DNA from: Deltaproteobacteria bacterium
GTDB taxonomy: Bacteria; Myxococcota_A; Polyangia; Haliangiales; Haliangiaceae
Reading direction: 5' to 3'
NCBI GenBank assembly: GCA_020630875.1
Contig: JAHDIH010000007.1
Location: 124,001-188,000, forward strand
DNA length: 64,000 nt
The notes under the pieces were generated by a model. The model saw only the letters and a list, made by a program, of their open reading frames with translations, was not told the origin of the DNA and made no database searches. Position numbers and translations under genes: made by a program. Shown here piece by piece: positions 1 through 64,000 of the stretch; the first letter of the stretch is position 1, and each line of letters starts with the position of its first letter.

Positions 1-81
1 GCTGATGGTCCTGTAGCCACGGTCTGGTTCGGCCAGCCAATTCCCACAACGTTCCATGGAACGTTTAAAACCATGGCTTAG
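1..81 (+). CDS. C-terminal end of an unidentified protein (partial)
   Basis: An open frame enters from the left edge and closes with TAG at 79-81, giving the last 26 residues of a protein whose start lies outside the window. The fragment contains the stretch TVWFGQPIPTTFHGTF, with no motif I recognise. Its stop overlaps the stop of the convergent lipoprotein gene (TAA at 80-78) by three bases, a layout repeated at several gene ends here. I infer coding status from the open frame and the tight convergent fit only. Confidence 0.4.
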   Translation, partial: ADGPVATVWFGQPIPTTFHGTFKTMA

Positions 82-590
82 TCTTCTTGCTCCACAGTCA
101 CCGCACCAAGGCGAGGGGAACCATTCACTATGTCTATCGTGATACTTTTTTCGCCAATTTTTCCGTCGCAGTCGGTATCGAACTTTGCCACAGCCTTTGC
201 TTTGGTATCACTGACTTTTACAAACTCGTAGTGTCCCAAAAATGGTTTGGCAATTAAAAATCTCAGATCTGCAAAAGCATCCCAATTCAGGGTCCCAGGC
301 TTTTTATCGCATGTGACTTCAGAAGGAGTCAGAGGAACACTATTAGGAAGTGACTTTGGCAGTATTCCCATTCCACTGTGGTCCACCCGGTCTTCGTTAT
401 AGTAAATCGTCGCCCCATCGGCCATGGCCTTAAGTTGCAAATCAAACTCAAGACTTTGAGTCGCTTTCTCATACCGCGCAATCTTTTCAACGGCCGACGA
501 ACCAACACTTTTGGTGTTCGCATTTTTGTCGGCGCTCTTGCCGCAAGAAGCAAACAGGACGCAAGATACGAGTAGGGTCTTGAAACGCAC
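78..590 (-). CDS. Lipoprotein with pilin-like C-terminal domain, function unknown
   Basis: The 170-residue product begins with a lipoprotein signal peptide ending in the lipobox LFASC (Cys16), so it should be lipidated and anchored in the envelope. A short low-complexity linker follows, then a helical stretch (about residues 35-60). The C-terminal part ends in a DTDCDG segment and beta-rich sequence, reminiscent of the C-terminal domain of type IV pilin-like proteins in deltaproteobacterial groups. It lacks the pilin N-terminal methylation motif, so it is probably not a true pilin. It is monocistronic, converging with the partial gene at the left edge and divergent from the next gene. The resemblance is an impression from sequence style, not a firm family call. 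Confidence 0.65.
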   Translation of the reverse strand: MRFKTLLVSCVLFASCGKSADKNANTKSVGSSAVEKIARYEKATQSLEFDLQLKAMADGATIYYNEDRVDHSGMGILPKSLPNSVPLTPSEVTCDKKPGTLNWDAFADLRFLIAKPFLGHYEFVKVSDTKAKAVAKFDTDCDGKIGEKSITIDIVNGSPRLGAVTVEQED

Positions 591-628
591 GGCTCGCTTT
601 TAACAGAGAGAATTGCGTAGACAAACAT

Positions 629-1822
629 TTGAAAGCCAATGTTGTGCTAAAAAGAGACATGGAGTCTCCCTTTCCAGATGCTCTGGCAGATCTCAAAAGA
701 CTCATCGCACGGCATGGGTTTAAGCAATTCGTCAACAGCCCACTGGTGATTCCTCACGCGCACTTCTTTCCTGAAGGTTGGCGAGCCAACGCCACAAGCG
801 TTGCCATCGTGTTTCGACGACTTCTTGGATTGGCCCAAGTCAAGAATCCCAAAGTGCGCATCGAGGATTATGCGGGAAGCAAGTCAGGTACTCGATTGAG
901 TAGCCCACAAATCGAGTTTTCTGAGCTCGCAGACGATGGTGAGTTTTGGTTCGATTTGTACTTCGCAGGAGCGGCGGCGGAAGCGTTGGGAGTGGTAAGT
1001 CATGAAGTTGGTCTTGCGATGCTTCACTTTTGGCAAAAGGGAGAAAAAGGCTACAGAGAAAGTACGGTAGAAGAACCCCCGACCAGGAGACTCGGCTCTA
1101 TTGCCTCTGTCTATTTAGGGTTGGGTATTCCCGCAACGGCGGCAGCTCATCAGATTAAGCACGACGGCAAAGTAGAAGGTGGGTACAACTTCTCGGTAGA
1201 ATGGTCCGTCGCAACAGCTGGCGGTTTAGACGTCGGACAAATGGAATACCTACTTGCACTTCAATTGGTCGTCAGAAACCGCAAGCAAGAACTCAAAAAC
1301 GCTTTGGCTCACCTACCGGCCAACCAAGAGGCTTCGGTACAAAAGTGGGTCAAACAGCTGACGCCAATGCGCGCAGAACTAGTGCAACTCCTAGGCCTAC
1401 CTGACGACTCAACATGGGGAGACGGTAGCTACGCCATTCCGAGAGCAGCGCCAGGCCGGCATGCCATCGCAGAACATTATCAAGCAATACAAGCCGCCGG
1501 AAATCATGGTCGGGAGATTAGCAGACTCGAAACACGCAAAACAGCAGAACTAGGGGTCGCCGGTATTTTAGTGGGCGCAATTGTGGGAGCGTCTATCTTT
1601 CCATTCGGAGCATTTGTCGGACTTGCCTTGGGACTTGCGCTAGGGCGAAGCATGGTCAAGTACCGCTGCATAGGTTCCGGTTGCAGCTCGCCACTGTCAA
1701 GTGACGATACCGAATGCGGTAATTGCGGGGGAAAGATAACCAACACCATTACCAGCGTCCACGACCGTCTTGCGTTGATGGAAGACTCCGAAGATGAGAA
1801 CGATCCGACTTTGTCGTCGTAA
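629..1822 (+). CDS. Membrane-associated protein with glycine-rich hairpin and C-terminal zinc ribbon
   Basis: The 397-residue protein has no family I recognise. The first 270 residues are soluble-looking and contain HE and HQIKH histidine patches without a classical HExxH motif. Around residues 308-337 a glycine- and alanine-rich hydrophobic segment (repeated GxxxG-like spacing) could form a membrane hairpin. It is followed immediately by CIGSGCSS and CGNCGG, two cysteine pairs about 14 residues apart that look like a zinc ribbon, and an acidic tail. Initiation could also be at the ATG at 659, where MESPFPDAL begins. The gene stands alone between a divergent lipoprotein and the nucleoside kinase. 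A membrane-tethered zinc-ribbon scaffold is an inference. Confidence 0.6.
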   Translation: MKANVVLKRDMESPFPDALADLKRLIARHGFKQFVNSPLVIPHAHFFPEGWRANATSVAIVFRRLLGLAQVKNPKVRIEDYAGSKSGTRLSSPQIEFSELADDGEFWFDLYFAGAAAEALGVVSHEVGLAMLHFWQKGEKGYRESTVEEPPTRRLGSIASVYLGLGIPATAAAHQIKHDGKVEGGYNFSVEWSVATAGGLDVGQMEYLLALQLVVRNRKQELKNALAHLPANQEASVQKWVKQLTPMRAELVQLLGLPDDSTWGDGSYAIPRAAPGRHAIAEHYQAIQAAGNHGREISRLETRKTAELGVAGILVGAIVGASIFPFGAFVGLALGLALGRSMVKYRCIGSGCSSPLSSDDTECGNCGGKITNTITSVHDRLALMEDSEDENDPTLSS

Positions 1823-1893
1823 CCTACCGCTTTTGTTAAACTTGCTGTTTGTGCGGGAAAGCAGATGATCAGAGCCTTATGCTACCGATAGGC

Positions 1894-2610
1894 ATGCAAG
1901 TGCAGTCTATCCAGCGCGATCGAAAAGAACGTCCATTTTCCCCCCTAGGTAAAGCGCGCCCGGGAGAGTTCGAGAACCTGTTCATCGGCATTGCTGGCAT
2001 GATTGGGGCGGGCAAATCGACACTGGCCCGAGCTCTCGGTGAACACTTGTCCATCGATTCATACTACGAGCCGGTACAAGACAACGTCTACCTCGCTGAC
2101 TTTTACAAAGACATGGCAAGTTATTCCTTTTCGATGCAGGTGTACTTGCTCAACCGTCGATTTCAACAGCACCAAGAAATTATTTGGCGCGGGAGGTCTG
2201 CGGTTCAAGACAGAACGATCTACGAAGATTCTATTTTCGCAAAAATGCTTTCCAAAGCAGGATTGATGGATCCACGCGACTACGAAACGTACGTGCAACT
2301 TTTCAAAAACATGAGCAACTTCATGTGCAAGCCAAGTGTCATTGTTTACCTGGACGTGTCCCCTGAGTCTAGCAAAGAGAGAATTGACATGAGAAGTCGC
2401 GGAGTGGAAAGCTCCATCTCGTTGGACTACCTAAAAGAGCTCCATGATGGCTACGAAGAATTCATCGAAGGCATCTCCAGAATGATCCCAGTAATTCGTG
2501 TCGACTACGAAGAATTCGCTACCGCCGAAGAAATGGCCAATGTGATTTCCAGGGAATACCTTAATCATAGCTTCTTGCGTGAAGCGACGCGATTTGACCC
2601 TACCAGGTGA
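1894..2610 (+). CDS. Deoxynucleoside kinase family protein
   Basis: This cytoplasmic enzyme should phosphorylate a deoxynucleoside using ATP in nucleotide salvage. The evidence is the P-loop GMIGAGKST near residue 35, the QDRTIYEDSIFA segment near residue 107 that matches the ERS-type substrate-binding motif of the dCK/dGK/dNK family, and a RSRGVE arginine-rich lid-like segment further on. At 238 residues it has the usual length. The open frame extends upstream to a TTG at 1849, and ATG at 1879 is also possible; I chose ATG 1894 because the extra upstream residues look non-conserved. Substrate preference cannot be read from the sequence. Confidence 0.85.
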   Translation: MQVQSIQRDRKERPFSPLGKARPGEFENLFIGIAGMIGAGKSTLARALGEHLSIDSYYEPVQDNVYLADFYKDMASYSFSMQVYLLNRRFQQHQEIIWRGRSAVQDRTIYEDSIFAKMLSKAGLMDPRDYETYVQLFKNMSNFMCKPSVIVYLDVSPESSKERIDMRSRGVESSISLDYLKELHDGYEEFIEGISRMIPVIRVDYEEFATAEEMANVISREYLNHSFLREATRFDPTR

Positions 2611-2680
2611 TTTCAGCTACTTAGCCTGCCAAATGTACGAAAGTTCACCACATCTCCAATAGTTGTGGTACCTAGCAGCC

Positions 2681-4405
2681 ATGTCTGACGATGGCTCAAT
2701 TCAACGATTGCCTGTCCCTTTAGCGAGGGCAATGGCGAAAAAGGGCTACGAAAGTCTCACTGAGATTCAAAAAGCTGTTTTGAATCAAGATCTTGAAGGA
2801 AGAGACTTGCGACTGTCGTCTCAGACCGGTTCGGGAAAGACCGTTGCCCTTGGCATCCTTGCGGCAGCTCATCTTGAAAACCAACCGGAAGGAAAAGGCA
2901 GTCCGCAAGTTTTGGTGGTGGCCCCCACCAGAGAGCTCGCGTCGCAAATTGCCGCAGAGTTATCGTGGTTTTTAGCGGAGTTGAACGCCAGAACCTTGGT
3001 CGTTACTGGAGGAACCAACGTCGGGCTTGATTTAGACAGGTTGCGCAAACCGCTTAGCGTACTGGTGGGAACGCCTGGACGACTTTGCGACCACATTAAG
3101 CGCAAGTCCGTGAAGCTTGGCAATACTACCGCTGTCATTTTAGACGAAGCCGATGAGATGCTCGACATGGGATTTCGTGATGAGCTAGAGGCTATTTTAT
3201 CTGCAGTACCTGAGACCAGGCAAACTCACTTAGTTTCTGCGACGCTCCCACGAGAAGTAATTCGTCTCGCCGACCGCTATCAAAACAATGCCGTGAGTGT
3301 GGAGGGTACCCCACTCGGTGATGCCAACGAAAACATTGACCACAAGCACATGCTCGTTTACCAACGAGAGAAGAAAGATGCTCTGTGTAACGTGCTTCTT
3401 TTCGAACCCGAACAAAAGACATTGGTATTCACGCGCACTCGGCTCGCCACGGTGGAAGTAGCGCAATATCTGACTTCCAATGGCTTTCCAGCAGCCCCGA
3501 TTAACGGAGACATGAGCCAAAAAGAACGCACTGCTACACTGAAAGCATTTCGCAGTAACGCGGTTAACGTTCTAATCGGTACTGATGTTGCAGCTCGAGG
3601 GCTGGATGTTAAAGGAATCACACGCGTGGTCCACTTTGACCTGCCTGACAACAAGGAAACCTTTACCCACCGAAGTGGACGTACGGGTCGCGCTGGGGAA
3701 ACCGGCGTAAGCATCTCTTTCGTTGACCCACGTGACAGCAACAAACACACCATGCTTTGCAAGCGTACCAAAATCGACAGTGAACCAGCGGTGGTTCCAA
3801 GCGCCAAGAAAATTCGCAAGTCAAATACCAAGCGGTTCATCGCAGAGCTTACCACTTCATCAATTCCCAAAGAGAAGTCCATCGACATTGCCGAATCTCT
3901 TTTATCGGATCACGACCCGGTACTGCTAGTAGCCAAACTATTAGAGAAGTCCTCTATGACTGGAAAATGCACTCCCAAAGAGATTTCAGTTCCGACGATG
4001 AGAAGCAAAAGAGGGAAGAATGGCAAAGAGACCGGCCGAAAGAAAGACCGGCAAAAGTTCGATGCTAATTACAGAAGGTTTCACGTCACTTGGGGTTCGA
4101 AACAAGGTGCGACTTCAAGCCGAGTGCTGGCAACCATGTGCCGACGAGGCAACATTAAGAGTAAGGAAATCGGCCGTATTGAGCTCAAAGAATTCAGCTG
4201 TATCGTAGACGTTAGTGAAACGGCGGCGTCTGAATTTTTAAAGAATGCAAAGGTGCCTGATGCCAAAGCCCCCGAAGTAAAGGTCCGGGAGTGGACGGCT
4301 AAGTCTGGAGGCCGAGGCAATGCCGGTGGTCGTAGCAACAATGGCGGACGAAACTTCAGCGGCAAGAAAAAGTCAAAATTCAATAAGAAACGGCGCGCCG
4401 GATAA
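2681..4405 (+). CDS. DEAD-box ATP-dependent RNA helicase with DbpA-type RNA-binding domain
   Basis: The 574-residue protein unwinds RNA using ATP. It carries motif I SSQTGSGKT near residue 47, PTRELA, the DEAD box LDEADEML near 154, SAT near 186, ARGLDV, and motif VI HRSGRTGRAG near 330. After a roughly 100-residue linker comes a DbpA/CsdA-type RNA-binding domain (around 460-530, beginning with FHVTWGSKQGA), then a Gly/Arg/Asn-rich tail ending in a lysine-arginine cluster. Such an arrangement is typical of helicases in ribosome assembly or cold adaptation. The frame opens at TTG 2663, but ATG 2681 gives the natural N-terminus MSDDGSIQRL. The next gene follows 24 bases downstream and may be cotranscribed. 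Confidence 0.93.
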   Translation: MSDDGSIQRLPVPLARAMAKKGYESLTEIQKAVLNQDLEGRDLRLSSQTGSGKTVALGILAAAHLENQPEGKGSPQVLVVAPTRELASQIAAELSWFLAELNARTLVVTGGTNVGLDLDRLRKPLSVLVGTPGRLCDHIKRKSVKLGNTTAVILDEADEMLDMGFRDELEAILSAVPETRQTHLVSATLPREVIRLADRYQNNAVSVEGTPLGDANENIDHKHMLVYQREKKDALCNVLLFEPEQKTLVFTRTRLATVEVAQYLTSNGFPAAPINGDMSQKERTATLKAFRSNAVNVLIGTDVAARGLDVKGITRVVHFDLPDNKETFTHRSGRTGRAGETGVSISFVDPRDSNKHTMLCKRTKIDSEPAVVPSAKKIRKSNTKRFIAELTTSSIPKEKSIDIAESLLSDHDPVLLVAKLLEKSSMTGKCTPKEISVPTMRSKRGKNGKETGRKKDRQKFDANYRRFHVTWGSKQGATSSRVLATMCRRGNIKSKEIGRIELKEFSCIVDVSETAASEFLKNAKVPDAKAPEVKVREWTAKSGGRGNAGGRSNNGGRNFSGKKKSKFNKKRRAG

Positions 4406-4429
4406 CAACAATACGCAGGAATAACACTG

Positions 4430-4993
4430 ATGGATGAGCTCGAACGAGAGAGTGCGATAGAGACAGTTGCAAAAGCTTATGCCGAAGACAAACTTTCCCT
4501 CAAACAGTACGAAAGTAAGGTCACGGCTCTCCATCTTGCAAATTCCAGTCAAGAAGTTCAAGCATTGGTCGCGGAATTCCAAAGCACCGCGATAGTCTCA
4601 GTGGCTCCGGCGAAGTCAAACTACGTCACCGTCTTTAGTAAACTAGAGCAACGTGGAAAGCTGTCCATTCCTGAGCGATTTAAGAATTTCACCATATTCG
4701 GAAATACTACGCTCGACTTGCGAGAAACTGAAATTCCATCCAATGTCACGCTAACGGCCAGAATTATTTTTGGGAAAACCCATATCATAGCAGCTCCAGA
4801 CACCTCACTTACGTGGACCGGAAGCAGCGTAGTGGGAACTATCCAGCAATCGAAAACTCAAAATCACGTATTAGCTAAAAATATTGAAATCACGGGCTTG
4901 GTGATGTTTGGAAAATTAGTTCTTGAGAATCGTCACAAGGGTGATTCTAAATTCCAGAAAGCACTCCGTGCCGCAAAAAAATGGCTTAACTAG
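4430..4993 (+). CDS. DUF1707-like / LiaF-like domain protein
   Basis: The 187-residue protein has an N-terminal DUF1707-like module (ERESAIETVAKAYAEDKLS followed by a helical segment to about residue 45). The C-terminal half, beginning near GKLSIPERFKNFTIFGN, is a beta-rich repeat region resembling the cell-wall-active antibiotic response (LiaF C-terminal) domain. No transmembrane segment is evident. In other bacteria such domains accompany envelope-stress sensing, but here there is no LiaRS-like partner nearby. An AGGA sequence about 8 bases upstream supports the ATG. It ends directly against the convergent SDR gene with no intergenic base. Confidence 0.7.
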   Translation: MDELERESAIETVAKAYAEDKLSLKQYESKVTALHLANSSQEVQALVAEFQSTAIVSVAPAKSNYVTVFSKLEQRGKLSIPERFKNFTIFGNTTLDLRETEIPSNVTLTARIIFGKTHIIAAPDTSLTWTGSSVVGTIQQSKTQNHVLAKNIEITGLVMFGKLVLENRHKGDSKFQKALRAAKKWLN

Positions 4994-5644
4994 CTACCAG
5001 GGAAGTGGTTCACCGTTGACGTGAAAAAAGCTGCCGGATTGTGCCAACGTCAAGTTGTCCATTAGTTTGATTATACCTTCCGCCGACTCTTCGACCGACA
5101 AATGCCCAGTGCCACCTGTCATCTCAGTTCTGACCCAGCCTGGGTGAATCAAACGAATCGCTACCTCTGGTAATTCAATAGACAATGACTTTCCTGCCAT
5201 ATTTAGTGCCGCTTTTGACATGCGATATCCGTAGCTACCTCCAGAGGAGTTATCCGCAACCGAGCCCATACGACTGGTAAGCAAACCAACCTTAACGTCT
5301 TTGGTTAACGACGACTTTACCGCCTGTACCACCCTTAGCGGCCCCAATGCGTTGGTTTCAAACTGCTGCCTTATGGACTCCTCTGAGAAGTCATGCAAGC
5401 CATCGCGCTTTAGCACTCCGGCTACTACCAAGAGCCAGTCAAAGTCCTTCACCTTTTTCAAACCGGAAAGCGAAGACAAATCTGTTACATCGATTCCTTC
5501 AAGAACTTCACAGCCAAGGCTTTCGACCTCAGAATTACTGTTCCGACAAGTAGCAACGACCGAGTCTCCACGAGCAAGAAGCTGTTTGGCAGTTTCCAAT
5601 CCAATGCCTCGGCTACTCCCAACTATTAGTACTTTGTTTGCCAT
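4994..5644 (-). CDS. SDR-family NAD(P)-dependent oxidoreductase
   Basis: A 216-residue cytosolic short-chain dehydrogenase/reductase. It starts with the Rossmann fold, where GSSRGIG (residues 9-15) is the glycine-rich cofactor loop. The catalytic residues Ser124 (in LLTSRMGS), Tyr140 and Lys144 (YRMSK) are all present. Its short form and the C-terminal WVRTEMTGG segment resemble the C-factor-like/sniffer subgroup of small SDRs. The substrate is unknown. The stop codon abuts the stop of the convergent DUF1707-like gene. Confidence 0.88.
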   Translation of the reverse strand: MANKVLIVGSSRGIGLETAKQLLARGDSVVATCRNSNSEVESLGCEVLEGIDVTDLSSLSGLKKVKDFDWLLVVAGVLKRDGLHDFSEESIRQQFETNALGPLRVVQAVKSSLTKDVKVGLLTSRMGSVADNSSGGSYGYRMSKAALNMAGKSLSIELPEVAIRLIHPGWVRTEMTGGTGHLSVEESAEGIIKLMDNLTLAQSGSFFHVNGEPLPW

Positions 5645-5839
5645 GCCTCACTGTAACCTCAAAATTCAAGTGAGCTAGTGGCAGATTGTCAATGAATTAT
5701 TCAAGGCTCACCAGCCTTATCCCACTGCAAGAAATATTTCGAGGATTTGAAAAAATATCACTACCACAAACGCTCATGAACATCACTCACGGGCATTTCG
5801 TAACTTGACTGACGAGCGAACAATTGAGAGGGTCCGGCC

Positions 5840-6856
5840 TTGTCTGAGTCAAAGTTTAGCGGTCAGTTTGATGGTTCCGAATTAACGGTCTTGTACCACC
5901 ATGTCAACAAACCCGAGTGGGGAGTAGGCGTGGCGTTAAAGGAGGAAGAAGGTAAAGTTTCCATTCAATTTGAAGATGGAAAAGTTAGAGCCTTCCCCGA
6001 AGCCTATTACCACTTCATAGAAAATTCTCCGAAGCCATCCGATCAAGCTCAAGTGTTAATCGCTGAACTGATAGCAATGTCTCCCATCGGACAAGCTGCA
6101 TCTGGCAAAAAGAAAGCTCGCAAGCCTGTCACGCCAGCTGTAGTGTTTGAAGAGCAGGTTACCCATTTTCTTGAACTGTTCCCTGGTGGATTTGAGAGCG
6201 ACGCCTACAAAGAAGCCCATAGAAAGCGAAGCTCGGGCGCACAAACCAAGAAACACCGAGATCGTATTGTAGACAAAACCATCAAGTGGCTCGGTCCCGA
6301 CGCTTGGGACAAAAGCGCAGATGAACTATTCAAGTACGCAGTAAAAATAGCGAACTACTCCGACATGATTCCTTCTAAGGAACGAAAAGCTTTTGAAGCC
6401 ATCGAAGCGGTTCATCACGAACCGGTTATGGCAGCTTTGCAAAACCTACTACACGGAGAGCATGCCGTTGAGTACAGACTGGATGCGTTTTTTCTTACAC
6501 TCCGGCGTGCGATTGGTGAGCAACCCTCCTGGATTATGGGAACCTACTTCCTAGGAATTTTCCACAACAACCAATTCCCATTGGTAAAGCGAGATATTTA
6601 CCGCAAACAAGCGGCGGCCATCGCTCCCAATGTTGACGTTCCGAAGAAGCCAAGCGGAGCGGCATACAGGAGAATCATTGATATGATGTCAGTGCTTCGA
6701 GACTCTCTATCCAAACGGGATGGGTTGACTCCCGCAGACTTGTTGGACGTACACAACTTTGTGTCTCTGACACTCAAGCCCAAGGGACGCAAAGCGATTC
6801 TCGATAAGCGGGCTGCCGCTGCTGCCGCGGAGTCGACAACTACAACGTCAGCATAG
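5840..6856 (+). CDS. Unknown protein with N-terminal DUF3553-like fold
   Basis: The 338-residue product starts at TTG 5840, supported by a GAGAGGG ribosome-binding site 8 bases upstream. Residues 15-60 (YHHVNKPEWGVGVALKEEEG onward) resemble the small beta-barrel DUF3553-type module that recognises RNA or protein tails in some helicases. The rest is alpha-helical and basic, with no catalytic motif I recognise. The C-terminus is a low-complexity Ala run followed by Ser/Thr residues. The last nine bases overlap the stop of the convergent DUF4336 gene. It is probably cytoplasmic. Confidence 0.6.
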   Translation: MSESKFSGQFDGSELTVLYHHVNKPEWGVGVALKEEEGKVSIQFEDGKVRAFPEAYYHFIENSPKPSDQAQVLIAELIAMSPIGQAASGKKKARKPVTPAVVFEEQVTHFLELFPGGFESDAYKEAHRKRSSGAQTKKHRDRIVDKTIKWLGPDAWDKSADELFKYAVKIANYSDMIPSKERKAFEAIEAVHHEPVMAALQNLLHGEHAVEYRLDAFFLTLRRAIGEQPSWIMGTYFLGIFHNNQFPLVKRDIYRKQAAAIAPNVDVPKKPSGAAYRRIIDMMSVLRDSLSKRDGLTPADLLDVHNFVSLTLKPKGRKAILDKRAAAAAAESTTTTSA

Positions 6857-7510
6857 CCCACGTTCTTTGAGCGCCTCAATGAGAAGAGGCTTTGCGCCAC
6901 CTTGGATGATTCTTCCGTGCGCCATGATGAGATTGTCAAAATCTAAGTCAAGAATAGCCGCTAACGATGTTCTTGTGGCGTTCTTATCTTTGCTCATCTT
7001 GGCAAAAAATTTGCTAACCGCAAATCGCCTAAAAGTTCCAAACATTCTGAACACCAAATTATACCCAATGCCCTTGCCGTCGGTGTGATGAAAGCAAAGA
7101 TCTTGAACAATCAACGTTTTTGACTCGACATGGAAAAATACGGTTTCGTTAATTTTTGGCTGACCATCAATCTGAAACGCCGGAAGCTCTTCGTGATACG
7201 GCCATTCGTCAGTAGGCAAAAGTTTATCAATTTTGGTTCCCTTAAGCTTTTTCTCCACCCCCAAAACACCCCATAACGTGGCGGTAGGATACTGGGTCTT
7301 GGCTCCCGCGATGCCAAGGTTGTGAAAAATGTTGGGAGCAACAATATCGGTTACCGGTCCAAGGGCAGCTAGTTCCTTTTCCAGCGACTGAAGAGATTGA
7401 GAAGGAGATATCATTACAACTGCAGCTTCGAGCTTTACTACCACCGTACGTGCTGGCAGCTTCAATAGTGGCATCTTTACGGAATAGTCGAAGCAATAGA
7501 TATTTCTCAT
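6848..7510 (-). CDS. DUF4336 protein (metallo-beta-lactamase-like fold, degenerate)
   Basis: About 220 residues. The segments LGPVTDIVAPNIFHNLGI, FFHVESKTLIVQDLCFHH and IMAHGRII follow the order of a metallo-beta-lactamase fold, but the classical HxHxDH zinc motif is absent, as in the DUF4336 family. The function of that family is not established. The start is uncertain: the frame opens at TTG 7546 with GAGGAG close by, and ATG 7510 (MRNIYCFDY) is the conservative choice. It converges on the preceding gene with a nine-base overlap and resembles the second degenerate MBL-fold protein at 14607-15368 in lacking metal ligands. Confidence 0.72.
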   Translation of the reverse strand: MRNIYCFDYSVKMPLLKLPARTVVVKLEAAVVMISPSQSLQSLEKELAALGPVTDIVAPNIFHNLGIAGAKTQYPTATLWGVLGVEKKLKGTKIDKLLPTDEWPYHEELPAFQIDGQPKINETVFFHVESKTLIVQDLCFHHTDGKGIGYNLVFRMFGTFRRFAVSKFFAKMSKDKNATRTSLAAILDLDFDNLIMAHGRIIQGGAKPLLIEALKERGLC

Positions 7511-7598
7511 GAAACGACCATACAAAGTAAACGGTACACTCCTCAAACTAAACCGCTAATAATTTAACTCACTGGCTTTCTTCTAATAAAATGCTTCG

Positions 7599-8678
7599 AT
7601 GGGTCATAATCATCCAAACCCGTTTCTCTCTAGAGATCCTGAAAAGCATGGAGCGCCACCTGGAACCTTGACCCCTGGCGGTCATGAGAAAACCTCGGCC
7701 AGCTTGACGCGATACTCTCAAGCTCGTCATGAGTCTGACGAGTTAACATTGATTTCTGGGTTTAGCGAAGACTGGTCTGCTGATGACGTTCACTGGGTTA
7801 AGGTACGTGGACTCGAATCAACCGAGGCCATACGCATTTTGGGCGAAGAGCTTAAGCTGCCTTCATTAGCTCTGGAAGATGCTATATCGCCACATCAATT
7901 ACCCAAGTTCGAGTCTTATCAGAATTGCTACTTTATCGTTCTCAGAGTTCCTGTCATGAGACATGATGAATTGGTTCTAGATCAGGTCTCGATATTTTTG
8001 GGAGACAACTTTGTTGTTACCGTACAAGGTTTTGGAGACGACTGTCTCTCTGTTCTTGATAAACGACTTAGAGAATCTCGTGGCAATATCCGCGAAAGGA
8101 AAGCTGACTTTCTAGCGTACTCGGTTATGGACTGCGCGGTGGACCAATACTTCCCAATACTGGAAAGGTTTGACAGCACTTTGGAAAACCTAGAAGTAGC
8201 GGTAACCGCCTCTTCTACCAAAGATATTTTGCAAGACTTGCATACAATGCGGAGAGACCTACTCCTCATTCGCAAGTCAGCCATACCAACGACCACGGCA
8301 ATAAACGAACTTAGCGATCTTTGCACTGATGCCATATCTGAAGGGACCAGGCACTACATGAGAGACTGCCATGATCATTTGGTGCGCGTCAGCAATATCG
8401 TGGACTCTCACAAAGAATGGGTTAACAGTTTGATGGAACTCTACATTTCATTTCAAGGTCACAGAATGAACGAGATAATGAAAGTTCTAACTCTCGTCTC
8501 GACCATTTTTATTCCTCTTGGTTTTATCGTGAGCGTCTATGGAATGAAGTTTTATCAACCTGAAACACAATTTAGGTATGCCTATCCTATAGTGATGGGC
8601 GCAATGGCTGCGATTGCAGGTGGCCTACTCTACTACTTTTGGAAACGCGGATGGTTCGGTCATCGAAAACTACGCTAA
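7599..8678 (+). CDS. corA: CorA-family divalent cation transporter with altered GMN motif
   Basis: The 359-residue inner-membrane protein has the CorA layout: a large N-terminal cytoplasmic domain, a long helix (about 195-300, with IRKSAIPTTTAINEL inside) and two C-terminal membrane helices. The signature at the end of the first helix normally reads YGMN; here it is YGMK (Gly315-Met316-Lys317), the codon being AAG. In CorA the asparagine is part of the selectivity filter for hydrated Mg2+, so a lysine there suggests altered transport, as in ZntB-like or divergent members. The second helix (AYPIVMGAMAAIAGGLLYY) is intact. The gene overlaps the convergent neighbour by nine bases. Confidence 0.88.
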   Translation: MGHNHPNPFLSRDPEKHGAPPGTLTPGGHEKTSASLTRYSQARHESDELTLISGFSEDWSADDVHWVKVRGLESTEAIRILGEELKLPSLALEDAISPHQLPKFESYQNCYFIVLRVPVMRHDELVLDQVSIFLGDNFVVTVQGFGDDCLSVLDKRLRESRGNIRERKADFLAYSVMDCAVDQYFPILERFDSTLENLEVAVTASSTKDILQDLHTMRRDLLLIRKSAIPTTTAINELSDLCTDAISEGTRHYMRDCHDHLVRVSNIVDSHKEWVNSLMELYISFQGHRMNEIMKVLTLVSTIFIPLGFIVSVYGMKFYQPETQFRYAYPIVMGAMAAIAGGLLYYFWKRGWFGHRKLR

Positions 8679-9311
8679 AAATATCCAGGCGGCTACCGCT
8701 AATCCAACATTGACAACCACTAGCAGCCAAAACCATGCAGGAGACTGAGTAAGTATCTTCTGTTCGATGTGTTCGTCTACTTTTCCTCTGACGTTTTGCT
8801 GCAGAGCGCCAAGGTCCCCGGTAACTGCGCCAAGTGTGTCTTGCACTTCCGCGATGATTCCCAGAATCGGGACCTTTGACAAAAGCGAACCGAGTAAATT
8901 CTGCATCATCCCTGGCATTTCTCCGCCAACTTCCGCTGCGTATTTGTGAGCATCCTCTAACCTACCTTTATTCTTAAGTAGAGCAGTTTGGGTTGATGCG
9001 GTGCGTTCGACCACAAGATCTACTGCTTTGTGAACCATAGGTTTTCCACTTGAGTACAACAGAGAAACACCTTTTCTAAGCAAGGAAACTTTGGCAAGCC
9101 ACACATATAGAAACGGGAAAATGGCGAGGAATGCAATTCCAGCTCCAACGGCAAGCGGGGCTTGTGTCAAAGAAGCCCCCTTGATCCACGCAATAACAAA
9201 AACGAAACCAAAGATAACGTTAGCTAGTACCCCCAAGACTGTTGTTGCAGCTGAACTCTTAAGGGTACTTAGTGATTCCTGTAGGTTTTTATCCAATGCC
9301 GAGTCTTGCAC
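8670..9311 (-). CDS. Unknown membrane protein
   Basis: The 213-residue protein has three hydrophobic segments: about residues 22-44 (VLGVLANVIFGFVFVIAWI), 50-72, and a C-terminal anchor at 194-212. A soluble helical region of about 110 residues lies between the second and third. This topology would leave the middle domain on one side of the membrane. No family is recognised. It converges with corA, overlapping by nine bases, but convergent orientation gives no functional link. Confidence 0.6.
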   Translation of the reverse strand: MQDSALDKNLQESLSTLKSSAATTVLGVLANVIFGFVFVIAWIKGASLTQAPLAVGAGIAFLAIFPFLYVWLAKVSLLRKGVSLLYSSGKPMVHKAVDLVVERTASTQTALLKNKGRLEDAHKYAAEVGGEMPGMMQNLLGSLLSKVPILGIIAEVQDTLGAVTGDLGALQQNVRGKVDEHIEQKILTQSPAWFWLLVVVNVGLAVAAWIFLA

Positions 9312-9345
9312 CCCAAAACCATAGCGATGTTTGTGCCAAAAGTCT

Positions 9346-12300
9346 CTAGTGAAGGTAAACTCTTGTAGGTCCTTCCAAAGGAGTTTCTCCCAAAACTTGA
9401 TAGTCCAGTAACTGATCGTTTAGCTCCAACGCTGGCATAGTGTAACTTGTTCCCAGCGTCGGGGTGTGACCGTTCAACCTCCGTGGCCAAGTCATAGGTT
9501 GACGCCTGACATCAGCATGGGATGGTAAGGTGCCTTGATGTAACGCTTCGGGACGTAAGCCGTGCACGGGATTATTGGCATTTTGGTGACAAGACTGACA
9601 GAACGGCAAATCTGAGAAGTCAGGACGTGGGCTTCCTGCAACGAGATTCCTGTCCGACAGCCCTAGCAAATCACCTCTATCGCAGTTGCTATCGTAGTTG
9701 CGATGCACGGAGTTGCCACAAGTCGATTCTTGGTAGGCAGCAAGGGGAAAGTCCAACCCACTGTCGAGTAAGTCATCTCCGTGCGGGCGCGGGGCCCAAA
9801 CGTCAATCTGATCGCATTCTCCAGCTTTCATACTTCCGAGTGCCAGATTGCAAAAATATTCTATCTCATGGTCGTCTTGTCTGGCTGAAACGTTAAGCCT
9901 GTAAATCTTTAGTTCGTCTATCCAACCACGAAGTGGTTTGTGTTGTTTGTCTCCAGCGTCGGAATTAACACCTACGTACGCCTTGTATGTCGCATTCGGC
10001 ACGTCAATGGCTTCGTCTATTGTTCCTACAAGGGTTCCATTGATATAGATGTCACTAACACCTGACGTACCATAGTTAGCTACACCAAGATGAAAGTACC
10101 GATCTCGTGAAATTCCTGCTGAGCCTATGGAGACCGACTTTGACGTACAGCTCGAAGACGTCTCACAATTTTCGATGATGACGGAGTTCAGATCTGTCGC
10201 AATATATTTTCTATTTCCAATTGAGTAGACGGTTCTCTCTTCGCCAGGCGCCGACCTAGAATCAATCCAAAGTCCCACGTAAAAGTTTTTGTCCTGTCCG
10301 TTTAGACCATCAATGGCAATATGGTCGTTCTTACCATCTAAGAAGACACCTTTTCCTATAACGCCACCCTCAGCAACAGGTTGAACCCAACTCCCCCCTC
10401 GCAAAGACAAACTAGGAGCATTTTGGACCGTTGAAGTGTTTTGAAGCTTTGGCGTCCTTTCGAACCGAAAGTCCTGCTTGATTCCATGAGGAATAAATCC
10501 GTTGTCATCGAACATGGCGCTTTCTGTTCCAGATCCGTGCCGAACTAATGGGGCGTTCATGGGAGCGACTACGAGAGCGTCGGGATGCAAAAATTCATCA
10601 AATGCTACTTCCGCATTGTGACCTCCTTTAGAAGTTACGTACCAAACTACGTCCATCGGAGAAATAGGCGTCATTGCATCGAGGTAGTTAAATTGATTCT
10701 CAAGCGAAGATATTCGTGATGCGCCAGTGTTTCTAAATCGAGAGTTGTATCCTTGATACAGAGATAAATCCCAGCTGTATTTCTGCGCATGGTAAGCAGG
10801 CGATTTAAAGTCGGTAAGGTTTAATCCGTTATCCAGCAAGACAATTTTTCCTTGAGTCCAAGAACCAACGACAACGATACCTCGCGCGTTTGCGGAGTTT
10901 GTATGTTCATAATCTGCGGCGTCACCTTTGACGACACTTATGTGCTGCCCATCATGTTCAAACGCAGCGTCTTCCCCCCAACGCACTTTGTAACCATCTT
11001 GATTTTCCGCTAAGGGAAAGAATAAGTTATCGCCTTTTCGGTCGATCCAAGGATAACCACCATGAATTTCCTGTGTCGGTGGGATAACGTTGCCTTGTGT
11101 ATCGCGGATAGGATATTTGGCAAATCCATACTTTTGGTTCACGTTTGGATCGAGATGTGCGGCACTTAGCCGCTTAAATACCCTCCAACCCGAAGCGTCG
11201 CACGGCCCCACGGTGTTGTAGGAATACAAAATGTCCGACGGCGAAGCACCGTGGATCACCATTACCATACCGTCAGATGTTGTCGCTGGTTCGAGCAAGG
11301 CATCGTCAAAAGAAGTACCATCCCAACTCGGTATTTTTGGCATAGAATAGTTAGCATTGGGCGCGATGCTCTTTTGATCACTCAAGAAGGCACACCAAGG
11401 TTCTGGATTACTTCCTAGGCAGTCTTCATCGGCCGCCATCTTCAAGCGATCGACTTTCGCCCAGTCACAGTCTGGCTGCCCATCACCTGTAAAGTCATAT
11501 CGGCAAGCGACTTTGTCATTGTAGCTGTAGTCGTCTTTATCTGGAAGAGACATAAAATTCGTCACCGCACTGCGTGGGTAAACCCAGATGGAATCGTTGT
11601 CGGTTTGAGACGTAGCTATTTCTTTGCCATCAGGTACAAAGAGAACCAAATCGATGGATCTCAGCTCCCAACGCAAAACGGAACTACTTTCGGAAACCTT
11701 ATCGGTGGATCGGTTGGAGTAAATTGCTGTTTGTTCGTAACAATCACCATCTCTTAGCGGTTCTCCTGGATTCTTTCGCGCTTTGCAACGTCTTGGACTG
11801 TTGTTTGAGTTAGGACCAGACTTACTGCATAAATCCATGTTGAACGGATCTGTTGCCGTATTCGAAGTGAACATTCGAGCTGGATACCGGCTTTGTCCAG
11901 GAAGTGGACTGACTCTGGTCCAGGGCAGCATTCTAGAATGGCGACGCATCACTGCTTTACCGCTATCAGAAGTAGTCTGCAGTCCGTGGTCCAAGTTTTC
12001 AGGAACGAATTGAGCAATACCATCACTGCTATAGGTAACAATTCGGCCGTCCACGGAAGATCTGTGATCAGGTAGGGAATAGGATTGCTGCGGTGACTGC
12101 TTTGGTGCCCCGTAAGACTTTAACGTGCTGTCATCAGTTTCCTGAGGAGACCAATGCGGATGACTCGTAGCCATTAGCGACCTCCGCAGGCTCGGTTTGG
12201 GAGGCAGAGACGTATTGTAGCAATTAGTGACCACATCGAACCCCTCGTCCGAACACGCCACAGTGTCAACTACCGCAAGTTCTCCAAATCCTTCAGTTAA

Positions 12301-12378
12301 ATCGACAGGATCATCACTCCCCTTGGGCTTACAACTGACGAGAAGGAACGTGGCACATAGAAGATGAACATTATTCAC
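9346..12378 (-). CDS. Large lipoprotein with LamG-like domain and single CxxCH haem motif
   Basis: The 1010-residue protein starts at GTG 12378; an AAGGAGGT ribosome-binding site lies about 15 bases upstream, slightly distant. A signal peptide ends in the lipobox LLVSC, predicting an outer-surface or periplasmic lipoprotein. The middle (about 230-620) contains repeated Trp/Asp/Gly-rich segments, suggesting a propeller-like or sugar-binding region. Residues near 680-850 fit a concanavalin/LamG sandwich (VGLWIDSRSAPGEERTVYSI and YINGTLVGTIDEAI). The C-terminus has CQSCH at residues 927-931, a c-type haem attachment motif, with possible distal ligands nearby (PMTW or TMPAL). It could bind a polymer and carry electrons, but no substrate can be assigned. 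Confidence 0.75.
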   Translation of the reverse strand: MNNVHLLCATFLLVSCKPKGSDDPVDLTEGFGELAVVDTVACSDEGFDVVTNCYNTSLPPKPSLRRSLMATSHPHWSPQETDDSTLKSYGAPKQSPQQSYSLPDHRSSVDGRIVTYSSDGIAQFVPENLDHGLQTTSDSGKAVMRRHSRMLPWTRVSPLPGQSRYPARMFTSNTATDPFNMDLCSKSGPNSNNSPRRCKARKNPGEPLRDGDCYEQTAIYSNRSTDKVSESSSVLRWELRSIDLVLFVPDGKEIATSQTDNDSIWVYPRSAVTNFMSLPDKDDYSYNDKVACRYDFTGDGQPDCDWAKVDRLKMAADEDCLGSNPEPWCAFLSDQKSIAPNANYSMPKIPSWDGTSFDDALLEPATTSDGMVMVIHGASPSDILYSYNTVGPCDASGWRVFKRLSAAHLDPNVNQKYGFAKYPIRDTQGNVIPPTQEIHGGYPWIDRKGDNLFFPLAENQDGYKVRWGEDAAFEHDGQHISVVKGDAADYEHTNSANARGIVVVGSWTQGKIVLLDNGLNLTDFKSPAYHAQKYSWDLSLYQGYNSRFRNTGASRISSLENQFNYLDAMTPISPMDVVWYVTSKGGHNAEVAFDEFLHPDALVVAPMNAPLVRHGSGTESAMFDDNGFIPHGIKQDFRFERTPKLQNTSTVQNAPSLSLRGGSWVQPVAEGGVIGKGVFLDGKNDHIAIDGLNGQDKNFYVGLWIDSRSAPGEERTVYSIGNRKYIATDLNSVIIENCETSSSCTSKSVSIGSAGISRDRYFHLGVANYGTSGVSDIYINGTLVGTIDEAIDVPNATYKAYVGVNSDAGDKQHKPLRGWIDELKIYRLNVSARQDDHEIEYFCNLALGSMKAGECDQIDVWAPRPHGDDLLDSGLDFPLAAYQESTCGNSVHRNYDSNCDRGDLLGLSDRNLVAGSPRPDFSDLPFCQSCHQNANNPVHGLRPEALHQGTLPSHADVRRQPMTWPRRLNGHTPTLGTSYTMPALELNDQLLDYQVLGETPLEGPTRVYLH

Positions 12379-12471
12379 ATTGTAATATTAGCACCTCCTT
12401 ACCCGTACATGCGAGGGTAAAATTGGTCTAACCAAAAGATGGCGTCGTTACATCATGCAAAACGAAAACGC

Positions 12472-13083
12472 TTATATTCCACTGTCTACCATGGCTTCAA
12501 TGAACTCTTCGTCGTTCTTTCTATCCCATTCCATGAGTAGCTCGCCAAACCCCCTCGCATGGTTTCGGTTCTGCAGTATCGCAAAAAGAAACGATGCGTT
12601 GGGGACCAATGACCTCGATTTTTCGTGACTTATTACAATGCCATAATAGGGTTTTTCTTCTCCTTCGCATTCAAGCCACGTCTCAACTAGTTCCCACGAC
12701 ATAATCCGAGCCACTTTTGTTTTGTCGGAATCAATGCAGAGATACGCATCGTCGACGAGTCCTGCCAGCACGGCCCAGTGCTCCCACTTATCTACGCAAA
12801 CAATCACCGGGTTGCCAAGTCCTAAGGCCGAATCGATCTGCTCTTTCGCTTGCTTTGCTTCCTTGGACGCTATAATCGTCGTGGAGCATCCTAACTGTGC
12901 AGCTCCATCAATAATACCTTGTTCATCTGTCCCCCAGATGGCACTTTTCCAAAAGGGACGATTCATCGCAGCAGACAGTTGCTGCTCCGTAACAGAGACT
13001 CTCACCATCAATAACGCGTGCCGAAGGGCATGCCTTGAACAAGTTCCAGAAATCGGCCATTGCTTTTCAAAGCCCAGCCGCAC
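12472..13083 (-). CDS. Papain-like (peptidase C39-like) cysteine protein paired with an ATP-grasp enzyme
   Basis: The 203-residue protein starts at GTG 13083, overlapping the stop of the upstream ATP-grasp gene as TAGTG, so translation is probably coupled. Cys15 (in SGTCSRHAL), His102 (in WEHWAVLAG) and Asp118 (in LCIDSD) have the order and spacing of a papain/C39-like triad. There is no signal peptide, so it should act in the cytoplasm. C39-like proteins cleave leaders or act as transferases; with an ATP-grasp partner, a peptide-processing or peptide-forming role is a reasonable inference. No precursor peptide is visible next to it. Confidence 0.65.
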   Translation of the reverse strand: MRLGFEKQWPISGTCSRHALRHALLMVRVSVTEQQLSAAMNRPFWKSAIWGTDEQGIIDGAAQLGCSTTIIASKEAKQAKEQIDSALGLGNPVIVCVDKWEHWAVLAGLVDDAYLCIDSDKTKVARIMSWELVETWLECEGEEKPYYGIVISHEKSRSLVPNASFLFAILQNRNHARGFGELLMEWDRKNDEEFIEAMVDSGI

Positions 13084-14117
13084 TACTTAGTCCCCAGCTT
13101 AAATCGACGTCTGGCTGTTTTTACAATCTTATCGATAAAGTCGGTCCATCTCATCCCTGCCTCTTCGGCAGCAATGCACATCTCATGGCCACGGCTTAAG
13201 TACGGGTTTGCGTTCGCTTCTATCACCCAGAGTTGTCCCTCAGCATCCAAACGGACATCAAGCCTTGCATAGTCTCGTAACCAAAACATTCGAAATGCTA
13301 CTTTTGCAATCCGCTTGAGTTCTCGCTTTACCTCCTGCGGAAGGTCATGAGCAACTTCATTGGAAATTCCACGACGAGCTCTATAGTTCTCATCCCACTT
13401 CGCCGCTCTCGTCGCGATTTGCTGTCGGTTGCTGGCATCATCGGCAAAAATCATTTCCGTTGCCGGCAACACTTTGAGCCTGTCTCCGTTTCCAATCACT
13501 CCAGTGTACAGCTCTCTTCCCACCACGAATTGCTCCACAATCGCGGCTTCCGAGAATCTTTCGTGAACGAAATCTACTCGAGCAAAAAGCTCTTCGTCAT
13601 TGTTAACTAGAGAAGCTTGAGATATTCCATACGACCCATCTAATTTGAGGGGCTTTACGATTACCGGGAACTCAAACTTTTTACTCGGTGTTTCTCCAGG
13701 ACGGAAGATAGAAAAGTCCGGAACGTACACGCCATGATGAGCGAGAACTTTTTTGCTTAAGCCTTTGTTGCGCGTCATCATCAAAGCTGCAGGCGGGGCG
13801 CCTGTGTAGCAAATCGACTCAGCCTCAAGTAGCGCCGGAACTACAAAGTCTAATCTGTCGATAGAGCGAAAGGACTCAGTACAATTGAAAACTACATCGG
13901 GACTTTGCTGACGTAGCTGCTGAAGAAACTCAGAAGGGTCGTCAACAATCGGTGCTAGCGAGACGTTGTGTCCCTTTTCTCGAAGCGCGAAAGCAACTTG
14001 GTATTCTTGGGCAGGTTCTTCAGTCTTCCATTGAGGAATGACCTGGTCGTAGTGGTACCAGTGATCAGCTTCCGTCCAGCCAGCTAGCTCGCTATCAAAA
14101 ACCACACTGATACGCAT
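13083..14117 (-). CDS. ATP-grasp ligase, D-Ala-D-Ala ligase-like
   Basis: The 344-residue cytoplasmic enzyme has a typical ATP-grasp order: an N-terminal Rossmann-like domain (VVFNCTES near residue 75), a segment resembling the D-Ala-D-Ala ligase substrate loop (YTGAPPAALMMTRNK), the ATP-binding lysine segment FPVIVKPLKLDGSYGIS, and the Mg-binding C-terminal signature DVRLDAEGQLWVIEANANP. It should join a carboxylate to an amine with ATP. It is too divergent, and in the wrong context, for a peptidoglycan ddl; no mur genes are near. The one-base overlap with the C39-like gene marks a two-gene operon. Substrate unknown. Confidence 0.85.
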   Translation of the reverse strand: MRISVVFDSELAGWTEADHWYHYDQVIPQWKTEEPAQEYQVAFALREKGHNVSLAPIVDDPSEFLQQLRQQSPDVVFNCTESFRSIDRLDFVVPALLEAESICYTGAPPAALMMTRNKGLSKKVLAHHGVYVPDFSIFRPGETPSKKFEFPVIVKPLKLDGSYGISQASLVNNDEELFARVDFVHERFSEAAIVEQFVVGRELYTGVIGNGDRLKVLPATEMIFADDASNRQQIATRAAKWDENYRARRGISNEVAHDLPQEVKRELKRIAKVAFRMFWLRDYARLDVRLDAEGQLWVIEANANPYLSRGHEMCIAAEEAGMRWTDFIDKIVKTARRRFKLGTK

Positions 14118-14154
14118 GCTTGACTCTACCGTGCACTGGTCGACACTCGCAACG

Positions 14155-14550
14155 TTAGTCCGGCTTGTATCCCCACGACTTCAAAATTGCATTGCGATCG
14201 ATATTCGCTTTGGCAACGAAAGATGTCGGAACCGCAGAATCCGGGTCATGTTTTGCGCTCCACAAAATAATCTCCAAAACAATCGGAAGTAAATCTCTCC
14301 CCTTATCAGTCAGCGAATAAAGGTAGCGTCTGCCATCATCTGGGTCGGATCTTTTCTCAATGATGTTTGCTGCGGTCAGCGATTTTAATCTATCCGCTAG
14401 AATGTTCGTCGCGATGCTTTCTCCCGCGTCTTCAAATTCCGCGTACCGGGTTCTTCCGTAAGTCCCAATATCTCTTATTAAAAGTAGCGACCACTTGTCC
14501 CCAAAAACATCCAGAGCCCAAACGATGGGACACTCAGAGCGCCTTTCCAC
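14155..14550 (-). CDS. HxlR-family transcriptional regulator
   Basis: The protein has the HxlR winged-helix pattern: ERRSECPIVWALDVFGDKWS at the start, RTRYAEFEDAGESIATNILA as the recognition region, and DPDDGRRYLYSLTDKG as the wing. The frame stays open upstream to 14634, but that would cross the palindromic operator and the start of the divergent gene. I chose GTG 14550, which gives 131 residues and places the operator just upstream. HxlR proteins usually respond to oxidants, aldehydes or quinones. It likely controls itself and the divergent MBL-fold gene. Confidence 0.85.
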   Translation of the reverse strand: MERRSECPIVWALDVFGDKWSLLLIRDIGTYGRTRYAEFEDAGESIATNILADRLKSLTAANIIEKRSDPDDGRRYLYSLTDKGRDLLPIVLEIILWSAKHDPDSAVPTSFVAKANIDRNAILKSWGYKPD

Positions 14551-14566
14551 CGCATGACCGTAACAT

Positions 14567-14589
14567 ATCACTTGCAATATGCAAGTGAT
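14567..14589. promoter_or_regulatory. Perfect palindromic operator between HxlR and MBL-fold genes
   Basis: Two arms of ten bases, ATCACTTGCA and TGCAAGTGAT, are exact inverted repeats separated by ATA. The site sits between the chosen HxlR start and the divergent start at 14607, where a dimeric winged-helix regulator would be expected to bind. Operator function is inferred from position and symmetry. Confidence 0.75.
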
Positions 14590-14606
14590 CATGCAACAAG
14601 AGCTGC

Positions 14607-15368
14607 ATGAGCGAAGAAAAACTCCCTCCGGCATCTCCTTATCGCGATATCGATGAAGTATTTCCTAACGTATTCTTCGTGCGAGCAGGCATGAAAATGC
14701 CGATGAGAATGCCAATAAAAATTTCCAGGTCAATGACCCTCGTCCGCAAAAATGGTGAGCTAACTATCTTCAATTCCGTTCGCGTTCCTGAAGCAGGGTT
14801 AAAAGAAATTGAAGCACTTGGAAAGATTACAAAAGTAGTACGCTTAGGCGGATTTCATGGTCGTGACGACCTTTTCTACAAAGAGAAATATGGAGCCAAA
14901 GTTTACGCGGTAGCGGGACAAACTTATGTAAGAGGGTTACCATCTCCAGGGAAAGAGGCTCCTCCGACGTACATGCAGCCTGACGTTTGGATAGATGAAG
15001 GTAACACCGCGGATTTGCCCTCGGGGATTGTCAAAGTTTTTAGAACCTCAAGCCCAATTGAAGGGCTTTATATTCTCAATCAAGAAGGCGGAATTGCTAT
15101 CACTGCAGACTCACTGCAAAACACCGCCGAGCCGAACGAATTTGTAAATTGGTTTGCCAAGGTAATGATGAAAAAATTCGGTTTTTGGAAAGCCAATAAT
15201 GTGGGACCTGGCTGGGTTCAGTTTGGAAAACCTAAGGCAGATGAAGTTCGTAGTATCCTGCAACTCGAGTTTCAACATCTTCTACCGGGACATGGAGAAC
15301 CTGTGATCGGCCAAGCAAAGGAAAAGTACCGACCGGTCCTTGAAGGTGACCTTAAAGGCTGCCATTAA
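14607..15368 (+). CDS. Metallo-beta-lactamase-fold (DUF4336-like) protein without classical zinc motif
   Basis: The 253-residue protein has the segments MTLVRKNGELTIFNSVRVPE, KVVRLGGFHGRDDLFYKEKY, GGIAITADSLQN and QHLLPGHGEPV, which follow an MBL-fold order. The HxHxDH metal motif is missing; only scattered histidines (GGFHGRDD, LLPGHG) remain, so a metal site is uncertain. It is transcribed divergently from the HxlR regulator across a perfect palindrome, so it is probably the regulated target. A role in detoxification is inferred from the regulator family only. Its stop overlaps the stop of the convergent DoxX-like gene by four bases. Confidence 0.75.
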   Translation: MSEEKLPPASPYRDIDEVFPNVFFVRAGMKMPMRMPIKISRSMTLVRKNGELTIFNSVRVPEAGLKEIEALGKITKVVRLGGFHGRDDLFYKEKYGAKVYAVAGQTYVRGLPSPGKEAPPTYMQPDVWIDEGNTADLPSGIVKVFRTSSPIEGLYILNQEGGIAITADSLQNTAEPNEFVNWFAKVMMKKFGFWKANNVGPGWVQFGKPKADEVRSILQLEFQHLLPGHGEPVIGQAKEKYRPVLEGDLKGCH

Positions 15369-15973
15369 CGATTGCGGAGTTGCATCCAAGTTACCACACA
15401 CGCAAGTACTGCCGCTGGCATCATGTAGAAAGATGGTTCTGTTGGTTCAAATCCTCTAGGTCTGTAAACACCGCCGTGGGCAATGCAAGACAACAGAAAT
15501 ATTCCCAAAATAACGATTCCGCAAACGGCCCAACTTTTGGTTTCTTGGTTTCGTATCAGGTAACTCTTGTGGTTTCGTTTAACTACTCCGAGCCAAGCTC
15601 TGCGATCCCAAAAGATCAAAATACCAAGTCCTCCCAACATGCACAGCACCGTTACTATGGTTGGCAGGCCTGCTGTGGCAATGCAAAGTACCGCAATAAC
15701 TACGACAATGGGCAACAGAAGTAGCGCGCCCGCCAAAGCAAAGTATTGGGTGAGTAGTAATAGCGCGCCCACAACTTGTAGTAGTCCGACAAAGTGATAA
15801 AGCAATCCGGTGTCGTAGAAAGCATGAAGAAACTCATGAAATGCCCCGGTATTTCCAGCATCGGTAAACCTCTGCCCAATCAGTTTCTTGGTGCCGGCAG
15901 GAAGAAAACCAAAGCCAATTGCCAATCTAAGAAGCGCTATTAACCGCGTTTTGGTTTCAAAGCTTGGCAACAA
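15365..15973 (-). CDS. DoxX-like membrane protein, last gene of the NiSOD operon
   Basis: The 202-residue protein starts at TTG 15973, overlapping the end of sodX by 17 bases. It has a DoxX-like beginning (LIALLRLAIGFGFLPAGTKK), hydrophobic helices near residues 60-80, 82-102 and 104-122, and two more near 145-165 and 182-198, so it is a five- to six-helix inner-membrane protein. DoxX relatives take part in quinone or thiosulfate redox and membrane oxidoreductase complexes. The overlap with sodX indicates cotranslation with the superoxide dismutase genes, a link I infer rather than know. Confidence 0.75.
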   Translation of the reverse strand: MLPSFETKTRLIALLRLAIGFGFLPAGTKKLIGQRFTDAGNTGAFHEFLHAFYDTGLLYHFVGLLQVVGALLLLTQYFALAGALLLLPIVVVIAVLCIATAGLPTIVTVLCMLGGLGILIFWDRRAWLGVVKRNHKSYLIRNQETKSWAVCGIVILGIFLLSCIAHGGVYRPRGFEPTEPSFYMMPAAVLACVVTWMQLRNR

Positions 15974-16286
15974 CTCGTCCCATTATCTGGCTGGATGCTA
16001 TCGCCCCAAAATGCCGGCTGTCCCGTCCCTCATCCGGGTTGTCGCTGGAAAGCCAATACTGTCCAAAGGAAACTTTCTCTACCCTTTTTACAATGGGAAT
16101 CGAAAGCATCGGATGAGTAGCAACCACCACCATCCCAGGCTCAACTATCGCCTTTGCATCAACAAAGAGATGGTCTCCCTGCGCAATGGTAGGCATCATA
16201 CTCGCGCCATCAGCGCGAAAGCGAACGTACCGCCCCAACACCCAACCAAAGAGGGTCTTGGGACGGAAACTAAGAGATTCAGCCAC
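15957..16286 (-). CDS. sodX: Nickel-type superoxide dismutase maturation protease
   Basis: A serine protease of the S26 (signal peptidase-like) family that removes the NiSOD leader so that His1 can bind nickel. The Ser/Lys dyad is visible: Ser29 in DGASMMPT and Lys67 in IVKRV. The characteristic tail WLSSDNPDEGRDSRHFGAI is complete. I chose GTG 16286, which overlaps the sodN stop by eight bases and gives 109 residues; the longer open frame to 16382 lies inside sodN. No N-terminal membrane helix is obvious with this start, consistent with a mainly soluble form. Confidence 0.88.
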   Translation of the reverse strand: MAESLSFRPKTLFGWVLGRYVRFRADGASMMPTIAQGDHLFVDAKAIVEPGMVVVATHPMLSIPIVKRVEKVSFGQYWLSSDNPDEGRDSRHFGAIASSQIMGRVVAKL

Positions 16287-16755
16287 CTGCGAGGTAGAAG
16301 TCGACGTTACGACCTTTGGCTTTCCAAAACATATCGTGAATTTGTTTGCATGCATCGATAAGTTCGTCAGCGTGCTGTGCACTAACTTCTACTTTGCACG
16401 CAGAGCAAAGCTTCGTGGCTTTCCAAAAAATGTCATGAAGATCTGGAAAATCTTTTAGATGTGCTGGCTTGAAAAAGTCAGTCCAAAGAATGAGCAGGTC
16501 ACGCTTGGTGTGTTCCGCTTGCTCTTCTTTTACGGAAATATAACGACTTAGTTTGTTATTGTAGTCTGCGACAGCCTGAGCGTCGCCGGCATCTGGAGGC
16601 GTTAGCGCCAAAATCTTTTTGGTCATAGAACGAACGGCTTCAGCGTAGATTCTCGCCGATGCAGGATCGTAGATGCCGCATGGAGCATCGCAATGAGCAG
16701 AGGCTGTTTGAGCCGGAGCGATAACGTCAATTGCATTCAATAGTTTTTTAATCAT
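16279..16755 (-). CDS. sodN: Nickel superoxide dismutase
   Basis: The enzyme dismutates superoxide to oxygen and hydrogen peroxide at a nickel centre. The 158-residue precursor has a 20-residue leader ending QTASA, followed by the nickel hook HCDAPCGIYDP (His21, Cys22, Cys26), which provides the nickel ligands after cleavage. The rest is the expected four-helix bundle, with the conserved segments HTKRDLLILWTDFF and IFWKATKLCSACK. ATG 16755 lies two bases after the stop of the upstream microprotein (TAG-GA-ATG), and sodX overlaps the end, so the three genes are coupled. Some homologues are cytosolic and some are exported; this leader lacks a convincing secretion signal. Confidence 0.95.
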   Translation of the reverse strand: MIKKLLNAIDVIAPAQTASAHCDAPCGIYDPASARIYAEAVRSMTKKILALTPPDAGDAQAVADYNNKLSRYISVKEEQAEHTKRDLLILWTDFFKPAHLKDFPDLHDIFWKATKLCSACKVEVSAQHADELIDACKQIHDMFWKAKGRNVDFYLAGG

Positions 16756-16757
16756 TC

Positions 16758-16949
16758 CTATTTTTCCTTTCGACGTGAACTTCTGAAAAGAACGATGGCC
16801 GCTGCTGTCGCGAGAGGAAGACCTATCCACAAAAGATGAATTAGTCCCGAGCTTGCTTCGCCATGGTCGTGACCAGGGTGAGCATGAGCCACAGCGGTAG
16901 CACTTAAAGTGACCAAAGCAGCTGTGATTGTTGATTTTGTTAGTTTCAT
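16758..16949 (-). CDS. HupE-like His-rich exported microprotein upstream of sodN
   Basis: The 63-residue protein begins at ATG 16949 with AAGGAG six bases upstream. It has a signal peptide ending AVAHA, then HPGHDHG, then one hydrophobic helix (LLWIGLPLATAAAIVLF) and a basic RSSRRKEK tail. The HPGHDHG motif after the signal peptide is the N-terminal nickel-binding signature of HupE/UreJ nickel permeases, but the remaining helices of HupE are absent. Its position two bases before sodN suggests it delivers or binds nickel for NiSOD. That role is inference from motif and operon. Confidence 0.75.
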   Translation of the reverse strand: MKLTKSTITAALVTLSATAVAHAHPGHDHGEASSGLIHLLWIGLPLATAAAIVLFRSSRRKEK

Positions 16950-17064
16950 TTTCTACTCCTTGCCCGCAATTTTTCACAAGGCTTCCTGTCTCGTCCATAG
17001 CCAAGTGCAAAAAGTTGGGATTAGCGGAAGCGCCCACTCAGAATGCCGTGTTAAGGTGTTTTCG

Positions 17065-17874
17065 ATGGAACGAATGAGACTCGGTAGAAGACTAAGGCGC
17101 GTCTTACTCATTATTAACCTGAAAACGTTGCTCATTACCCTGCTTGCCGTAGCCTCCACGGCGTTCTGTCGTCACTACCAAATCTATGCGGAATTCCCTT
17201 TGACGCTAATCGCGACGTCCGTGGTCTTTCCTATCGTTTTCTCTATCGGCGGGGCCTACAAACGAAGGGAAGCAGCACTCGACAAATACGGTACGCTCAA
17301 AGCCTACGGTCGCGCCATCTACTTAGCAAGCCGGGACTGGCTGCCAGGTTCTACCATCGAGATTCAAGAAGAAGCGAAGAGCCGAATCGGCGAAGTGTTG
17401 ATGTCTTGTCGGACGATGTTCACGAGTCCAACAGACGAAATCGTAGCTAACGAAAAACCCGTATACGAATCATTTTCGAAGCTTTCAAATTTTATCAAAG
17501 TGGGCTTGCGCGCAGAGGGCCTCCCCTCTGGTGAATGCTCTCGTTGTAATCAGTACGTAAGTAAAATGCTCCTCGCTTTTGAAGACGTAAAACACATTTA
17601 CCAATACCGAACGCCAAGAACTCTTGCAGCTTTCAGCGATATTTTTATTAGACTCTTACCTCCACTTTATGGTCCCTATTTCGCAGCTGTGGGAAAAGGC
17701 TATTCCCATGTGGGGCTAATCTACGCAATGCCGGTGGTACTCAGCGTTATTTTGGTCAGTCTCGATAACATCCAAGAACATCTTGAGAACCCCTTCGACC
17801 AGGTAGGAGAAGACGATGTGGAAATCAATGCTCAGAAGTTCATCGAAAGCCTTAAACCGGTTACTGGTAGTTAA
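17065..17874 (+). CDS. Bestrophin-like membrane protein (tentative)
   Basis: The 269-residue protein starts at ATG 17065; the open frame upstream runs into the sodN operon leader and is not credible. Two hydrophobic helices at the N-terminus (LLIINLKTLLITLLAVA and FPLTLIATSVVFPIVFSIGG) precede AYKRREAAL, a pattern similar to the entry region of bestrophin-family channels. Two more hydrophobic segments lie near 205-245, followed by an acidic C-terminus. If bestrophin-like, it would be an anion channel, but the assignment rests on pattern similarity. It is divergent from the NiSOD operon. Confidence 0.55.
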   Translation: MERMRLGRRLRRVLLIINLKTLLITLLAVASTAFCRHYQIYAEFPLTLIATSVVFPIVFSIGGAYKRREAALDKYGTLKAYGRAIYLASRDWLPGSTIEIQEEAKSRIGEVLMSCRTMFTSPTDEIVANEKPVYESFSKLSNFIKVGLRAEGLPSGECSRCNQYVSKMLLAFEDVKHIYQYRTPRTLAAFSDIFIRLLPPLYGPYFAAVGKGYSHVGLIYAMPVVLSVILVSLDNIQEHLENPFDQVGEDDVEINAQKFIESLKPVTGS

Positions 17875-17895
17875 AATAGACGCTATGGTCAACCC

Positions 17896-18159
17896 GTGTG
17901 TCGTAACATCAAAACCCTTCACAACTTTTTGCCGCCAGCCACCGAAGAAGAGATTCTAGCTTCTTCGCTGCAATACGTACGAAAAATTGCTGGGACTAGA
18001 AAGCCGTCAAAGGCCAATGAAGAGGCATTTGAACTGGGCGTTCAAGAAATCTCGGAAGCAACAAGAAAGCTGCTCAACGCTTTGACAACAAACGCCCCTC
18101 CCAAAAATAGAGAAGTCGAAGCAGCTAAGAAAAAGAAGCGTTTCCAGAATCGAAGATAG
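17896..18159 (+). CDS. DUF2277 family protein
   Basis: The 87-residue cytoplasmic protein starts at GTG 17896. It begins CRNIKTLHNFLPPATEEEI and continues with LQYVRKIAGTRKPSKANEEA, the DUF2277 signature known from many bacteria, including actinobacteria and proteobacteria. Its function is not known. A lysine/arginine-rich C-terminus could contact nucleic acid. It follows the bestrophin-like gene by 21 bases and precedes a lipoprotein gene by 19, so the three may be one transcript. Confidence 0.85.
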   Translation: MCRNIKTLHNFLPPATEEEILASSLQYVRKIAGTRKPSKANEEAFELGVQEISEATRKLLNALTTNAPPKNREVEAAKKKKRFQNRR

Positions 18160-18178
18160 AATGTGTTAGGGTAGGTCG

Positions 18179-19009
18179 ATGCGACCGCTGCTCGTACTTA
18201 GCTTGCTGTTATTGGCTTGTGAAAAAGACAAAACCCGTGGAAAAGTCTCCGCGAGACAAACCTCCAGCACTGCGGTAGCAGCCCAAGGACCATTCGGAGA
18301 CAAAGACTACTTAGAGAAACTCTATCTGTGTTGGCAGCGTAATGCTTATCAACCAGCATTCCCTACCAACAGGGATGGCAAGAAAGAGTATGTCGCCGGA
18401 ATAAATGGCATCGTTTACTATGGTGACTTGCCTCGCTGTTTAGACGGAGACGAAGAGTCAAAAGATTTCAAAGATATCTCTCAGATAGAAAAAGTCGCCG
18501 GCCTGAAACTAAAAGAAAAATCTGAACACGGACTATTTGAGCACTATAATCCTGAGATCATCACGTGGGGAATTCAAACTCTTATCCCCAACCCAAAGCA
18601 AAAGATAGGAGACATCACAGCCAAAGCATTCTACTCACGCGCTATGAAGAGGTACTTCCGGCTCATGGCCGAGGCGTATATCGTTTTGCTCCAGCGCGGA
18701 GACGTTCAAGCGCAAGTGGACGCTTACCTGCTCGCAGGCTCCAAAGGTTTTCCGCTATTCGATGACGGCGTTGATTACCTACAACACCAATTTCGCGACT
18801 GGCTACCCTACCCCGACGTCAGAGATACGATAACGCTCACTCCACAGATGGCCATCGGTTTTTGGTTGAGAAGACATCATGATAAAACCTCTGGTGAACT
18901 TTGGCGAGGACTTGAAATTATCCTTACTCATTACGACTCCGATTGGTACGCGACCGTCAGAGCCAAATATCCCACGGCGGCATCAAAGCTGACGAGCAAG
19001 CCGAATTGA
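18179..19009 (+). CDS. Lipoprotein of unknown function
   Basis: The 276-residue protein has a short signal peptide with the lipobox LLAC (Cys14) followed by Glu-Lys-Asp, which predicts outer-membrane rather than inner-membrane retention by E. coli rules. The mature part is mainly helical with several Tyr/Trp-rich segments (HYNPEIITWGIQTLIPNP) and no catalytic motif I recognise. Its last 27 bases overlap the end of the convergent thioredoxin-like gene. Confidence 0.65.
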   Translation: MRPLLVLSLLLLACEKDKTRGKVSARQTSSTAVAAQGPFGDKDYLEKLYLCWQRNAYQPAFPTNRDGKKEYVAGINGIVYYGDLPRCLDGDEESKDFKDISQIEKVAGLKLKEKSEHGLFEHYNPEIITWGIQTLIPNPKQKIGDITAKAFYSRAMKRYFRLMAEAYIVLLQRGDVQAQVDAYLLAGSKGFPLFDDGVDYLQHQFRDWLPYPDVRDTITLTPQMAIGFWLRRHHDKTSGELWRGLEIILTHYDSDWYATVRAKYPTAASKLTSKPN

Positions 19010-19489
19010 CTTTTTTACGGCAGACACGCCCATCCCCCTGTATGCCAGAGTTCCATCTCGCTTGAATAACATCACGGTGGGAGTACCAGTAATTTTCCAG
19101 CGTTTATGAAGTTTTCTTCCTTTATCGCGAAGTAGTGTGAACCCCACTTTCTTCAAAGCTCCATATCTGCGGATCGTTCTCATTTTTTGATACGACACGC
19201 CAAACACCACAGGACCATTTTCCCCAGAACGTTTTGAAAGTTTTCCGAGACTAGGGTGAGTCGACTTACACCAACCACACCAGGTGGCCCAAAATTGGAT
19301 CAAAACAGGTCTACCCAGATGGCTGCTCAACTTGGGATCGTTTTTGCCATAGCCAGCTTGCAGTTTGATATTGTCGGCACTCGATAACGTTGCCTGCGAC
19401 TGCAGCAGCAATGCCAGTAGTAAGGCCATAGCAAATACTATCAACGCGCACAGACGGTGTAAATTGTTCTTTTCGCTCTCTGCCTGCAA
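18983..19489 (-). CDS. TlpA/thioredoxin-like membrane-anchored disulfide protein
   Basis: The 168-residue protein has an N-terminal membrane anchor (about 14-32) and a periplasmic thioredoxin fold. The active site reads WATWCGWCKS (Cys71, Cys74) and the cis-proline loop reads TGTPTVML. It resembles TlpA/ResA proteins that reduce periplasmic disulfides, for example for cytochrome c maturation or protein repair. The electron donor is not evident nearby. The 3' end overlaps the convergent lipoprotein gene by 27 bases, the longest such overlap in the window. Confidence 0.88.
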   Translation of the reverse strand: MQAESEKNNLHRLCALIVFAMALLLALLLQSQATLSSADNIKLQAGYGKNDPKLSSHLGRPVLIQFWATWCGWCKSTHPSLGKLSKRSGENGPVVFGVSYQKMRTIRRYGALKKVGFTLLRDKGRKLHKRWKITGTPTVMLFKRDGTLAYRGMGVSAVKKSIRLARQL

Positions 19490-19555
19490 ACGCTGTCATA
19501 ATGGAATGATTGGTAACCTATTTGCATCATTCGACACTACGGGTAAGGTCGCCCT

Positions 19556-19969
19556 GTGGACCACAAAATTCTAATTATCTGCATGTTAATCCAAGTATTG
19601 TGGACGTTGATGCTCTACGTGAAACTAGGTTTAGCGAAATCACGAGCGTTTAAAGTTGGCGGTTTTGACAAAAGAGCTGCGGCACATGATGACTCCGTTT
19701 GGCCACTGCAAGTACGACTTATCAACAACAACATCAACAATCAGCTCGCGAGTCCTACCTTGTTTTTCGCCTTAGCTCTAACACTCCTTGTCTTGAGTAA
19801 AGCCGACGGAGTATCCTCCGTGATGGCTATCGGATACGTCGCCAGCCGCTGCATTCATTCCGTAGTTCACATTACCTCCAATCGGGTTTCGATTCGCCTC
19901 CCAGTTTTTGTCGTATCTCTTTTGATACTACTGGCTATGACCGTTCGCCTGTTCTTTCAGATTTGGTAG
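19556..19969 (+). CDS. MAPEG family membrane protein
   Basis: The 137-residue protein starts at GTG 19556 and has four hydrophobic helices. The segment RLINNNINNQLASPTLFFAL matches the glutathione-binding N-x-x-N-x-E/Q-x-P-x-LF region of membrane-associated eicosanoid and glutathione metabolism proteins. Bacterial members are poorly characterised; a role in glutathione or lipid peroxide chemistry is possible. It lies alone between the thioredoxin-like gene (divergent) and the large peptidase-like lipoprotein. Confidence 0.8.
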   Translation: MDHKILIICMLIQVLWTLMLYVKLGLAKSRAFKVGGFDKRAAAHDDSVWPLQVRLINNNINNQLASPTLFFALALTLLVLSKADGVSSVMAIGYVASRCIHSVVHITSNRVSIRLPVFVVSLLILLAMTVRLFFQIW

Positions 19970-20042
19970 TATTGCCAAAAAATTGCCCCCCTTTTGTCCT
20001 CCAAAAAGAAGCTCGATTTACTTCAGAGTGATAAGCTGTGGC

Positions 20043-23000
20043 GTGGGGAAAGCTACTTGGACTATATTGGCTTGCGCAATAGCCGCAACAGGGTGCAAAC
20101 AACCCAGCGTGGAGTCCGCTCCAGAAGAAGAAGTCTGTCCTAAAACCCAAAAGTATACAGGCCTGCTTCCCGCCACCTCAGACGACCACCTCTCGGTTGA
20201 TTACTGGCTCAACAACCTCAATGAAAAAGTCGACCTCGATGCGGCTCTTCTTACTGATGCTCAGATAGATACGCTAAGCCAATCTATGGTTGCGCCTCGT
20301 CCGGGATACATCAAGCGCAGAAACTTACTCGATCCCATGGTGCCAGAAGTCGTTGCTGACAAGATTTTGGACCGCGTCAACTGGTACGAAAAAAAACTAG
20401 GAAAAGACTTTGCGGACTCCCAAAAGTTTCGCGACGACCTTCAGAAACCCGCAACTCCCTACAACCGTGCGCAGTGGCATATCGCTTTAGATCGTATTCC
20501 TATGACGTGCGCTCCATCGAGTGTCACTGTTGTCGATCAAGACACGCTAGATCCACGTATCGACCGTAATGCCTGTGGCGCCGTATTTTCGCAAGAACCA
20601 TTCCGAATCGTTGCTGAATCGGGACCATTCAAACTTGCTCAAACCGAACTGAGTTGGGGATGGATAAGCGACGGTTCCGGTAAATCCGTGGTGGTGGAAA
20701 AAAATGAAATTCTGCCTTTCATTGACGGTAATTTCGTCTCTTTATCTGAAGACACGATAATAGAAGGCATGCCCCTGAGAAAGCAATCAAGGCTTCCCTT
20801 CTCCGAGGGCTCTGTACTTTTTGCTTCCCCCAAGGGAGTCGCAAAATCCAAACTGGAAGCTGCATCTATGGCTCCGCGGAAGTTCAGTCGTCGTAACATA
20901 TTGGAAGCTGCATTTAGCTATCTCGATGCTGAGTACGGCTTTGGGGGAAAGAACTCCGGGATTGATTGCTCAAGATTTGTAGAACAGGTCTTTGCACCTT
21001 TTGGCGTTGAGCTGCCGCGTCATAGTAGCTGGCAATCGAAAGCTACATCCTATTACCTAGACGTGGAAGGAATGCCGGTAGAAGAAAAGAAAAGAGTATT
21101 GGAGCAGGCTAATAAGAGCGGCATGCTTCTTTTGGAGATGCGCGGCCATATTATGCTGTACCTTGGACAAGACGATGAGGGCATCCCTATGGCCATACAC
21201 TCCATGGGGCATTTCCTTACGCTGTGCGACGAAGAAGTAGGAGAAACGAAACAACTTGTGGACCGAGTCGTCGTTAGCGACCTTTCATTGGGTGCAGACA
21301 CCTCAAAGACATCCCTATTAGAAAGGATTAAGCGCGTAGCCGTTATTGGAGATTTTCCTGATGGAGACGCGCTTCATGGCTTAGCGATATACCGTCCTGC
21401 AGCGCCGATGCAGAGACCGACCAATGCTCAGTGCAAGGAAGCGGGAAAAGGTGGACTTTTCACGGCTCCACTTAAACCTCACGAAAAGGGAGCCCTACGA
21501 GTGCTGACCACTCGCATTAAAAAGCCTGGAGCGGCATCCCTTCACTTTTTTCCTCCGCAAGAAGGAGAAGATGTAGCGTTAGATATCGCCTATACTCGCG
21601 GTCCGCCTTGGGGCGTCATTGGAACGGTAAATCAACCATCCCATGGACTTTGGACTGTAGCTTTGGGAGATGGACAGCAGCTGCTGGGATGCCGGCAAAT
21701 TAAAGTGCGTAGTTCGTTTAGAGCAAGTAAAGGCATGCATGGTGATACTGCGTGGAGACTGCGCTCAAAATGGAGCCAGCAAAAAGAAGACTTGTATGCC
21801 ATGTTCATCGAAAGACTTTTTGACTATCCGCAAGACCAAACCATTACCTGGAAAAATCTTCATACCCTGCTTCGTGACCCAAGCAGAAACATTCTCCACA
21901 ATTATCTGGGACTACGCGAAGAAGAAAACACTAAAATGGTCCCAGACTGCGCCGACTTGCCTTACGCATTACGTGCTTACTTTGCATGGAAACTAGGGCT
22001 TCCATTCGCTATGCACAGATGCACCAGAGGAACGGATGGTAGACCACCAAAGTGCAAACCAGATGTAGACAATCTGTTTCCACGTACCGCTTTGGTCACC
22101 AATGACAAAGAAGCTCTAAAGTTGCACCAAGCGATGCGAGATGGAGAAGACGTCCCCGACTTGCAAGAGCTGGAGGACGCCTCCATGGAACCTGTAGAAG
22201 TCGAACAACGTAGTCGAGTGGAAGGATTCGCAGCACTTTTTAGAAAAACCCAACGCTCATCGCATTCTTCGAGCGGACGAACGATGCCAAAGGATGAGCT
22301 TGGAGATTTCTACCCAGTGCCTCTTTCTAAAAATACGATTCGTCCTGGCATGATGTTTATCGATCCGTACGGCCATCTGATAATGGTTGGCCGATGGCTG
22401 CCGCAAACAAAAGAAGGTAGTGGTTCTCTAATTGGTATTGATGCGCAACCGGACGGCACGATTGGACGACGAAAATTTTGGCGAGGATCCTTTCTCTTTC
22501 ATCCAGGCACTCATGCAGGTGGTGCCGGGTTCAAAGCGTTCCGACCGGTTTTTTACAACAAGGACACTGAAAAGATTGAATTTCTAGAAAACAAAAAACT
22601 AAGAAGAAAAACCTATAGGTATTCATTAGAACAATACGAAGGTGACGAAAGTGCCTTCTATGATAAAATGCAACAACTCATTAACCCAAGGCCTTTGGAT
22701 GCAGAGACGCAACTTGCAGACCTCGTTTCCGCCTTAAAACAACAAGTCGTCAGACGAGTGACGTCGGTCAACAATGGAGAAGACTACTTAGCGAAAAACA
22801 GTGATGCCCCGATGGAGATGCCCGAAGGCAAAAGAATTTTTCTTACTACAGGGCCATGGGAGGATTTCGCAACACCTTCACGTGACTGGAGGCTGTTGGT
22901 TGCGATTCACACAGTACTCGACTTTCCCAGCGCAGTAGGACGCAATCCGACTCAGTATGGGGTGTCGGTTGCCAATGGCGCACAGGAAAAAAATAGGTTG

Positions 23001-23276
23001 GTTGACGTCATGAATGAAATGCTTTCTAAAGAAAAGTTTGAATACACACGTAGCGATGGTTCCATGTGGGAGTTGTCATTACGCGACGTAGTTTTCAGAA
23101 AGGTTGAGCTCGAGATGGCCTACAATCCCAACGACTGCCCTGAGATTCGATGGGGAGCCACTTCCGAGAACGAAAAAGAATTCACTACCTGCCAGCGTCA
23201 CGCGCCTAAGGAGCAGATCGAAAAAATGAAGCAGTACCGCCATTGGTTCAGTGAGCGCCGTCGTCCCGCGACCTGA
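20043..23276 (+). CDS. Lipoprotein with two tandem cysteine-peptidase (NlpC/P60-like) domains
   Basis: A protein of about 1077 residues. I chose GTG 20043 because it places a short signal peptide before the lipobox AATGC; GTG 20028 and TTG 19983 are alternatives. The first domain contains GIDCSRFVEQVF (Cys309) and GHIMLYLGQ (His369), a classical NlpC/P60 pair. The second contains PDCADLPYALRAYFAWK (Cys636) and YGHLIMVGRW (His778), a more divergent cysteine domain of the same general fold. Such domains usually cut peptidoglycan stem peptides or act as amidases. Two apparently active sites in one lipoprotein is unusual. Envelope remodelling is inferred. Confidence 0.78.
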   Translation: MGKATWTILACAIAATGCKQPSVESAPEEEVCPKTQKYTGLLPATSDDHLSVDYWLNNLNEKVDLDAALLTDAQIDTLSQSMVAPRPGYIKRRNLLDPMVPEVVADKILDRVNWYEKKLGKDFADSQKFRDDLQKPATPYNRAQWHIALDRIPMTCAPSSVTVVDQDTLDPRIDRNACGAVFSQEPFRIVAESGPFKLAQTELSWGWISDGSGKSVVVEKNEILPFIDGNFVSLSEDTIIEGMPLRKQSRLPFSEGSVLFASPKGVAKSKLEAASMAPRKFSRRNILEAAFSYLDAEYGFGGKNSGIDCSRFVEQVFAPFGVELPRHSSWQSKATSYYLDVEGMPVEEKKRVLEQANKSGMLLLEMRGHIMLYLGQDDEGIPMAIHSMGHFLTLCDEEVGETKQLVDRVVVSDLSLGADTSKTSLLERIKRVAVIGDFPDGDALHGLAIYRPAAPMQRPTNAQCKEAGKGGLFTAPLKPHEKGALRVLTTRIKKPGAASLHFFPPQEGEDVALDIAYTRGPPWGVIGTVNQPSHGLWTVALGDGQQLLGCRQIKVRSSFRASKGMHGDTAWRLRSKWSQQKEDLYAMFIERLFDYPQDQTITWKNLHTLLRDPSRNILHNYLGLREEENTKMVPDCADLPYALRAYFAWKLGLPFAMHRCTRGTDGRPPKCKPDVDNLFPRTALVTNDKEALKLHQAMRDGEDVPDLQELEDASMEPVEVEQRSRVEGFAALFRKTQRSSHSSSGRTMPKDELGDFYPVPLSKNTIRPGMMFIDPYGHLIMVGRWLPQTKEGSGSLIGIDAQPDGTIGRRKFWRGSFLFHPGTHAGGAGFKAFRPVFYNKDTEKIEFLENKKLRRKTYRYSLEQYEGDESAFYDKMQQLINPRPLDAETQLADLVSALKQQVVRRVTSVNNGEDYLAKNSDAPMEMPEGKRIFLTTGPWEDFATPSRDWRLLVAIHTVLDFPSAVGRNPTQYGVSVANGAQEKNRLVDVMNEMLSKEKFEYTRSDGSMWELSLRDVVFRKVELEMAYNPNDCPEIRWGATSENEKEFTTCQRHAPKEQIEKMKQYRHWFSERRRPAT

Positions 23277-23307
23277 CGAAGCAGGTAGAATCTGATAGCG
23301 TCTTGAG

Positions 23308-24384
23308 GTGAAGTTTCAAAACCTCCAAGAGATCAAATCGAAAGCTCTAACCATCCTGGACGATAACGCGCGTAACTATTATTGCAGCGGAGCTTGCGAC
23401 GAAGTCACTCTTTCCGCCAATCAAATGGCTTACCAAAACATCGAGCTACTTTTTCGAGTAATGGTAGACGTTTCCCGTATCGATACCTCTGTAGACATTC
23501 TTGGAACACGCCTCTCCATGCCCGTATTGATTGCTCCAACCGCGTTCCATGGGCTCGCGCATCAAGACAAAGAGCTCGCAACCGCTCGCGCCGCCAAAAA
23601 GCGTGGTTGCCTGTTTATAAACAGCACACTCTCTAATACTGCAGTGGAAGACATAGGACCAATCGCTCCCTTCTGGTTTCAACTGTACGTCTATCGCGAC
23701 AGAGTGCTAACAAAAGAACTTATCGAGCGCGCCGAAGCCGCCGGTGCAACCGCCGTTGTGCTGACGGTAGATGCTCCGGTGCTTGGCCTTAGAGAAACAG
23801 ACAGCCGCAAAAGTTTCGTCTTGCCCTCACATCTAACGTGCGCCAATCTGGAGTCTTACAACTTCACTGAGATCTACCAAGCCGATGATGGCTCTGGATT
23901 AGCCAATCATGTGGGAAAGCTTCATGACGCTTCACTGACTTGGAAAGACATAGAATGGATGCGATCTATCTCAAAGCTTCCAATCATCGTAAAAGGAGTG
24001 GTCCATCCAGAGGATGCGCGTATCGCAACAGAATCAGGAGCAAGCGGTATTGTAGTATCCAATCATGGTGGACGCCAACTGGATACCTCGATCAGTACCA
24101 TTGAAGCACTTCAAAGGATCTCGCAAACGTTCGACTCTAAGCATCTTCTATTGGTTGATGGGGGAATCAGACGAGGGACTGATATTGTTAAGGCCCTAGC
24201 CGCAGGAGCTGATGCGGTCTTAATCGGCAGGCCAGTGCTTTGGGGGCTCACCGTCGGAGGACAATCAGGAGTAGAGAAAGTTCTAGAGACATTAAGAAAA
24301 GAATTCGAAAACGCGATGGCGCTTTGCGGCGTCACCAGTATCGACAAAATCTCCAAAGATTTACTTGTAAAAAAGGCCGGGTAA
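23308..24384 (+). CDS. FMN-dependent alpha-hydroxy acid oxidase/dehydrogenase
   Basis: The 358-residue enzyme oxidises a 2-hydroxy acid such as lactate or glycolate to the 2-oxo acid using FMN. The catalytic His253 and Arg256 sit in SNHGGRQLD, the family signature. Other conserved parts are LIAPTAFHGLAH, FQLYVYRDR, VLTVDAPVLG and the FMN phosphate-binding VDGGIRRGTDIVKALAAGA. No membrane segment is seen, so it is more like soluble glycolate/lactate oxidase than membrane LldD. It starts at GTG 23308. Its stop codon lies within the terminator of the convergent lipoprotein gene. Confidence 0.92.
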   Translation: MKFQNLQEIKSKALTILDDNARNYYCSGACDEVTLSANQMAYQNIELLFRVMVDVSRIDTSVDILGTRLSMPVLIAPTAFHGLAHQDKELATARAAKKRGCLFINSTLSNTAVEDIGPIAPFWFQLYVYRDRVLTKELIERAEAAGATAVVLTVDAPVLGLRETDSRKSFVLPSHLTCANLESYNFTEIYQADDGSGLANHVGKLHDASLTWKDIEWMRSISKLPIIVKGVVHPEDARIATESGASGIVVSNHGGRQLDTSISTIEALQRISQTFDSKHLLLVDGGIRRGTDIVKALAAGADAVLIGRPVLWGLTVGGQSGVEKVLETLRKEFENAMALCGVTSIDKISKDLLVKKAG

Positions 24385-24395
24385 ATTACCCGGCC
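24369..24395 (-). terminator. Rho-independent terminator for the lipoprotein gene, nested in the oxidase stop
   Basis: The hairpin arms GGCCGGGTA and TACCCGGCC are perfect with a three-base loop. Read on the minus strand the hairpin is followed by six T, a typical intrinsic terminator for the gene at 24419-25174. On the plus strand the stem contains the TAA stop of the oxidase gene and has no T tract after it. Confidence 0.85.
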
Positions 24396-24418
24396 CTCAA
24401 ATTGAAACGATTAGTAAT

Positions 24419-25174
24419 CTACTCGATGGCAAGTTCCACATCGACATGAGCTACCGACAATGTAGTCCCCTCCGTGAAAGGAGCAATTGGTCCCGACTCG
24501 CTTTTCTGCTCGGTCCGCAGTACTACGATGTAGTCGGAGTTAAGATTTGCTTCCTCTCCCTCTTCAAGACTATTCCAATCAAAGTTAACGACACCTGGCG
24601 CTGATATTTCATGATCAAAATGGTTCGGACACTTTCCATTTTCCCATACGCTAAAGTTCGCCATGACGTTTACCTCCGCGGGTTCATAATTTAACTCAAA
24701 ACCAGCCTGAAGATCGGGAAGCACATCTCCATCAACAAAGTTGGTAATAGTAATCGGTTGCTGCATGGGCACTTGAGTAAGGTGCGTTTCGCCATTAGCG
24801 TCAGTAAACTCGATATCCATGGTGGTTTGGCCAGGTTCGATTTCTATAAAGTCTGAGTAATACCCTTTAGACGTCGACTCCCTGTATTGTAAAACAACGC
24901 CGTTAGCTGTAATTTTTTGCCCTTCGTCGAATTCAACGTAAGTCCTACGCCAAACTCCATCTATCGAGTTGTCCATGAAGCTGGCAGTTAGATTCACCGC
25001 AACCTTTGAAGTTGTCGCAAAGTCTGAAACTTGGACGTCCACTTCATAGGTTTCCAGTACTTCAGAGGATCCTCTAGTATTTGGGGAGCTGCCTGCAGCA
25101 CCCTCCCCATCCTCTACGGAGGAACAAGCGGCAAACGAAGAAATAAGTGCTGACGTAAGAATGACTCGCTTCAT
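24419..25174 (-). CDS. Lipoprotein of unknown function
   Basis: About 251 residues starting at ATG 25174 (MKRVILTS); ATG 25183 is the longer option. The signal peptide ends in the lipobox FAAC. The mature part is acidic and beta-rich, with sequences such as TYEVDVQVSDFATTSKVAVN and an Asp/Glu-rich pattern, consistent with a secreted immunoglobulin-like or calcium-binding fold. No motif identifies a function. A strong intrinsic terminator follows. Confidence 0.65.
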   Translation of the reverse strand: MKRVILTSALISSFAACSSVEDGEGAAGSSPNTRGSSEVLETYEVDVQVSDFATTSKVAVNLTASFMDNSIDGVWRRTYVEFDEGQKITANGVVLQYRESTSKGYYSDFIEIEPGQTTMDIEFTDANGETHLTQVPMQQPITITNFVDGDVLPDLQAGFELNYEPAEVNVMANFSVWENGKCPNHFDHEISAPGVVNFDWNSLEEGEEANLNSDYIVVLRTEQKSESGPIAPFTEGTTLSVAHVDVELAIE

Positions 25175-25284
25175 GAACATCATTCAACCACATGTAGTTA
25201 CAGGTGTCTACTCAATTATTGGTCTGTCCAAAGTACAATGCCACGCCATACTTCTACCGTTTATAACAGTGTTAGTTTTCTGCT

Positions 25285-26427
25285 ATGGGGGGCAAGCCAG
25301 CGCTAAAAGCAAAGACATCATTTTCGTTGAAGGACCAACTATTCAACCCTGAAAAAGTTGGCTATTTGGCATCGCTAATATCGGCTGCTTACCCAGCTTT
25401 CGACTCAAAGAAGTTTTGTAAAAGTATAATTAGCGAGTTTCCAAAGTTGGAGCTCAAAGAACGCATAGAACACATTACCTTTTGTCTCCATCGAGATCTT
25501 CCCAAAGATTTCTCCAAAGCGGTAGCAATACTAGTGAAGGCCTTACCTCCTCCATTAGATCCAACCAAAACCGACAATGACTTTGGCGAGTTTATTCTAG
25601 CCCCTTTTTCACATTATGTAGCCTCCTTCGGCTGTAACGCCAAAGACCTAGATCTGTCATTGGCTTCCTTAAGAGAAATGACAAAGCGATTTTCCGCCGA
25701 GGATTCGATTCGTTACTTCATCAACAGTTTTCCTAAAGAGTCCCTAGCCTTTCTGAAGTCTTGTGCGAGCGACGACAACTATCATGTACGACGGCTTGCC
25801 TCGGAGGGGTCTCGTCCTAAGCTGCCTTGGTGTCAGAAGTTGCAAATTCCTGCGACCCAGGCTCTGCCCCTTCTCGAACGTCTCTACACCGATGAGACTC
25901 GTTATGTCACGCGCTCCGTTGCCAATCATATGAACGACCTTAGTAAGATTGATCCTGAGCTAACGATTTCTACACTCAAGAGGTGGAAGTCGTATGACAC
26001 CCAGAATGCAAAAGAGATGGACTACATACTTTCTCACTCATTGAGAACGTTGGTTAAAAATGGCAATAAACAAGCTCTGACTGTTCTCGGATTTGGGAAG
26101 CCAGCTGAAGTAGAGTCTCTTGTTTTTGCAACAACTACTCCGAAGGTTCTGATTGGCACCAACCTAGAGTTCAACCTATCGTTTGTAAGCCGCAAGAAAC
26201 AAAACTTGGCCATCGACTACACGATGTTCTTCTTCTCAGACAAGGGAACTCCCAAGAAAACTTTCAAGCTTCGCGCTGCAACCTTAGATGCAGGACAGAA
26301 GGTTTCCATTTCCAAAAAACATCCTATGCGCCTTATGACCACCAGAGCTCTTTCAAAGGGAAAGCACAAGGTAGTCCTTCAAATTAACGGAGACGTCTTG
26401 GCGGAATTTTCATTCGAGCTTGTGTAG
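25285..26427 (+). CDS. AlkD-like DNA alkylation repair protein (HEAT repeats)
   Basis: The 380-residue protein has the helical repeat architecture of AlkD/DNA alkylation repair proteins: LREMTKRFSAEDSIRYFINS, a DDNYHVRRLASEGSRPKLPW segment (the VRR..SEG.RP.LPW pattern is diagnostic) and further HEAT-like helices. In AlkD these surround alkylated DNA and allow base excision. The C-terminal 100 residues form a beta-rich extension found in a subset of relatives. Start ATG 25285 has no strong ribosome-binding site. It is divergent from the lipoprotein gene. Confidence 0.85.
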   Translation: MGGKPALKAKTSFSLKDQLFNPEKVGYLASLISAAYPAFDSKKFCKSIISEFPKLELKERIEHITFCLHRDLPKDFSKAVAILVKALPPPLDPTKTDNDFGEFILAPFSHYVASFGCNAKDLDLSLASLREMTKRFSAEDSIRYFINSFPKESLAFLKSCASDDNYHVRRLASEGSRPKLPWCQKLQIPATQALPLLERLYTDETRYVTRSVANHMNDLSKIDPELTISTLKRWKSYDTQNAKEMDYILSHSLRTLVKNGNKQALTVLGFGKPAEVESLVFATTTPKVLIGTNLEFNLSFVSRKKQNLAIDYTMFFFSDKGTPKKTFKLRAATLDAGQKVSISKKHPMRLMTTRALSKGKHKVVLQINGDVLAEFSFELV

Positions 26428-26451
26428 CCTTTATCCTTCAGTGCCACGAAC

Positions 26452-27834
26452 TTACTCAGGAACGCAAATTTCCTGACCAGAGGAAAGTATTGGCGCATCA
26501 AAGACAGCCGCAACCGCAGTAAAGCCTATTCCCAAAGACATGGCATCGTTAGTTCCATCGCCGTTAAGATCGATGTCCATAGCTAAGAAGGCTCCAAACG
26601 GACCATCTTTTACATCTTGCGCAGAAACATTGAAGTCGGCGTCAGTGTTCCACATACAGAAAGAATCGCATCCCGCCATGTTGTACCCATTGGCTTGGAA
26701 ATCTTGATTCGCGCTAAGACAAATTTGAGCTGGTACGGTCTCAGTACTCCCGCAGCAAGTTTGTATTTCCCCAAGCTGACTTATTCCATCTAGGTTAGTG
26801 TCGCAATGGTCGGTAATATTGTTATTTAGCATTCTGGCTATTTCTGGAACAATAATCGCCTCAAAATCTGCTTCGAGGATTCCCCCACCAATTTTTCCTT
26901 GCACAATCCCTACCTGCGAAATCTGCATCGCTTCAATCTTCGTACCCTTTAAAGGGAGTTGAAATGGTGCACCGGATACGAACTCCCATGTAAGCTGAAC
27001 AGCCTCTGGTTTGGTATTTTCGAAAGTTCCCGCCTCTATCTCACCAAGTACAACGTTGCTATCCGGATTCCCAGCAAAACTGAAAGTCGTCGTACCATCA
27101 AAATGCCCGCCACATATGCATTGGGAAGAGCCCTCAGGGTCGCACCCAGCAGGTGTGCATGGTGCTGTGTCCGATGAAATAAGAGAAGAGTCACCTGATA
27201 TCACTTCCATTCCCACGTTCTGTGCTGTCGCAAAATCCGCGGCTTTCAAGGCTAGTAGCAAATTGCTATTCCCTTGAATAAGCGAGCTGTTAATTCTGCT
27301 GCCAAAGTCAATCTCAGGACTCGAACTCGCCAAGCCCATAATGTCGCCCAACGCGTTCTCTGCAGCTCCGTCGCCGTCGATATCAAAACTAAGTTCTTCT
27401 GCCGACAAAGCATCCGTGGGAATCACAAAAGAATCAGCGACAAATGTCGTAAGTGCTCCGGATTGGTCCACGCAAATCTCCGGAGGTCCTGGTGGCTCCT
27501 CTTCTGGTCCGCATGACTCAGGAATGGAGAAGGCTTCGTCAACGCACTGTCCCTCGTTAACATCACTGCGGCATTCCTCCCAATCGACTTCGTCTTCCGA
27601 GATTGCTTCTTCACCTTCGCACGCCGCAAACCGAAAGAACTGTTTGCACTCGGATGCTGAGTCAAACCCTACGATATCTACCACGCAATCGGAGCCACAA
27701 GAACATGCTTTTTCGCAAATTGCCGCCATGGAATTTTCACAAGACGCTTTGCCTCCGGCACTGTCTCCTCCGCAGGAAGTCACCAACGTACCGACAATAA
27801 ATGCTACAAGAGTTCTCATATTGCTTTTTAACAT
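26452..27834 (-). CDS. Cysteine-rich lipoprotein of unknown function
   Basis: The 460-residue protein starts MLKSNMRTL and has the lipobox VTSC. Just after the lipid anchor is a cysteine cluster (residues 32-70, including CEKACSCGSDC), probably disulfide bonded. The rest is acidic, Gly/Asp-rich, with DIDGDGAAENALG and DIDLNGDGTNDAM, short calcium-binding-like loops of the dockerin/FG-GAP kind, and more cysteine pairs. It looks like a secreted surface protein typical of myxobacterial-type genomes. No enzyme motif is visible. Confidence 0.65.
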   Translation of the reverse strand: MLKSNMRTLVAFIVGTLVTSCGGDSAGGKASCENSMAAICEKACSCGSDCVVDIVGFDSASECKQFFRFAACEGEEAISEDEVDWEECRSDVNEGQCVDEAFSIPESCGPEEEPPGPPEICVDQSGALTTFVADSFVIPTDALSAEELSFDIDGDGAAENALGDIMGLASSSPEIDFGSRINSSLIQGNSNLLLALKAADFATAQNVGMEVISGDSSLISSDTAPCTPAGCDPEGSSQCICGGHFDGTTTFSFAGNPDSNVVLGEIEAGTFENTKPEAVQLTWEFVSGAPFQLPLKGTKIEAMQISQVGIVQGKIGGGILEADFEAIIVPEIARMLNNNITDHCDTNLDGISQLGEIQTCCGSTETVPAQICLSANQDFQANGYNMAGCDSFCMWNTDADFNVSAQDVKDGPFGAFLAMDIDLNGDGTNDAMSLGIGFTAVAAVFDAPILSSGQEICVPE

Positions 27835-28059
27835 CGACTAGTGTTGTTCGTCCAAAGATGACCCGGAAAAATTGAAAATTGGGTCGACAATGGAACCTAC
27901 ATTGTAGGTACAAGACATCGTTCTTCTTTAGAGATTCTTTACGAGCGTATCCGGCCCACGTTAATGCCACCTTCGAGGTGATTGAGATTGGAGAACTCAC
28001 AATGGCAACGATCGCTTACCGTTCGTTCATTGTATCATTACTCGTACGTCTTCTGCTCG

Positions 28060-29046
28060 CTATTGAGAGTTACTAATCAGCCACTCAAGACTACGTTTCT
28101 CCGCATAGAAATCTGGTGCCCATGGTAGTCCTGATGCAAAAGCAACGTGCCCCCCTCCCCGACAGACCTCCCATTCAACAGCCGTAGACAAACGCTGAGA
28201 GGCCTTTGGCAGCATGGTGGATGGCATAAACGGATCGTCATCAGCAGAAAGGCAAAGTGTCGGACACTTGATTGCGCTTAGCACGCTCATACTACTTGCC
28301 GACTCATAGTAATGTTGCGCACTCTCAAACCCGCAGGCGGGTGCTGTAAACGAATCGTCGAAATTTATAAACGTTTTCGAACCAACCACTTTTTTAATAT
28401 CAACGTGCTCAAGCTCTTTCGGAAACTTGGAATAAAAGTACCTTGCCTTTGCTTTGAGCGACTTTAAAAACTCGCGCGTATAGATAAGACCTCCGACTCG
28501 TTCTAAATGTTGAGCGCAAGCTCCCAGGTCAAACGGCACAGAGATGGCGACGGCGGCTGCCACTAGGGAGGCATTGGCATTGGTTCCTAACCATCGCAAC
28601 AGAATATTTCCCCCCATAGAGATACCAACGACGTAGATGGGCAGCATCGTTTGCTTGCGCACGTGGCATATCAGAGCATCGGCATCGCCCGTAAAACCTG
28701 AATGGTGCTGACGAAAACCGACTTGTGGAATCCAGCCATCCCTTGTTTGTTGATTTTGTGCGCAGCTTCTGAAGTTGATAGCCCAAGACTTCATCCCCAA
28801 AGAACTCGCTCGTTGGCTCAAACCTTGAATGTACGGCGAATAGGAACTTCCCTCTAAGCCATGCAGAAGTACGACATGACCGGCCAGCTCACCTTCGGGT
28901 TCCAAGCAATCTACCGTAATGGGCTCGTTATCAACGCCAGCAATCGCGACTCGGTGGTAATCAACTTGAAATCTACTTCTCGTAACATGGCCAAAGATAG
29001 TTTGAGCGTGTCCCGAGCGAAGCCACAGTGGTGAGACAAATGTCAT
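28060..29046 (-). CDS. YheT-family alpha/beta hydrolase
   Basis: A 328-residue serine hydrolase of the YheT/EMB8 family. The nucleophile elbow is GISMGGN (Ser143), the acid lies in LSADDDPFMP and the histidine in GGGHVAF. The family-specific beginning LWLRSGHAQTIFGH, the NFRSCA motif and the HHSGFTGD segment are all present. E. coli YheT has no firmly known substrate; esterase or lipid-related activity is presumed. The gene is alone on its strand. Confidence 0.9.
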   Translation of the reverse strand: MTFVSPLWLRSGHAQTIFGHVTRSRFQVDYHRVAIAGVDNEPITVDCLEPEGELAGHVVLLHGLEGSSYSPYIQGLSQRASSLGMKSWAINFRSCAQNQQTRDGWIPQVGFRQHHSGFTGDADALICHVRKQTMLPIYVVGISMGGNILLRWLGTNANASLVAAAVAISVPFDLGACAQHLERVGGLIYTREFLKSLKAKARYFYSKFPKELEHVDIKKVVGSKTFINFDDSFTAPACGFESAQHYYESASSMSVLSAIKCPTLCLSADDDPFMPSTMLPKASQRLSTAVEWEVCRGGGHVAFASGLPWAPDFYAEKRSLEWLISNSQ

Positions 29047-29210
29047 GGCCGCACCCTACAGTGATTTCCTGAAACTTGCTCCTATTATTTCAATCCGTCA
29101 GATCCAAATAGGCCGTTTCTACCGCGTGATGTTTCAAAGGCCTGGACCGATCGTGACAAATGCGACTGGCGACTCCTTTTCAAGGGATTTCCTACATGTT
29201 AGATGCCGTT

Positions 29211-29594
29211 ATGGGTCTAAAAGCCAGAACGTCCACTTCTATTTCTATTTACCACTATCCCAAGTGCAGTACTTGTGTAAAAGCCCGCAGGTGGCTGGAT
29301 GCTAAAGGCATTCACTACGACTTGGTCGATATTGTAACCAGCCCACCGACAGCTGAAGAAATCAAAGCGGCCATCGAAATCTCGGGACTCCCTTTGAGCC
29401 GGTTCTTCAATACCTCCGGACAATCGTACAGGCAGGGCGATTTTAAAACGAAGCTCAAGTCAATGAGTACTGAAGAAGCAGTTGCGGCTCTTGCTGCAGA
29501 CGGCAAACTCATAAAACGTCCTTTAGTGATTGCGAGTGAATTTACGTTGGTTGGATTCAAGGAACCGGAGTGGCTTGAAGCGCTGCCTACTTAA
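29211..29594 (+). CDS. ArsC/Spx-family (YffB-like) thioredoxin-fold protein
   Basis: The 127-residue protein has IYHYPKCSTCVKARRWLDAK, the CxxC-type start of ArsC/Spx/YffB proteins, and the KRPLVIASEFTLVGF segment near the end that forms the anion loop. Such proteins reduce arsenate or act as thiol-dependent oxidoreductases; without ars genes nearby, YffB-like is the safer name. Starts at ATG 29160, 29196 and 29211 are all possible; I chose the last because it leaves the shortest non-conserved tail. The stop overlaps the start of the next gene (TAATG). Confidence 0.82.
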   Translation: MGLKARTSTSISIYHYPKCSTCVKARRWLDAKGIHYDLVDIVTSPPTAEEIKAAIEISGLPLSRFFNTSGQSYRQGDFKTKLKSMSTEEAVAALAADGKLIKRPLVIASEFTLVGFKEPEWLEALPT

Positions 29595-30298
29595 TGTCTG
29601 GTTTTACAAATAGCTTAACCATTCTGTCTTGGAACATTCGCCAGGGTGGTGGCACTAGAATTAGGAAGATCGTCGAGTTTGTTGAAAAGCACACACCAGA
29701 CATCGCGACTTTTAGTGAATTTCAAAATACCTCAACGGGCCTCGCTCTGCGAAAAATGTTGCTTGACCGCGGCTACCACTATCAAATCGTCTCCGCTGCT
29801 GTTGGGACGCAAAACTCCGTACTAGTAGCCAGCAGGTTTCCATGTGGGTCGCAGCTCTTCGGAGACAAAAACACCCCATATTCCGACAACCTAGTATGCG
29901 CATCACTGGAAGCTTTTGATCTGTTCGCTGTGTACTTTCCACATAAGAAGAAACATACTCTATTCGATGTTCTTCAAAGCGCGTTGGTAAGAGGTTCGAT
30001 CATCTGCGGAGACTTCAACACGGGAAAGAACTTCATCGACCAAAGCGGTGACTCCTTTTGGTATACTAAGGAGCTGCGAAGCTTTGAACAGTTAGGTTAC
30101 GTTGACGCTTTCCGGTTAATTCATCCAGACCAAAAAGAATATTCGTGGTTCAGTCATCAAGGTAATGGCTACCGCTACGACCATACTTACGTGCACCAAT
30201 CATTCGCCCCCCTGGTAAGCGACTGCTTCTACGATCACGACTGTCGCGAAGACGGAACCTCAGACCATTCAATGATGATTCTGCGACTAACGTTTTAG
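29594..30298 (+). CDS. Endonuclease/exonuclease/phosphatase-family protein
   Basis: The 234-residue protein has the EEP fold: LSWNIRQGG near the N-terminus, TFSEFQNT containing the metal-binding Glu, GDFNTG with the Asp/Asn pair, and the terminal TSDHSMM with the catalytic Asp-His. It should be a Mg-dependent nuclease or phosphodiesterase. The ATG overlaps the stop of the ArsC-like gene, so the two are translationally coupled. It lacks a signal peptide. Its stop overlaps the convergent YCII gene by four bases. Confidence 0.85.
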   Translation: MSGFTNSLTILSWNIRQGGGTRIRKIVEFVEKHTPDIATFSEFQNTSTGLALRKMLLDRGYHYQIVSAAVGTQNSVLVASRFPCGSQLFGDKNTPYSDNLVCASLEAFDLFAVYFPHKKKHTLFDVLQSALVRGSIICGDFNTGKNFIDQSGDSFWYTKELRSFEQLGYVDAFRLIHPDQKEYSWFSHQGNGYRYDHTYVHQSFAPLVSDCFYDHDCREDGTSDHSMMILRLTF

Positions 30299-30600
30299 CC
30301 CATTCGCATGATCTGATAACCGCGAATGCTCGACACGTACGGATTGCTCGTAGCCATCTTCTTCGCTTCTTCCAGGTTGCTAGCGGAAACCACAACAAAG
30401 CCAGTAATAGAGTCTGAGGCCATTGGTAATTCCTTCTGCCCCTCTGCGGAAATCTCAAATCCAACAGGGAAGTGACCTTGATCTACAATGCGGTCACCCA
30501 GTTCCTTGAACCAAGCTCCCCAAGCCGCCATAATCTCTGGGGTTGGTTTTTCGAAACCGTAAGTAAGAAACATAAACTGTTGGTCATTTCCGTCACTCAT
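30295..30600 (-). CDS. YCII-related domain protein
   Basis: The 101-residue cytoplasmic protein fits the YCII/DGPF dimeric ferredoxin-like fold: FMFLTYGFEKPTPEIMAAW, a central DSITGFVVVSASNLEEA and a C-terminal beta strand. Family members are small enzymes or sigma-factor companions; there is no ECF sigma gene next to this one. The ATG is at 30600. Confidence 0.85.
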   Translation of the reverse strand: MSDGNDQQFMFLTYGFEKPTPEIMAAWGAWFKELGDRIVDQGHFPVGFEISAEGQKELPMASDSITGFVVVSASNLEEAKKMATSNPYVSSIRGYQIMRMG

Positions 30601-30660
30601 ACCAGTAAGTCTACGAGGGAAATTCTAGCCTGTCACAAAGCCTCAACGGCAATTTCAAAT

Positions 30661-31455
30661 TTAATTGGCCAAATATTGAGAGATCCAAGACTTAATTTCA
30701 TTAACTTGTTTTGTTTCATGCGCACCTTGATCAAAGTTGTTAGTTCCGTGTTTACCATCAACTAACTCCACAATTTTCCAATTGGGAGAAAACGTAGCGT
30801 ATTGGGTTGCCCATGGCTCAGAGTCAGGATGAATCACCAACGTTGGCGTTGCTTTCAATAACGTTTCGTTACTGGCCACCGTGTTCTGATTCTCAGTATA
30901 AGTACCAGGGGAAAGCCAAACAACCGATTTTATACTTGGAAGATTAGAACTAGCTCTTGCCACCACAAAGTCAAATACTGAAGTGGTGCCGTTGCTAGCA
31001 CCGACCAACATGATGTTTGAATCAAGTGACTTACAAGCTCGGTCGCTACTTGTAATAAACTGTACCGCAGCTTGCACATCGAGTTGGCCATTTGGTCCTT
31101 GATAAGCTTCTTGCGCAACGCCAGAGGACTCCCCGGCTCCGCGCCGGTCCAGGTTAATAAGCGCGATGCCACTTTCAATCAAAGCCAAGCGAACTCTTTC
31201 CGGGTAGCTACTTCTGTCAAAATTCGGAGGGATCATATGAACTAACACAACCGCTCCCATCCCTGGCTTGCTTGGCGGATGGTAGTCCGCCACCAACTCC
31301 ACCCCGTCGGACGTCTCAAGGGACACCCTTTCATAACTGCCGCAGGAAACCGCAGCAGCATCGCCTGGCTCTTTGCTATCCATCGGAGGAGTGACACTTT
31401 CCTGCTTACTGCTACACGAAAGAACGAACACCACGAAAAATACTGCCGATTTCAT
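30661..31455 (-). CDS. Lipoprotein alpha/beta hydrolase
   Basis: The 264-residue product starts at ATG 31455, where MKSAVFFVVFVLSC gives a lipoprotein signal with lipobox VLSC; the open frame extends upstream to 31533 but that would spoil the signal. The mature protein has an alpha/beta hydrolase fold: HMIPPNFDRSSYPERV (oxyanion region), NLDRRGAGES, the nucleophile elbow VGASNGTTS, and KHGTNNF with the likely catalytic His. A periplasmic esterase or dienelactone hydrolase-like activity is probable. It is divergent from the next lipoprotein. Confidence 0.82.
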   Translation of the reverse strand: MKSAVFFVVFVLSCSSKQESVTPPMDSKEPGDAAAVSCGSYERVSLETSDGVELVADYHPPSKPGMGAVVLVHMIPPNFDRSSYPERVRLALIESGIALINLDRRGAGESSGVAQEAYQGPNGQLDVQAAVQFITSSDRACKSLDSNIMLVGASNGTTSVFDFVVARASSNLPSIKSVVWLSPGTYTENQNTVASNETLLKATPTLVIHPDSEPWATQYATFSPNWKIVELVDGKHGTNNFDQGAHETKQVNEIKSWISQYLAN

Positions 31456-31573
31456 GAAAGCAACGTGACATCGTATGGCCACGAGTACAAGAGGCCAGCA
31501 ATAAAACATCCTGTTTAGCAAGTTTGCCTTCACCTACATCGCATGGTCCCCAGTGGTCAGGTTAAAATTTCCC

Positions 31574-33247
31574 ATGTTTAAACAGCTCTTCGTTGCCAGC
31601 CTCGTTGTCGCAGCCGCAAACTGTAAGAAAAAGTCTCCAATCGCTTCCACCAACGCGCCTGTCATTATAATCGACTCTCCGCAAGAGCGAGCATCGATCG
31701 TAGACAGCGATACAGTTTTCGTAAAAGGACATCTCGAAAATGGAGCCAATACCCAAGTGACGGTAAACGGAACCAAAGTAAAACTGGATAGCGAATTCAA
31801 ATTTTCGTTGCAAGTTCCACTGGAAGACGTAGCCTTGATCCACGTCCACGCCGAGAGCACCTCTGACCTACGTGACAACGCCGTCATTGCGGCAGTGAGA
31901 AGTTCTACGCACAAAAGTGACGAAGTACAAGAAGATGGCATTATGATCAGAAGTACTCAGGCCACACTCGACGCAGTATCGGATGTGGCAAAAATCTCAC
32001 TAGGAGACCTAAATCTGTCGGATACGATGAAGCAACAAAACCCAGTTGCAGTGAACTCGAAAAAAGGAAAGCTACTAGCCGAGGTCAACGTTGAATCACT
32101 CAACGCCAACGTCGATGACCTAAAGATTTCTCTCAAAGGCGATAGGATTGTGACCACCGCATCTATTGGTGACATTGAATCAAACGGAGAGGTAAAAAAC
32201 CACATCGCGTTAATCAAGAGGTGGCGCGACTACAAAGCAACGGCCGACAATGCTGACTTTTCTGCAGAATGGAAATTAAGTAATTTAAAGTTCGAAGTCT
32301 TCGAGCCGAACATGGATATTAAAGATCTCAAAATTGATTCGAGTATCATCGTTGAACTCGCCAACTTCATTCTCAACTTTGAAAAGAAACTGGAAAACGC
32401 GCTAGAAAAGAAGCTCAAGAGTGAAGTGGCCAATCAACTCACAGATAAGCTAAGTGCTACCGCGCTAGATACGGAGATTAATCTTTACGATAAGAAACAC
32501 CTTCTCAAAGCTGACATTGATCATGTAGTGGTAGGCGAACATGGTGTGATTGTCTCTCTCAGTTCACAAATTTCGATCGACGGCACCCCAGAACCACACG
32601 CCGTATTTTCTCCTCTTAGGACATTTAGCGATGACGAAAAGGCATTCAGGGAAAAATACGATTTCAATGACGGTTTCGACATGAGTCAAACCCAAGCGAT
32701 GCAATTGGCAGTTCATGAAAACTTCGTTAACCAAGTGCTATCCGCTGTTTGGCACTCAAAAGCACTAAACAGGTCTTTTGCATTCAAGCGCGAAGAGGCT
32801 GGCGGAATACTTTCAAAGATAGAGGTTTACCTCCCTCTTCCACCAATGCTAGCTGCCGTCGAAGGCAAAGGATACAACCTCAAAATTGGGGCGATGGAAG
32901 TAGGAATCTTTGTGAGAGGAAAAGAAAAAGAAGCAATGAGGATCAGAATGAATCTCGACACACTCGGAAACGTTGATTACGACCCGGTTGCTGACCGTCC
33001 GCGTCTTTTCCTGAAGAATTTAGACTTACAAACAGAAACCATCCACATCGATGAAAGTCTGTTAACCGCGAACCAAGCAGAAGAAATGATCGGTCTATTA
33101 GAGCCGGAGCTGAAAGGAATGATTAACAACCTACTTGCCAAACTATTGCTTCCGCGAATTCCAGGATTATCCGGTGGAAATATGTCTGCGACGGGGCGTG
33201 GACCTTATCTACTAATTCACGGCGACTTGCGCGCCAGCGACAAATAA
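31574..33247 (+). CDS. Large lipoprotein with N-terminal Ig-like domain
   Basis: About 557 residues starting at ATG 31574 (MFKQLFVASL); an upstream in-frame GTG at 31553 is less likely. The lipobox is AANC. Residues 30-100 look like a bacterial Ig-like module (VDSDTVFVKGHLENGANTQV, then VTVNGTKVKLDSEFKF). The rest is a long amphipathic alpha/beta region (FILNFEKKLENALEKKLKSE) resembling lipid-binding tubular or BPI-like folds, but I cannot support a family. Probably an outer-envelope protein. Confidence 0.65.
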   Translation: MFKQLFVASLVVAAANCKKKSPIASTNAPVIIIDSPQERASIVDSDTVFVKGHLENGANTQVTVNGTKVKLDSEFKFSLQVPLEDVALIHVHAESTSDLRDNAVIAAVRSSTHKSDEVQEDGIMIRSTQATLDAVSDVAKISLGDLNLSDTMKQQNPVAVNSKKGKLLAEVNVESLNANVDDLKISLKGDRIVTTASIGDIESNGEVKNHIALIKRWRDYKATADNADFSAEWKLSNLKFEVFEPNMDIKDLKIDSSIIVELANFILNFEKKLENALEKKLKSEVANQLTDKLSATALDTEINLYDKKHLLKADIDHVVVGEHGVIVSLSSQISIDGTPEPHAVFSPLRTFSDDEKAFREKYDFNDGFDMSQTQAMQLAVHENFVNQVLSAVWHSKALNRSFAFKREEAGGILSKIEVYLPLPPMLAAVEGKGYNLKIGAMEVGIFVRGKEKEAMRIRMNLDTLGNVDYDPVADRPRLFLKNLDLQTETIHIDESLLTANQAEEMIGLLEPELKGMINNLLAKLLLPRIPGLSGGNMSATGRGPYLLIHGDLRASDK

Positions 33248-33258
33248 GGTCTTACTGT

Positions 33259-34083
33259 CTAAGGGGCTCCGACGATGGCATTCCTGCGTAGGATGTAAAG
33301 ATCCAAGACATCTTCTTCTCCTTCTTGATTCCCAGCAGAAATTCGTAGGTCTTCGTCAACGTACAGGTTCCACAGCTCACCAGTGATCCCTTTCGGCCCA
33401 GGCACCTTAAATCCATCCCGGCGCCCTGTAATCACATCCTGGGTAAGTGGAAGCACGTTGGTTCCGTCGCGCAAACGTCCTAACCTTGCCCGGTTTTCGC
33501 CAAACTCAAGTGAGATTACATTTCTTCTCGCTTGTCCCTGAGTAGCGGAAGTCGCGGGGTCAATGAGCGCGTAGTCTCCTCTTAGGAAAGAACGGACGGT
33601 GAAAAGGCGAATGCCAAAAAGTCTAATCTTTGATTCGCTGACGTTGTAGTAGAAGCTCGGAGCACCAGTTCCGGAGGTGTAGACCACTTGAAAGATTTTC
33701 TCTCTGTTGAGTCTCTGAAATCCTTCGGAGGCGTCGATGTTTTCATCGTCGTACCAAAGACTTTCCCAAGCCCCGGAAGTCAACGCCACCTCGTTGTTGG
33801 GTCGATTGTCTTTAAAGTGATTGGCGAGTAGTAGGACGTACGGCTCGAGTTCAGCTCTGGCGGCTACGATATCGGCTCTCGACGTCTCTGTGGTGTGGTC
33901 CCTTGCAATTCGAACGATCTCGTCCTTGATAATCTCAATGTCTACGTCACTCAGCGTCAACGCTTGCCCATCCGATGTGTCGTAGGTCGACTCAACGTCT
34001 TCGCAACCGCTCGTCCACGCGCAGAAGGCTGCAAGGATCAGACAGTTTTGAAAGTTTTTAGCTGCACATCTTACTGAATTCAT
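33259..34083 (-). CDS. Lipoprotein of unknown function
   Basis: The 274-residue protein starts at ATG 34083 (MNSVRCAAKN) and has the lipobox TSGC after a hydrophobic stretch. The longer frame to 34131 would add an implausible N-terminus. The mature region is acidic with short helices and a beta-rich C-terminal half; there is no recognised motif. It converges with the preceding lipoprotein gene, leaving 11 bases between stops. Confidence 0.6.
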   Translation of the reverse strand: MNSVRCAAKNFQNCLILAAFCAWTSGCEDVESTYDTSDGQALTLSDVDIEIIKDEIVRIARDHTTETSRADIVAARAELEPYVLLLANHFKDNRPNNEVALTSGAWESLWYDDENIDASEGFQRLNREKIFQVVYTSGTGAPSFYYNVSESKIRLFGIRLFTVRSFLRGDYALIDPATSATQGQARRNVISLEFGENRARLGRLRDGTNVLPLTQDVITGRRDGFKVPGPKGITGELWNLYVDEDLRISAGNQEGEEDVLDLYILRRNAIVGAP

Positions 34084-34135
34084 GATGCACGCATAACAGC
34101 TCCCAGTCTGGGTTACCAGCGTGAACGTCATTTTC

Positions 34136-34630
34136 TCATTTTAAGATCCAGATCTTTACGGGAACCACTCCGCTTTTCATCATCCCTAACTTCTTGGCCG
34201 CCGCTTTTGAAACATCGATGACGCGTCCTTTCACGTAAGGTCCTCGATCGTTGACCTTAACCACCACCGTTCGTCCGTTGCTCAAGTTCTTCACTCGCAC
34301 CCGGGTACCAAACTTTAGCTTTTTGTGTGCGGCAGTCATCGCGTGCATGTTGTAACGCTTCCCTGAAGCTGTTTTTCGGCCATGAAATCGCTTGCCGTAC
34401 CAGGAAGCTTTGCCACTTTGATAAAACGTTGCAATGCCCGAACTGCTTACCTTCTCCACTTTGGTAATCCGCTTTTTCTTCTTCTTCTTTTTCTTTGGAG
34501 GCTTAGGGGGGAACGTAGAAGACGGTGACTTAGGCGGTGAAGGCGATGAAGGCGATGAAGGCGATGAAGGCGGTGAAGGATTAGCACAACCAACAAGTAA
34601 AACTCCGAGTACGACCCACCACTTAACCAT
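34136..34630 (-). CDS. rlpA: RlpA-like septal ring lipoprotein (DPBB fold)
   Basis: The 164-residue protein has a signal peptide with lipobox LVGC, a Ser/Pro repeat linker (about 18-40), a run of eight lysines, and the RlpA double-psi beta-barrel: [47 protein letters not shown] and [15 protein letters not shown]. RlpA is a lytic transglycosylase acting on denuded glycan strands at the septum; its catalytic Glu is not obvious here, while the conserved Asp of NDRGP is present. The basic linker could bind the cell wall or DNA. It lacks the C-terminal SPOR domain of E. coli RlpA. Confidence 0.88.
34533..34577. repeat. Five tandem 9-bp units in the rlpA linker
   Basis: The units are GGCGGTGAA or GGCGATGAA on the plus strand, repeated five times without gaps. 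On the coding strand they specify the Ser-Pro/Ser-Ser-Pro linker of RlpA. Unit number can change without shifting the frame, so linker length may vary between strains. Confidence 0.9.
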
Positions 34631-34745
34631 GCTGTATAAGTTAGCTCATGGTTGGTCATGGGGCCACAATTCCGAATTTCTAATCAAAGATATGAGTTCA
34701 GACGACCCCAGGACCACTGAAAGTGCATGGGAGATTGCCCGTTAA

Positions 34746-35714
34746 TTACTTTAGGGAGTCGAAACAAAGCTTGAGCTTACGAATGTCGTTTCGACGATAG
34801 GAGTAAGTCTTTTCGAAACATTCTCTACTGCCTGAGGACTCCGTTTTGGGCAAATTGATTGTTTCTGAAGTTCGTCCCGCAATTTTTCCATCCGGCCAAT
34901 ACAGAAGCGTTTCCGGCTTCAACGTTTTATTGCTTCCACCACCTCCTCCACTCAGCCCGCCAACGGCACCTGTCGTTCTGGGTGCAATAGCGAGAAGCTG
35001 TGAGCACCGCTGGGTCGACTTAACTAAACTTTGCTCGTCTTTGGCTTCGATGACCTCAACGTTCATCGAGCTGAAATGTCGGCCGGAACGTTTATCTAGT
35101 CGAAGCGGCCCCATCACGACCAAACCAGATTTTAGATCGCTGTCGACCAGAAAACGATCGGTTGAAACCTCTCCTTTAGGGGTAATTGCGACGGGGTAGT
35201 ACCAACCGATTTTATTAGTTGGAATCGTCGCAACGAACTGGACGTTATGGTGCGTAATCCAGCGTCGGTGTGCTGCAGAAGGCATCGTTCCCACCGGTAG
35301 CCCTGGAAGTAGCGTATAGCCGGTTCCGTCTTGAAAAGAAGTAGTAACCTTCTGCAATAACACTGGAAAAGCCTCGTTCTTTTTAGTCCAAAAACGGACT
35401 CTAAGCTTTCTAAAGTTCGACAAACTATCCACGCATTGCTTCTCTTTGCCAGGGATGGTTTCTACTTGCATCCAGTTTCCGTCGGTCTTGATAAGTCGAT
35501 ACGCTCGGGCGTAGTGCGGACTCTCTGCCTTCCCTTTTGCGAAGCTTTGGTCCACAAGCAAGGTGGATTCGTCAACGCTTTGGTAAAGCGATGCGTCAGC
35601 CTTAAGAAGCACATAGCCTCTTTCGGTTACTACGGGCTTATCAATTTTGGTCGGCCACTTCTCGGAAGTTGCACACGCCCCAATTAAAACCAAAACCATT
35701 GCACGAAGCAGCAT
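34746..35714 (-). CDS. Lipoprotein of unknown function
   Basis: The 322-residue protein has a signal peptide ending in the lipobox IGAC (Cys14). The mature region has a GYVLLKADASLYQSVDEST segment with SH3-like spacing and a basic C-terminal part with repeated Lys/Arg, plus a glycine-rich stretch (GGLSGGGGGSN). An SH3-like wall-binding role is possible but unproven. It is upstream of rlpA on the same strand with a gap of 115 bases. Confidence 0.6.
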   Translation of the reverse strand: MLLRAMVLVLIGACATSEKWPTKIDKPVVTERGYVLLKADASLYQSVDESTLLVDQSFAKGKAESPHYARAYRLIKTDGNWMQVETIPGKEKQCVDSLSNFRKLRVRFWTKKNEAFPVLLQKVTTSFQDGTGYTLLPGLPVGTMPSAAHRRWITHHNVQFVATIPTNKIGWYYPVAITPKGEVSTDRFLVDSDLKSGLVVMGPLRLDKRSGRHFSSMNVEVIEAKDEQSLVKSTQRCSQLLAIAPRTTGAVGGLSGGGGGSNKTLKPETLLYWPDGKIAGRTSETINLPKTESSGSRECFEKTYSYRRNDIRKLKLCFDSLK

Positions 35715-35858
35715 TACGCAAACCTAAGCCAAAGCACGCATTACGCCAAGAATGAAGTTGCTTTCAGACTCAAAACCGACTTTGAATCGTCGTCGGCAGC
35801 AATCGCTACCCCCTACGTCTTTTACCTTGGGTTGGTTTAAGTACACTCCGTCAGAATC

Positions 35859-37820
35859 ATGAGTAAAAGTGGCGACCATCAACCAGTTGTACCAGCGTCC
35901 CAATCGCTGCCTGAACTAACCATTCCCGTCCTTATCCTTGGGGTCGTATTGTCCATTGTGTTGGGGGCCGCAAACACCTACCTAGGACTCTTCGCCGGAA
36001 TGACCGTATCCGCATCAATTCCTGCAGCGGTGATTGCCATGGCGGCACTAAAACCTTTGAAAGGAAATATCCTGCAAAACAATGCGGTGCAAACCGCGGC
36101 TTCCGCCGGGGAGTCTCTCGCAGCGGGAATTATTTTCACCATGCCGGCGCTGGTAATGATGGACGCCTGGGATACGTTCAATTATTTGGAAACCACTCTT
36201 ATTGCTGTCTTTGGTGGTTTCCTCGGCGTCCTTTTCACCATTCCACTACGTCGCGCGCTAATCACTGGCGGAGAGCTTCAGTTCCCAGAAGGTGTAGCCA
36301 CGGCAGAAGTGCTTAAGGTGGGGCAGTCTGGCAAAGGCGGCATCAAATTAATCGGTATTGGCGCAGCCATTGGTTCGTTATTCAAATTCGGCAGCGGTTC
36401 GGGACTTGCGCTGTGGCACGAAACCGCTGCTGCTGCCGCCAACTTTAAAGGTGCCATTTGGTACGCGGGAACGAATCTCTCTCCTGCCTTGGTCGGGGTG
36501 GGCTACATCGTAAAATTGAACATTGCCATTGTGGTAGTGATGGGCGGAGTTCTCAACTGGTACATTGTAATTCCACTTTTGAGTGAGCTTGCAGATAAAG
36601 AAGCGATTGCGATAAAGCTTGCCGAAATCCACAGAACAACTCCTGACGCATTCTCGTCCCAGGCTCTTGCCGGAGAAATTTGGAGTGGCAAAACAGCAAT
36701 TAACGGTACTGGCACGCGCTTTCTGGGAGTAGGGGCGATGCTTGTGGGAGGATTGTTCGCGGTCATTAAACTGCGCGATTCTCTTGTTAGCGGAATCAAA
36801 ACATCCCTAGAGGCCTACAAAAATAAAGACAACGGAGCCGAAGTTCCAAGAACCGAGCGGGACACACCAATGAACTTGGTCCTTATCTCCTCACTCCTCA
36901 TGCTCATTCCGCTTTTCTTCTTGTTCCACTACTTCACCGATCGCATCGGAATATCCATACTCATGAGTTTCTTTGTGCTGGTATTCGGGTTTCTATTTTC
37001 CGCCGTCGCCGCCTACATGGCCGGACTCGTTGGCTCCAGTCATAATCCTATCTCTGGCGTGACCATTTGTACGATTCTTCTATCCGCGCTGATCATGTTT
37101 CTAATGAAAATGGACGCCCAAGCAGGCCCGGTTGCTGCCATTCTCATTGGTGCGGTGGTGTGCTGCGCAGCCGCCCTCGGAGGTGACAATATGCAAGATC
37201 TAAAAGCCGGCCATCTCGTCGGCTCCACTCCTTTTAAGCTTCAAATCATGCAGCTTCTGGGAGTGCTCGCCGCTGCCATGGTCCTTGCTCCCATTCTTAA
37301 CATGCTGCACGAAGCCTACGTCATCGGTAGTTCTAAACTATCCGCACCGCAAGGTACGCTGATGAGCTACGTAGCCAAAGGACCTTACGAAGGTTTGCCG
37401 TGGACCTTGGTATTCATTGGCGCCATCTTCGCCGTCATGGCGATTCTCATCGATAAAGTACTTGAGCAATCTAACGCGACTTTTCGCGTCCCAGTACTCG
37501 CTTTGGCCGTAGGCATTTACCTGCCGCTAGAACTCACGGTACCGATTCTAATCGGCGGCATCCTTCACTCTCTCATCACCCGTAAATCAACCGACGAACA
37601 AAAAGGACTACTTCTTGCTGCGGGTATCATCACAGGAGAAGCCCTGCTTGGAATTCTACTCGCCGTACCAATTGCCATCACCAAACAAAAAGACTTTTTC
37701 TCCATGGGTGATTCCTTAAAGGGGCTGCACCAAACGGTGTCTCCTCAGCTTATTGGTTTGGTGTTGCTGACGGTAGTCTGCTATTTCTTTTACAAAGTCT
37801 GCACAAAGACTAACGAATAA
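35859..37820 (+). CDS. OPT-family oligopeptide transporter
   Basis: The 653-residue inner-membrane protein has about 14 to 16 hydrophobic helices. The family pattern is clear: TIPVLILGVVLSIVLGAANT and LGLFAGMTVSASIPAAVIAM at the start, GELQFPEGVATAEVLKVG, and the GSSHNPISG motif in the middle that lines the pore. OPT proteins import small peptides or metal-chelate complexes, usually with protons. Start ATG 35859 has no strong ribosome-binding site. It overlaps its convergent neighbour by 11 bases. Confidence 0.92.
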   Translation: MSKSGDHQPVVPASQSLPELTIPVLILGVVLSIVLGAANTYLGLFAGMTVSASIPAAVIAMAALKPLKGNILQNNAVQTAASAGESLAAGIIFTMPALVMMDAWDTFNYLETTLIAVFGGFLGVLFTIPLRRALITGGELQFPEGVATAEVLKVGQSGKGGIKLIGIGAAIGSLFKFGSGSGLALWHETAAAAANFKGAIWYAGTNLSPALVGVGYIVKLNIAIVVVMGGVLNWYIVIPLLSELADKEAIAIKLAEIHRTTPDAFSSQALAGEIWSGKTAINGTGTRFLGVGAMLVGGLFAVIKLRDSLVSGIKTSLEAYKNKDNGAEVPRTERDTPMNLVLISSLLMLIPLFFLFHYFTDRIGISILMSFFVLVFGFLFSAVAAYMAGLVGSSHNPISGVTICTILLSALIMFLMKMDAQAGPVAAILIGAVVCCAAALGGDNMQDLKAGHLVGSTPFKLQIMQLLGVLAAAMVLAPILNMLHEAYVIGSSKLSAPQGTLMSYVAKGPYEGLPWTLVFIGAIFAVMAILIDKVLEQSNATFRVPVLALAVGIYLPLELTVPILIGGILHSLITRKSTDEQKGLLLAAGIITGEALLGILLAVPIAITKQKDFFSMGDSLKGLHQTVSPQLIGLVLLTVVCYFFYKVCTKTNE

Positions 37821-38229
37821 AGTCTCTCTTAAAGTTTTTGGTCAGCATGATCAAACACATGAAAGGGAACATCAAAAATAGCAAATCTGGAACGTGAAAG
37901 CGTCCCTGCCAGACGATGGCAATAATGGTGACTGCGATATGGGCAAGTGCCACAAAGATCCCCAAAAACCATGCCCACTTGCGTTGTTGTAAGTAGCCAA
38001 TCGCGGCAATCACCATGAGCAGCGCGATGACGATCATAGCGATGGCTAGAAAATGCTGACCATCTACATTGTAGACGTTGTCCATTTTTCCGCGCCATTG
38101 TTCGATTGCGACGAGTTGGCGAATGCGGTCAATATTTTGCCAGGTATTGCTGAACAGAAGCGCAAACAAGCCGGCGAATACAAAGTTAAAAATGGCGAGG
38201 GTCGATAAGCCAGCGGGACGTTTACTCAT
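37810..38229 (-). CDS. Small unknown membrane protein
   Basis: The 139-residue protein has four hydrophobic helices (about residues 9-27, 59-80, 86-106 and 114-130) with a polar loop between the first and second. It begins MSKRPAGLSTLAIFN, a beginning seen in several small uncharacterised membrane protein families. No functional motif. Its 3' end overlaps the OPT gene by 11 bases. Confidence 0.6.
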   Translation of the reverse strand: MSKRPAGLSTLAIFNFVFAGLFALLFSNTWQNIDRIRQLVAIEQWRGKMDNVYNVDGQHFLAIAMIVIALLMVIAAIGYLQQRKWAWFLGIFVALAHIAVTIIAIVWQGRFHVPDLLFLMFPFMCLIMLTKNFKRDFIR

Positions 38230-38355
38230 CCTTTAGTAGTAGCGGTACTGCCATTCATGTGCAAGTGATTTTGTTCGCTAGCATCTGTAGCTTCCCGTTA
38301 ACATTTGTAGTGTTCTCCGCTAGCTCTCCCCCGAGATACGAGTAGACTGACCGAG

Positions 38356-39261
38356 ATGGCCTACTTTCTAAGTTACGCTGCATGCGCGCTAATCTGGGGA
38401 ACCACCTGGATTGCCATCCGCGTTTGCATTGGTGGTGAATCAGGTTGGCCAACGTTCTCTGCCGCCATGTGCAGGTTCCTTGCCGCGGCGCTAATTTTAT
38501 GGGGCTTAACCTTCACCCAAAGATTACCACTTCCACCAAAGAGCAAGTGGCTGCCGCTCTTAGGGGCCGGACTAGTAAACGGCGCCGGCTACTGCCTCAT
38601 TTACTTTGCAGAACAAACCATCACCGGAGCGTCTGCTGCCGTAGTCTATGCCATTCAACCCCTCATCATTGCCGCCATACTCGCAGCGATTGGGCTTGAA
38701 CAAGTTCGAAGGTCGCAAGTGATACTTTTGACTGTTGCGGCTTGCGGCATAGGACTTGTGTTCGCGGGCAAGGCTTCTGTCTCTAGTAGCCACGCCCTGG
38801 CATTCACCGCAGTGGTTTGCGCCGTATCGCTAGGGGCCGTTTACACCATTCTACTTAAGAAGCTAACCAAAGAAGGTCATCCCTTAGCCTCCACATCATT
38901 TTTTATCACCGGTACTTTCATTCCTCCCGCGATGGTATGGCTTGCCTCCGGCGAGGCTGCAATGCCAAACCACTTTGACTGGAGCGTTTTCCTAGCGTTT
39001 CTGCATCTTACCCTTATGGGAACGGTCGTAGCCAAAACCCTCTATATTGTTTTAGTGAGACATGTGTCGTTACTAGTGGTCGCAACCCTGGTTTTTGTCA
39101 CGCCCATCATCGCGCTTCTTGTTGACTTGGTCTTTGAACCTGACGCGCGACTCTTGCCAGTAGAGTGGCTTGGAATTTTCATCACCATCGCCTCGGTGGT
39201 AGTCAACTGGTGGTACTCCGCGCGAGTTAGCAAAATGGCTCTTCTCGGAGATAACGAGTAA
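38356..39261 (+). CDS. EamA/DMT-superfamily transporter
   Basis: The 301-residue membrane protein has ten hydrophobic helices in two repeats. It begins YAACALIWGTTWIAIRV, the typical first helix of EamA exporters, and shows FAEQTITGASAAVVYAIQP in the first repeat and VLVRHVSLLVVATLVFVTP in the second. These proteins export metabolites such as amino acids or nucleotides. No neighbour indicates the substrate. Confidence 0.9.
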   Translation: MAYFLSYAACALIWGTTWIAIRVCIGGESGWPTFSAAMCRFLAAALILWGLTFTQRLPLPPKSKWLPLLGAGLVNGAGYCLIYFAEQTITGASAAVVYAIQPLIIAAILAAIGLEQVRRSQVILLTVAACGIGLVFAGKASVSSSHALAFTAVVCAVSLGAVYTILLKKLTKEGHPLASTSFFITGTFIPPAMVWLASGEAAMPNHFDWSVFLAFLHLTLMGTVVAKTLYIVLVRHVSLLVVATLVFVTPIIALLVDLVFEPDARLLPVEWLGIFITIASVVVNWWYSARVSKMALLGDNE

Positions 39262-39348
39262 CCAATTGATTTTTCATGTAGGTTTTGCCACTGCACAAGC
39301 AGCTCGTTTGCAATAGATCACAAGCGTCGCATAGTGTACGTTCCCACC

Positions 39349-39762
39349 ATGAAGTTTGAAGAATCGATTCAAGTTGCGTCCCCGCCAGAAAAAGTATTTT
39401 CCGTGTACAGTGAGGTCAGTAAGTGGCCTGAGTGGGATGAAGATGTAGTATCAGCTTCTCTCGAAGGAGAATTCCAACGTGGAGCGACTGGCAAATTGAA
39501 ACCCAAAGGCGCTCCTACTTCAAAAATTAAGTTGATTGAGGTCACCCCCAATAAATCTTTCACGGTCGAGTGCAAACTTCCCCTTTGTAAAATGCATTTC
39601 ATTCATGAACTCACCGACTCTGGAAACGGCACTACGGTGAAAAACGTCCTTGAATTTTCAGGGTTTGCAGCTCCTTTATTCGGGAGAATGATGGGCAAAG
39701 GCATCGCCAAAACAATGCCTAGCTCTCTTCAGGGACTAAAGAGCTACATAGAAAGCAAGTAG
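39349..39762 (+). CDS. SRPBCC (START-like) family protein
   Basis: The 137-residue protein starts at ATG 39349 and has the SRPBCC beginning KFEESIQVASPPEKVFSVYS followed by KWPEWDEDV. The fold binds hydrophobic ligands in a deep cavity and is used by polyketide cyclases and stress proteins. It is the last protein gene before ssrA, with about 85 bases between. Confidence 0.85.
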   Translation: MKFEESIQVASPPEKVFSVYSEVSKWPEWDEDVVSASLEGEFQRGATGKLKPKGAPTSKIKLIEVTPNKSFTVECKLPLCKMHFIHELTDSGNGTTVKNVLEFSGFAAPLFGRMMGKGIAKTMPSSLQGLKSYIESK

Positions 39763-39846
39763 CAGCGCATTCCAGACTTCAAACGCGCATTCCCCCTTTA
39801 CAAGCTCCCATCTTGGCCTCATATTGGTTGGGTTCTTTGAAAATTT

Positions 39847-40216
39847 GGGGGCGAATTGGCTTCGACGGGGTTAGTGAAGTCTTAGCTGCGTGTCGTGGTG
39901 CCGGTGGCCACGTAAAAACCGGTAAACAAGTAACTGCAAATGACAACAATGTTGTGAGCCCAGTTGCTCTAGCTGCTTAATTATTAAGTAGCGCGGTGCT
40001 CTAGAGTTTACGTCTGGAGCTTTAAAGCACTGTTATTAATCAGACTAGCGATGAGGAAGGTCACAGGCCTCAAAGCGAAAACAAGAGGTGACTCGCGATT
40101 AAACTAGGTTGTTAGCCATCGGGTTTAATTTGTTAAATTTAAATGACTAACTACACACGTAGATGCTTTTTTGGAACTGATTGCGGACCCGGGTTCGACT
40201 CCCGGCGCCTCCACCC
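39847..40216 (+). ncRNA. ssrA: Transfer-messenger RNA (tmRNA), trans-translation
   Basis: The 5' end GGGGGCG (39847-39853) pairs with CGCCTCC (40206-40212) as the acceptor stem, the discriminator is A, and the T-arm reads GGGTTCGACTCCC. Within the gene the resume codon GCA at 39936 opens a tag reading frame to TAA at 39978-39980, encoding ANDNNVVSPVALAA. The RNA rescues stalled ribosomes and tags the nascent chains for proteolysis. CCA is only partly encoded. The 3' end is the attachment site of the two downstream islands. Confidence 0.96.
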
Positions 40217-40244
40217 TTATTTTCTTTTAATATCGATCACTTGC
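40194..40244 (+). repeat. attL: 51-bp direct repeat at the ssrA 3' end
   Basis: The 21-base core TTCGACTCCCGGCGCCTCCA plus C is the T-loop and acceptor end of ssrA. The repeat continues 30 bases into island 1 and recurs at 55923-55973 with three substitutions. An imperfect inverted repeat (ATCACTTGCAC and GTGCAGGTGAT) follows just inside the island. Confidence 0.88.
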
Positions 40245-40270
40245 ACAGATTTAGGTGCAGGTGATTTTGG

Positions 40271-41370
40271 TCATTGCAGCAACGTTGCAATAAAATTCTC
40301 ATCGAGCGCTGCCACCGCATCATGCTTAATCTCAGGACTGAGATGGGCGTAACGCATTGTCATTTGGATCGTCGAGTGACCTAGTAGTTGCGTTGCTTTT
40401 ATCGTCTGCTTTCGCATCACGAGGCGACTTGCGAAGGTATGCCTTAGCGTATGAGGAGAAACTTCTCGAACTCCGGCTCTCCGGCAAGCTCTTGCCAGTG
40501 CCTTGCGTAGCTGATGACGTGAATGTGGCAAACCATCACTGCGCTGAAAGACCAGTTTTCCGTCTTGTGGCATGCGCATCAATGCGTCTATCGCGGCCCG
40601 ATTGAGTGGAATGGTTCGCACAGACCGCTTAGATTTCGGCGAGGTCATCTCGCCACGGACCCAATTGTGAACCACTCGCAACTCCCTACGCTGCAAGTCA
40701 ACGCTTTCCCAATGTAGACCTAACAGCTCACCACATCGCATACCGGTATTCAAAGCAACAGTGATTATCGGCTGCCAGTGCGGCTCGCTTGCGAGAATTA
40801 CAAGTCGTGATTCCTCAAAGCTAAGGAAGTCCCACTTGCTCTGACCAGCTCGAGGCCGGTCAAACTCTGGAACTGCCTCAATAAGTTCTCGTTTGTGCGC
40901 ATGCACTAGCACCTGACGAATGTAGGATAAGTGGTTCTGCACCGTTTTGGGAGAAAGTCCTGAGGCCTTAGGAGCGCCAGGTTTGCGAAGCTTAAGCAAC
41001 ACGTAGTCACTCAGCTCCACATAACCAATCTCTTGGAGCATAAGCTCCCCAAGCTGTGGCAGAATATGAACACGAAGGGCGGACTCCATACACTGATAGT
41101 GTGAACGTTTACAATTGAGTTTCTTTCTCTCAAGCACGAGTGGTGCAAACTCGCTAAAGGTGGGGCACCCTCCTTTCTGGCAAACATTCCTCTTTTGGAT
41201 TGTCTAGGCCGTTCATGCAGCGGTTGATGTGTTGTCTCTCAGCGTGCTGAGCCGCCACTTTGGTGTTGACCGGTGGAGTACCGCTAATTGACTTCTTACG
41301 CCCACAGGGCAAAGTAATGGTCTTGCGGTATCTCCATACGACCGTTTTTGTAATCACGATATGCTGGCAT
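40271..41370 (-). pseudogene. Tyrosine integrase with two apparent +1 frameshifts
   Basis: The catalytic half is intact: TGMRCGELLGLHWE (Arg), SKRSVRTIPL (hairpin Lys), HTLRHTF (His and Arg) and LGHSTIQMTMRYAH (His and the Tyr nucleophile). The natural start is ATG 41370, one base after the excisionase stop, giving MPAYRDYKNGR. The frame must shift once near 41337 to reach WRYRKTITLPCGRK, and once within the four-G run at 41162-41165 to go from ERRVP to TFSEFAPLVLE. Removing one base at each place gives a continuous 365-residue integrase of ordinary length. Either the gene is decaying or the assembly has two errors. The short catalytic frame beginning near 41137 alone would lack the arm- and core-binding domains. 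Confidence 0.85.
40279..40295 (+). repeat. 17-bp repeat inside the left end of island 1
   Basis: GCAACGTTGCAATAAAA occurs here within the integrase C-terminal codons and again, in the same orientation, at 55795-55811 near the right end. The core GCAACGTTGC is a perfect palindrome. It may be an integrase or accessory-factor arm site, or a remnant of an integrase end. Confidence 0.75.
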
Positions 41371-41371
41371 T

Positions 41372-41560
41372 CTATTTCTTTCCGAGCATTTCGCCATCCT
41401 GCATCTCTAACCATCGCATAATTGCGGCGCGAGAGAAAAGGATTCTTCTGCCGACGCGGCGACAAGGAATTTCTCCCCTGCCAGCCGCTGCATACACCGT
41501 GTTCTTACTAAGGCCCAGGAGGTCCGCTAGCTCACGTACTGATATCAATAAACTACTCAT
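41372..41560 (-). CDS. Excisionase-like helix-turn-helix protein
   Basis: The 62-residue protein starts at ATG 41560, overlapping the helicase stop by eight bases. It has the MerR/AlpA-type excisionase signature: LISVRELADLLGLSKNTVYA, then RGEIPCRRVGRRILFSRAAI. Such proteins direct excision and repress or activate the integrase promoter. The frame opens further upstream (41623) inside the helicase gene, which is not credible. One base separates it from the integrase start, so the two are coupled. Confidence 0.88.
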   Translation of the reverse strand: MSSLLISVRELADLLGLSKNTVYAAAGRGEIPCRRVGRRILFSRAAIMRWLEMQDGEMLGKK

Positions 41561-43286
41561 TTTTTTCCACCACCTGATAAGAGTTGGAACCGCCACTTCG
41601 CTTGCTTTCAAGAACCCTGCCATCTACGACTCGGTTTCTTATTTTCTTGAGCTCGCTCCCCAATCTTGAAACAGAGAGATTTGTAAACCTCAGAAAAGGG
41701 CTTTCCATGCCAACAGCGTCGCTAAAAATATCACTTGCCTTAAACTTCTTGCCGTCAGTTTTAGCGAGTAACCAATCGTGTACTTGGCTGATCCACTCCT
41801 TATCGTTGTCGGCAAAGCTCTTGACTTCATCTCGGTTATCAAGAATATCCATGCCGGTGAGCCATTCCAATGTACCGGTCACCAGACGGTACCACTCCTC
41901 AAACGACCCAAGGGACCTGGCTGGTGGGGTGCCATGTAACCGGTAGGCAAGCAACATCGTCAAAGCTGCAGCCCTGTAAGTTTTCCACTCCTTTGTCGCG
42001 TATTGTTTGATTGCTGGAAACAAAAAGTCCGTCCGACTCTCTGGGCTTTCCATCGAAGTTCGCATCTCGATGACTACAACACGTCGATTCATATCGTTCT
42101 GAAACTCTAGGTTATTTCCGGTACACGCCAAGACGGTCCTAAACGGACATCTTGCGATTTGAGAACGTCCGAGAACCCGATCGGTAATTGCTGAAGACGT
42201 TGCAATTTGCGCTAAGGGGCCATCCCCAAAAGCCCTTCTGACATTGTCAATAATTAGGGTAGGGGGGTTAAAAAGGGCATAAGAAAGTAGAGCCTTTCGT
42301 GTTTCGTCTTCTTTGAGCGGCTGGGTAGTTATCGGTGGTGGCTGCCCGATAACCGCTCTAGCCAAAGTATCAGTGAGGAGAGTTTTCCCTGTGCCTGGCG
42401 TGTTTGCAGAAGCACAGAAAATTGGGACATTACCTAAAATTCCAGGTCGAGCAACAATAGTCAACGGATAGGCGATTGCTCTCATGCGATCTGTTTCAGT
42501 GGCAAACGGAAAGTCGCTAGTGAGTTTCTTGAAAATCTGGAGTGCGTCATTCGCATCCTTTTTGGTAGGATGCTTTGGAATTTCAAGGGGGGAATCCTGC
42601 GAAGAATAGTAGCCCGACTTAGGATCAAACCCTGATTGATTGAATAGGCTGCCGTCACTTCTTAAGATGGCCGAAGGGACTACACCTTTAAGATATTGAA
42701 ATTTCGTCCTGTCTTGCTTTTCTAGAATACATTTGACGACATCTTTGGGGGGCCGTTTCCTTATCCACTTATTTTCTTCTTTAGTTGACCGGATCCGAAA
42801 CTCCATGTGCTGATCAATATAAAGCTCCAACGACTCTAAATTGATCCGCATCATATGAGTCTCGCCAGATTCTCTATTCTCAAGAACTCGTGTTAAACCA
42901 GCGGGTCCATCAAATAGCTCCTGAGGGTTGAGCTGAATGAGAACGTTCTCGACTTTGTTCACGTTGTCGAACAAAGAATCGCTGAGGTATATCGGGGTGC
43001 GCACGCTCTCCCCACTTTCTTGAAGAATTTGCTCCTTCGTTTTACCGGTAAGATGTGACTCGACATCGAGCGGCGAAACTATGTACCCATGGTCAGTTTT
43101 GATGCCACGACCGCCATCCCTCTCGTGAGAAGTCGAGAAACAGAAACCTATATGCGGGTTGTCCGGCAAAGGATTATAACAGTCCTTATGCTCACGCACC
43201 GGGCATTGCCTCTCCTCGGTTTCTTCCAATGGGTGCTCAAAATTCCAGCGTTTCTCAGCAAGAGAATCGCCCATCATGTCCTCCAC
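41553..43286 (-). CDS. D5/SF3-like replicative helicase domain protein
   Basis: The 577-residue protein holds an AAA-type ATPase: Walker A ANTPGTGKTLLTD (near residue 310), a Walker B-like TLIIDNVRRAFGD and ACTGNNLEF (sensor). It is similar to the helicase portion of phage/plasmid primase-helicases. The N-terminal 250 residues include an HTH-free linker region. Translation as written begins at GTG 43286, but the reading frame upstream is the same as that of the primase gene and separated only by a 108-base segment containing two homopolymer tracts, so both may belong to one original gene. It likely starts replication of the excised element. Confidence 0.8.
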   Translation of the reverse strand: MEDMMGDSLAEKRWNFEHPLEETEERQCPVREHKDCYNPLPDNPHIGFCFSTSHERDGGRGIKTDHGYIVSPLDVESHLTGKTKEQILQESGESVRTPIYLSDSLFDNVNKVENVLIQLNPQELFDGPAGLTRVLENRESGETHMMRINLESLELYIDQHMEFRIRSTKEENKWIRKRPPKDVVKCILEKQDRTKFQYLKGVVPSAILRSDGSLFNQSGFDPKSGYYSSQDSPLEIPKHPTKKDANDALQIFKKLTSDFPFATETDRMRAIAYPLTIVARPGILGNVPIFCASANTPGTGKTLLTDTLARAVIGQPPPITTQPLKEDETRKALLSYALFNPPTLIIDNVRRAFGDGPLAQIATSSAITDRVLGRSQIARCPFRTVLACTGNNLEFQNDMNRRVVVIEMRTSMESPESRTDFLFPAIKQYATKEWKTYRAAALTMLLAYRLHGTPPARSLGSFEEWYRLVTGTLEWLTGMDILDNRDEVKSFADNDKEWISQVHDWLLAKTDGKKFKASDIFSDAVGMESPFLRFTNLSVSRLGSELKKIRNRVVDGRVLESKRSGGSNSYQVVEKNE

Positions 43287-43394
43287 CGTCAGCTCGCTGA
43301 ACAGGCTGTTATCATTCGATGGTTTATGTTGCTGGGGGGGAGGGGGCTATCTAAAGAGAAAAAAGAATTGGAAATAATCTCCACCTCGGCGGTC

Positions 43395-43898
43395 CTAGCC
43401 ACCCCCCCTACCACTGTATTGGGGAGGAACATCATCTGTGCGGGTCGCATGTGAAGCCGGATCCACAGAGAGTCCGTTTTCGTTGCTGGGCTCGAAACCT
43501 TGGGCCTGTAACTCTTTTTCTACCACCGAAGCCAGTTTGCGCCCAAATCCCTCTAGCTGTATTAGGTCGTTGCACGGTTCGTCAAAAACAACCCCGTAGC
43601 GAAAGCCATGTGGGGTTCTGTACGCAAAGTTTACATCCGGTAATCTTGCCAATTCAGGGTATTCGGATGGCACCGCTTTCTTACCTTGCAAGTGGTAGTC
43701 GACATCCCCGCAGATACCATAAGCGCGCCTACAGTTAACTTTTTTGCGAATATTCTCGTTGAACTCCACTAGAGAAAAAGCCATCTCATGCGGCTGATAA
43801 TGCTCCTCTAGGGCCTTCACAAGCTCTTCGACGCTCTCGAATTTAACCTCGGTCAGTTTGTTATTACGAATGGGTGAAATGAAAATTTTTCGTGTCAT
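43395..43898 (-). CDS. Archaeo-eukaryotic primase-like (AEP) domain protein
   Basis: About 167 residues from ATG 43898 (MTRKIFISPIRNNKL), stopping in TAG 43395. The AEP motifs are present: ICGDVDYHL (metal-binding Asp pair), AYRTPHGFRYGVVFDEP (His motif) and GLSVDPASHATR (third Asp). It would synthesise primers for the element's replication. The stop follows a run of seven G on the coding strand, and a +1 slip there would extend the frame toward the helicase. Confidence 0.8.
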   Translation of the reverse strand: MTRKIFISPIRNNKLTEVKFESVEELVKALEEHYQPHEMAFSLVEFNENIRKKVNCRRAYGICGDVDYHLQGKKAVPSEYPELARLPDVNFAYRTPHGFRYGVVFDEPCNDLIQLEGFGRKLASVVEKELQAQGFEPSNENGLSVDPASHATRTDDVPPQYSGRGGG

Positions 43899-44056
43899 AC
43901 CCCAGACTCTCAAGACGCCTCGCAGGTGCCGGGGACACACGAAACAAGCAGGATCCGCCGAACCGTAGCCTAGGAACCAAAGTAACGGGACTTCCTACAG
44001 AACAGCCGGACATCAACGTGTCCCCAGCTTATTTTATTTTCGAAATTTTCTTTCGT

Positions 44057-44500
44057 CTATTTCCGATCTCTCGGACTAAGTTGTCGTTTTCTTTCCTCTA
44101 GTTTCTTAAGGTGTCGCCTAACAGTACGCTCTCCGCCCATTCCTAGAAAAAGCCCCACTAACGAGTCTAAGCGATGCGCCCAACTTTGTTTTTTCAAAAA
44201 CGTCTGCGCCTCTTCCTCCGAAAGACAGTAGTAGTAGACAAACCACTCCTCCAAGATTTTTCTGGGAGGTCTAGTCTCTTTTGGCACAGTTCCACTTTTC
44301 TTAGCTCTGTCAGCCTCTGCTCCGAGCTGTTCTTTGACCTCCTCTTGTATTTTCTTGATATAATTCTCTTTCCAAGCTCTGTACCTCTCAGGGCTGTCTA
44401 GGTACGTGAAGGCTGCAAGTGCAAAGTCAGCCCTTCGCCACAAAAAGTTATCCGCTCGAGGATCCTCGACTATACGTTTGCCATCTTTTAAATTGGACAA
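44057..44500 (-). CDS. Unknown island protein, possible replication accessory factor
   Basis: About 147 residues, with TTG 44500 or TTG 44440 as possible starts; the frame is open to 44548. It is very basic and helical (WRRADFALAAF, RAWKENYIKKIQEEV, then RRHLKKLEERKRQ at the C-terminus), with an ERTVRRHLKK segment that may be a winged-helix turn. It precedes the primase gene by about 160 bases on the same strand. Its 5' end overlaps or abuts the divergent XRE gene. No family recognised. Confidence 0.5.
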   Translation of the reverse strand: MSNLKDGKRIVEDPRADNFLWRRADFALAAFTYLDSPERYRAWKENYIKKIQEEVKEQLGAEADRAKKSGTVPKETRPPRKILEEWFVYYYCLSEEEAQTFLKKQSWAHRLDSLVGLFLGMGGERTVRRHLKKLEERKRQLSPRDRK

Positions 44501-44735
44501 GTTGCACGAAGAAACACTTGAGCGTTTGGGCAACTGTTTCAAGACCACTCGTCAACACTTAGGATTGACACAAGAAGATGTCGCATCAGAAACAGGAATC
44601 GACTACAAACAGTATCAGCGAATCGAAAGTGGCGCGGTAAACATTACGATGAGAACCCTGTGCCGTATCGCAATGGCATTAGAGCTTGAGCTAGGTACCC
44701 TCTTAACGCTCTCAAATAGCGATTCTTCGAAATAA
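44493..44735 (+). CDS. XRE-family helix-turn-helix regulator
   Basis: The 80-residue protein starts at TTG 44493 (LDKLHEETLERLGNCF). The HTH reads RQHLGLTQEDVASETGIDYK followed by QYQRIESGAVNITMRTLCRI, the XRE/Cro pattern. It sits between the leftward replication module and the rightward metal block, the usual place for a master repressor of an integrative element. The frame opens upstream to 44406, which would run over the divergent gene and is less likely. Confidence 0.85.
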   Translation: MDKLHEETLERLGNCFKTTRQHLGLTQEDVASETGIDYKQYQRIESGAVNITMRTLCRIAMALELELGTLLTLSNSDSSK

Positions 44736-44887
44736 GTCGATTTTCCTCAAGAAACGACATCATACACTAGACTGCGCCCACCAACTCTTGGGGGCCAATT
44801 GCCATCGGGTAAACTGTGACTGATCTAGTTACATCTATTCGAAAACGGTCACTTTGCGTCATGTCTTAGAGTGGTTAGAGTTCGTCT

Positions 44888-45613
44888 ATGACCAAAACTG
44901 CGTTGTTGTATCGAATGGTGACAGACAAACACAAGTGCCCCTATGGGTTAAAAGCAAAGTTTCTACTTCGCAAGAATGGCTTCGATGTTGTGGACCACGT
45001 CTTATCAGACAGGAGTGCGATCGACGCTTTCAAACAAGAACAAAGTGTTAAAACGACTCCGCAAATTTTTATCGATGGGGTACGGATTGGAGGTTATAGT
45101 GACTTACGAGAACACTTTGGATATGTTGCTAAAGACCGTACCTATTTTCCCGTAGTCGCTTTGTTCAGCTTAGCGGCTCTCCTCACTCTTGCAACTGGTC
45201 CTTCTGTAACGAAACAAAGTCTTGAGCCTTTGTTTCTTCTGTTTACTGGATATGCGATGGTTTCGCTCGCGCTACTGAAGCTACAAGACATAGAGTCTTT
45301 TTCTTCAGGATTTGTCAGCTACGATTTGTTGGCACAGCGGTTTGTTCCGTACGCCTATGCCTACCCTTTTCTAGAGGCGCTTGCAGGAATTCTCATGCTC
45401 TCAAATAAACTGCTACCATTAGGACCTATTGTGGCGATAGTTATAGGTATAGTTGGTGGAGTATCGGTGATCTACGCAGTGTGGATTAAGAAACGAGACA
45501 TTAAGTGTGCCTGCGTAGGGGGTAACAGTAAAGTTCCGTTAGGATTGGTTTCCTTCCTAGAAAATGTCCTAATGGTAACAGCAGGGATATGGATGCTGCT
45601 AGACTGGCTCTAG
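44888..45613 (+). CDS. Glutaredoxin-MauE/DoxX-like fusion membrane protein
   Basis: The 241-residue protein joins an N-terminal glutaredoxin-like domain (CPYGLKAKFLL, Cys17; KTTPQIFIDGVRIGG) to a C-terminal four-helix MauE-like membrane domain ending in KCACVGGNSKVPLG, where a Cys-x-Cys pair may face the periplasm. The first motif is CPYG, a monothiol variant. MauE-like proteins relay electrons across the membrane to keep periplasmic cysteines reduced. Next to a copper efflux block this may protect thiols from copper or supply reductant; the link is inferred from context. Four bases separate it from the kinase gene. Confidence 0.85.
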   Translation: MTKTALLYRMVTDKHKCPYGLKAKFLLRKNGFDVVDHVLSDRSAIDAFKQEQSVKTTPQIFIDGVRIGGYSDLREHFGYVAKDRTYFPVVALFSLAALLTLATGPSVTKQSLEPLFLLFTGYAMVSLALLKLQDIESFSSGFVSYDLLAQRFVPYAYAYPFLEALAGILMLSNKLLPLGPIVAIVIGIVGGVSVIYAVWIKKRDIKCACVGGNSKVPLGLVSFLENVLMVTAGIWMLLDWL

Positions 45614-45617
45614 ATTT

Positions 45618-46973
45618 GTGAGTTCTAACAAACAAAGCATTAACGTACTTCTCGTTGTATCCTTCGGCATTCTAACAATGATCGCAGTTGTGACCATTAT
45701 TAGCCTTGTCGTGGTAACGGGAACCGTATCTTCAACCGTGCAGTCGATGCAGCACGAAGAACATTCCATCAGGCTGGGAGGCAAGTTTTCCAATCAAGTT
45801 AGAGACTTCGCTCTCGCACTAGCTCTTGAGGAAGATCCTATTCAGTTAAGAAAAGACCTGTCACACACCCTTGTTCACTTATCATCGGTGGTGCCCGATA
45901 GCCATCGCTCAGAACTTGCATCGATTCAGAACAACTTTTCCGAGGTGGATCGGCAACTGACGACAGGGATAATACCGGAGGTTTTTCTCAGTCTTAAGAA
46001 ACTCTCCACAAGGGCTGACGAACTCGCGGTAGTCATCGAGGCACAGATGGCCGATTCTCACGTCGAAGCAACTAAAGGAACCAATCAGGCGATGATTATT
46101 GGTGCCATTGGGGGGATATCTCTCTTCTTGTTGGCTTTGATATTCACGTTTCGACTTAGGAACGCAGTGACCAAGCCTCTGCATGAACTAGGTCTCGCCG
46201 CGGGACAGTTTGCAAAAGGCAACTTTGATTACCGACTAGGAAACGTGGAAGGGGAAGAGATGGGTGCTCTCGCTAGATCTATGGATCAAATGGCACGAGA
46301 GCTTACACTTCGCGAAAAGACACTACTACGAAACGAAAGAATGGCGGCAATTGGGCAACTGGCTGCAGGTGTTGCACATGAGCTCAACAATCCAATCACA
46401 GTGATTCGCGGTTATGTCTCGACGGTCAAATCTGATTCTCCAGAGGTTAACGAGGCGCTAAATATTATCGATGAAGAAGCACTTCAATGCCAGAACATAG
46501 TAGCTGACTTACTTTCCTACGCTCGCAGTGGAGACCTCGATGTTCAGCAAGTAGAGATGGCTTCATTTTTGGGGAAAATCGCGGAGCGTTTTTCTGCGAT
46601 AGATGAGAGAGGAGTCAAGTACACTTCCGAATCGGCCGAGGTTATTTGCGATCCTGGACGACTCCGTCAGGTCGTCAATAATCTGTTGTCGAATGCTAGC
46701 GCATCAGGTACAGAGGTCGTAATGCAAGGGAAGTCGAGTGGCGGTCATTACGTTCTCGAGGTACATGACAATGGTCCTGGTGTGGAGGAAGAAAATTACA
46801 CTCGAATTTTTGAACCATTTTACTCCCTGAGAAAAGGCGGCTCTGGCTTGGGGCTTTCTGTGTCACTTTCCCTCATTCGTGCACACAGGGGAACTATTGA
46901 AGTAGGTCCATCGCACCTTGGCGGAGCGTGTTTCTCGGTGAAGTTGCCATTAGGAGCCATCAATGAGTCGTAA
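45618..46973 (+). CDS. Membrane sensor histidine kinase, partner of the sigma54 regulator
   Basis: The 451-residue kinase has a first transmembrane helix at about 10-33, a 120-residue periplasmic helical sensor, a second helix near 154-174, a HAMP domain, and the HisKA site AAGVAHELNNP (His254 autophosphorylated). The ATPase region shows NNLLSNAS, DNGPGVEEE and GSGLGLSVSL. It belongs to the NtrB/ZraS-like group that pairs with sigma54-activating regulators. It starts at GTG 45618 and overlaps the regulator gene by 11 bases. Metal or envelope stress is the probable signal. Confidence 0.92.
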   Translation: MSSNKQSINVLLVVSFGILTMIAVVTIISLVVVTGTVSSTVQSMQHEEHSIRLGGKFSNQVRDFALALALEEDPIQLRKDLSHTLVHLSSVVPDSHRSELASIQNNFSEVDRQLTTGIIPEVFLSLKKLSTRADELAVVIEAQMADSHVEATKGTNQAMIIGAIGGISLFLLALIFTFRLRNAVTKPLHELGLAAGQFAKGNFDYRLGNVEGEEMGALARSMDQMARELTLREKTLLRNERMAAIGQLAAGVAHELNNPITVIRGYVSTVKSDSPEVNEALNIIDEEALQCQNIVADLLSYARSGDLDVQQVEMASFLGKIAERFSAIDERGVKYTSESAEVICDPGRLRQVVNNLLSNASASGTEVVMQGKSSGGHYVLEVHDNGPGVEEENYTRIFEPFYSLRKGGSGLGLSVSLSLIRAHRGTIEVGPSHLGGACFSVKLPLGAINES

Positions 46974-48300
46974 GGCGCAGGTCCTCGTTGTAGATGATAA
47001 GAAAAACATGCTCGCCATGCTCAAGAAAGTGCTAAGCCATGATTTTAGAGTCTTTTGCGCAGAGGATGTAGCGGGAGCCAATACACTTATTGATTCAGAA
47101 CGATTTGATGTTGTGCTGTGTGATCTTAAACTTCGACATGAGAGTGGAATTGAAGTTCTAAAGCAAGTTAAAGCAATACAGCCTCACGCAAAGTTTGTTC
47201 TAATGACAGCTTACGGCACAATCAATTCTGCGGTTGAAGCATTAAAACTTGGCGCGGCAGACTACATCACGAAACCGTTTGTACCAGAGCAGCTTGTTGA
47301 ATTACTAACGCGCCATTCGGGCCCTTCATTGGCAAGCGAACCGCTGCCCAAAATGATCGGGCAATCCCAAGCAATGCTGGATGTGAGCAGAATGGTCCGC
47401 AAACTGGCTCCATCGGATGCAAGTTTGGTTATTCTTGGTGAAACCGGGACGGGTAAGGAAGTCGTAGCACGAGCAGTACATGAGATTAGTGGGCGGCAGG
47501 GGCCTTTTGTGGGACTAAACTGCGCAGCAATTCCACAAGAGCTCATGGAACGAGAACTCTTTGGCCATGTTAAAGGTGCATTTACTGACGCCCGAAATGA
47601 CAGCGTAGGACTTTTTATGCAGGCTAACGGTGGGACGCTTTTCTTGGATGAAGTTGGTGATCTGCCACTTTCCCTGCAGGCCAAGCTTACGCGTGTACTT
47701 CAAGAACGGACGGTTCGTCCCTTAGGCGGGAGCAAAGAAGAAGCATTTGATGTTCGTTTTTTGTGCGCTACCCATCGGAACTTGAAGCAGCTGGTGGAGC
47801 AAGGTAGATTTAGAGAAGATTTGTGGTACCGACTGAATGTTGGGGTAGTTCAACTTCCTCCTCTAAGGAAACGAGCGGGAGATGCTCGGCTACTTGCACT
47901 ACGATTTTTTGCTGAAATGAAAACTCGCTACCGATCGGATAGTCCAGGTAGCATCAGCGAGCAAGCACTTCTCCTTATCGATGAACACGACTGGCCAGGC
48001 AATGTCAGGCAACTGCGAGCTGCCATTGAAAGAGCATATTTGATCGCAGACGGCGATGTGTTGGAGGCGGGAGATCTTCCGGTGGAAATCGTAGGCATTG
48101 GCAACACGTCCCCGCTGGGGTCTTGGAGTGAGTGGCAAGCCAGTAGTCGTATTGAGTGGGGGCGTCGCTATCTGGATCGACTCTTAAGACGTTACCACGG
48201 GCAGGTACCAGAAGCTTCGGAACATGCTCAAGTTGAGCGAGAGTCGTTCTATCGTTTGTTACGAAAGCACAAAATTGATCCAGACAACTACCGTGTGTGA
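46963..48300 (+). CDS. NtrC-family sigma54-dependent response regulator
   Basis: The 445-residue protein has a receiver domain (DLK, Asp54 as the phosphorylation site; Asp11/Asp12 in VVDDKK), an AAA+ sigma54 interaction domain (Walker A GETGTGKEVVA, ELFGHVKGAFTDA, Walker B GGTLFLDEVGDLP) and a Fis-like HTH at the end (QVERESFYRLLRKHKI). The GAFTGA loop reads GAFTDA, a variant seen in active members. It should bind upstream of the -24/-12 promoter at 48374 and drive the efflux genes. Confidence 0.92.
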   Translation: MSRKAQVLVVDDKKNMLAMLKKVLSHDFRVFCAEDVAGANTLIDSERFDVVLCDLKLRHESGIEVLKQVKAIQPHAKFVLMTAYGTINSAVEALKLGAADYITKPFVPEQLVELLTRHSGPSLASEPLPKMIGQSQAMLDVSRMVRKLAPSDASLVILGETGTGKEVVARAVHEISGRQGPFVGLNCAAIPQELMERELFGHVKGAFTDARNDSVGLFMQANGGTLFLDEVGDLPLSLQAKLTRVLQERTVRPLGGSKEEAFDVRFLCATHRNLKQLVEQGRFREDLWYRLNVGVVQLPPLRKRAGDARLLALRFFAEMKTRYRSDSPGSISEQALLLIDEHDWPGNVRQLRAAIERAYLIADGDVLEAGDLPVEIVGIGNTSPLGSWSEWQASSRIEWGRRYLDRLLRRYHGQVPEASEHAQVERESFYRLLRKHKIDPDNYRV

Positions 48301-48373
48301 CTCAATGGGTTACAGCGTTTAGCTTTTTGGTCACATTTGATGAGCTAATGGAGTCAGCGCTCATAGTTTACGC

Positions 48374-48389
48374 TGGCATGTATCTTGCT
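48374..48389 (+). promoter_or_regulatory. Sigma54 (-24/-12) promoter for the copper efflux operon
   Basis: The sequence TGGCATGTATCTTGCT has GG at 48375-48376 and GC at 48387-48388 with exactly ten bases between, matching the sigma54 consensus. The predicted start of transcription is at about 48400, immediately before the ATG of the cupredoxin gene. The cognate activator is encoded just upstream. Confidence 0.85.
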
Positions 48390-48400
48390 CTCTCAACCGT

Positions 48401-48799
48401 ATGGTAAAAGTAATCGTTTCGCTCCTAGCATTGTCTGCCGCCTCCGGCTGTAAGAACAAAAGTGACTCTTCAACGAACAGCGAAGGTGAGGCCCATAGTC
48501 ACAACGGAAAATCGCATACTCATGCATCTCAAAAAGGACCATTCAAAGTGACTGTTGCCGACCATGGGTATGAGCCTGGTGAGCTGATGATTCCGGCCAA
48601 CCAACCGTCTGAAATCATTTTCACGCGAACTTCCAAATCGGCTTGTGGGGAAAAGGTGGTGTTTCCGGACCTAAAGCTAGAGAAAGAGTTACCGCTCAAT
48701 ACTCCTGTGTCAGTTAACGTTACCGTTACTAAAGATAAGCCTATTCGTTTCGCATGTGGAATGGATATGATGCGTGGCAGTATTGTGGCGATCCAATAA
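48401..48799 (+). CDS. Cupredoxin-like copper-binding lipoprotein
   Basis: The 132-residue protein has a signal peptide ending in the lipobox ASGC, a His-rich linker (EAHSHNGKSHTHASQ) and a cupredoxin-like fold: GYEPGELMIPANQPSEIIF, KSACGEKVVFPD and IRFACGMDMMRGSIV. The Cys and Met residues near the ends resemble copper ligands. It may capture periplasmic copper for the pump or buffer it. Its ATG coincides with the predicted start of transcription, so the message may be leaderless. The outer-membrane factor gene follows one base after its stop. Confidence 0.85.
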   Translation: MVKVIVSLLALSAASGCKNKSDSSTNSEGEAHSHNGKSHTHASQKGPFKVTVADHGYEPGELMIPANQPSEIIFTRTSKSACGEKVVFPDLKLEKELPLNTPVSVNVTVTKDKPIRFACGMDMMRGSIVAIQ

Positions 48800-48800
48800 C

Positions 48801-50084
48801 GTGTTCAAGCATTGGTTACTTGGAGTCCTCGCGCTCACAGGCTGTTATACTCCAGCGTACGAACAAAGTGCGGTGTTTACGGAACTTAGCCGCGAACAAA
48901 GTCCGGCGAGAGTCCACAAGGAACATAGTAAAGTAGGAAGTGTTGCTTCATACGTTGCCTTGGCTATCAGTCGTGGTGATGATCTTGCTGCCGCGCTCGA
49001 ACAGGCAAAAGCTGCACGGTTTAGAACTGGACCATCGACGGCTTTGCCAAACCCAACAGTGTCGGTCAACTACTTTCTGAGCCCAATTGAAACACGTGTT
49101 GGTCCGCAGCGAGCAAAAGTTAGTGTAGGTCAGCGCTTTCCCTGGCCAGGTTCGCTGATGCACGCGGGCCAAGCGAGTGAGGCTTACGCACGATCAGCCG
49201 AGTATTCTGCGAGCGTCGTCGCGCGAAATATCAAGGCGGAAGTAAAAAGGAGCTATTGGCATCTTAAGTTACTTCGAGAAGAGCGCAAAGTACACTCTCA
49301 ACATCTGCTTGTACTAAAGGGGTTGGTTGACACTGTGGTAGGGAGAATGGCTACCGGTCAGAGCAGCTTGGCCGATGCTAAGCAAATGCGGCTGAAGGTT
49401 GCCATGCTTGAGGAGTCTCTTTTGGCGCTTAACAACGACGAGCGCGCTGCCATGGCTTCTTTGCAGCGGTGGGTCGCAGAACCTACCAATGATTTTCCTA
49501 CGACGGATCCTTGGCCAGTTCCTACTACCGCCGTGGGCTCTTCTGTCGCGAGCCATCCTTTGGTTGGAGCAATACGAGAAAGGGCGAACCAACAGTTACA
49601 TTTGGCTAAAGGGGCTCACAAACGCCGTTTTCCTACGTTGACTGCGATGGCGTCATGGTTCGTGATTGGTAATGGAGTGAGTGGGGGCGATGGGCGTGAC
49701 GCGTTCTCTGTGGGAGTAGGCCTGTCTATTCCTCTCTGGCAGTCCAAGATAGTTTCTCTGAAGAAAAGCTATCTCGCTCAACGAAAATCTCTTGCTCATG
49801 AAGCCCGAAGCAAAGAGAATGAGCTCCTAAGTTTGCAGACGTATGCTCTGGAGCAAACTAGTGAGGCAATACGGAAGTACCATTTGTACAATAAAGAATT
49901 GATTCCGCTCGCTGAAGGGGCCTTTGACTCTGCGCGTGGAAGATACGCGGCAGGAGGGACTAACGTTGCTCAGTTGCTTCTCGCTCAAGAGGAGTTATTG
50001 CGTCTTCGTGTTGGCGTGCTGAGGGCACAATCAAGTTATGCTATTAATCAAGCCGTCTTAGAAAACCTCGAGAAAAAAAAATGA
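48801..50084 (+). CDS. cusC: Outer-membrane efflux protein (TolC/CusC-like)
   Basis: The 427-residue lipoprotein starts at GTG 48801 with a signal peptide and lipobox LTGC. The rest is the TolC family: ALPNPTVSVNYF, NIKAEVKRSYWHLKLLREE and a second half with SVGVGLSIPLWQSKIVSLKK and YAAGGTNVAQLLLAQEE. Three protomers would form the outer-membrane channel of the CusCBA complex. The end overlaps the cusB start by four bases (ATGA). Confidence 0.87.
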   Translation: MFKHWLLGVLALTGCYTPAYEQSAVFTELSREQSPARVHKEHSKVGSVASYVALAISRGDDLAAALEQAKAARFRTGPSTALPNPTVSVNYFLSPIETRVGPQRAKVSVGQRFPWPGSLMHAGQASEAYARSAEYSASVVARNIKAEVKRSYWHLKLLREERKVHSQHLLVLKGLVDTVVGRMATGQSSLADAKQMRLKVAMLEESLLALNNDERAAMASLQRWVAEPTNDFPTTDPWPVPTTAVGSSVASHPLVGAIRERANQQLHLAKGAHKRRFPTLTAMASWFVIGNGVSGGDGRDAFSVGVGLSIPLWQSKIVSLKKSYLAQRKSLAHEARSKENELLSLQTYALEQTSEAIRKYHLYNKELIPLAEGAFDSARGRYAAGGTNVAQLLLAQEELLRLRVGVLRAQSSYAINQAVLENLEKKK

Positions 50085-51835
50085 AAAAGAGTGCTTGTGT
50101 TTTTACTTTCGGACTCTTCGTCGGCGCGCTGGCCTGGGGACTATTGCGGCCCGTACCCGCTGGAGAAAAAGAGCAAACGAGTATGGACGACAAAGAGTGG
50201 ACCTGTTCCATGCACCCGCAGGTCCGGAGTCCAGAGCCCGGCGAATGTCCCATTTGTGGTATGGACTTGGTTGCAAGCGGCGGTGGAGAAGCACAGGTTT
50301 CTGACACGGTGACTCTCACCCCACGCGCCAAAAAGCTGGCAAAGCTTCAGACAGCTATCGTGAAAAAGCGAAGCCATCAAGGAAGACTGAGTTTGCTTGG
50401 CACTGTTCTCGCAAGCGAGAAAAGAATGAAAACGGTGACTGCTTGGACTGCAGGCAGAATCGACAACTTGCTTGTTAAATCAACCGGAGAGAGAGTGAAG
50501 CGGGGACAGACTATAGCTAAGCTCTATAGTCCCGAAGTCTACTCTGCTCATCAAGATTTGATTACGGCACAAAAGCAGGTGGAAGCGTTATCTTCTGCTC
50601 GGCCGGCAACCCAGAGCGCCGCGAAACAATCATTGGAGGCGGTCAAAGATAGACTACGCTTACTTGGCGTGAGTGAAGGGACACTTACGAAAATGGCGAA
50701 GGCTAAGGTGCCGACCAAATCGCTGCGTGTACGTTCTCCGTTTGCTGGTACAGTGCTGAAGAGACTGGCTACTCAAGGTCAGTACGTCGATACAGGCGCT
50801 GGCATCTATGAAATTGCGGACTTGTCCCAGGTCTGGGTAAACCTTGAAGCCTACGAGTCAGACTTGTCATTGATTTCCGTTGGGCAGAAGGTGATTGTTA
50901 CGTTTGAGGCTTTACCAACCACACCGCTTGAAGGAGCCGTGACATTTGTCGATCCCATCGTAGATCGAGCCAAAAGAGTTGCAAATGTTCGTGTCGAGCT
51001 CGACAACAAGAACCGAAAGCTCAAACCTGGTATGTACGCTAGCGCGAATATTGAGGTTGGTAGGCAGGACGCTCCACAACTTGTGGTACCGAAAAGTGCT
51101 GTGCTGTTTACAGGGGAGAGTTCAGTCGTCTACGTGGAACGTGCAGAATCTGAGTATGAAGCGCGGGTTGTTCGTCTTGGTACGTTAGTTGGTGAATCCT
51201 ATGAAGTGATGGCTGGACTCACTGCCGGAGAACGGGTCGTTACCAGAGGCGCATTCGCACTAGACTCAGATCTCCAAATTAGAGGTGGACCAAGTATGAT
51301 GAATGCGAATACGAAAGTTTGGAGAAACGTCGAAAAAGCTCCGAAAGAAGAATTGAAAAAAATTGGCTCCATTCAAATTCGATACCTGAGCTTCCATGAA
51401 AGCCTTGCAAAAGATGACTTTGCGTCGGCGAAGACTGCTGCGAAAGAAATTATCGAATTGCTCTCTAACGTCAATCTTGAAGGTGCTTGGCCAGAATTAC
51501 TCTCAGAAGCGCAAGCTTTCTTGGTTCCCGTGGCAGAGTTGAAAAGTCTTGATGAGGTTCGGTTGGCATTCGAGCAACTCAGCATGTTCATGACCACACT
51601 TCTAGAACGATATGGAAATCAAACAGCAAACGCGATTAATGAGTCTTTTTGTCCTATGGCGTTCGACAATAGAGGCGCGTTTTGGTGGCAAACTGGCAAA
51701 GAAATCAGGAATCCATACTTTGGTGCATCGATGTACGGGTGCGGTTCGGTGAAGAGTCATCTTGAACCCTCCGCATATAAACCTGCGAACTCTGAACAAG
51801 GTCAGGCGGGACCTCGGGTGAGGCATCAGCACTAA
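50081..51835 (+). CDS. cusB: CusB-like membrane fusion protein with heavy-metal-binding and DUF3347-like domains
   Basis: The 584-residue protein joins the pump to the outer-membrane channel. After an N-terminal anchor, residues near 44-66 contain CSMHPQVRSPEPGECPICGM, a metal-binding domain common in copper proteins. The typical adaptor domains follow (KTVTAWTAGRIDNLLVKSTG, RSPFAGTVLKRL, QVWVNLEAYESDL). The C-terminal extension carries CPMAFDNRGAFWWQTGKEIR and MYGCGSVK, a DUF3347-like module that probably passes copper. It is longer than E. coli CusB because of these additions. Confidence 0.93.
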   Translation: MKKSACVFTFGLFVGALAWGLLRPVPAGEKEQTSMDDKEWTCSMHPQVRSPEPGECPICGMDLVASGGGEAQVSDTVTLTPRAKKLAKLQTAIVKKRSHQGRLSLLGTVLASEKRMKTVTAWTAGRIDNLLVKSTGERVKRGQTIAKLYSPEVYSAHQDLITAQKQVEALSSARPATQSAAKQSLEAVKDRLRLLGVSEGTLTKMAKAKVPTKSLRVRSPFAGTVLKRLATQGQYVDTGAGIYEIADLSQVWVNLEAYESDLSLISVGQKVIVTFEALPTTPLEGAVTFVDPIVDRAKRVANVRVELDNKNRKLKPGMYASANIEVGRQDAPQLVVPKSAVLFTGESSVVYVERAESEYEARVVRLGTLVGESYEVMAGLTAGERVVTRGAFALDSDLQIRGGPSMMNANTKVWRNVEKAPKEELKKIGSIQIRYLSFHESLAKDDFASAKTAAKEIIELLSNVNLEGAWPELLSEAQAFLVPVAELKSLDEVRLAFEQLSMFMTTLLERYGNQTANAINESFCPMAFDNRGAFWWQTGKEIRNPYFGASMYGCGSVKSHLEPSAYKPANSEQGQAGPRVRHQH

Positions 51836-51836
51836 A

Positions 51837-54800
51837 GTGAAACTGTGGCAAAAACTAATTAGCGGGCTTATCGAAAAGCGCTTGGTCGTTTTCATACTTG
51901 TCATACTATTTGTAGGTGGTGGGGTGATTGTTTCTCCGTTCGGGTTTGGCTCGCGGTGGTTTCCTGAACTAGCAGTACCAGTGGATGCGATTCCTGACAT
52001 CGGAGAAAATCAGCAAATCGTATTTACCGAGTGGGCTGGGAGGTCGCCGCGAGACATCGAAGATCAAATTACTTACCCACTTACGTCTGCACTTCTTGGC
52101 GTTCCAGGGGTGAAGTCCACCAGAAGTGCATCGGCATTTGGTTTTTCCACTATCTACGTTATATTCGAAGATAACGTAGAGTTCTACTGGTCCCGTTCAA
52201 GGGTGCTCGAAAAGTTGGCGTCTTTACCACCGAGCACTGTGCCAGAGGGCGTAACCCCCACACTCGGACCTGACGCTACCGCACTGGGGCAAGTGTTCTG
52301 GTACACGTTAGAGGGACAGGATTCTGAAGGAAACGTTGTTGGCGGATGGGGGCCCGATGAACTGCGCAGCATTCAAGACTGGACCATCCGGCCTGCGCTT
52401 CAGGCGGCGAGAGGGGTGAGCGAGGTGGCTTCGATCGGTGGTTTCGTTAGAGAGTATCAAGTTGACGTTAACCCTGACGCGTTGGATGTAAGTGGTCTCA
52501 CCATAAATCAACTCGCCAACGCTGTACGTAAGTCGAACTTAGATATTGGGGCAAGAACCATCGAGGTTAATCAGGTCGAGTACATTATTCGTGGATTAGG
52601 GCAGCTCGAGTCGATAGAAGACTTACTCGCCGCAGTAGTTGCAACACGTGATGGAACACCTATTCGGGTTCGTGACGTGGCGAAGGTTTCCCTTGGTCCC
52701 GCGAATCGACGTGGGGCTCTTGACGATAGTGGAGCCCCTGTTGTTGGTGGTGTGGTGGTAGCAAGATTTCAAGCGAATCCTAAACAAGTGATCGACCAAG
52801 TAAAAGCGAAGATTGCAAAGATTGCCGGGACGTTACCCGAACGAACGCTTGAGGACGGAACAAAGTCAAAAGTCACGATATCTTCATTTTACGATCGTAG
52901 TCAGTTGATTGACGAAACCATTGGTACGTTGAGAGAGGCACTGTTCCATCAAATACTGGTTACGATAATCGTTATCTTGTTTTTATTGCGAGACTTGAAG
53001 AGTTCATTTCTGGTGTCGCTGATGATTCCCTTGGGGGTTATGTGCACGTTTTTAGCAATGAAACTTACTGGTGTGGGGGCCAACATTATGGCACTCGGAG
53101 GGATTGCCATTGCCATTGGTAGCATGGTCGATATTGCAATCGTTTTTGTCGAAAATATCGGAGGACAAGTGGGTTATGGAAAGCCTCAGGGTTTTAAGAA
53201 AAAGATTACAAGTGCGGCCGCTGAAGTCGCACCTGCGGTAACCACCTCCGTTCTAACAACGGTGGTGAGCTTTTTACCTATCTTAGGACTGGGGGGTGGC
53301 GAGTATAAACTTTTTGCTCCTTTGGTATTTACTAAGACGTTCGCCATGTCGTTTGCGCTAGTGCTTTCTTTGCTGCTTATTCCATGCATGGCTGTTTCCT
53401 TTTTTGCTCCAACAGTTCGCGAGCAAAAACTACTTTCCACTTTTTCAATCCGATACTGGTTGCTCGCATTGCTGGGGATTGTATTTCTCGCTTTCGGTCA
53501 ATGGTTCGGTGTAGTACCCCTTCTCGTAGGAACAATACGGTTAAGCGAGTCCTTGTTACCTCTGCGCATTACTTCTCGACTTCGTCAGTTTGAACTATTG
53601 ACGATTGGGCTTCTGGCAATCGTAACTCTAGCAGAAGCGTGGCGACCGCTTTCACAGGATGAGTCACTACTAGTCAATATGGTGTTCGTTTTCATCGTTT
53701 GTGGCGCTGTGCTGGCTGTTTTCTATTTCTTTGAGCGCGTATACCCAGCAATGCTCAACTACTTCCTGGTTAACAAAGTTGTTTTTATGACTTTGCCGAT
53801 TGGGATCGTGCTGGCTGGTGCATACTGTTTTTCGACTCTCAAAAAAGAAAACATGCCTTCGTTTGATGAGGGAGCGTTTCTTTATATGCCAACCACAATG
53901 CCTCACGGTTCCATGGGCGCCAACTTAGAGATGCTGTCAAACCTTGATGCTTCGATCGCTCAAATTCCAGAGGTAGATCGAGTCGTCGGAAAAATAGGGA
54001 GAGTTGAAAGCGCGTTAGACCCAGCGCCACTCTCAATGGTCGAAACGCTGATAACGTACAAACCAAAGTTTTCACTAAACAAGAATGGCGAGCGGGTAAG
54101 AAACTGGCGCAAGCACATCCAGTCGACAGACGATATATGGAAGGAGATTGTAGCAGCAGCAAAAATACCGGGACTTACAGAAGCGCCGCTTCTCATGCCG
54201 ATCGAAACACGACTTGTCATGTTACAAACTGGTATGCGTTCGTCTGTGGGGATGCGAATCCAAGGGCCCACAATTGAGGCTGTCGAGAAGTTTGGTTTAG
54301 AAGTCGAGTCTTTGATCAAGACCAGTGATATTCCAGAGGTCAACAAAGCGACAGTCTTCGCGGAGAGGATCGTCGGAAAACCATACTTAGAAATAGATCT
54401 GAAACGTGAATCGCTTGCACGCTACGGGCTTGCCATTGGCGATATTCAGGCGGTTCTTCAGATTGGTGTCGGAGGTATTCCTCTTGGGAGAACGATTGAA
54501 GGGCGTGAGCGCTATCCGCTGCGCGTGCGATTCATGCGAGACGCTCGTAACTCTATTGAACAACTTAAAAACCTAAAAGTGCCAACCAATACGAAGACGA
54601 CCATTCGGCTGTCACAAGTTGCCGACATCAAGTTTGTAAAAGGTCCACAGTCAATCAAATCCGAAGACACAAGAATTACCTCCTATTTGCTTTTCTCCCG
54701 GAACAAGGGCGGAGGTTACTCTGACGTTGAAGCCGCGGATGCGGTTCAGAGGCTCTTGGATCAAGCTGTTCACGACGGTAAGCTTGTGGTTCCTGAAGGT

Positions 54801-55409
54801 GTGACTCGCGAACTTGCAGGCGAGTTCCAGAAACAAATAGAAAGCGAAAAGCGGCTTATGGTGCTCGTTCCTATCGCATTGGTACTTGTGTTTCTCATTC
54901 TCTATCTGCAGTTTTCTAGGGTTTCGACCGTTCTTGTCGTTTTTTCTAGCGTTGTCGTTGCTGTCAGCGGGGCATTTATTTTGATGTGGCTTTACAACCA
55001 AACGTGGTTTGGCAATTTCACTTTGTTTGGACATTCCATGAGAGAGATATTCCGCATCGACACCGTTAACTTGTCAGTGGCTACGTGGGTTGGAGTCATC
55101 GCTCTGGTTGGGATCGCAACTGATGATGGAGTTGTAATGGCTACTTACCTTAGTCAAACGGTCAACAAGAGCGACTCAGGTGCCATAAAAGAAGCGGTAC
55201 AAATAGCCGGAAAGCGACGTATCAGAGCTTGTCTTATGACCACAGCAACTACAGTTCTGGCGCTTTTACCGGTGCTTACCTCACAAGGTAGAGGGGCTGA
55301 TGTTATGCTACCCATGGCGATACCAGTAATGGGTGGGATGTTGATTGAACTTGTTACTCTCTTCGTTGTCCCAGTATTGTATTGTGGAATCGAGGAACAT
55401 GGAGCCTAA
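51837..55409 (+). CDS. cusA: CusA-type RND heavy-metal efflux transporter with an extra membrane segment
   Basis: The 1190-residue inner-membrane pump starts at GTG 51837, one base after cusB. The sequence has the CusA hallmarks: PVDAIPDIGENQQIV, YPLTSALLGVPGVKSTRS, GGIAIAIGSMVDIAIVFVEN, and the site ETRLVMLQTGMRSSVGMRI, resembling the methionine substrate site of CusA. Normal CusA/CzcA proteins have about 1040-1050 residues; here residues about 525-635 form an insertion with three extra hydrophobic helices between the sixth helix and the second half. Copper(I)/silver(I) is the likely substrate, supported by the cupredoxin neighbour. Confidence 0.92.
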   Translation: MKLWQKLISGLIEKRLVVFILVILFVGGGVIVSPFGFGSRWFPELAVPVDAIPDIGENQQIVFTEWAGRSPRDIEDQITYPLTSALLGVPGVKSTRSASAFGFSTIYVIFEDNVEFYWSRSRVLEKLASLPPSTVPEGVTPTLGPDATALGQVFWYTLEGQDSEGNVVGGWGPDELRSIQDWTIRPALQAARGVSEVASIGGFVREYQVDVNPDALDVSGLTINQLANAVRKSNLDIGARTIEVNQVEYIIRGLGQLESIEDLLAAVVATRDGTPIRVRDVAKVSLGPANRRGALDDSGAPVVGGVVVARFQANPKQVIDQVKAKIAKIAGTLPERTLEDGTKSKVTISSFYDRSQLIDETIGTLREALFHQILVTIIVILFLLRDLKSSFLVSLMIPLGVMCTFLAMKLTGVGANIMALGGIAIAIGSMVDIAIVFVENIGGQVGYGKPQGFKKKITSAAAEVAPAVTTSVLTTVVSFLPILGLGGGEYKLFAPLVFTKTFAMSFALVLSLLLIPCMAVSFFAPTVREQKLLSTFSIRYWLLALLGIVFLAFGQWFGVVPLLVGTIRLSESLLPLRITSRLRQFELLTIGLLAIVTLAEAWRPLSQDESLLVNMVFVFIVCGAVLAVFYFFERVYPAMLNYFLVNKVVFMTLPIGIVLAGAYCFSTLKKENMPSFDEGAFLYMPTTMPHGSMGANLEMLSNLDASIAQIPEVDRVVGKIGRVESALDPAPLSMVETLITYKPKFSLNKNGERVRNWRKHIQSTDDIWKEIVAAAKIPGLTEAPLLMPIETRLVMLQTGMRSSVGMRIQGPTIEAVEKFGLEVESLIKTSDIPEVNKATVFAERIVGKPYLEIDLKRESLARYGLAIGDIQAVLQIGVGGIPLGRTIEGRERYPLRVRFMRDARNSIEQLKNLKVPTNTKTTIRLSQVADIKFVKGPQSIKSEDTRITSYLLFSRNKGGGYSDVEAADAVQRLLDQAVHDGKLVVPEGVTRELAGEFQKQIESEKRLMVLVPIALVLVFLILYLQFSRVSTVLVVFSSVVVAVSGAFILMWLYNQTWFGNFTLFGHSMREIFRIDTVNLSVATWVGVIALVGIATDDGVVMATYLSQTVNKSDSGAIKEAVQIAGKRRIRACLMTTATTVLALLPVLTSQGRGADVMLPMAIPVMGGMLIELVTLFVVPVLYCGIEEHGA

Positions 55410-55602
55410 GAAGTTCAAGAAAAGGCTACGATGGGCCTACGAGTGTGGACGCTTGAAACGGGCAATAGTTAAATCTACCCCTTTCTTGCTCGTTGCAAGC
55501 CTTGTTATTCTCAGTACAACAGAAGCCCAAACCCCTCTACTGCTAACAGTGTTGATGATTTACATTGCTCTAGTGTTTTCTGAGTGGAGAGGGCCTGCTT
55601 AG
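55399..55602 (+). CDS. Small membrane protein at the end of the cus operon
   Basis: The 67-residue protein starts at ATG 55399, overlapping the cusA stop by 11 bases. It has a basic N-terminus (KKFKKRLRWAYECGRLKRAI) and two hydrophobic helices. The start resembles the N-terminus of a family of small membrane proteins in other genomes, but the length is short. Coupling to cusA suggests a pump accessory. Confidence 0.65.
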   Translation: MEPKKFKKRLRWAYECGRLKRAIVKSTPFLLVASLVILSTTEAQTPLLLTVLMIYIALVFSEWRGPA

Positions 55603-55922
55603 GAGCTACTAAAGCAGAACACAAATCCGTAAAAACTAGGCCCTAATTGGGCCGGCACTTTGGCACGACTTTGGCACAAACGCTGAGAAACGAAGTGAGT
55701 CAGTGGGACTGGGTGAGAAAGCGAATCAGTCAATTAGGGTTCGTAATTTTCCAGATATCAGCGGAAAACTACCGTCAGTTTGGAGCGCTCTGTTGCAACG
55801 TTGCAATAAAAGACGATACGGGGCGGGACTGGATGGGAGTGTTTGGTACGAGAATTTGGGTAAGTCGCCGAGAGTATTGCAGGTGGTCGAAATCTCTTTG
55901 GTTTTGAATTGAATCAATACGA
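55603..55922. other. Non-coding right end of island 1
   Basis: This 320-base stretch has no convincing gene. It contains a GGCCC-TAATT-GGGCC stem (55639-55653), a tandem ACTTTGGCAC repeat (55657-55677, 11-base period), and the 17-base repeat at 55795-55811 within the 14-base palindrome TTGCAACGTTGCAA. These features suggest integrase arm sites. Confidence 0.6.
55795..55811 (+). repeat. Second copy of the 17-bp end repeat
   Basis: GCAACGTTGCAATAAAA is identical and in the same orientation as at 40279-40295. Here it lies in a longer perfect palindrome, TTGCAACGTTGCAA. It is 112 bases from the attachment core, versus 65 at the other end. Confidence 0.75.
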
Positions 55923-55973
55923 TTCGACTCCCGGCGCCTCCACCCTTATTTTCTTTTTACACCGATCACTTGC
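55923..55973 (+). repeat. attR of island 1 and left end of island 2
   Basis: The 51-base repeat matches 40194-40244 with three substitutions. Upstream of its core the ssrA similarity stops after TTCGACT, as expected for a junction with the element. Downstream similarity of 30 bases shows that island 2 begins with sequence related to the left end of island 1. Confidence 0.88.
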
Positions 55974-56104
55974 GCCACTTTGGCGTGAGTGGCGATCTCA
56001 CTTTAGCGGCTGCTGGTGCTGGCATAGCCCATCCTTCCGGACTTTTTGATTCACAAAGAACTTGCCCGTAGCTCACTCAATGTCCTTCCTTCCTAGAATG
56101 TTGA

Positions 56105-56716
56105 CCCTCCAAAAAGTATTCGCGCAAGGGACACAAGGTATTGGTAACCGTCTCGATTGGCGTATTGAAGTCAAACGCAATCAGGTTCTTGCCTGACTTA
56201 AGTGATAAAAAAAAGAAAGCCATTAACGCGGTAACATTTCTGCCAGGATTTAAACTAGCGATGAAGTTTACAGAAAAGTTCTATCCTGACGCAATCAACT
56301 GCAAAGTCAAAACTGGAGAAAAAGGTTATTACGACATCGCGTTTAGAAAGCAAGCGCAAGCTAATATTCTTGGACTTCTTGTTGCTGGTGATAGTGCCAA
56401 GGAGTATTACAATTTGGAGTCTGAAAAAGCGATTGTGAAGGCGGCTATCGGGGAGCTGGACCGTATATTTGACGGCAAGGCTTCTAAAACTTTTACCGGC
56501 GAATACGTCTTGGAAAACTGGGGCCATCATAAATATACAATAGGCACTTGGACTCAAGCGTTCCTGCAAAAAGAGTCTCATCTCAAGACGCTAAATCGAC
56601 CACTTGCTAAAAAGGTCTATTTCGCTGGAGAAATCAACGACACCTACAAACAAATGGGTGTGCCAGGAGCAGTGCTGTCTGGATATCATTTCATTGATCG
56701 ACTACTAACTGAGTGA
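56105..56716 (+). pseudogene. C-terminal fragment of a flavin amine oxidase
   Basis: The frame encodes KVLVTVSIGVLKSNAI, the typical middle of flavin monoamine oxidases, and ends VYFAGEINDTYKQMGVPGAV, the FAD-binding C-terminal motif with the family's GE pair. The N-terminal FAD-binding Rossmann domain, about 230 residues in homologues, is missing, and the frame is closed by a TGA at 56102. The homology begins before the first plausible start (TTG 56141). It is therefore a truncated, probably inactive, relic next to the island boundary. Confidence 0.82.
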
Positions 56717-56924
56717 TCGGATAGGCGCCTCTCAGAAGGTTATTTCATGGAACATCGAAAAGTTTGCTTTTGGAACCCGACGGACGTGTCTTTCGTTTCG
56801 CACCAAGGAGCCCATGGCTACAGAAATACTTGCTTTGTTACCCTAGTGCCGGCGTTCGTGTCGTCGGCTACTATTGCTTCGTTGCCAAGAGCCCAATGGA
56901 ACCAATCCAGAATCTGAAGTGAAC

Positions 56925-57809
56925 TTATCCTCCACATGCCGCACTGATATTTTCAAGCAGCAGTTTGACAAGTCCATGTTTGGGAGCATTAGTCGGCCAC
57001 TCAGCGAATGCCTGAAGGGGAGACAATTGCCACTTTGGAAGAAGAGAAACCATGTTCTTAGCTCTGATGTCGTCGGACGCCAAAAACTGAGGTATCGCCG
57101 CGACCCCTACCCCAGCACGTGCGAATTCGTATACAGCTCGTGCATCAGTGGAAACGATTCGACCTACAGGTCTGAGAGTGACTCGATGTTTTCCTCGCTC
57201 CAGCGAAAAACCTCGAGACTGGGCCGGAGACAAGAGTATCCAGTCCCACCCTTTTAGTTGCTTGGGGTCGTTTAACTTTTCTCTCTGATTAAAATACTGC
57301 GACGAACAAATAAGCTTTCGTTCGATGTCGAATAGAATCTTTGACGTAATTGAGTTTTTGGCATTCACGCCCATGCGAATCGCCAGATCAAATCCACCTC
57401 CAATGATTTCTTTCCGCATATCCGAATAGTCTAGTAACAATTTTATACGAGGATGCTCGATAGCAAATGCCGCAAGTGCATTGGAAAGTGGGGATTGGGC
57501 CAGAACAGAAGGCATGGTTAGACGAATTTCACCACTTGGTTGTTTGGCGGAACCAGAAATAGCAAGGAGCTCACCTTCAACGGCATCGAGCATGTTTCTT
57601 GTGGCAACGAGAAGTCGTTCACCTTCTCGCGTCAGACTAAGCTTACGAGTGGAGCGATAAAGCAAAGTAACGCCAAGATGAGACTCTAGCTTTGAGAGAT
57701 GGTGACTGACTACCGATGGCGAGATACCCAGTTCGCGCGCAGCCCCCCGAAAAGAACCATGATCAACGGTTTTAGCGAATATGGCCATCTGACGTAGCTG
57801 ATCAATCAT
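56925..57809 (-). CDS. LysR-family transcriptional regulator
   Basis: The 294-residue regulator has an N-terminal winged helix (FAKTVDHGSFRGAARELGIS and VSHHLSKLESHLGVTLLYRS) and a C-terminal effector-binding domain with FDLAIRMG and GVGVAAIPQFLA. It is transcribed divergently from the SnoaL-like lipoprotein gene and probably controls it. The ligand is unknown. Confidence 0.92.
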   Translation of the reverse strand: MIDQLRQMAIFAKTVDHGSFRGAARELGISPSVVSHHLSKLESHLGVTLLYRSTRKLSLTREGERLLVATRNMLDAVEGELLAISGSAKQPSGEIRLTMPSVLAQSPLSNALAAFAIEHPRIKLLLDYSDMRKEIIGGGFDLAIRMGVNAKNSITSKILFDIERKLICSSQYFNQREKLNDPKQLKGWDWILLSPAQSRGFSLERGKHRVTLRPVGRIVSTDARAVYEFARAGVGVAAIPQFLASDDIRAKNMVSLLPKWQLSPLQAFAEWPTNAPKHGLVKLLLENISAACGG

Positions 57810-57936
57810 TATGCATATTTCCCGAACAGTTAAATCGGTTTAGACCATCTTATCATTCAATTAGAACTGCTGCAATATCCGTCTCACAGTGGGAAGCCCA
57901 CCAAAACCTAACAATACTAAAAGGAGATCATTAACC

Positions 57937-58836
57937 ATGTACAAACTATTTCAGTTAACCGCAGCATCATGGATGTTAGGGGCTTGTGCCTCTACTTCGG
58001 TGGTAAACAACAAACCCAAGGTCCAAAAGTTCTACGATTACCTCAGTAACCCTGGCTCCAATGAGCACGCCAAAGAGTTTATGGCCGTTGCTACGCCAGA
58101 CTGGAAAAGCATCAGCGGCTATCAAGGCGGAGATAAGTCTCGCGAGGCATTCAAAGGGCAACTTGGTGGGTTTGCGAAGTTCATTCCGGATCTAAAGTGG
58201 GAAGTGATGTCAATGCATCAGGACGGAGACACGGTGGTTGTACGAAGCAGAGCCACAGGAACTCCAGTAGGACCTTTTATGGGAGTTGATGGCGAAGGTC
58301 GTGGGTTCGACATACTAACAATAGACATTCATGAAATGAAAGAAGGCATGATTGTGCGTTCTTTTCATGTCGAAGACTGGGCTGGAGCCTTGCGCCAACT
58401 CGCAGGTCCAAACGCCAAGAAAAAGGCTAAAGGAAAAGCCTCTTTGAGTGTTGTGATGGCTTTCATGGACGCAATGGGAAAAGGTGAAATGGAAAAGATG
58501 TCCTCTCTAATGGCTGACGATATGGTTTGGCACAATGAAGGTGATGCCGTCATCCCTTGGATTGGCCCTTGGAAGGGGAAAACAGAAATATTCAAATTTC
58601 TCAAAACGTTTTCTGAAGGATCAAAAACAACACTATGGAAAAATGAAGACGTCTTAGCATCCGGCGACACCGTCGCGATGTATGGAAAAATGAAACTTAT
58701 GACCACGAAGTCGGGTAAAGAGAGCAAGGAATTCACATATTCACTTCGCGCCAAAGTTCGTGATGGCAAAATCATACTCTGGAACTGGTTCGAAGATTCC
58801 TACGAAGTAAGTCGTACGTTTCGAGGCAGACGGTAA
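57937..58836 (+). CDS. Lipoprotein with two SnoaL/NTF2-like domains
   Basis: The 299-residue protein starts at ATG 57937, with AAGGAG 11 bases upstream; the longer frame from 57889 has no such site. It has a lipobox LGAC. Residues about 25-155 and 185-290 are two SnoaL-like folds, seen in VQKFYDYLSNP and AFKGQLGGFAKFIPD for the first, and VVMAFMDAMGKGEMEKMSSL and IPWIGPWKGKTEIFKFL for the second. SnoaL-like folds bind small hydrophobic ligands or catalyse cyclisation. A periplasmic pair fused in one lipoprotein is less common. Confidence 0.82.
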   Translation: MYKLFQLTAASWMLGACASTSVVNNKPKVQKFYDYLSNPGSNEHAKEFMAVATPDWKSISGYQGGDKSREAFKGQLGGFAKFIPDLKWEVMSMHQDGDTVVVRSRATGTPVGPFMGVDGEGRGFDILTIDIHEMKEGMIVRSFHVEDWAGALRQLAGPNAKKKAKGKASLSVVMAFMDAMGKGEMEKMSSLMADDMVWHNEGDAVIPWIGPWKGKTEIFKFLKTFSEGSKTTLWKNEDVLASGDTVAMYGKMKLMTTKSGKESKEFTYSLRAKVRDGKIILWNWFEDSYEVSRTFRGRR

Positions 58837-58865
58837 CTTTTTCGAGATTGAAAGAAGAAATAAAT

Positions 58866-59420
58866 ATGAACACCCAAATTCGAACAGCTCTTTTAGCAAG
58901 TACGCTTCTTTTCAGTGCATGTAGTGATAACGATAACGAATCGCTCAATCCTCTCCAAGAAGGCGCGAATATTACATTGAGAAATACACTGGAAGAGCCC
59001 GGCGAAACAGAAACGACCTACCCCAGTCTTTTTGGCCAAGCGGATGATGCGTGGGACGAGTCTGGTGTGCTTTCGAATTCAACCGTAGAATTTGCAACCG
59101 CATTGGCTCAAGGAACAGAATCAGGTGCCCCATTCGAAATCAGTGGTCTTTACGAAATAGACTTCACAGAAAACAGTATCAGTTTCAAAGTACTGCCAGC
59201 ATTGGACGACCCATTTTGGAGTATGGTCTTTGGTGAATTTCCGCAGGGGAAATTTGACAGATATTATTTTACTTTTTCCGAACCGCATAACATCAGTGGT
59301 TTTAGTAGTGACAACTCCAACCTAAATGTGAGGATAGACTCCGAGACAGTAATAGCGGTCGAACTTACAGAAGGCTATAGTCTCCAGCCTGACGTCTCGT
59401 TCATTGTAGAGCTGAACTGA
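58866..59420 (+). CDS. Lipoprotein, possible spondin-like secreted domain
   Basis: The 184-residue protein starts at ATG 58866 (MNTQIRTALL) with lipobox FSAC. The segment ITLRNTLEEPGETETTYPSL onward and the later GLYEIDFTENS stretch recall bacterial spondin-domain proteins, whose function is unknown. It lies 29 bases after the SnoaL-like gene and is likely cotranscribed with it. Confidence 0.65.
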   Translation: MNTQIRTALLASTLLFSACSDNDNESLNPLQEGANITLRNTLEEPGETETTYPSLFGQADDAWDESGVLSNSTVEFATALAQGTESGAPFEISGLYEIDFTENSISFKVLPALDDPFWSMVFGEFPQGKFDRYYFTFSEPHNISGFSSDNSNLNVRIDSETVIAVELTEGYSLQPDVSFIVELN

Positions 59421-59431
59421 GGTGATGAATC

Positions 59432-59470
59432 TGCGGCCGCTGTAGCTTTCTTATGGTTACAGCGGTCGCA
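59432..59470. terminator. Hairpin after the lipoprotein gene
   Basis: The arms TGCGGCCGCTGTA and TACAGCGGTCGCA form a 13-pair stem with one G-T pair and a 13-base loop. There is no T tract, so it may be a transcript-stabilising or factor-assisted hairpin rather than an intrinsic terminator. Confidence 0.5.
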
Positions 59471-59543
59471 GCTCGACTCATCAATTACAGAGAGAGAAAA
59501 TGCAGTCCTCCGATACAGAAGACAAGGATTAAAAAGGACAAGA

Positions 59544-59996
59544 ATGATGATGAAATCAACAACGAGTAGAGCGAGAAAACCACTATTCCTAATAAGCTTG
59601 TGTGTATGGATCTTCCTTCAACTGCCACGACTCGTCGCGATTCCCCTAATCAGCAGTGTTTCTTCCGGGATAGACTCAGCTGCTTGGATGTATCCAGCAA
59701 TATTCGATATTGTAACCGCCGTTCTTGCTCCATTTTTGATACTTGCGATTTGGAAACGTCGCGGTTTTTTCGTTTGGTCAATGACGGTAATCTACTTTAC
59801 AATATCCATTGTAGACCATTGCGGGGCATTTATAACTCTCTCGCAGCTGGGAGAACCAACCGCGTTTAAAGAGATAAGTCCTGATGACTCTGGCCTTGTC
59901 GTCCCCGCGATTCAAACCACTATAGATCTTCTCTTTATGGTGCTACTCCATTTGAGAAAGTATCGCAGTCAGTTTTTCAAAACAGACACCGACTAG
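59544..59996 (+). CDS. Unknown four-helix membrane protein
   Basis: The 150-residue protein begins MMMKSTTSRARKP after an AGGACAAGA ribosome-binding region. It has four hydrophobic helices at about 14-36, 48-67, 76-100 and 121-139. No motif is recognised. It is third in the island 2 rightward gene group. Confidence 0.6.
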   Translation: MMMKSTTSRARKPLFLISLCVWIFLQLPRLVAIPLISSVSSGIDSAAWMYPAIFDIVTAVLAPFLILAIWKRRGFFVWSMTVIYFTISIVDHCGAFITLSQLGEPTAFKEISPDDSGLVVPAIQTTIDLLFMVLLHLRKYRSQFFKTDTD

Positions 59997-60076
59997 TTCA
60001 AATTCGTTTACTTTGCAGAGGAGCACAAATGGTAAACTTAGCGGTTTACAACTTACTCAACAGGTATCTCTGGCTC

Positions 60077-60922
60077 TTACAACTCTTCGAGCAGGGTTTT
60101 TGCCGCTAACTTTCCCAGTTCATTGGAAGCCAAGGGACTAGCGCCAGTGATGAGTGTTCTATCACGACACACCGTTTTATCAGACTTTCGGTTCACAAGT
60201 ATGGCGCCCAAACTCGCTAACTTTTCACTGAGTCCCCGTGGCATGGGCCCGGGCAAGTATCCTATCTTCGGCGTCTTCTTATCTACCGAGTCCGGGAATA
60301 CTGCCATCTTATATCCTTTGTACAAAAAGTCTTGCTTATCGACGGTAGTCGCCAAAAAGGCACCCGGTCCGTGGCAAAGACTAATTGTAAATAACTCATT
60401 ATCAAGAGCCCAACGCAATACCTCCCCCACGTTTTTGTCTTCAGGAATCCCTAGCATTGCACCATGGCCACCAGGTACAAAAACGGCAGCGTAAGATGCG
60501 GCATCAGAAAAAGACGTATCTACGAAGTCTTGCAGCTTCTTCGGCGACTTGAACTGGGTCTTGTATTGCTCATAAATGGATCTTACATTTTCGTCCTTTT
60601 CAGGGAACGCCCACATTTCAAAAACAACCGGTTTTCCACTCACTGTCGCAATTTCGAACTCAAACCCCGCATTCCTAAGGTGAAGCATGGGGACTAGCGC
60701 TTCGATAGGATGATTACCAGTAGAAAACATTTTCCCGTTTTTCATTGTCATGTTTTTTTCCTCGGTGAATATGGCGAGGATTTTCGATTTCTTTCCACTG
60801 TACTTGGAGTACGTAATCTCTTCGTAATCACTAACCTCAACGGTCGCCAGCTTTAAGGCGAGTCGTGAAGGACTGTAAGAGCCATCGGATTCTAATTTGG
60901 GTCCCAAAAATTTCTTGAACAT
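60077..60922 (-). CDS. hchA: DJ-1/PfpI-family HchA-like protein (Hsp31, glyoxalase III)
   Basis: The 281-residue protein is close in length to E. coli Hsp31. It carries PGGHGAMLGIP and SLCHGPGAFLA, the nucleophile elbow with Cys183 and His184, as well as the N-terminal extension typical of HchA. It removes methylglyoxal and protects proteins under stress. AAGGAG lies five bases before the ATG at 60922. It is divergent from a LysR gene across a perfect palindrome, so it is probably induced by that regulator. Confidence 0.9.
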   Translation of the reverse strand: MFKKFLGPKLESDGSYSPSRLALKLATVEVSDYEEITYSKYSGKKSKILAIFTEEKNMTMKNGKMFSTGNHPIEALVPMLHLRNAGFEFEIATVSGKPVVFEMWAFPEKDENVRSIYEQYKTQFKSPKKLQDFVDTSFSDAASYAAVFVPGGHGAMLGIPEDKNVGEVLRWALDNELFTISLCHGPGAFLATTVDKQDFLYKGYKMAVFPDSVDKKTPKIGYLPGPMPRGLSEKLASLGAILVNRKSDKTVCRDRTLITGASPLASNELGKLAAKTLLEEL

Positions 60923-61003
60923 GTCATCTCCTTATCTCGCCATATTTCATCTAGACGAATGCGATTTTGTATCCTGACGCGCGGAGAGACAACAACCCGT
61001 AAA

Positions 61004-61022
61004 CTTGGACAGACTGTCCAAG
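61004..61022. promoter_or_regulatory. Perfect palindrome between hchA and lysR
   Basis: The arms CTTGGACAG and CTGTCCAAG are exact inverted repeats around a single A. The site is between the divergent starts at 60922 and 61056 and fits a LysR binding site (T-N11-A spacing within dyad symmetry). Confidence 0.78.
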
Positions 61023-61055
61023 GAAAACACCTAATCGTGCTATGACCCTCTAAAT

Positions 61056-61973
61056 ATGGTCGATTTGAATCAAATGAGGATCTTCGTAGAGGTCGCACGC
61101 CGAGGTGGTATTGGTGCTGCAGCTCTCTCTCTCGAAATTCCCAAATCGACCGTAAGTTTGCGAGTAAAACAGTTAGAAGAACGATTGGGCCTTCGCCTGC
61201 TTCAACGCACCACTCGTCAAGTCACTCTCACCGGCAAGGGAAAGCACTACTTCGAATACTGTGAACGTATAATTTCGCTTGCAGAAGAAGCGGACCGCTC
61301 TCTTGCCGCGCTAAGAATCAAACCTTATGGGACATTGAGAGTTGCGTCCTTTCAACTCTTTGCTGATCTGTTTTTGACACCATTAATCACAGACTTTCTG
61401 GCACTTCACGACGAGGTAGAGATTCAAACGATCATCTCAGAAGATTTAGAGGACCTGGTGGGGGAAAGTATTGATCTCGCTCTCCGTATGGGACCATTAC
61501 AAGATTCTACTTTGATTTCTCGGCGCCTTGGTTGTTTCGAAACGGGGCTCTATTCTTCTACGGACTTCGCCAAGAGTCATCCTCCCCTAACACATCCTAA
61601 CCAACTTGATAAACTACCATTGGTCGCGTACGGAAACTCCTGGACCGACGCGCCGTGGACTTTCCAGAAAGGAGAGCAGCGAGAAGACGTCCCCCTGCAT
61701 GGACGTTTCTTATCCAATAGCATCTTCATGGTGGCAGAAGCGACGTTACGCGGTGTAGGTATCGGAGGTTTTCCCAAACTGCTAGCGGAAAAATGGGTTA
61801 AGCAAGGAAAAATGGTACGCCTTCTTCCAGAGTGGGACACACCGAAATTACCACTGTACGCACTGTACGCGAGCCGCAACCAAATCGATCTGACGCTCAG
61901 TAGTTTTCTGGAATTCATCTACGAACGAATCGATTCAGATACTTTACGCAACCCGACTTTAGAAAGACTATAG
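61056..61973 (+). CDS. LysR-family transcriptional regulator
   Basis: The 305-residue protein has the LysR winged helix (MRIFVEVARRGGIGAAALSL and STVSLRVKQLEERLGLRLLQ) and the effector domain (IDLALRMG, GVGIGGFPKLLA). It is divergent from hchA and should regulate it and itself. It is distinct from the LysR at 56925, with only ordinary family similarity. Confidence 0.92.
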   Translation: MVDLNQMRIFVEVARRGGIGAAALSLEIPKSTVSLRVKQLEERLGLRLLQRTTRQVTLTGKGKHYFEYCERIISLAEEADRSLAALRIKPYGTLRVASFQLFADLFLTPLITDFLALHDEVEIQTIISEDLEDLVGESIDLALRMGPLQDSTLISRRLGCFETGLYSSTDFAKSHPPLTHPNQLDKLPLVAYGNSWTDAPWTFQKGEQREDVPLHGRFLSNSIFMVAEATLRGVGIGGFPKLLAEKWVKQGKMVRLLPEWDTPKLPLYALYASRNQIDLTLSSFLEFIYERIDSDTLRNPTLERL

Positions 61974-62511
61974 TCTTGCGGCTCCCCCCGTCTCTAACGA
62001 TCTTACTGCTGAGCTTTCCTGGTTGGCGGAAATCTTAAAGTACCCATTTATGACGTCCTAAACAGCCACACACGTAGATGCTTTTTGGGAACTGATTGCG
62101 GACCCGGGTTCGACTCCCGGCGCCTCCACAATTTTCACATCGAACAGAGCTTGATGCTGCTTTTCTTAAAGCAATAGTTTTCAATAAACGCCCCCCAACC
62201 CCAATGCCTTGGTTGACGGCTTCATGCCATCGTTCTTGCGACACTTCGTAGCTTCAGGTAGCAAATTTTTACAGTCTTCATTGGCAACCTGCCTCTTCGC
62301 AACGACTAATGAGATCGGTCTCGCAATCGTAGGTCTGCGAAGAAGTTCCCTACCACGCTTCTCACTAGGTAAAACCGAGACTACGTCGACCACTTCGAAA
62401 CTTGTAAGACTCGAGTCACTTTTCGCTGGAGGCAAGAGCTGTGCGGCATTTTGTCGCGCAACACGAAAATTAGCGGCCAAGGGTCAGGATGTTTGATAGG
62501 TTCAAGATGTC
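61974..62511. other. Intergenic region with the distal attachment site
   Basis: About 540 bases without a convincing gene. It contains the ssrA 3'-end copy at 62068-62129, after which the sequence is presumably the original chromosomal downstream region. Two overlapping open frames of under 100 codons on opposite strands (62181-62496) have no homology or ribosome-binding support. Confidence 0.6.
62068..62129 (+). repeat. Distal copy of the ssrA 3' end (62 bp)
   Basis: The segment matches ssrA 40153-40214 at 61 of 62 positions; the difference is a T to G in the T-run. It includes the anticodon-arm-side sequence, the T-arm and the acceptor strand. It is followed by ACAA rather than ACCC. This is the chromosome-side junction of island 2. 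Confidence 0.92.
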
Positions 62512-63477
62512 TTGAACTTTGTGAACATTCAAACAACTCCGTTCGTTAACCGCGTAGGAGAACGCATTTCGGAACAGTTGAGGGACAGCGAGAGTCATCC
62601 GATATTGAGGCAAGCGACCGTGAGAATTTGTTCGAGCGGGAAACGAGCACGACCGAGACTTGTCTACCTTCTGGGAAAGACAGTTGGGGCGAATGAACAA
62701 TCCCTTGCCAAGGTCGCTACAGCAGCAGAATTAATCCACTCAGCGAGCCTGCTCCACGATGACGTGATTGACGAAGGTAAAATTAGGCGCGGCATGCCGA
62801 CCGCCAACGTCACGTGGGGAAATTCTGCGGCAATATTGAGCGGAGATCTACTTCTCACGATGGCACTGCGCGAGCTCGCTTCTCTCCCCCGTCCGATCAC
62901 CGACCGTGCCATATCAACAATTCAGCAAATGACAGTCGCGTCAATGCGCGAAGTTTCGAGTATCGGGAACTTCGCCATCGAACGAGGCGAGTGGACAAAG
63001 ATTGCCGAAGGAAAAACGGCTTCGCTGATGTCTTGGATTGGGTACTCTGCCGGACTGCTTGCCGAGAATCATGACGCAAGTACCCGTTTTGACAGAGCAT
63101 GTCATCATCTTGGAGTCGCTTTCCAAATTGCAGATGACCTTCATGACGTCACAGAGACCGATTCGACCAAAATCCCATTTGCAGATCTTAGAAACGGCAA
63201 TCCGTCGATCGTCACACTCGAGGCGATAAAACGAGCTCCGGAAATGCTCACCGCGCTCATGAAAGAAGAGTTACCAATGAGTCAAAATCGCGCCGAAATG
63301 TTCGGCAAAAAAGTAGTCGAAACAGGAGCGATTGTAGGGGGGGCATCTCTGTTGTTCAATGAAATTGGAATGGGCTTGTCCAAGCTAAAGCCATTTGAAA
63401 ACAACCGCTACGCACAGAAGGTGCTTTCTTGGGGCAAAAGTCTCGGAGAAAATTTTCTAGGAGTGATCAATGATTAA
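62512..63477 (+). CDS. Polyprenyl (isoprenyl diphosphate) synthase
   Basis: The 321-residue enzyme condenses isopentenyl diphosphate units. The first Asp-rich motif is LHDDVIDEG (Asp83, Asp84, Asp87) and the second is QIADDLHD (about 208-212). The basic substrate site is SGKRARPRLV near residue 42. It begins at TTG 62512, or GTG 62521. The chain length is not evident. It overlaps the next regulator gene by eight bases, so the two are coupled. Confidence 0.9.
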   Translation: MNFVNIQTTPFVNRVGERISEQLRDSESHPILRQATVRICSSGKRARPRLVYLLGKTVGANEQSLAKVATAAELIHSASLLHDDVIDEGKIRRGMPTANVTWGNSAAILSGDLLLTMALRELASLPRPITDRAISTIQQMTVASMREVSSIGNFAIERGEWTKIAEGKTASLMSWIGYSAGLLAENHDASTRFDRACHHLGVAFQIADDLHDVTETDSTKIPFADLRNGNPSIVTLEAIKRAPEMLTALMKEELPMSQNRAEMFGKKVVETGAIVGGASLLFNEIGMGLSKLKPFENNRYAQKVLSWGKSLGENFLGVIND

Positions 63478-64000
63478 AGGTTACGTAACAAAAGACGGCT
63501 CTATCGTCTCCTCAGTTGCCCCTTCCGAATTGGAAGAATGGGAGGAGCGACTCGTCGGTACCATAGGCGAACTAATTGAATTTTGGGGATTCAAACGAAA
63601 CCAAGGCCGCGTATGGGCACTACTCTACCTTCGTGGTGAAGCAGTAACCGGGCCTGCTCTGCAAAAGCTGTTGGGATTATCGAAGGGCTCTGTTTCGACC
63701 ATCACCCGGGACCTTGAGCAATGGGGCGTCATCCACCGACTGCGTGTATCAGGACAAGCAGCTTGGCACTTCTATGCGGAGACAGAGTTGCTAGCGATGG
63801 TTTCTAACGTGCTGCAGAAACGAGAAGCAAAACTCGTGGACAAAGTTCTTGCCAATATTGACGACGCCATTGAATCTGCAAAAGACAGCAAATTCCCCGG
63901 TGACCAGCGCCTCAATCGGCTAAAGCAAATGCGGCAACTAGCGCTTGCAATGCAAACTCTTCTCCGAGTTGTCGGACACACCAAAACTTGGAGCGATAAG
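63470..64000 (+). CDS. GbsR/MarR-like transcriptional regulator (3' end outside window)
   Basis: The frame starts at ATG 63470 inside the end of the polyprenyl synthase gene and runs off the right edge after 177 codons. The winged helix is visible: FWGFKRNQGRVWALLYLRGE, then TGPALQKLLGLSKGSVSTIT and DLEQWGVIHRL, which matches the GbsR subgroup of MarR-like regulators. It probably controls the isoprenoid enzyme or a downstream gene. Confidence 0.87.
   Translation, partial: MIKGYVTKDGSIVSSVAPSELEEWEERLVGTIGELIEFWGFKRNQGRVWALLYLRGEAVTGPALQKLLGLSKGSVSTITRDLEQWGVIHRLRVSGQAAWHFYAETELLAMVSNVLQKREAKLVDKVLANIDDAIESAKDSKFPGDQRLNRLKQMRQLALAMQTLLRVVGHTKTWSDK

Follow-up and report, generated by a model that had tools for sequence, protein, structure and literature searches.

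The nickel superoxide dismutase (NiSOD) operon in the window (the whole 64,000-nt stretch of DNA analysed here) begins with a gene for a 63-residue microprotein, and this gene is real and recurrent, being found directly ahead of sodN in 11 distinct genomes, beyond what chance would give. The reading that we lean towards, at slightly better than even, is that the microprotein, anchored in the membrane, would capture nickel in the periplasm for NiSOD as an accessory to an importer. Only a few organisms, those with SodT or HupE, offer much of an account of how NiSOD obtains its nickel, and the microprotein is a recurring candidate for this supply within the operon. Its relatives, moreover, would lead to a first functional hypothesis for the Pfam family DUF6732 (PF20506), i.e., nickel and cobalt acquisition, because NiSOD is the link for one branch of this family and the insertion of cobalt into vitamin B12 that for the other.

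The 63-residue reading frame that the first-pass annotation had placed at 16758–16949 is present there on the minus strand (MKLTKSTITAALVTLSATAVAHAHPGHDHGEASSGLIHLLWIGLPLATAAAIVLFRSSRRKEK), together with a strong ribosome-binding site, and its stop codon precedes the sodN ATG by 2 nt, the spacing that had been reported (Table 1). A signal-peptide-like leader (hydropathy maximum 1.95) and one hydrophobic segment further on agree with the single membrane helix that had been claimed, and the predicted mature protein comprises 40 residues (HPGHDHGEASSG) starting with HPGHDHG. An invariant His (residue 38) is situated at the start of the predicted transmembrane helix. The identity of sodN is certain from the profile search (TIGR02753, E = 4e−57), as is that of sodX downstream of it (TIGR02754, 67.5 bits, E = 1e−18). 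No DoxX-like gene was found beside sodX in the relatives that were read; complexes of DoxX with superoxide dismutase are known from Mycobacterium. Upstream of the operon, neither a consensus promoter nor an inverted repeat was found.

Table 1. Features of the microprotein–sodN operon, numbered from the first letter of the window
Feature	Position	Strand	Basis
Ribosome-binding site AAGGAG, strong, 6 nt before the microprotein ATG	16956..16961	-	Sequence
Microprotein gene, 63 aa, DUF6732-like, sodN-linked	16758..16949	-	ORF, profile comparison, pattern scan
Predicted Sec signal peptide, residues 1–23, AHA before His	16881..16949	-	Inferred from sequence
Mature tip HPGHDH (His1, His4, His6), putative metal site	16863..16880	-	His1, Gly3, His4 invariant in 11 members
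Predicted single transmembrane helix, residues ~36–54	16788..16844	-	Hydropathy of 2.15 across a 19-residue stretch
Basic C-terminal tail RSSRRKEK, predicted cytoplasmic	16761..16784	-	Sequence, positive-inside rule
sodN, nickel superoxide dismutase; HCDAPCG hook after a leader of 20 aa	16279..16755	-	TIGR02753, PF09055
sodX, S26/S24-type protease for NiSOD maturation; ORF open to 16382, so that the start is uncertain	15957..16290	-	TIGR02754
DoxX-like membrane protein, overlaps the end of sodX	15365..15973	-	PF07681, 26.1 bits

A search for the same pair in other genomes, which the first-pass annotation had proposed, recovered a similar microprotein just ahead of sodN in ten more genomes, from the Myxococcota, the Gammaproteobacteria and one MAG labelled Planctomycetota (two or more phyla); the sample consists mostly of MAGs. 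Within the phylum of the window, sodN was found in 29 of 379 genomes and follows the microprotein in the window's own genome (G000) as well as in G001, G012, G072 (Plesiocystis pacifica), G246, and G293. Among the Pseudomonadota, sodN was present in 5 of 359 genomes, four of which have the microprotein directly upstream (G435, G448, G729, and G599), and the MAG loci named as bearing the pair are L044 (Gammaproteobacteria, the genome G435) and L045 (labelled Planctomycetota). The spacing of the two genes, from stop codon to ATG, varies between −11 and +39 nt across the 11 genomes. A strict pattern that required an AxA-type site, H-x-G-H, a helix, and a short tail matched nine times in 1.46 million strand-bases of sodN loci, and every one of these matches was located no more than 100 nt upstream of the codon for the NiSOD hook. 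In the loci that were read, the genes on either side bear no relation from one locus to another, which indicates that the small cassette itself is the conserved unit. The myxobacterial loci of two sets were considered as separate cases and rejected as such, five pairs being the same genomes.

On a SodN tree based on few columns, six of the eight pair-bearing rows fall inside one clade of twelve, and a single origin of the pair was not supported, with six changes on the tree. Many sodN loci are without the microprotein, which is therefore not essential to NiSOD as such, and some of its relatives are encoded away from sodN, one of them in a genome where sodN was not found. A tblastn search of plasmids with the microproteins returned nothing useful, and no publication on the microprotein–sodN gene pair was found in our literature searches. 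In gammaproteobacterial cassettes a further small gene, TPR/DUF2753-like, precedes that of the microprotein (L176:7209-7655, L177:7534-8079, and L179:8743-9213).

The predicted mature start is His-x-Gly-His in all 11 microproteins, and their alignment shows four invariant positions (His1, Gly3, His4, and a later His), the overall identity to the window protein being 25–35%. Each member has between four and six His among its first 16 mature residues, and the predicted cleavage site is an Ala-His junction throughout, with AxA in most cases. Outside the phylum, a gammaproteobacterial copy matches the window protein best (47% identity over 47 aa, E = 1e−10). In a congeneric pair of species, the microprotein genes differ by 15, 9, and 27 changes at the first, second, and third codon positions, respectively, in 40 codons, the third position being dominant.

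Pfam and NCBIfam searches with the window protein alone gave membrane-anchor noise and no significant family, and no relative was found in the PDB. Its score against DUF6732 (as P0001) was 9.5 bits, below the curated cut-off of 27 bits, and the placement in this family thus rests on the sodN-linked relatives, most of which matched DUF6732, with scores of 13.1–39.8 bits, two of them above the cut-off (39.8 and 28.6); the gammaproteobacterial L044 copy had no DUF6732 match. In profile–profile comparisons the sodN-linked set and the canonical DUF6732 members aligned over 96% of their length, and the mature parts scored 24.2, compared with a maximum of 14.5 among 200 column shuffles. Removal of the H-x-G-H tip left a score of 18.8, which likewise none of 200 shuffles reached. 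Such comparisons place the sodN-linked microproteins with DUF6732, the function of which is uncharacterised, rather than with HupE. The family and the window protein have in common a predicted signal peptide, a His-x-Gly-His start, a second His cluster, and one helix, whereas the canonical members carry an acidic tail and are encoded before cbiX, and the sodN-linked ones have a basic tail and stand before sodN. Our literature search found no papers mentioning DUF6732.

The first-pass annotation had described HPGHDHG as the nickel-binding start of HupE/UreJ permeases, which holds for the position of the histidine but was overstated for the motif, given that His directly follows the signal peptide in 9/9 sampled HupE/UreJ proteins and HPGHxH is present in only one of them. 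Homology to HupE beyond this tip is not supported. The window protein did not match HupE/UreJ (PF04955) at E values up to 5, and the sodN-linked set scored 14.6 against the HupE N-terminus in profile–profile comparison, a value that fell within the shuffled range once the tip was removed. Published work on HupE describes an HX5DH motif in the first helix, which is visible in most of the HupE sequences sampled and absent in 11/11 microproteins. As the tip-less score is lost among the shuffles and this motif is missing, the likeness comes down to the exported His-first tip, and the two otherwise differ in architecture, HupE/UreJ having a multi-helix permease domain and the microprotein one predicted helix in 63 aa.

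Genetic links to nickel and cobalt use were found for both branches. All seven strong DUF6732 loci in Pseudomonadota (L162–L168) lie directly before cbiX, a CbiX-family cobaltochelatase gene, and in at least one confirmed locus the precorrin-8X methylmutase gene comes next after CbiX; this adjacency links the wider DUF6732 family to nickel and cobalt use. One gammaproteobacterial sodN cassette is located beside cobO, cobS, and cobT. On a plasmid of Novosphingobium sp. RL4, a full HupE/UreJ (PF04955, E = 8e−47; L185:3251-4457, where the record is unannotated) beginning with HPGHEH occupies the microprotein's place directly before sodN. Marine picocyanobacterial sodN loci carry, together with sodN and sodX, the gene of SodT, a nickel transporter of the UreH family for which a role in nickel supply has likewise been proposed, although it has six helices and the microprotein a single one (PMC4284471). 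Taken together, the Novosphingobium HupE, SodT, and the nickel and cobalt gene links suggest that the slot at the head of sodN operons is one for genes of nickel acquisition.

The neighbourhoods of cbiX also bear on whether the microprotein could regulate SodX or sodN translation, or serve as a membrane adaptor to either, its histidines being put to some other use. The close spacing of its gene and sodN (2 nt in the window and within the range given above elsewhere) would suit such a role, which we nevertheless judge to be very unlikely, as the tip is predicted to be exported and is conserved at the amino-acid level, and sodX was not seen in the DUF6732–cbiX neighbourhoods.

The first-pass annotation had further suggested that the microprotein replaces a full permease. 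In the window's genome this part agrees with the search results, HupE_UreJ, HupE_UreJ_2, NicO, and CbiM not having been found there, and the permease HupE_UreJ_2 was also not found in the L045 MAG. Replacement as a general rule is not supported, because each of the other five genomes with the pair in one comparison encodes HupE_UreJ_2, as does the gammaproteobacterial G435, so that the microprotein normally coexists with a permease. The same counts weigh against a minimal donor that hands nickel straight to NiSOD in place of a permease, as had been supposed, a scheme which the operon position, the His-rich tip, and the permease search in the window's genome would favour. NiSOD is cytoplasmic (PMC8346466) and the tip of the microprotein is predicted to be periplasmic, which makes direct transfer unlikely; the NiSOD leaders of most relatives are not signal-peptide-like, that of the window SodN being borderline (maximum hydropathy 1.58). 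We thus attach very little probability to direct donation.

Small subunits such as the CbtB- and CbiN-like ones offer an analogy for the microprotein as the core of an importer. By this analogy, an oligomer of the microprotein might form a nickel channel or a minimal importer core, for which the conserved His at the helix start, the HupE in the equivalent slot of Novosphingobium, and the result of the permease search in the window's genome could be cited. The single predicted helix shows no polar conservation further into the membrane, the HX5DH of HupE is lacking, and the relatives retain permeases, and we regard this reading as quite unlikely. Its more specific form, in which the 40-residue single-helix peptide would, as an oligomer and in a genome with no recognised nickel permease, be the nickel importer dedicated to NiSOD, or the core of it, appears improbable; if true, it would rank among the smallest metal-uptake units known. 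In two distant genomes, genes for ArsP_2, a 10-helix putative heavy-metal exporter, lie next to the sodN cassette (L176:8751-9968 and L045:1752-2897), and it is possible that these are partner transporters of the microprotein.

In the nickel-capture accessory that we favour, the microprotein would be exported, cleaved by signal peptidase, and anchored in the inner membrane as a protein of the DUF6732 type, with the free N-terminus His-Pro-Gly-His-Asp-His predicted to face the periplasm. Nickel would be bound through the amino-terminal His and the neighbouring His residues, presumably with some selectivity, and cobalt would take its place in the related branch that is linked to cobalamin. The metal would then be presented to an inner-membrane importer, for which the permease search in the window's genome gave no candidate, a point against this reading, and would enter the cytosol, where SodX would trim SodN and SodN would fold around the nickel. 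With its gene in first place of the sodN–sodX operon, nickel capture would be expected to rise with the demand for NiSOD. A similar capture by an N-terminal His ahead of an importer has been proposed for the anglerases Ang-1 and Ang-2, which are fused to HupE_UreJ_2 (PMC12537917). They differ in that the N-terminal-His domain of Ang-1 is a beta-sandwich covalently joined to the permease, and the mature microprotein is a separate peptide of 40 residues.

The anglerases also bring up another metal, most likely copper, as the ligand, or a microprotein that buffers metal and thereby protects the NiSOD pathway. N-terminal-His domains on HupE/UreJ-2 hold copper more tightly than nickel, with Kd values for Ang-1 of 74 nM for Cu and 220 nM for Ni (PMC12537917), and a heavy-metal RND efflux cluster is present in the window, but the genetic links that were found are to nickel and cobalt genes, and we consider this option unlikely.

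The assembly that contains the window is 96.9% complete with 6.1% contamination, and at least 19.9 kb of the window (5844–25744) is duplicated exactly between contigs C6 and C9. The second copy of the microprotein gene, on C9, was accordingly rejected as a paralogue and is taken as assembly redundancy. A search with PADLOC found nothing. The efflux cluster extends over 44888–55409 of the window and encodes a glutaredoxin–MauE fusion, a histidine kinase, a sigma-54 regulator, a cupredoxin, and CusB-like and AcrB/CusA-like proteins. Between 40271 and 43286, a phage-type integrase is encoded near a 577-aa protein without Pfam match, a region that looks like a small mobile element.
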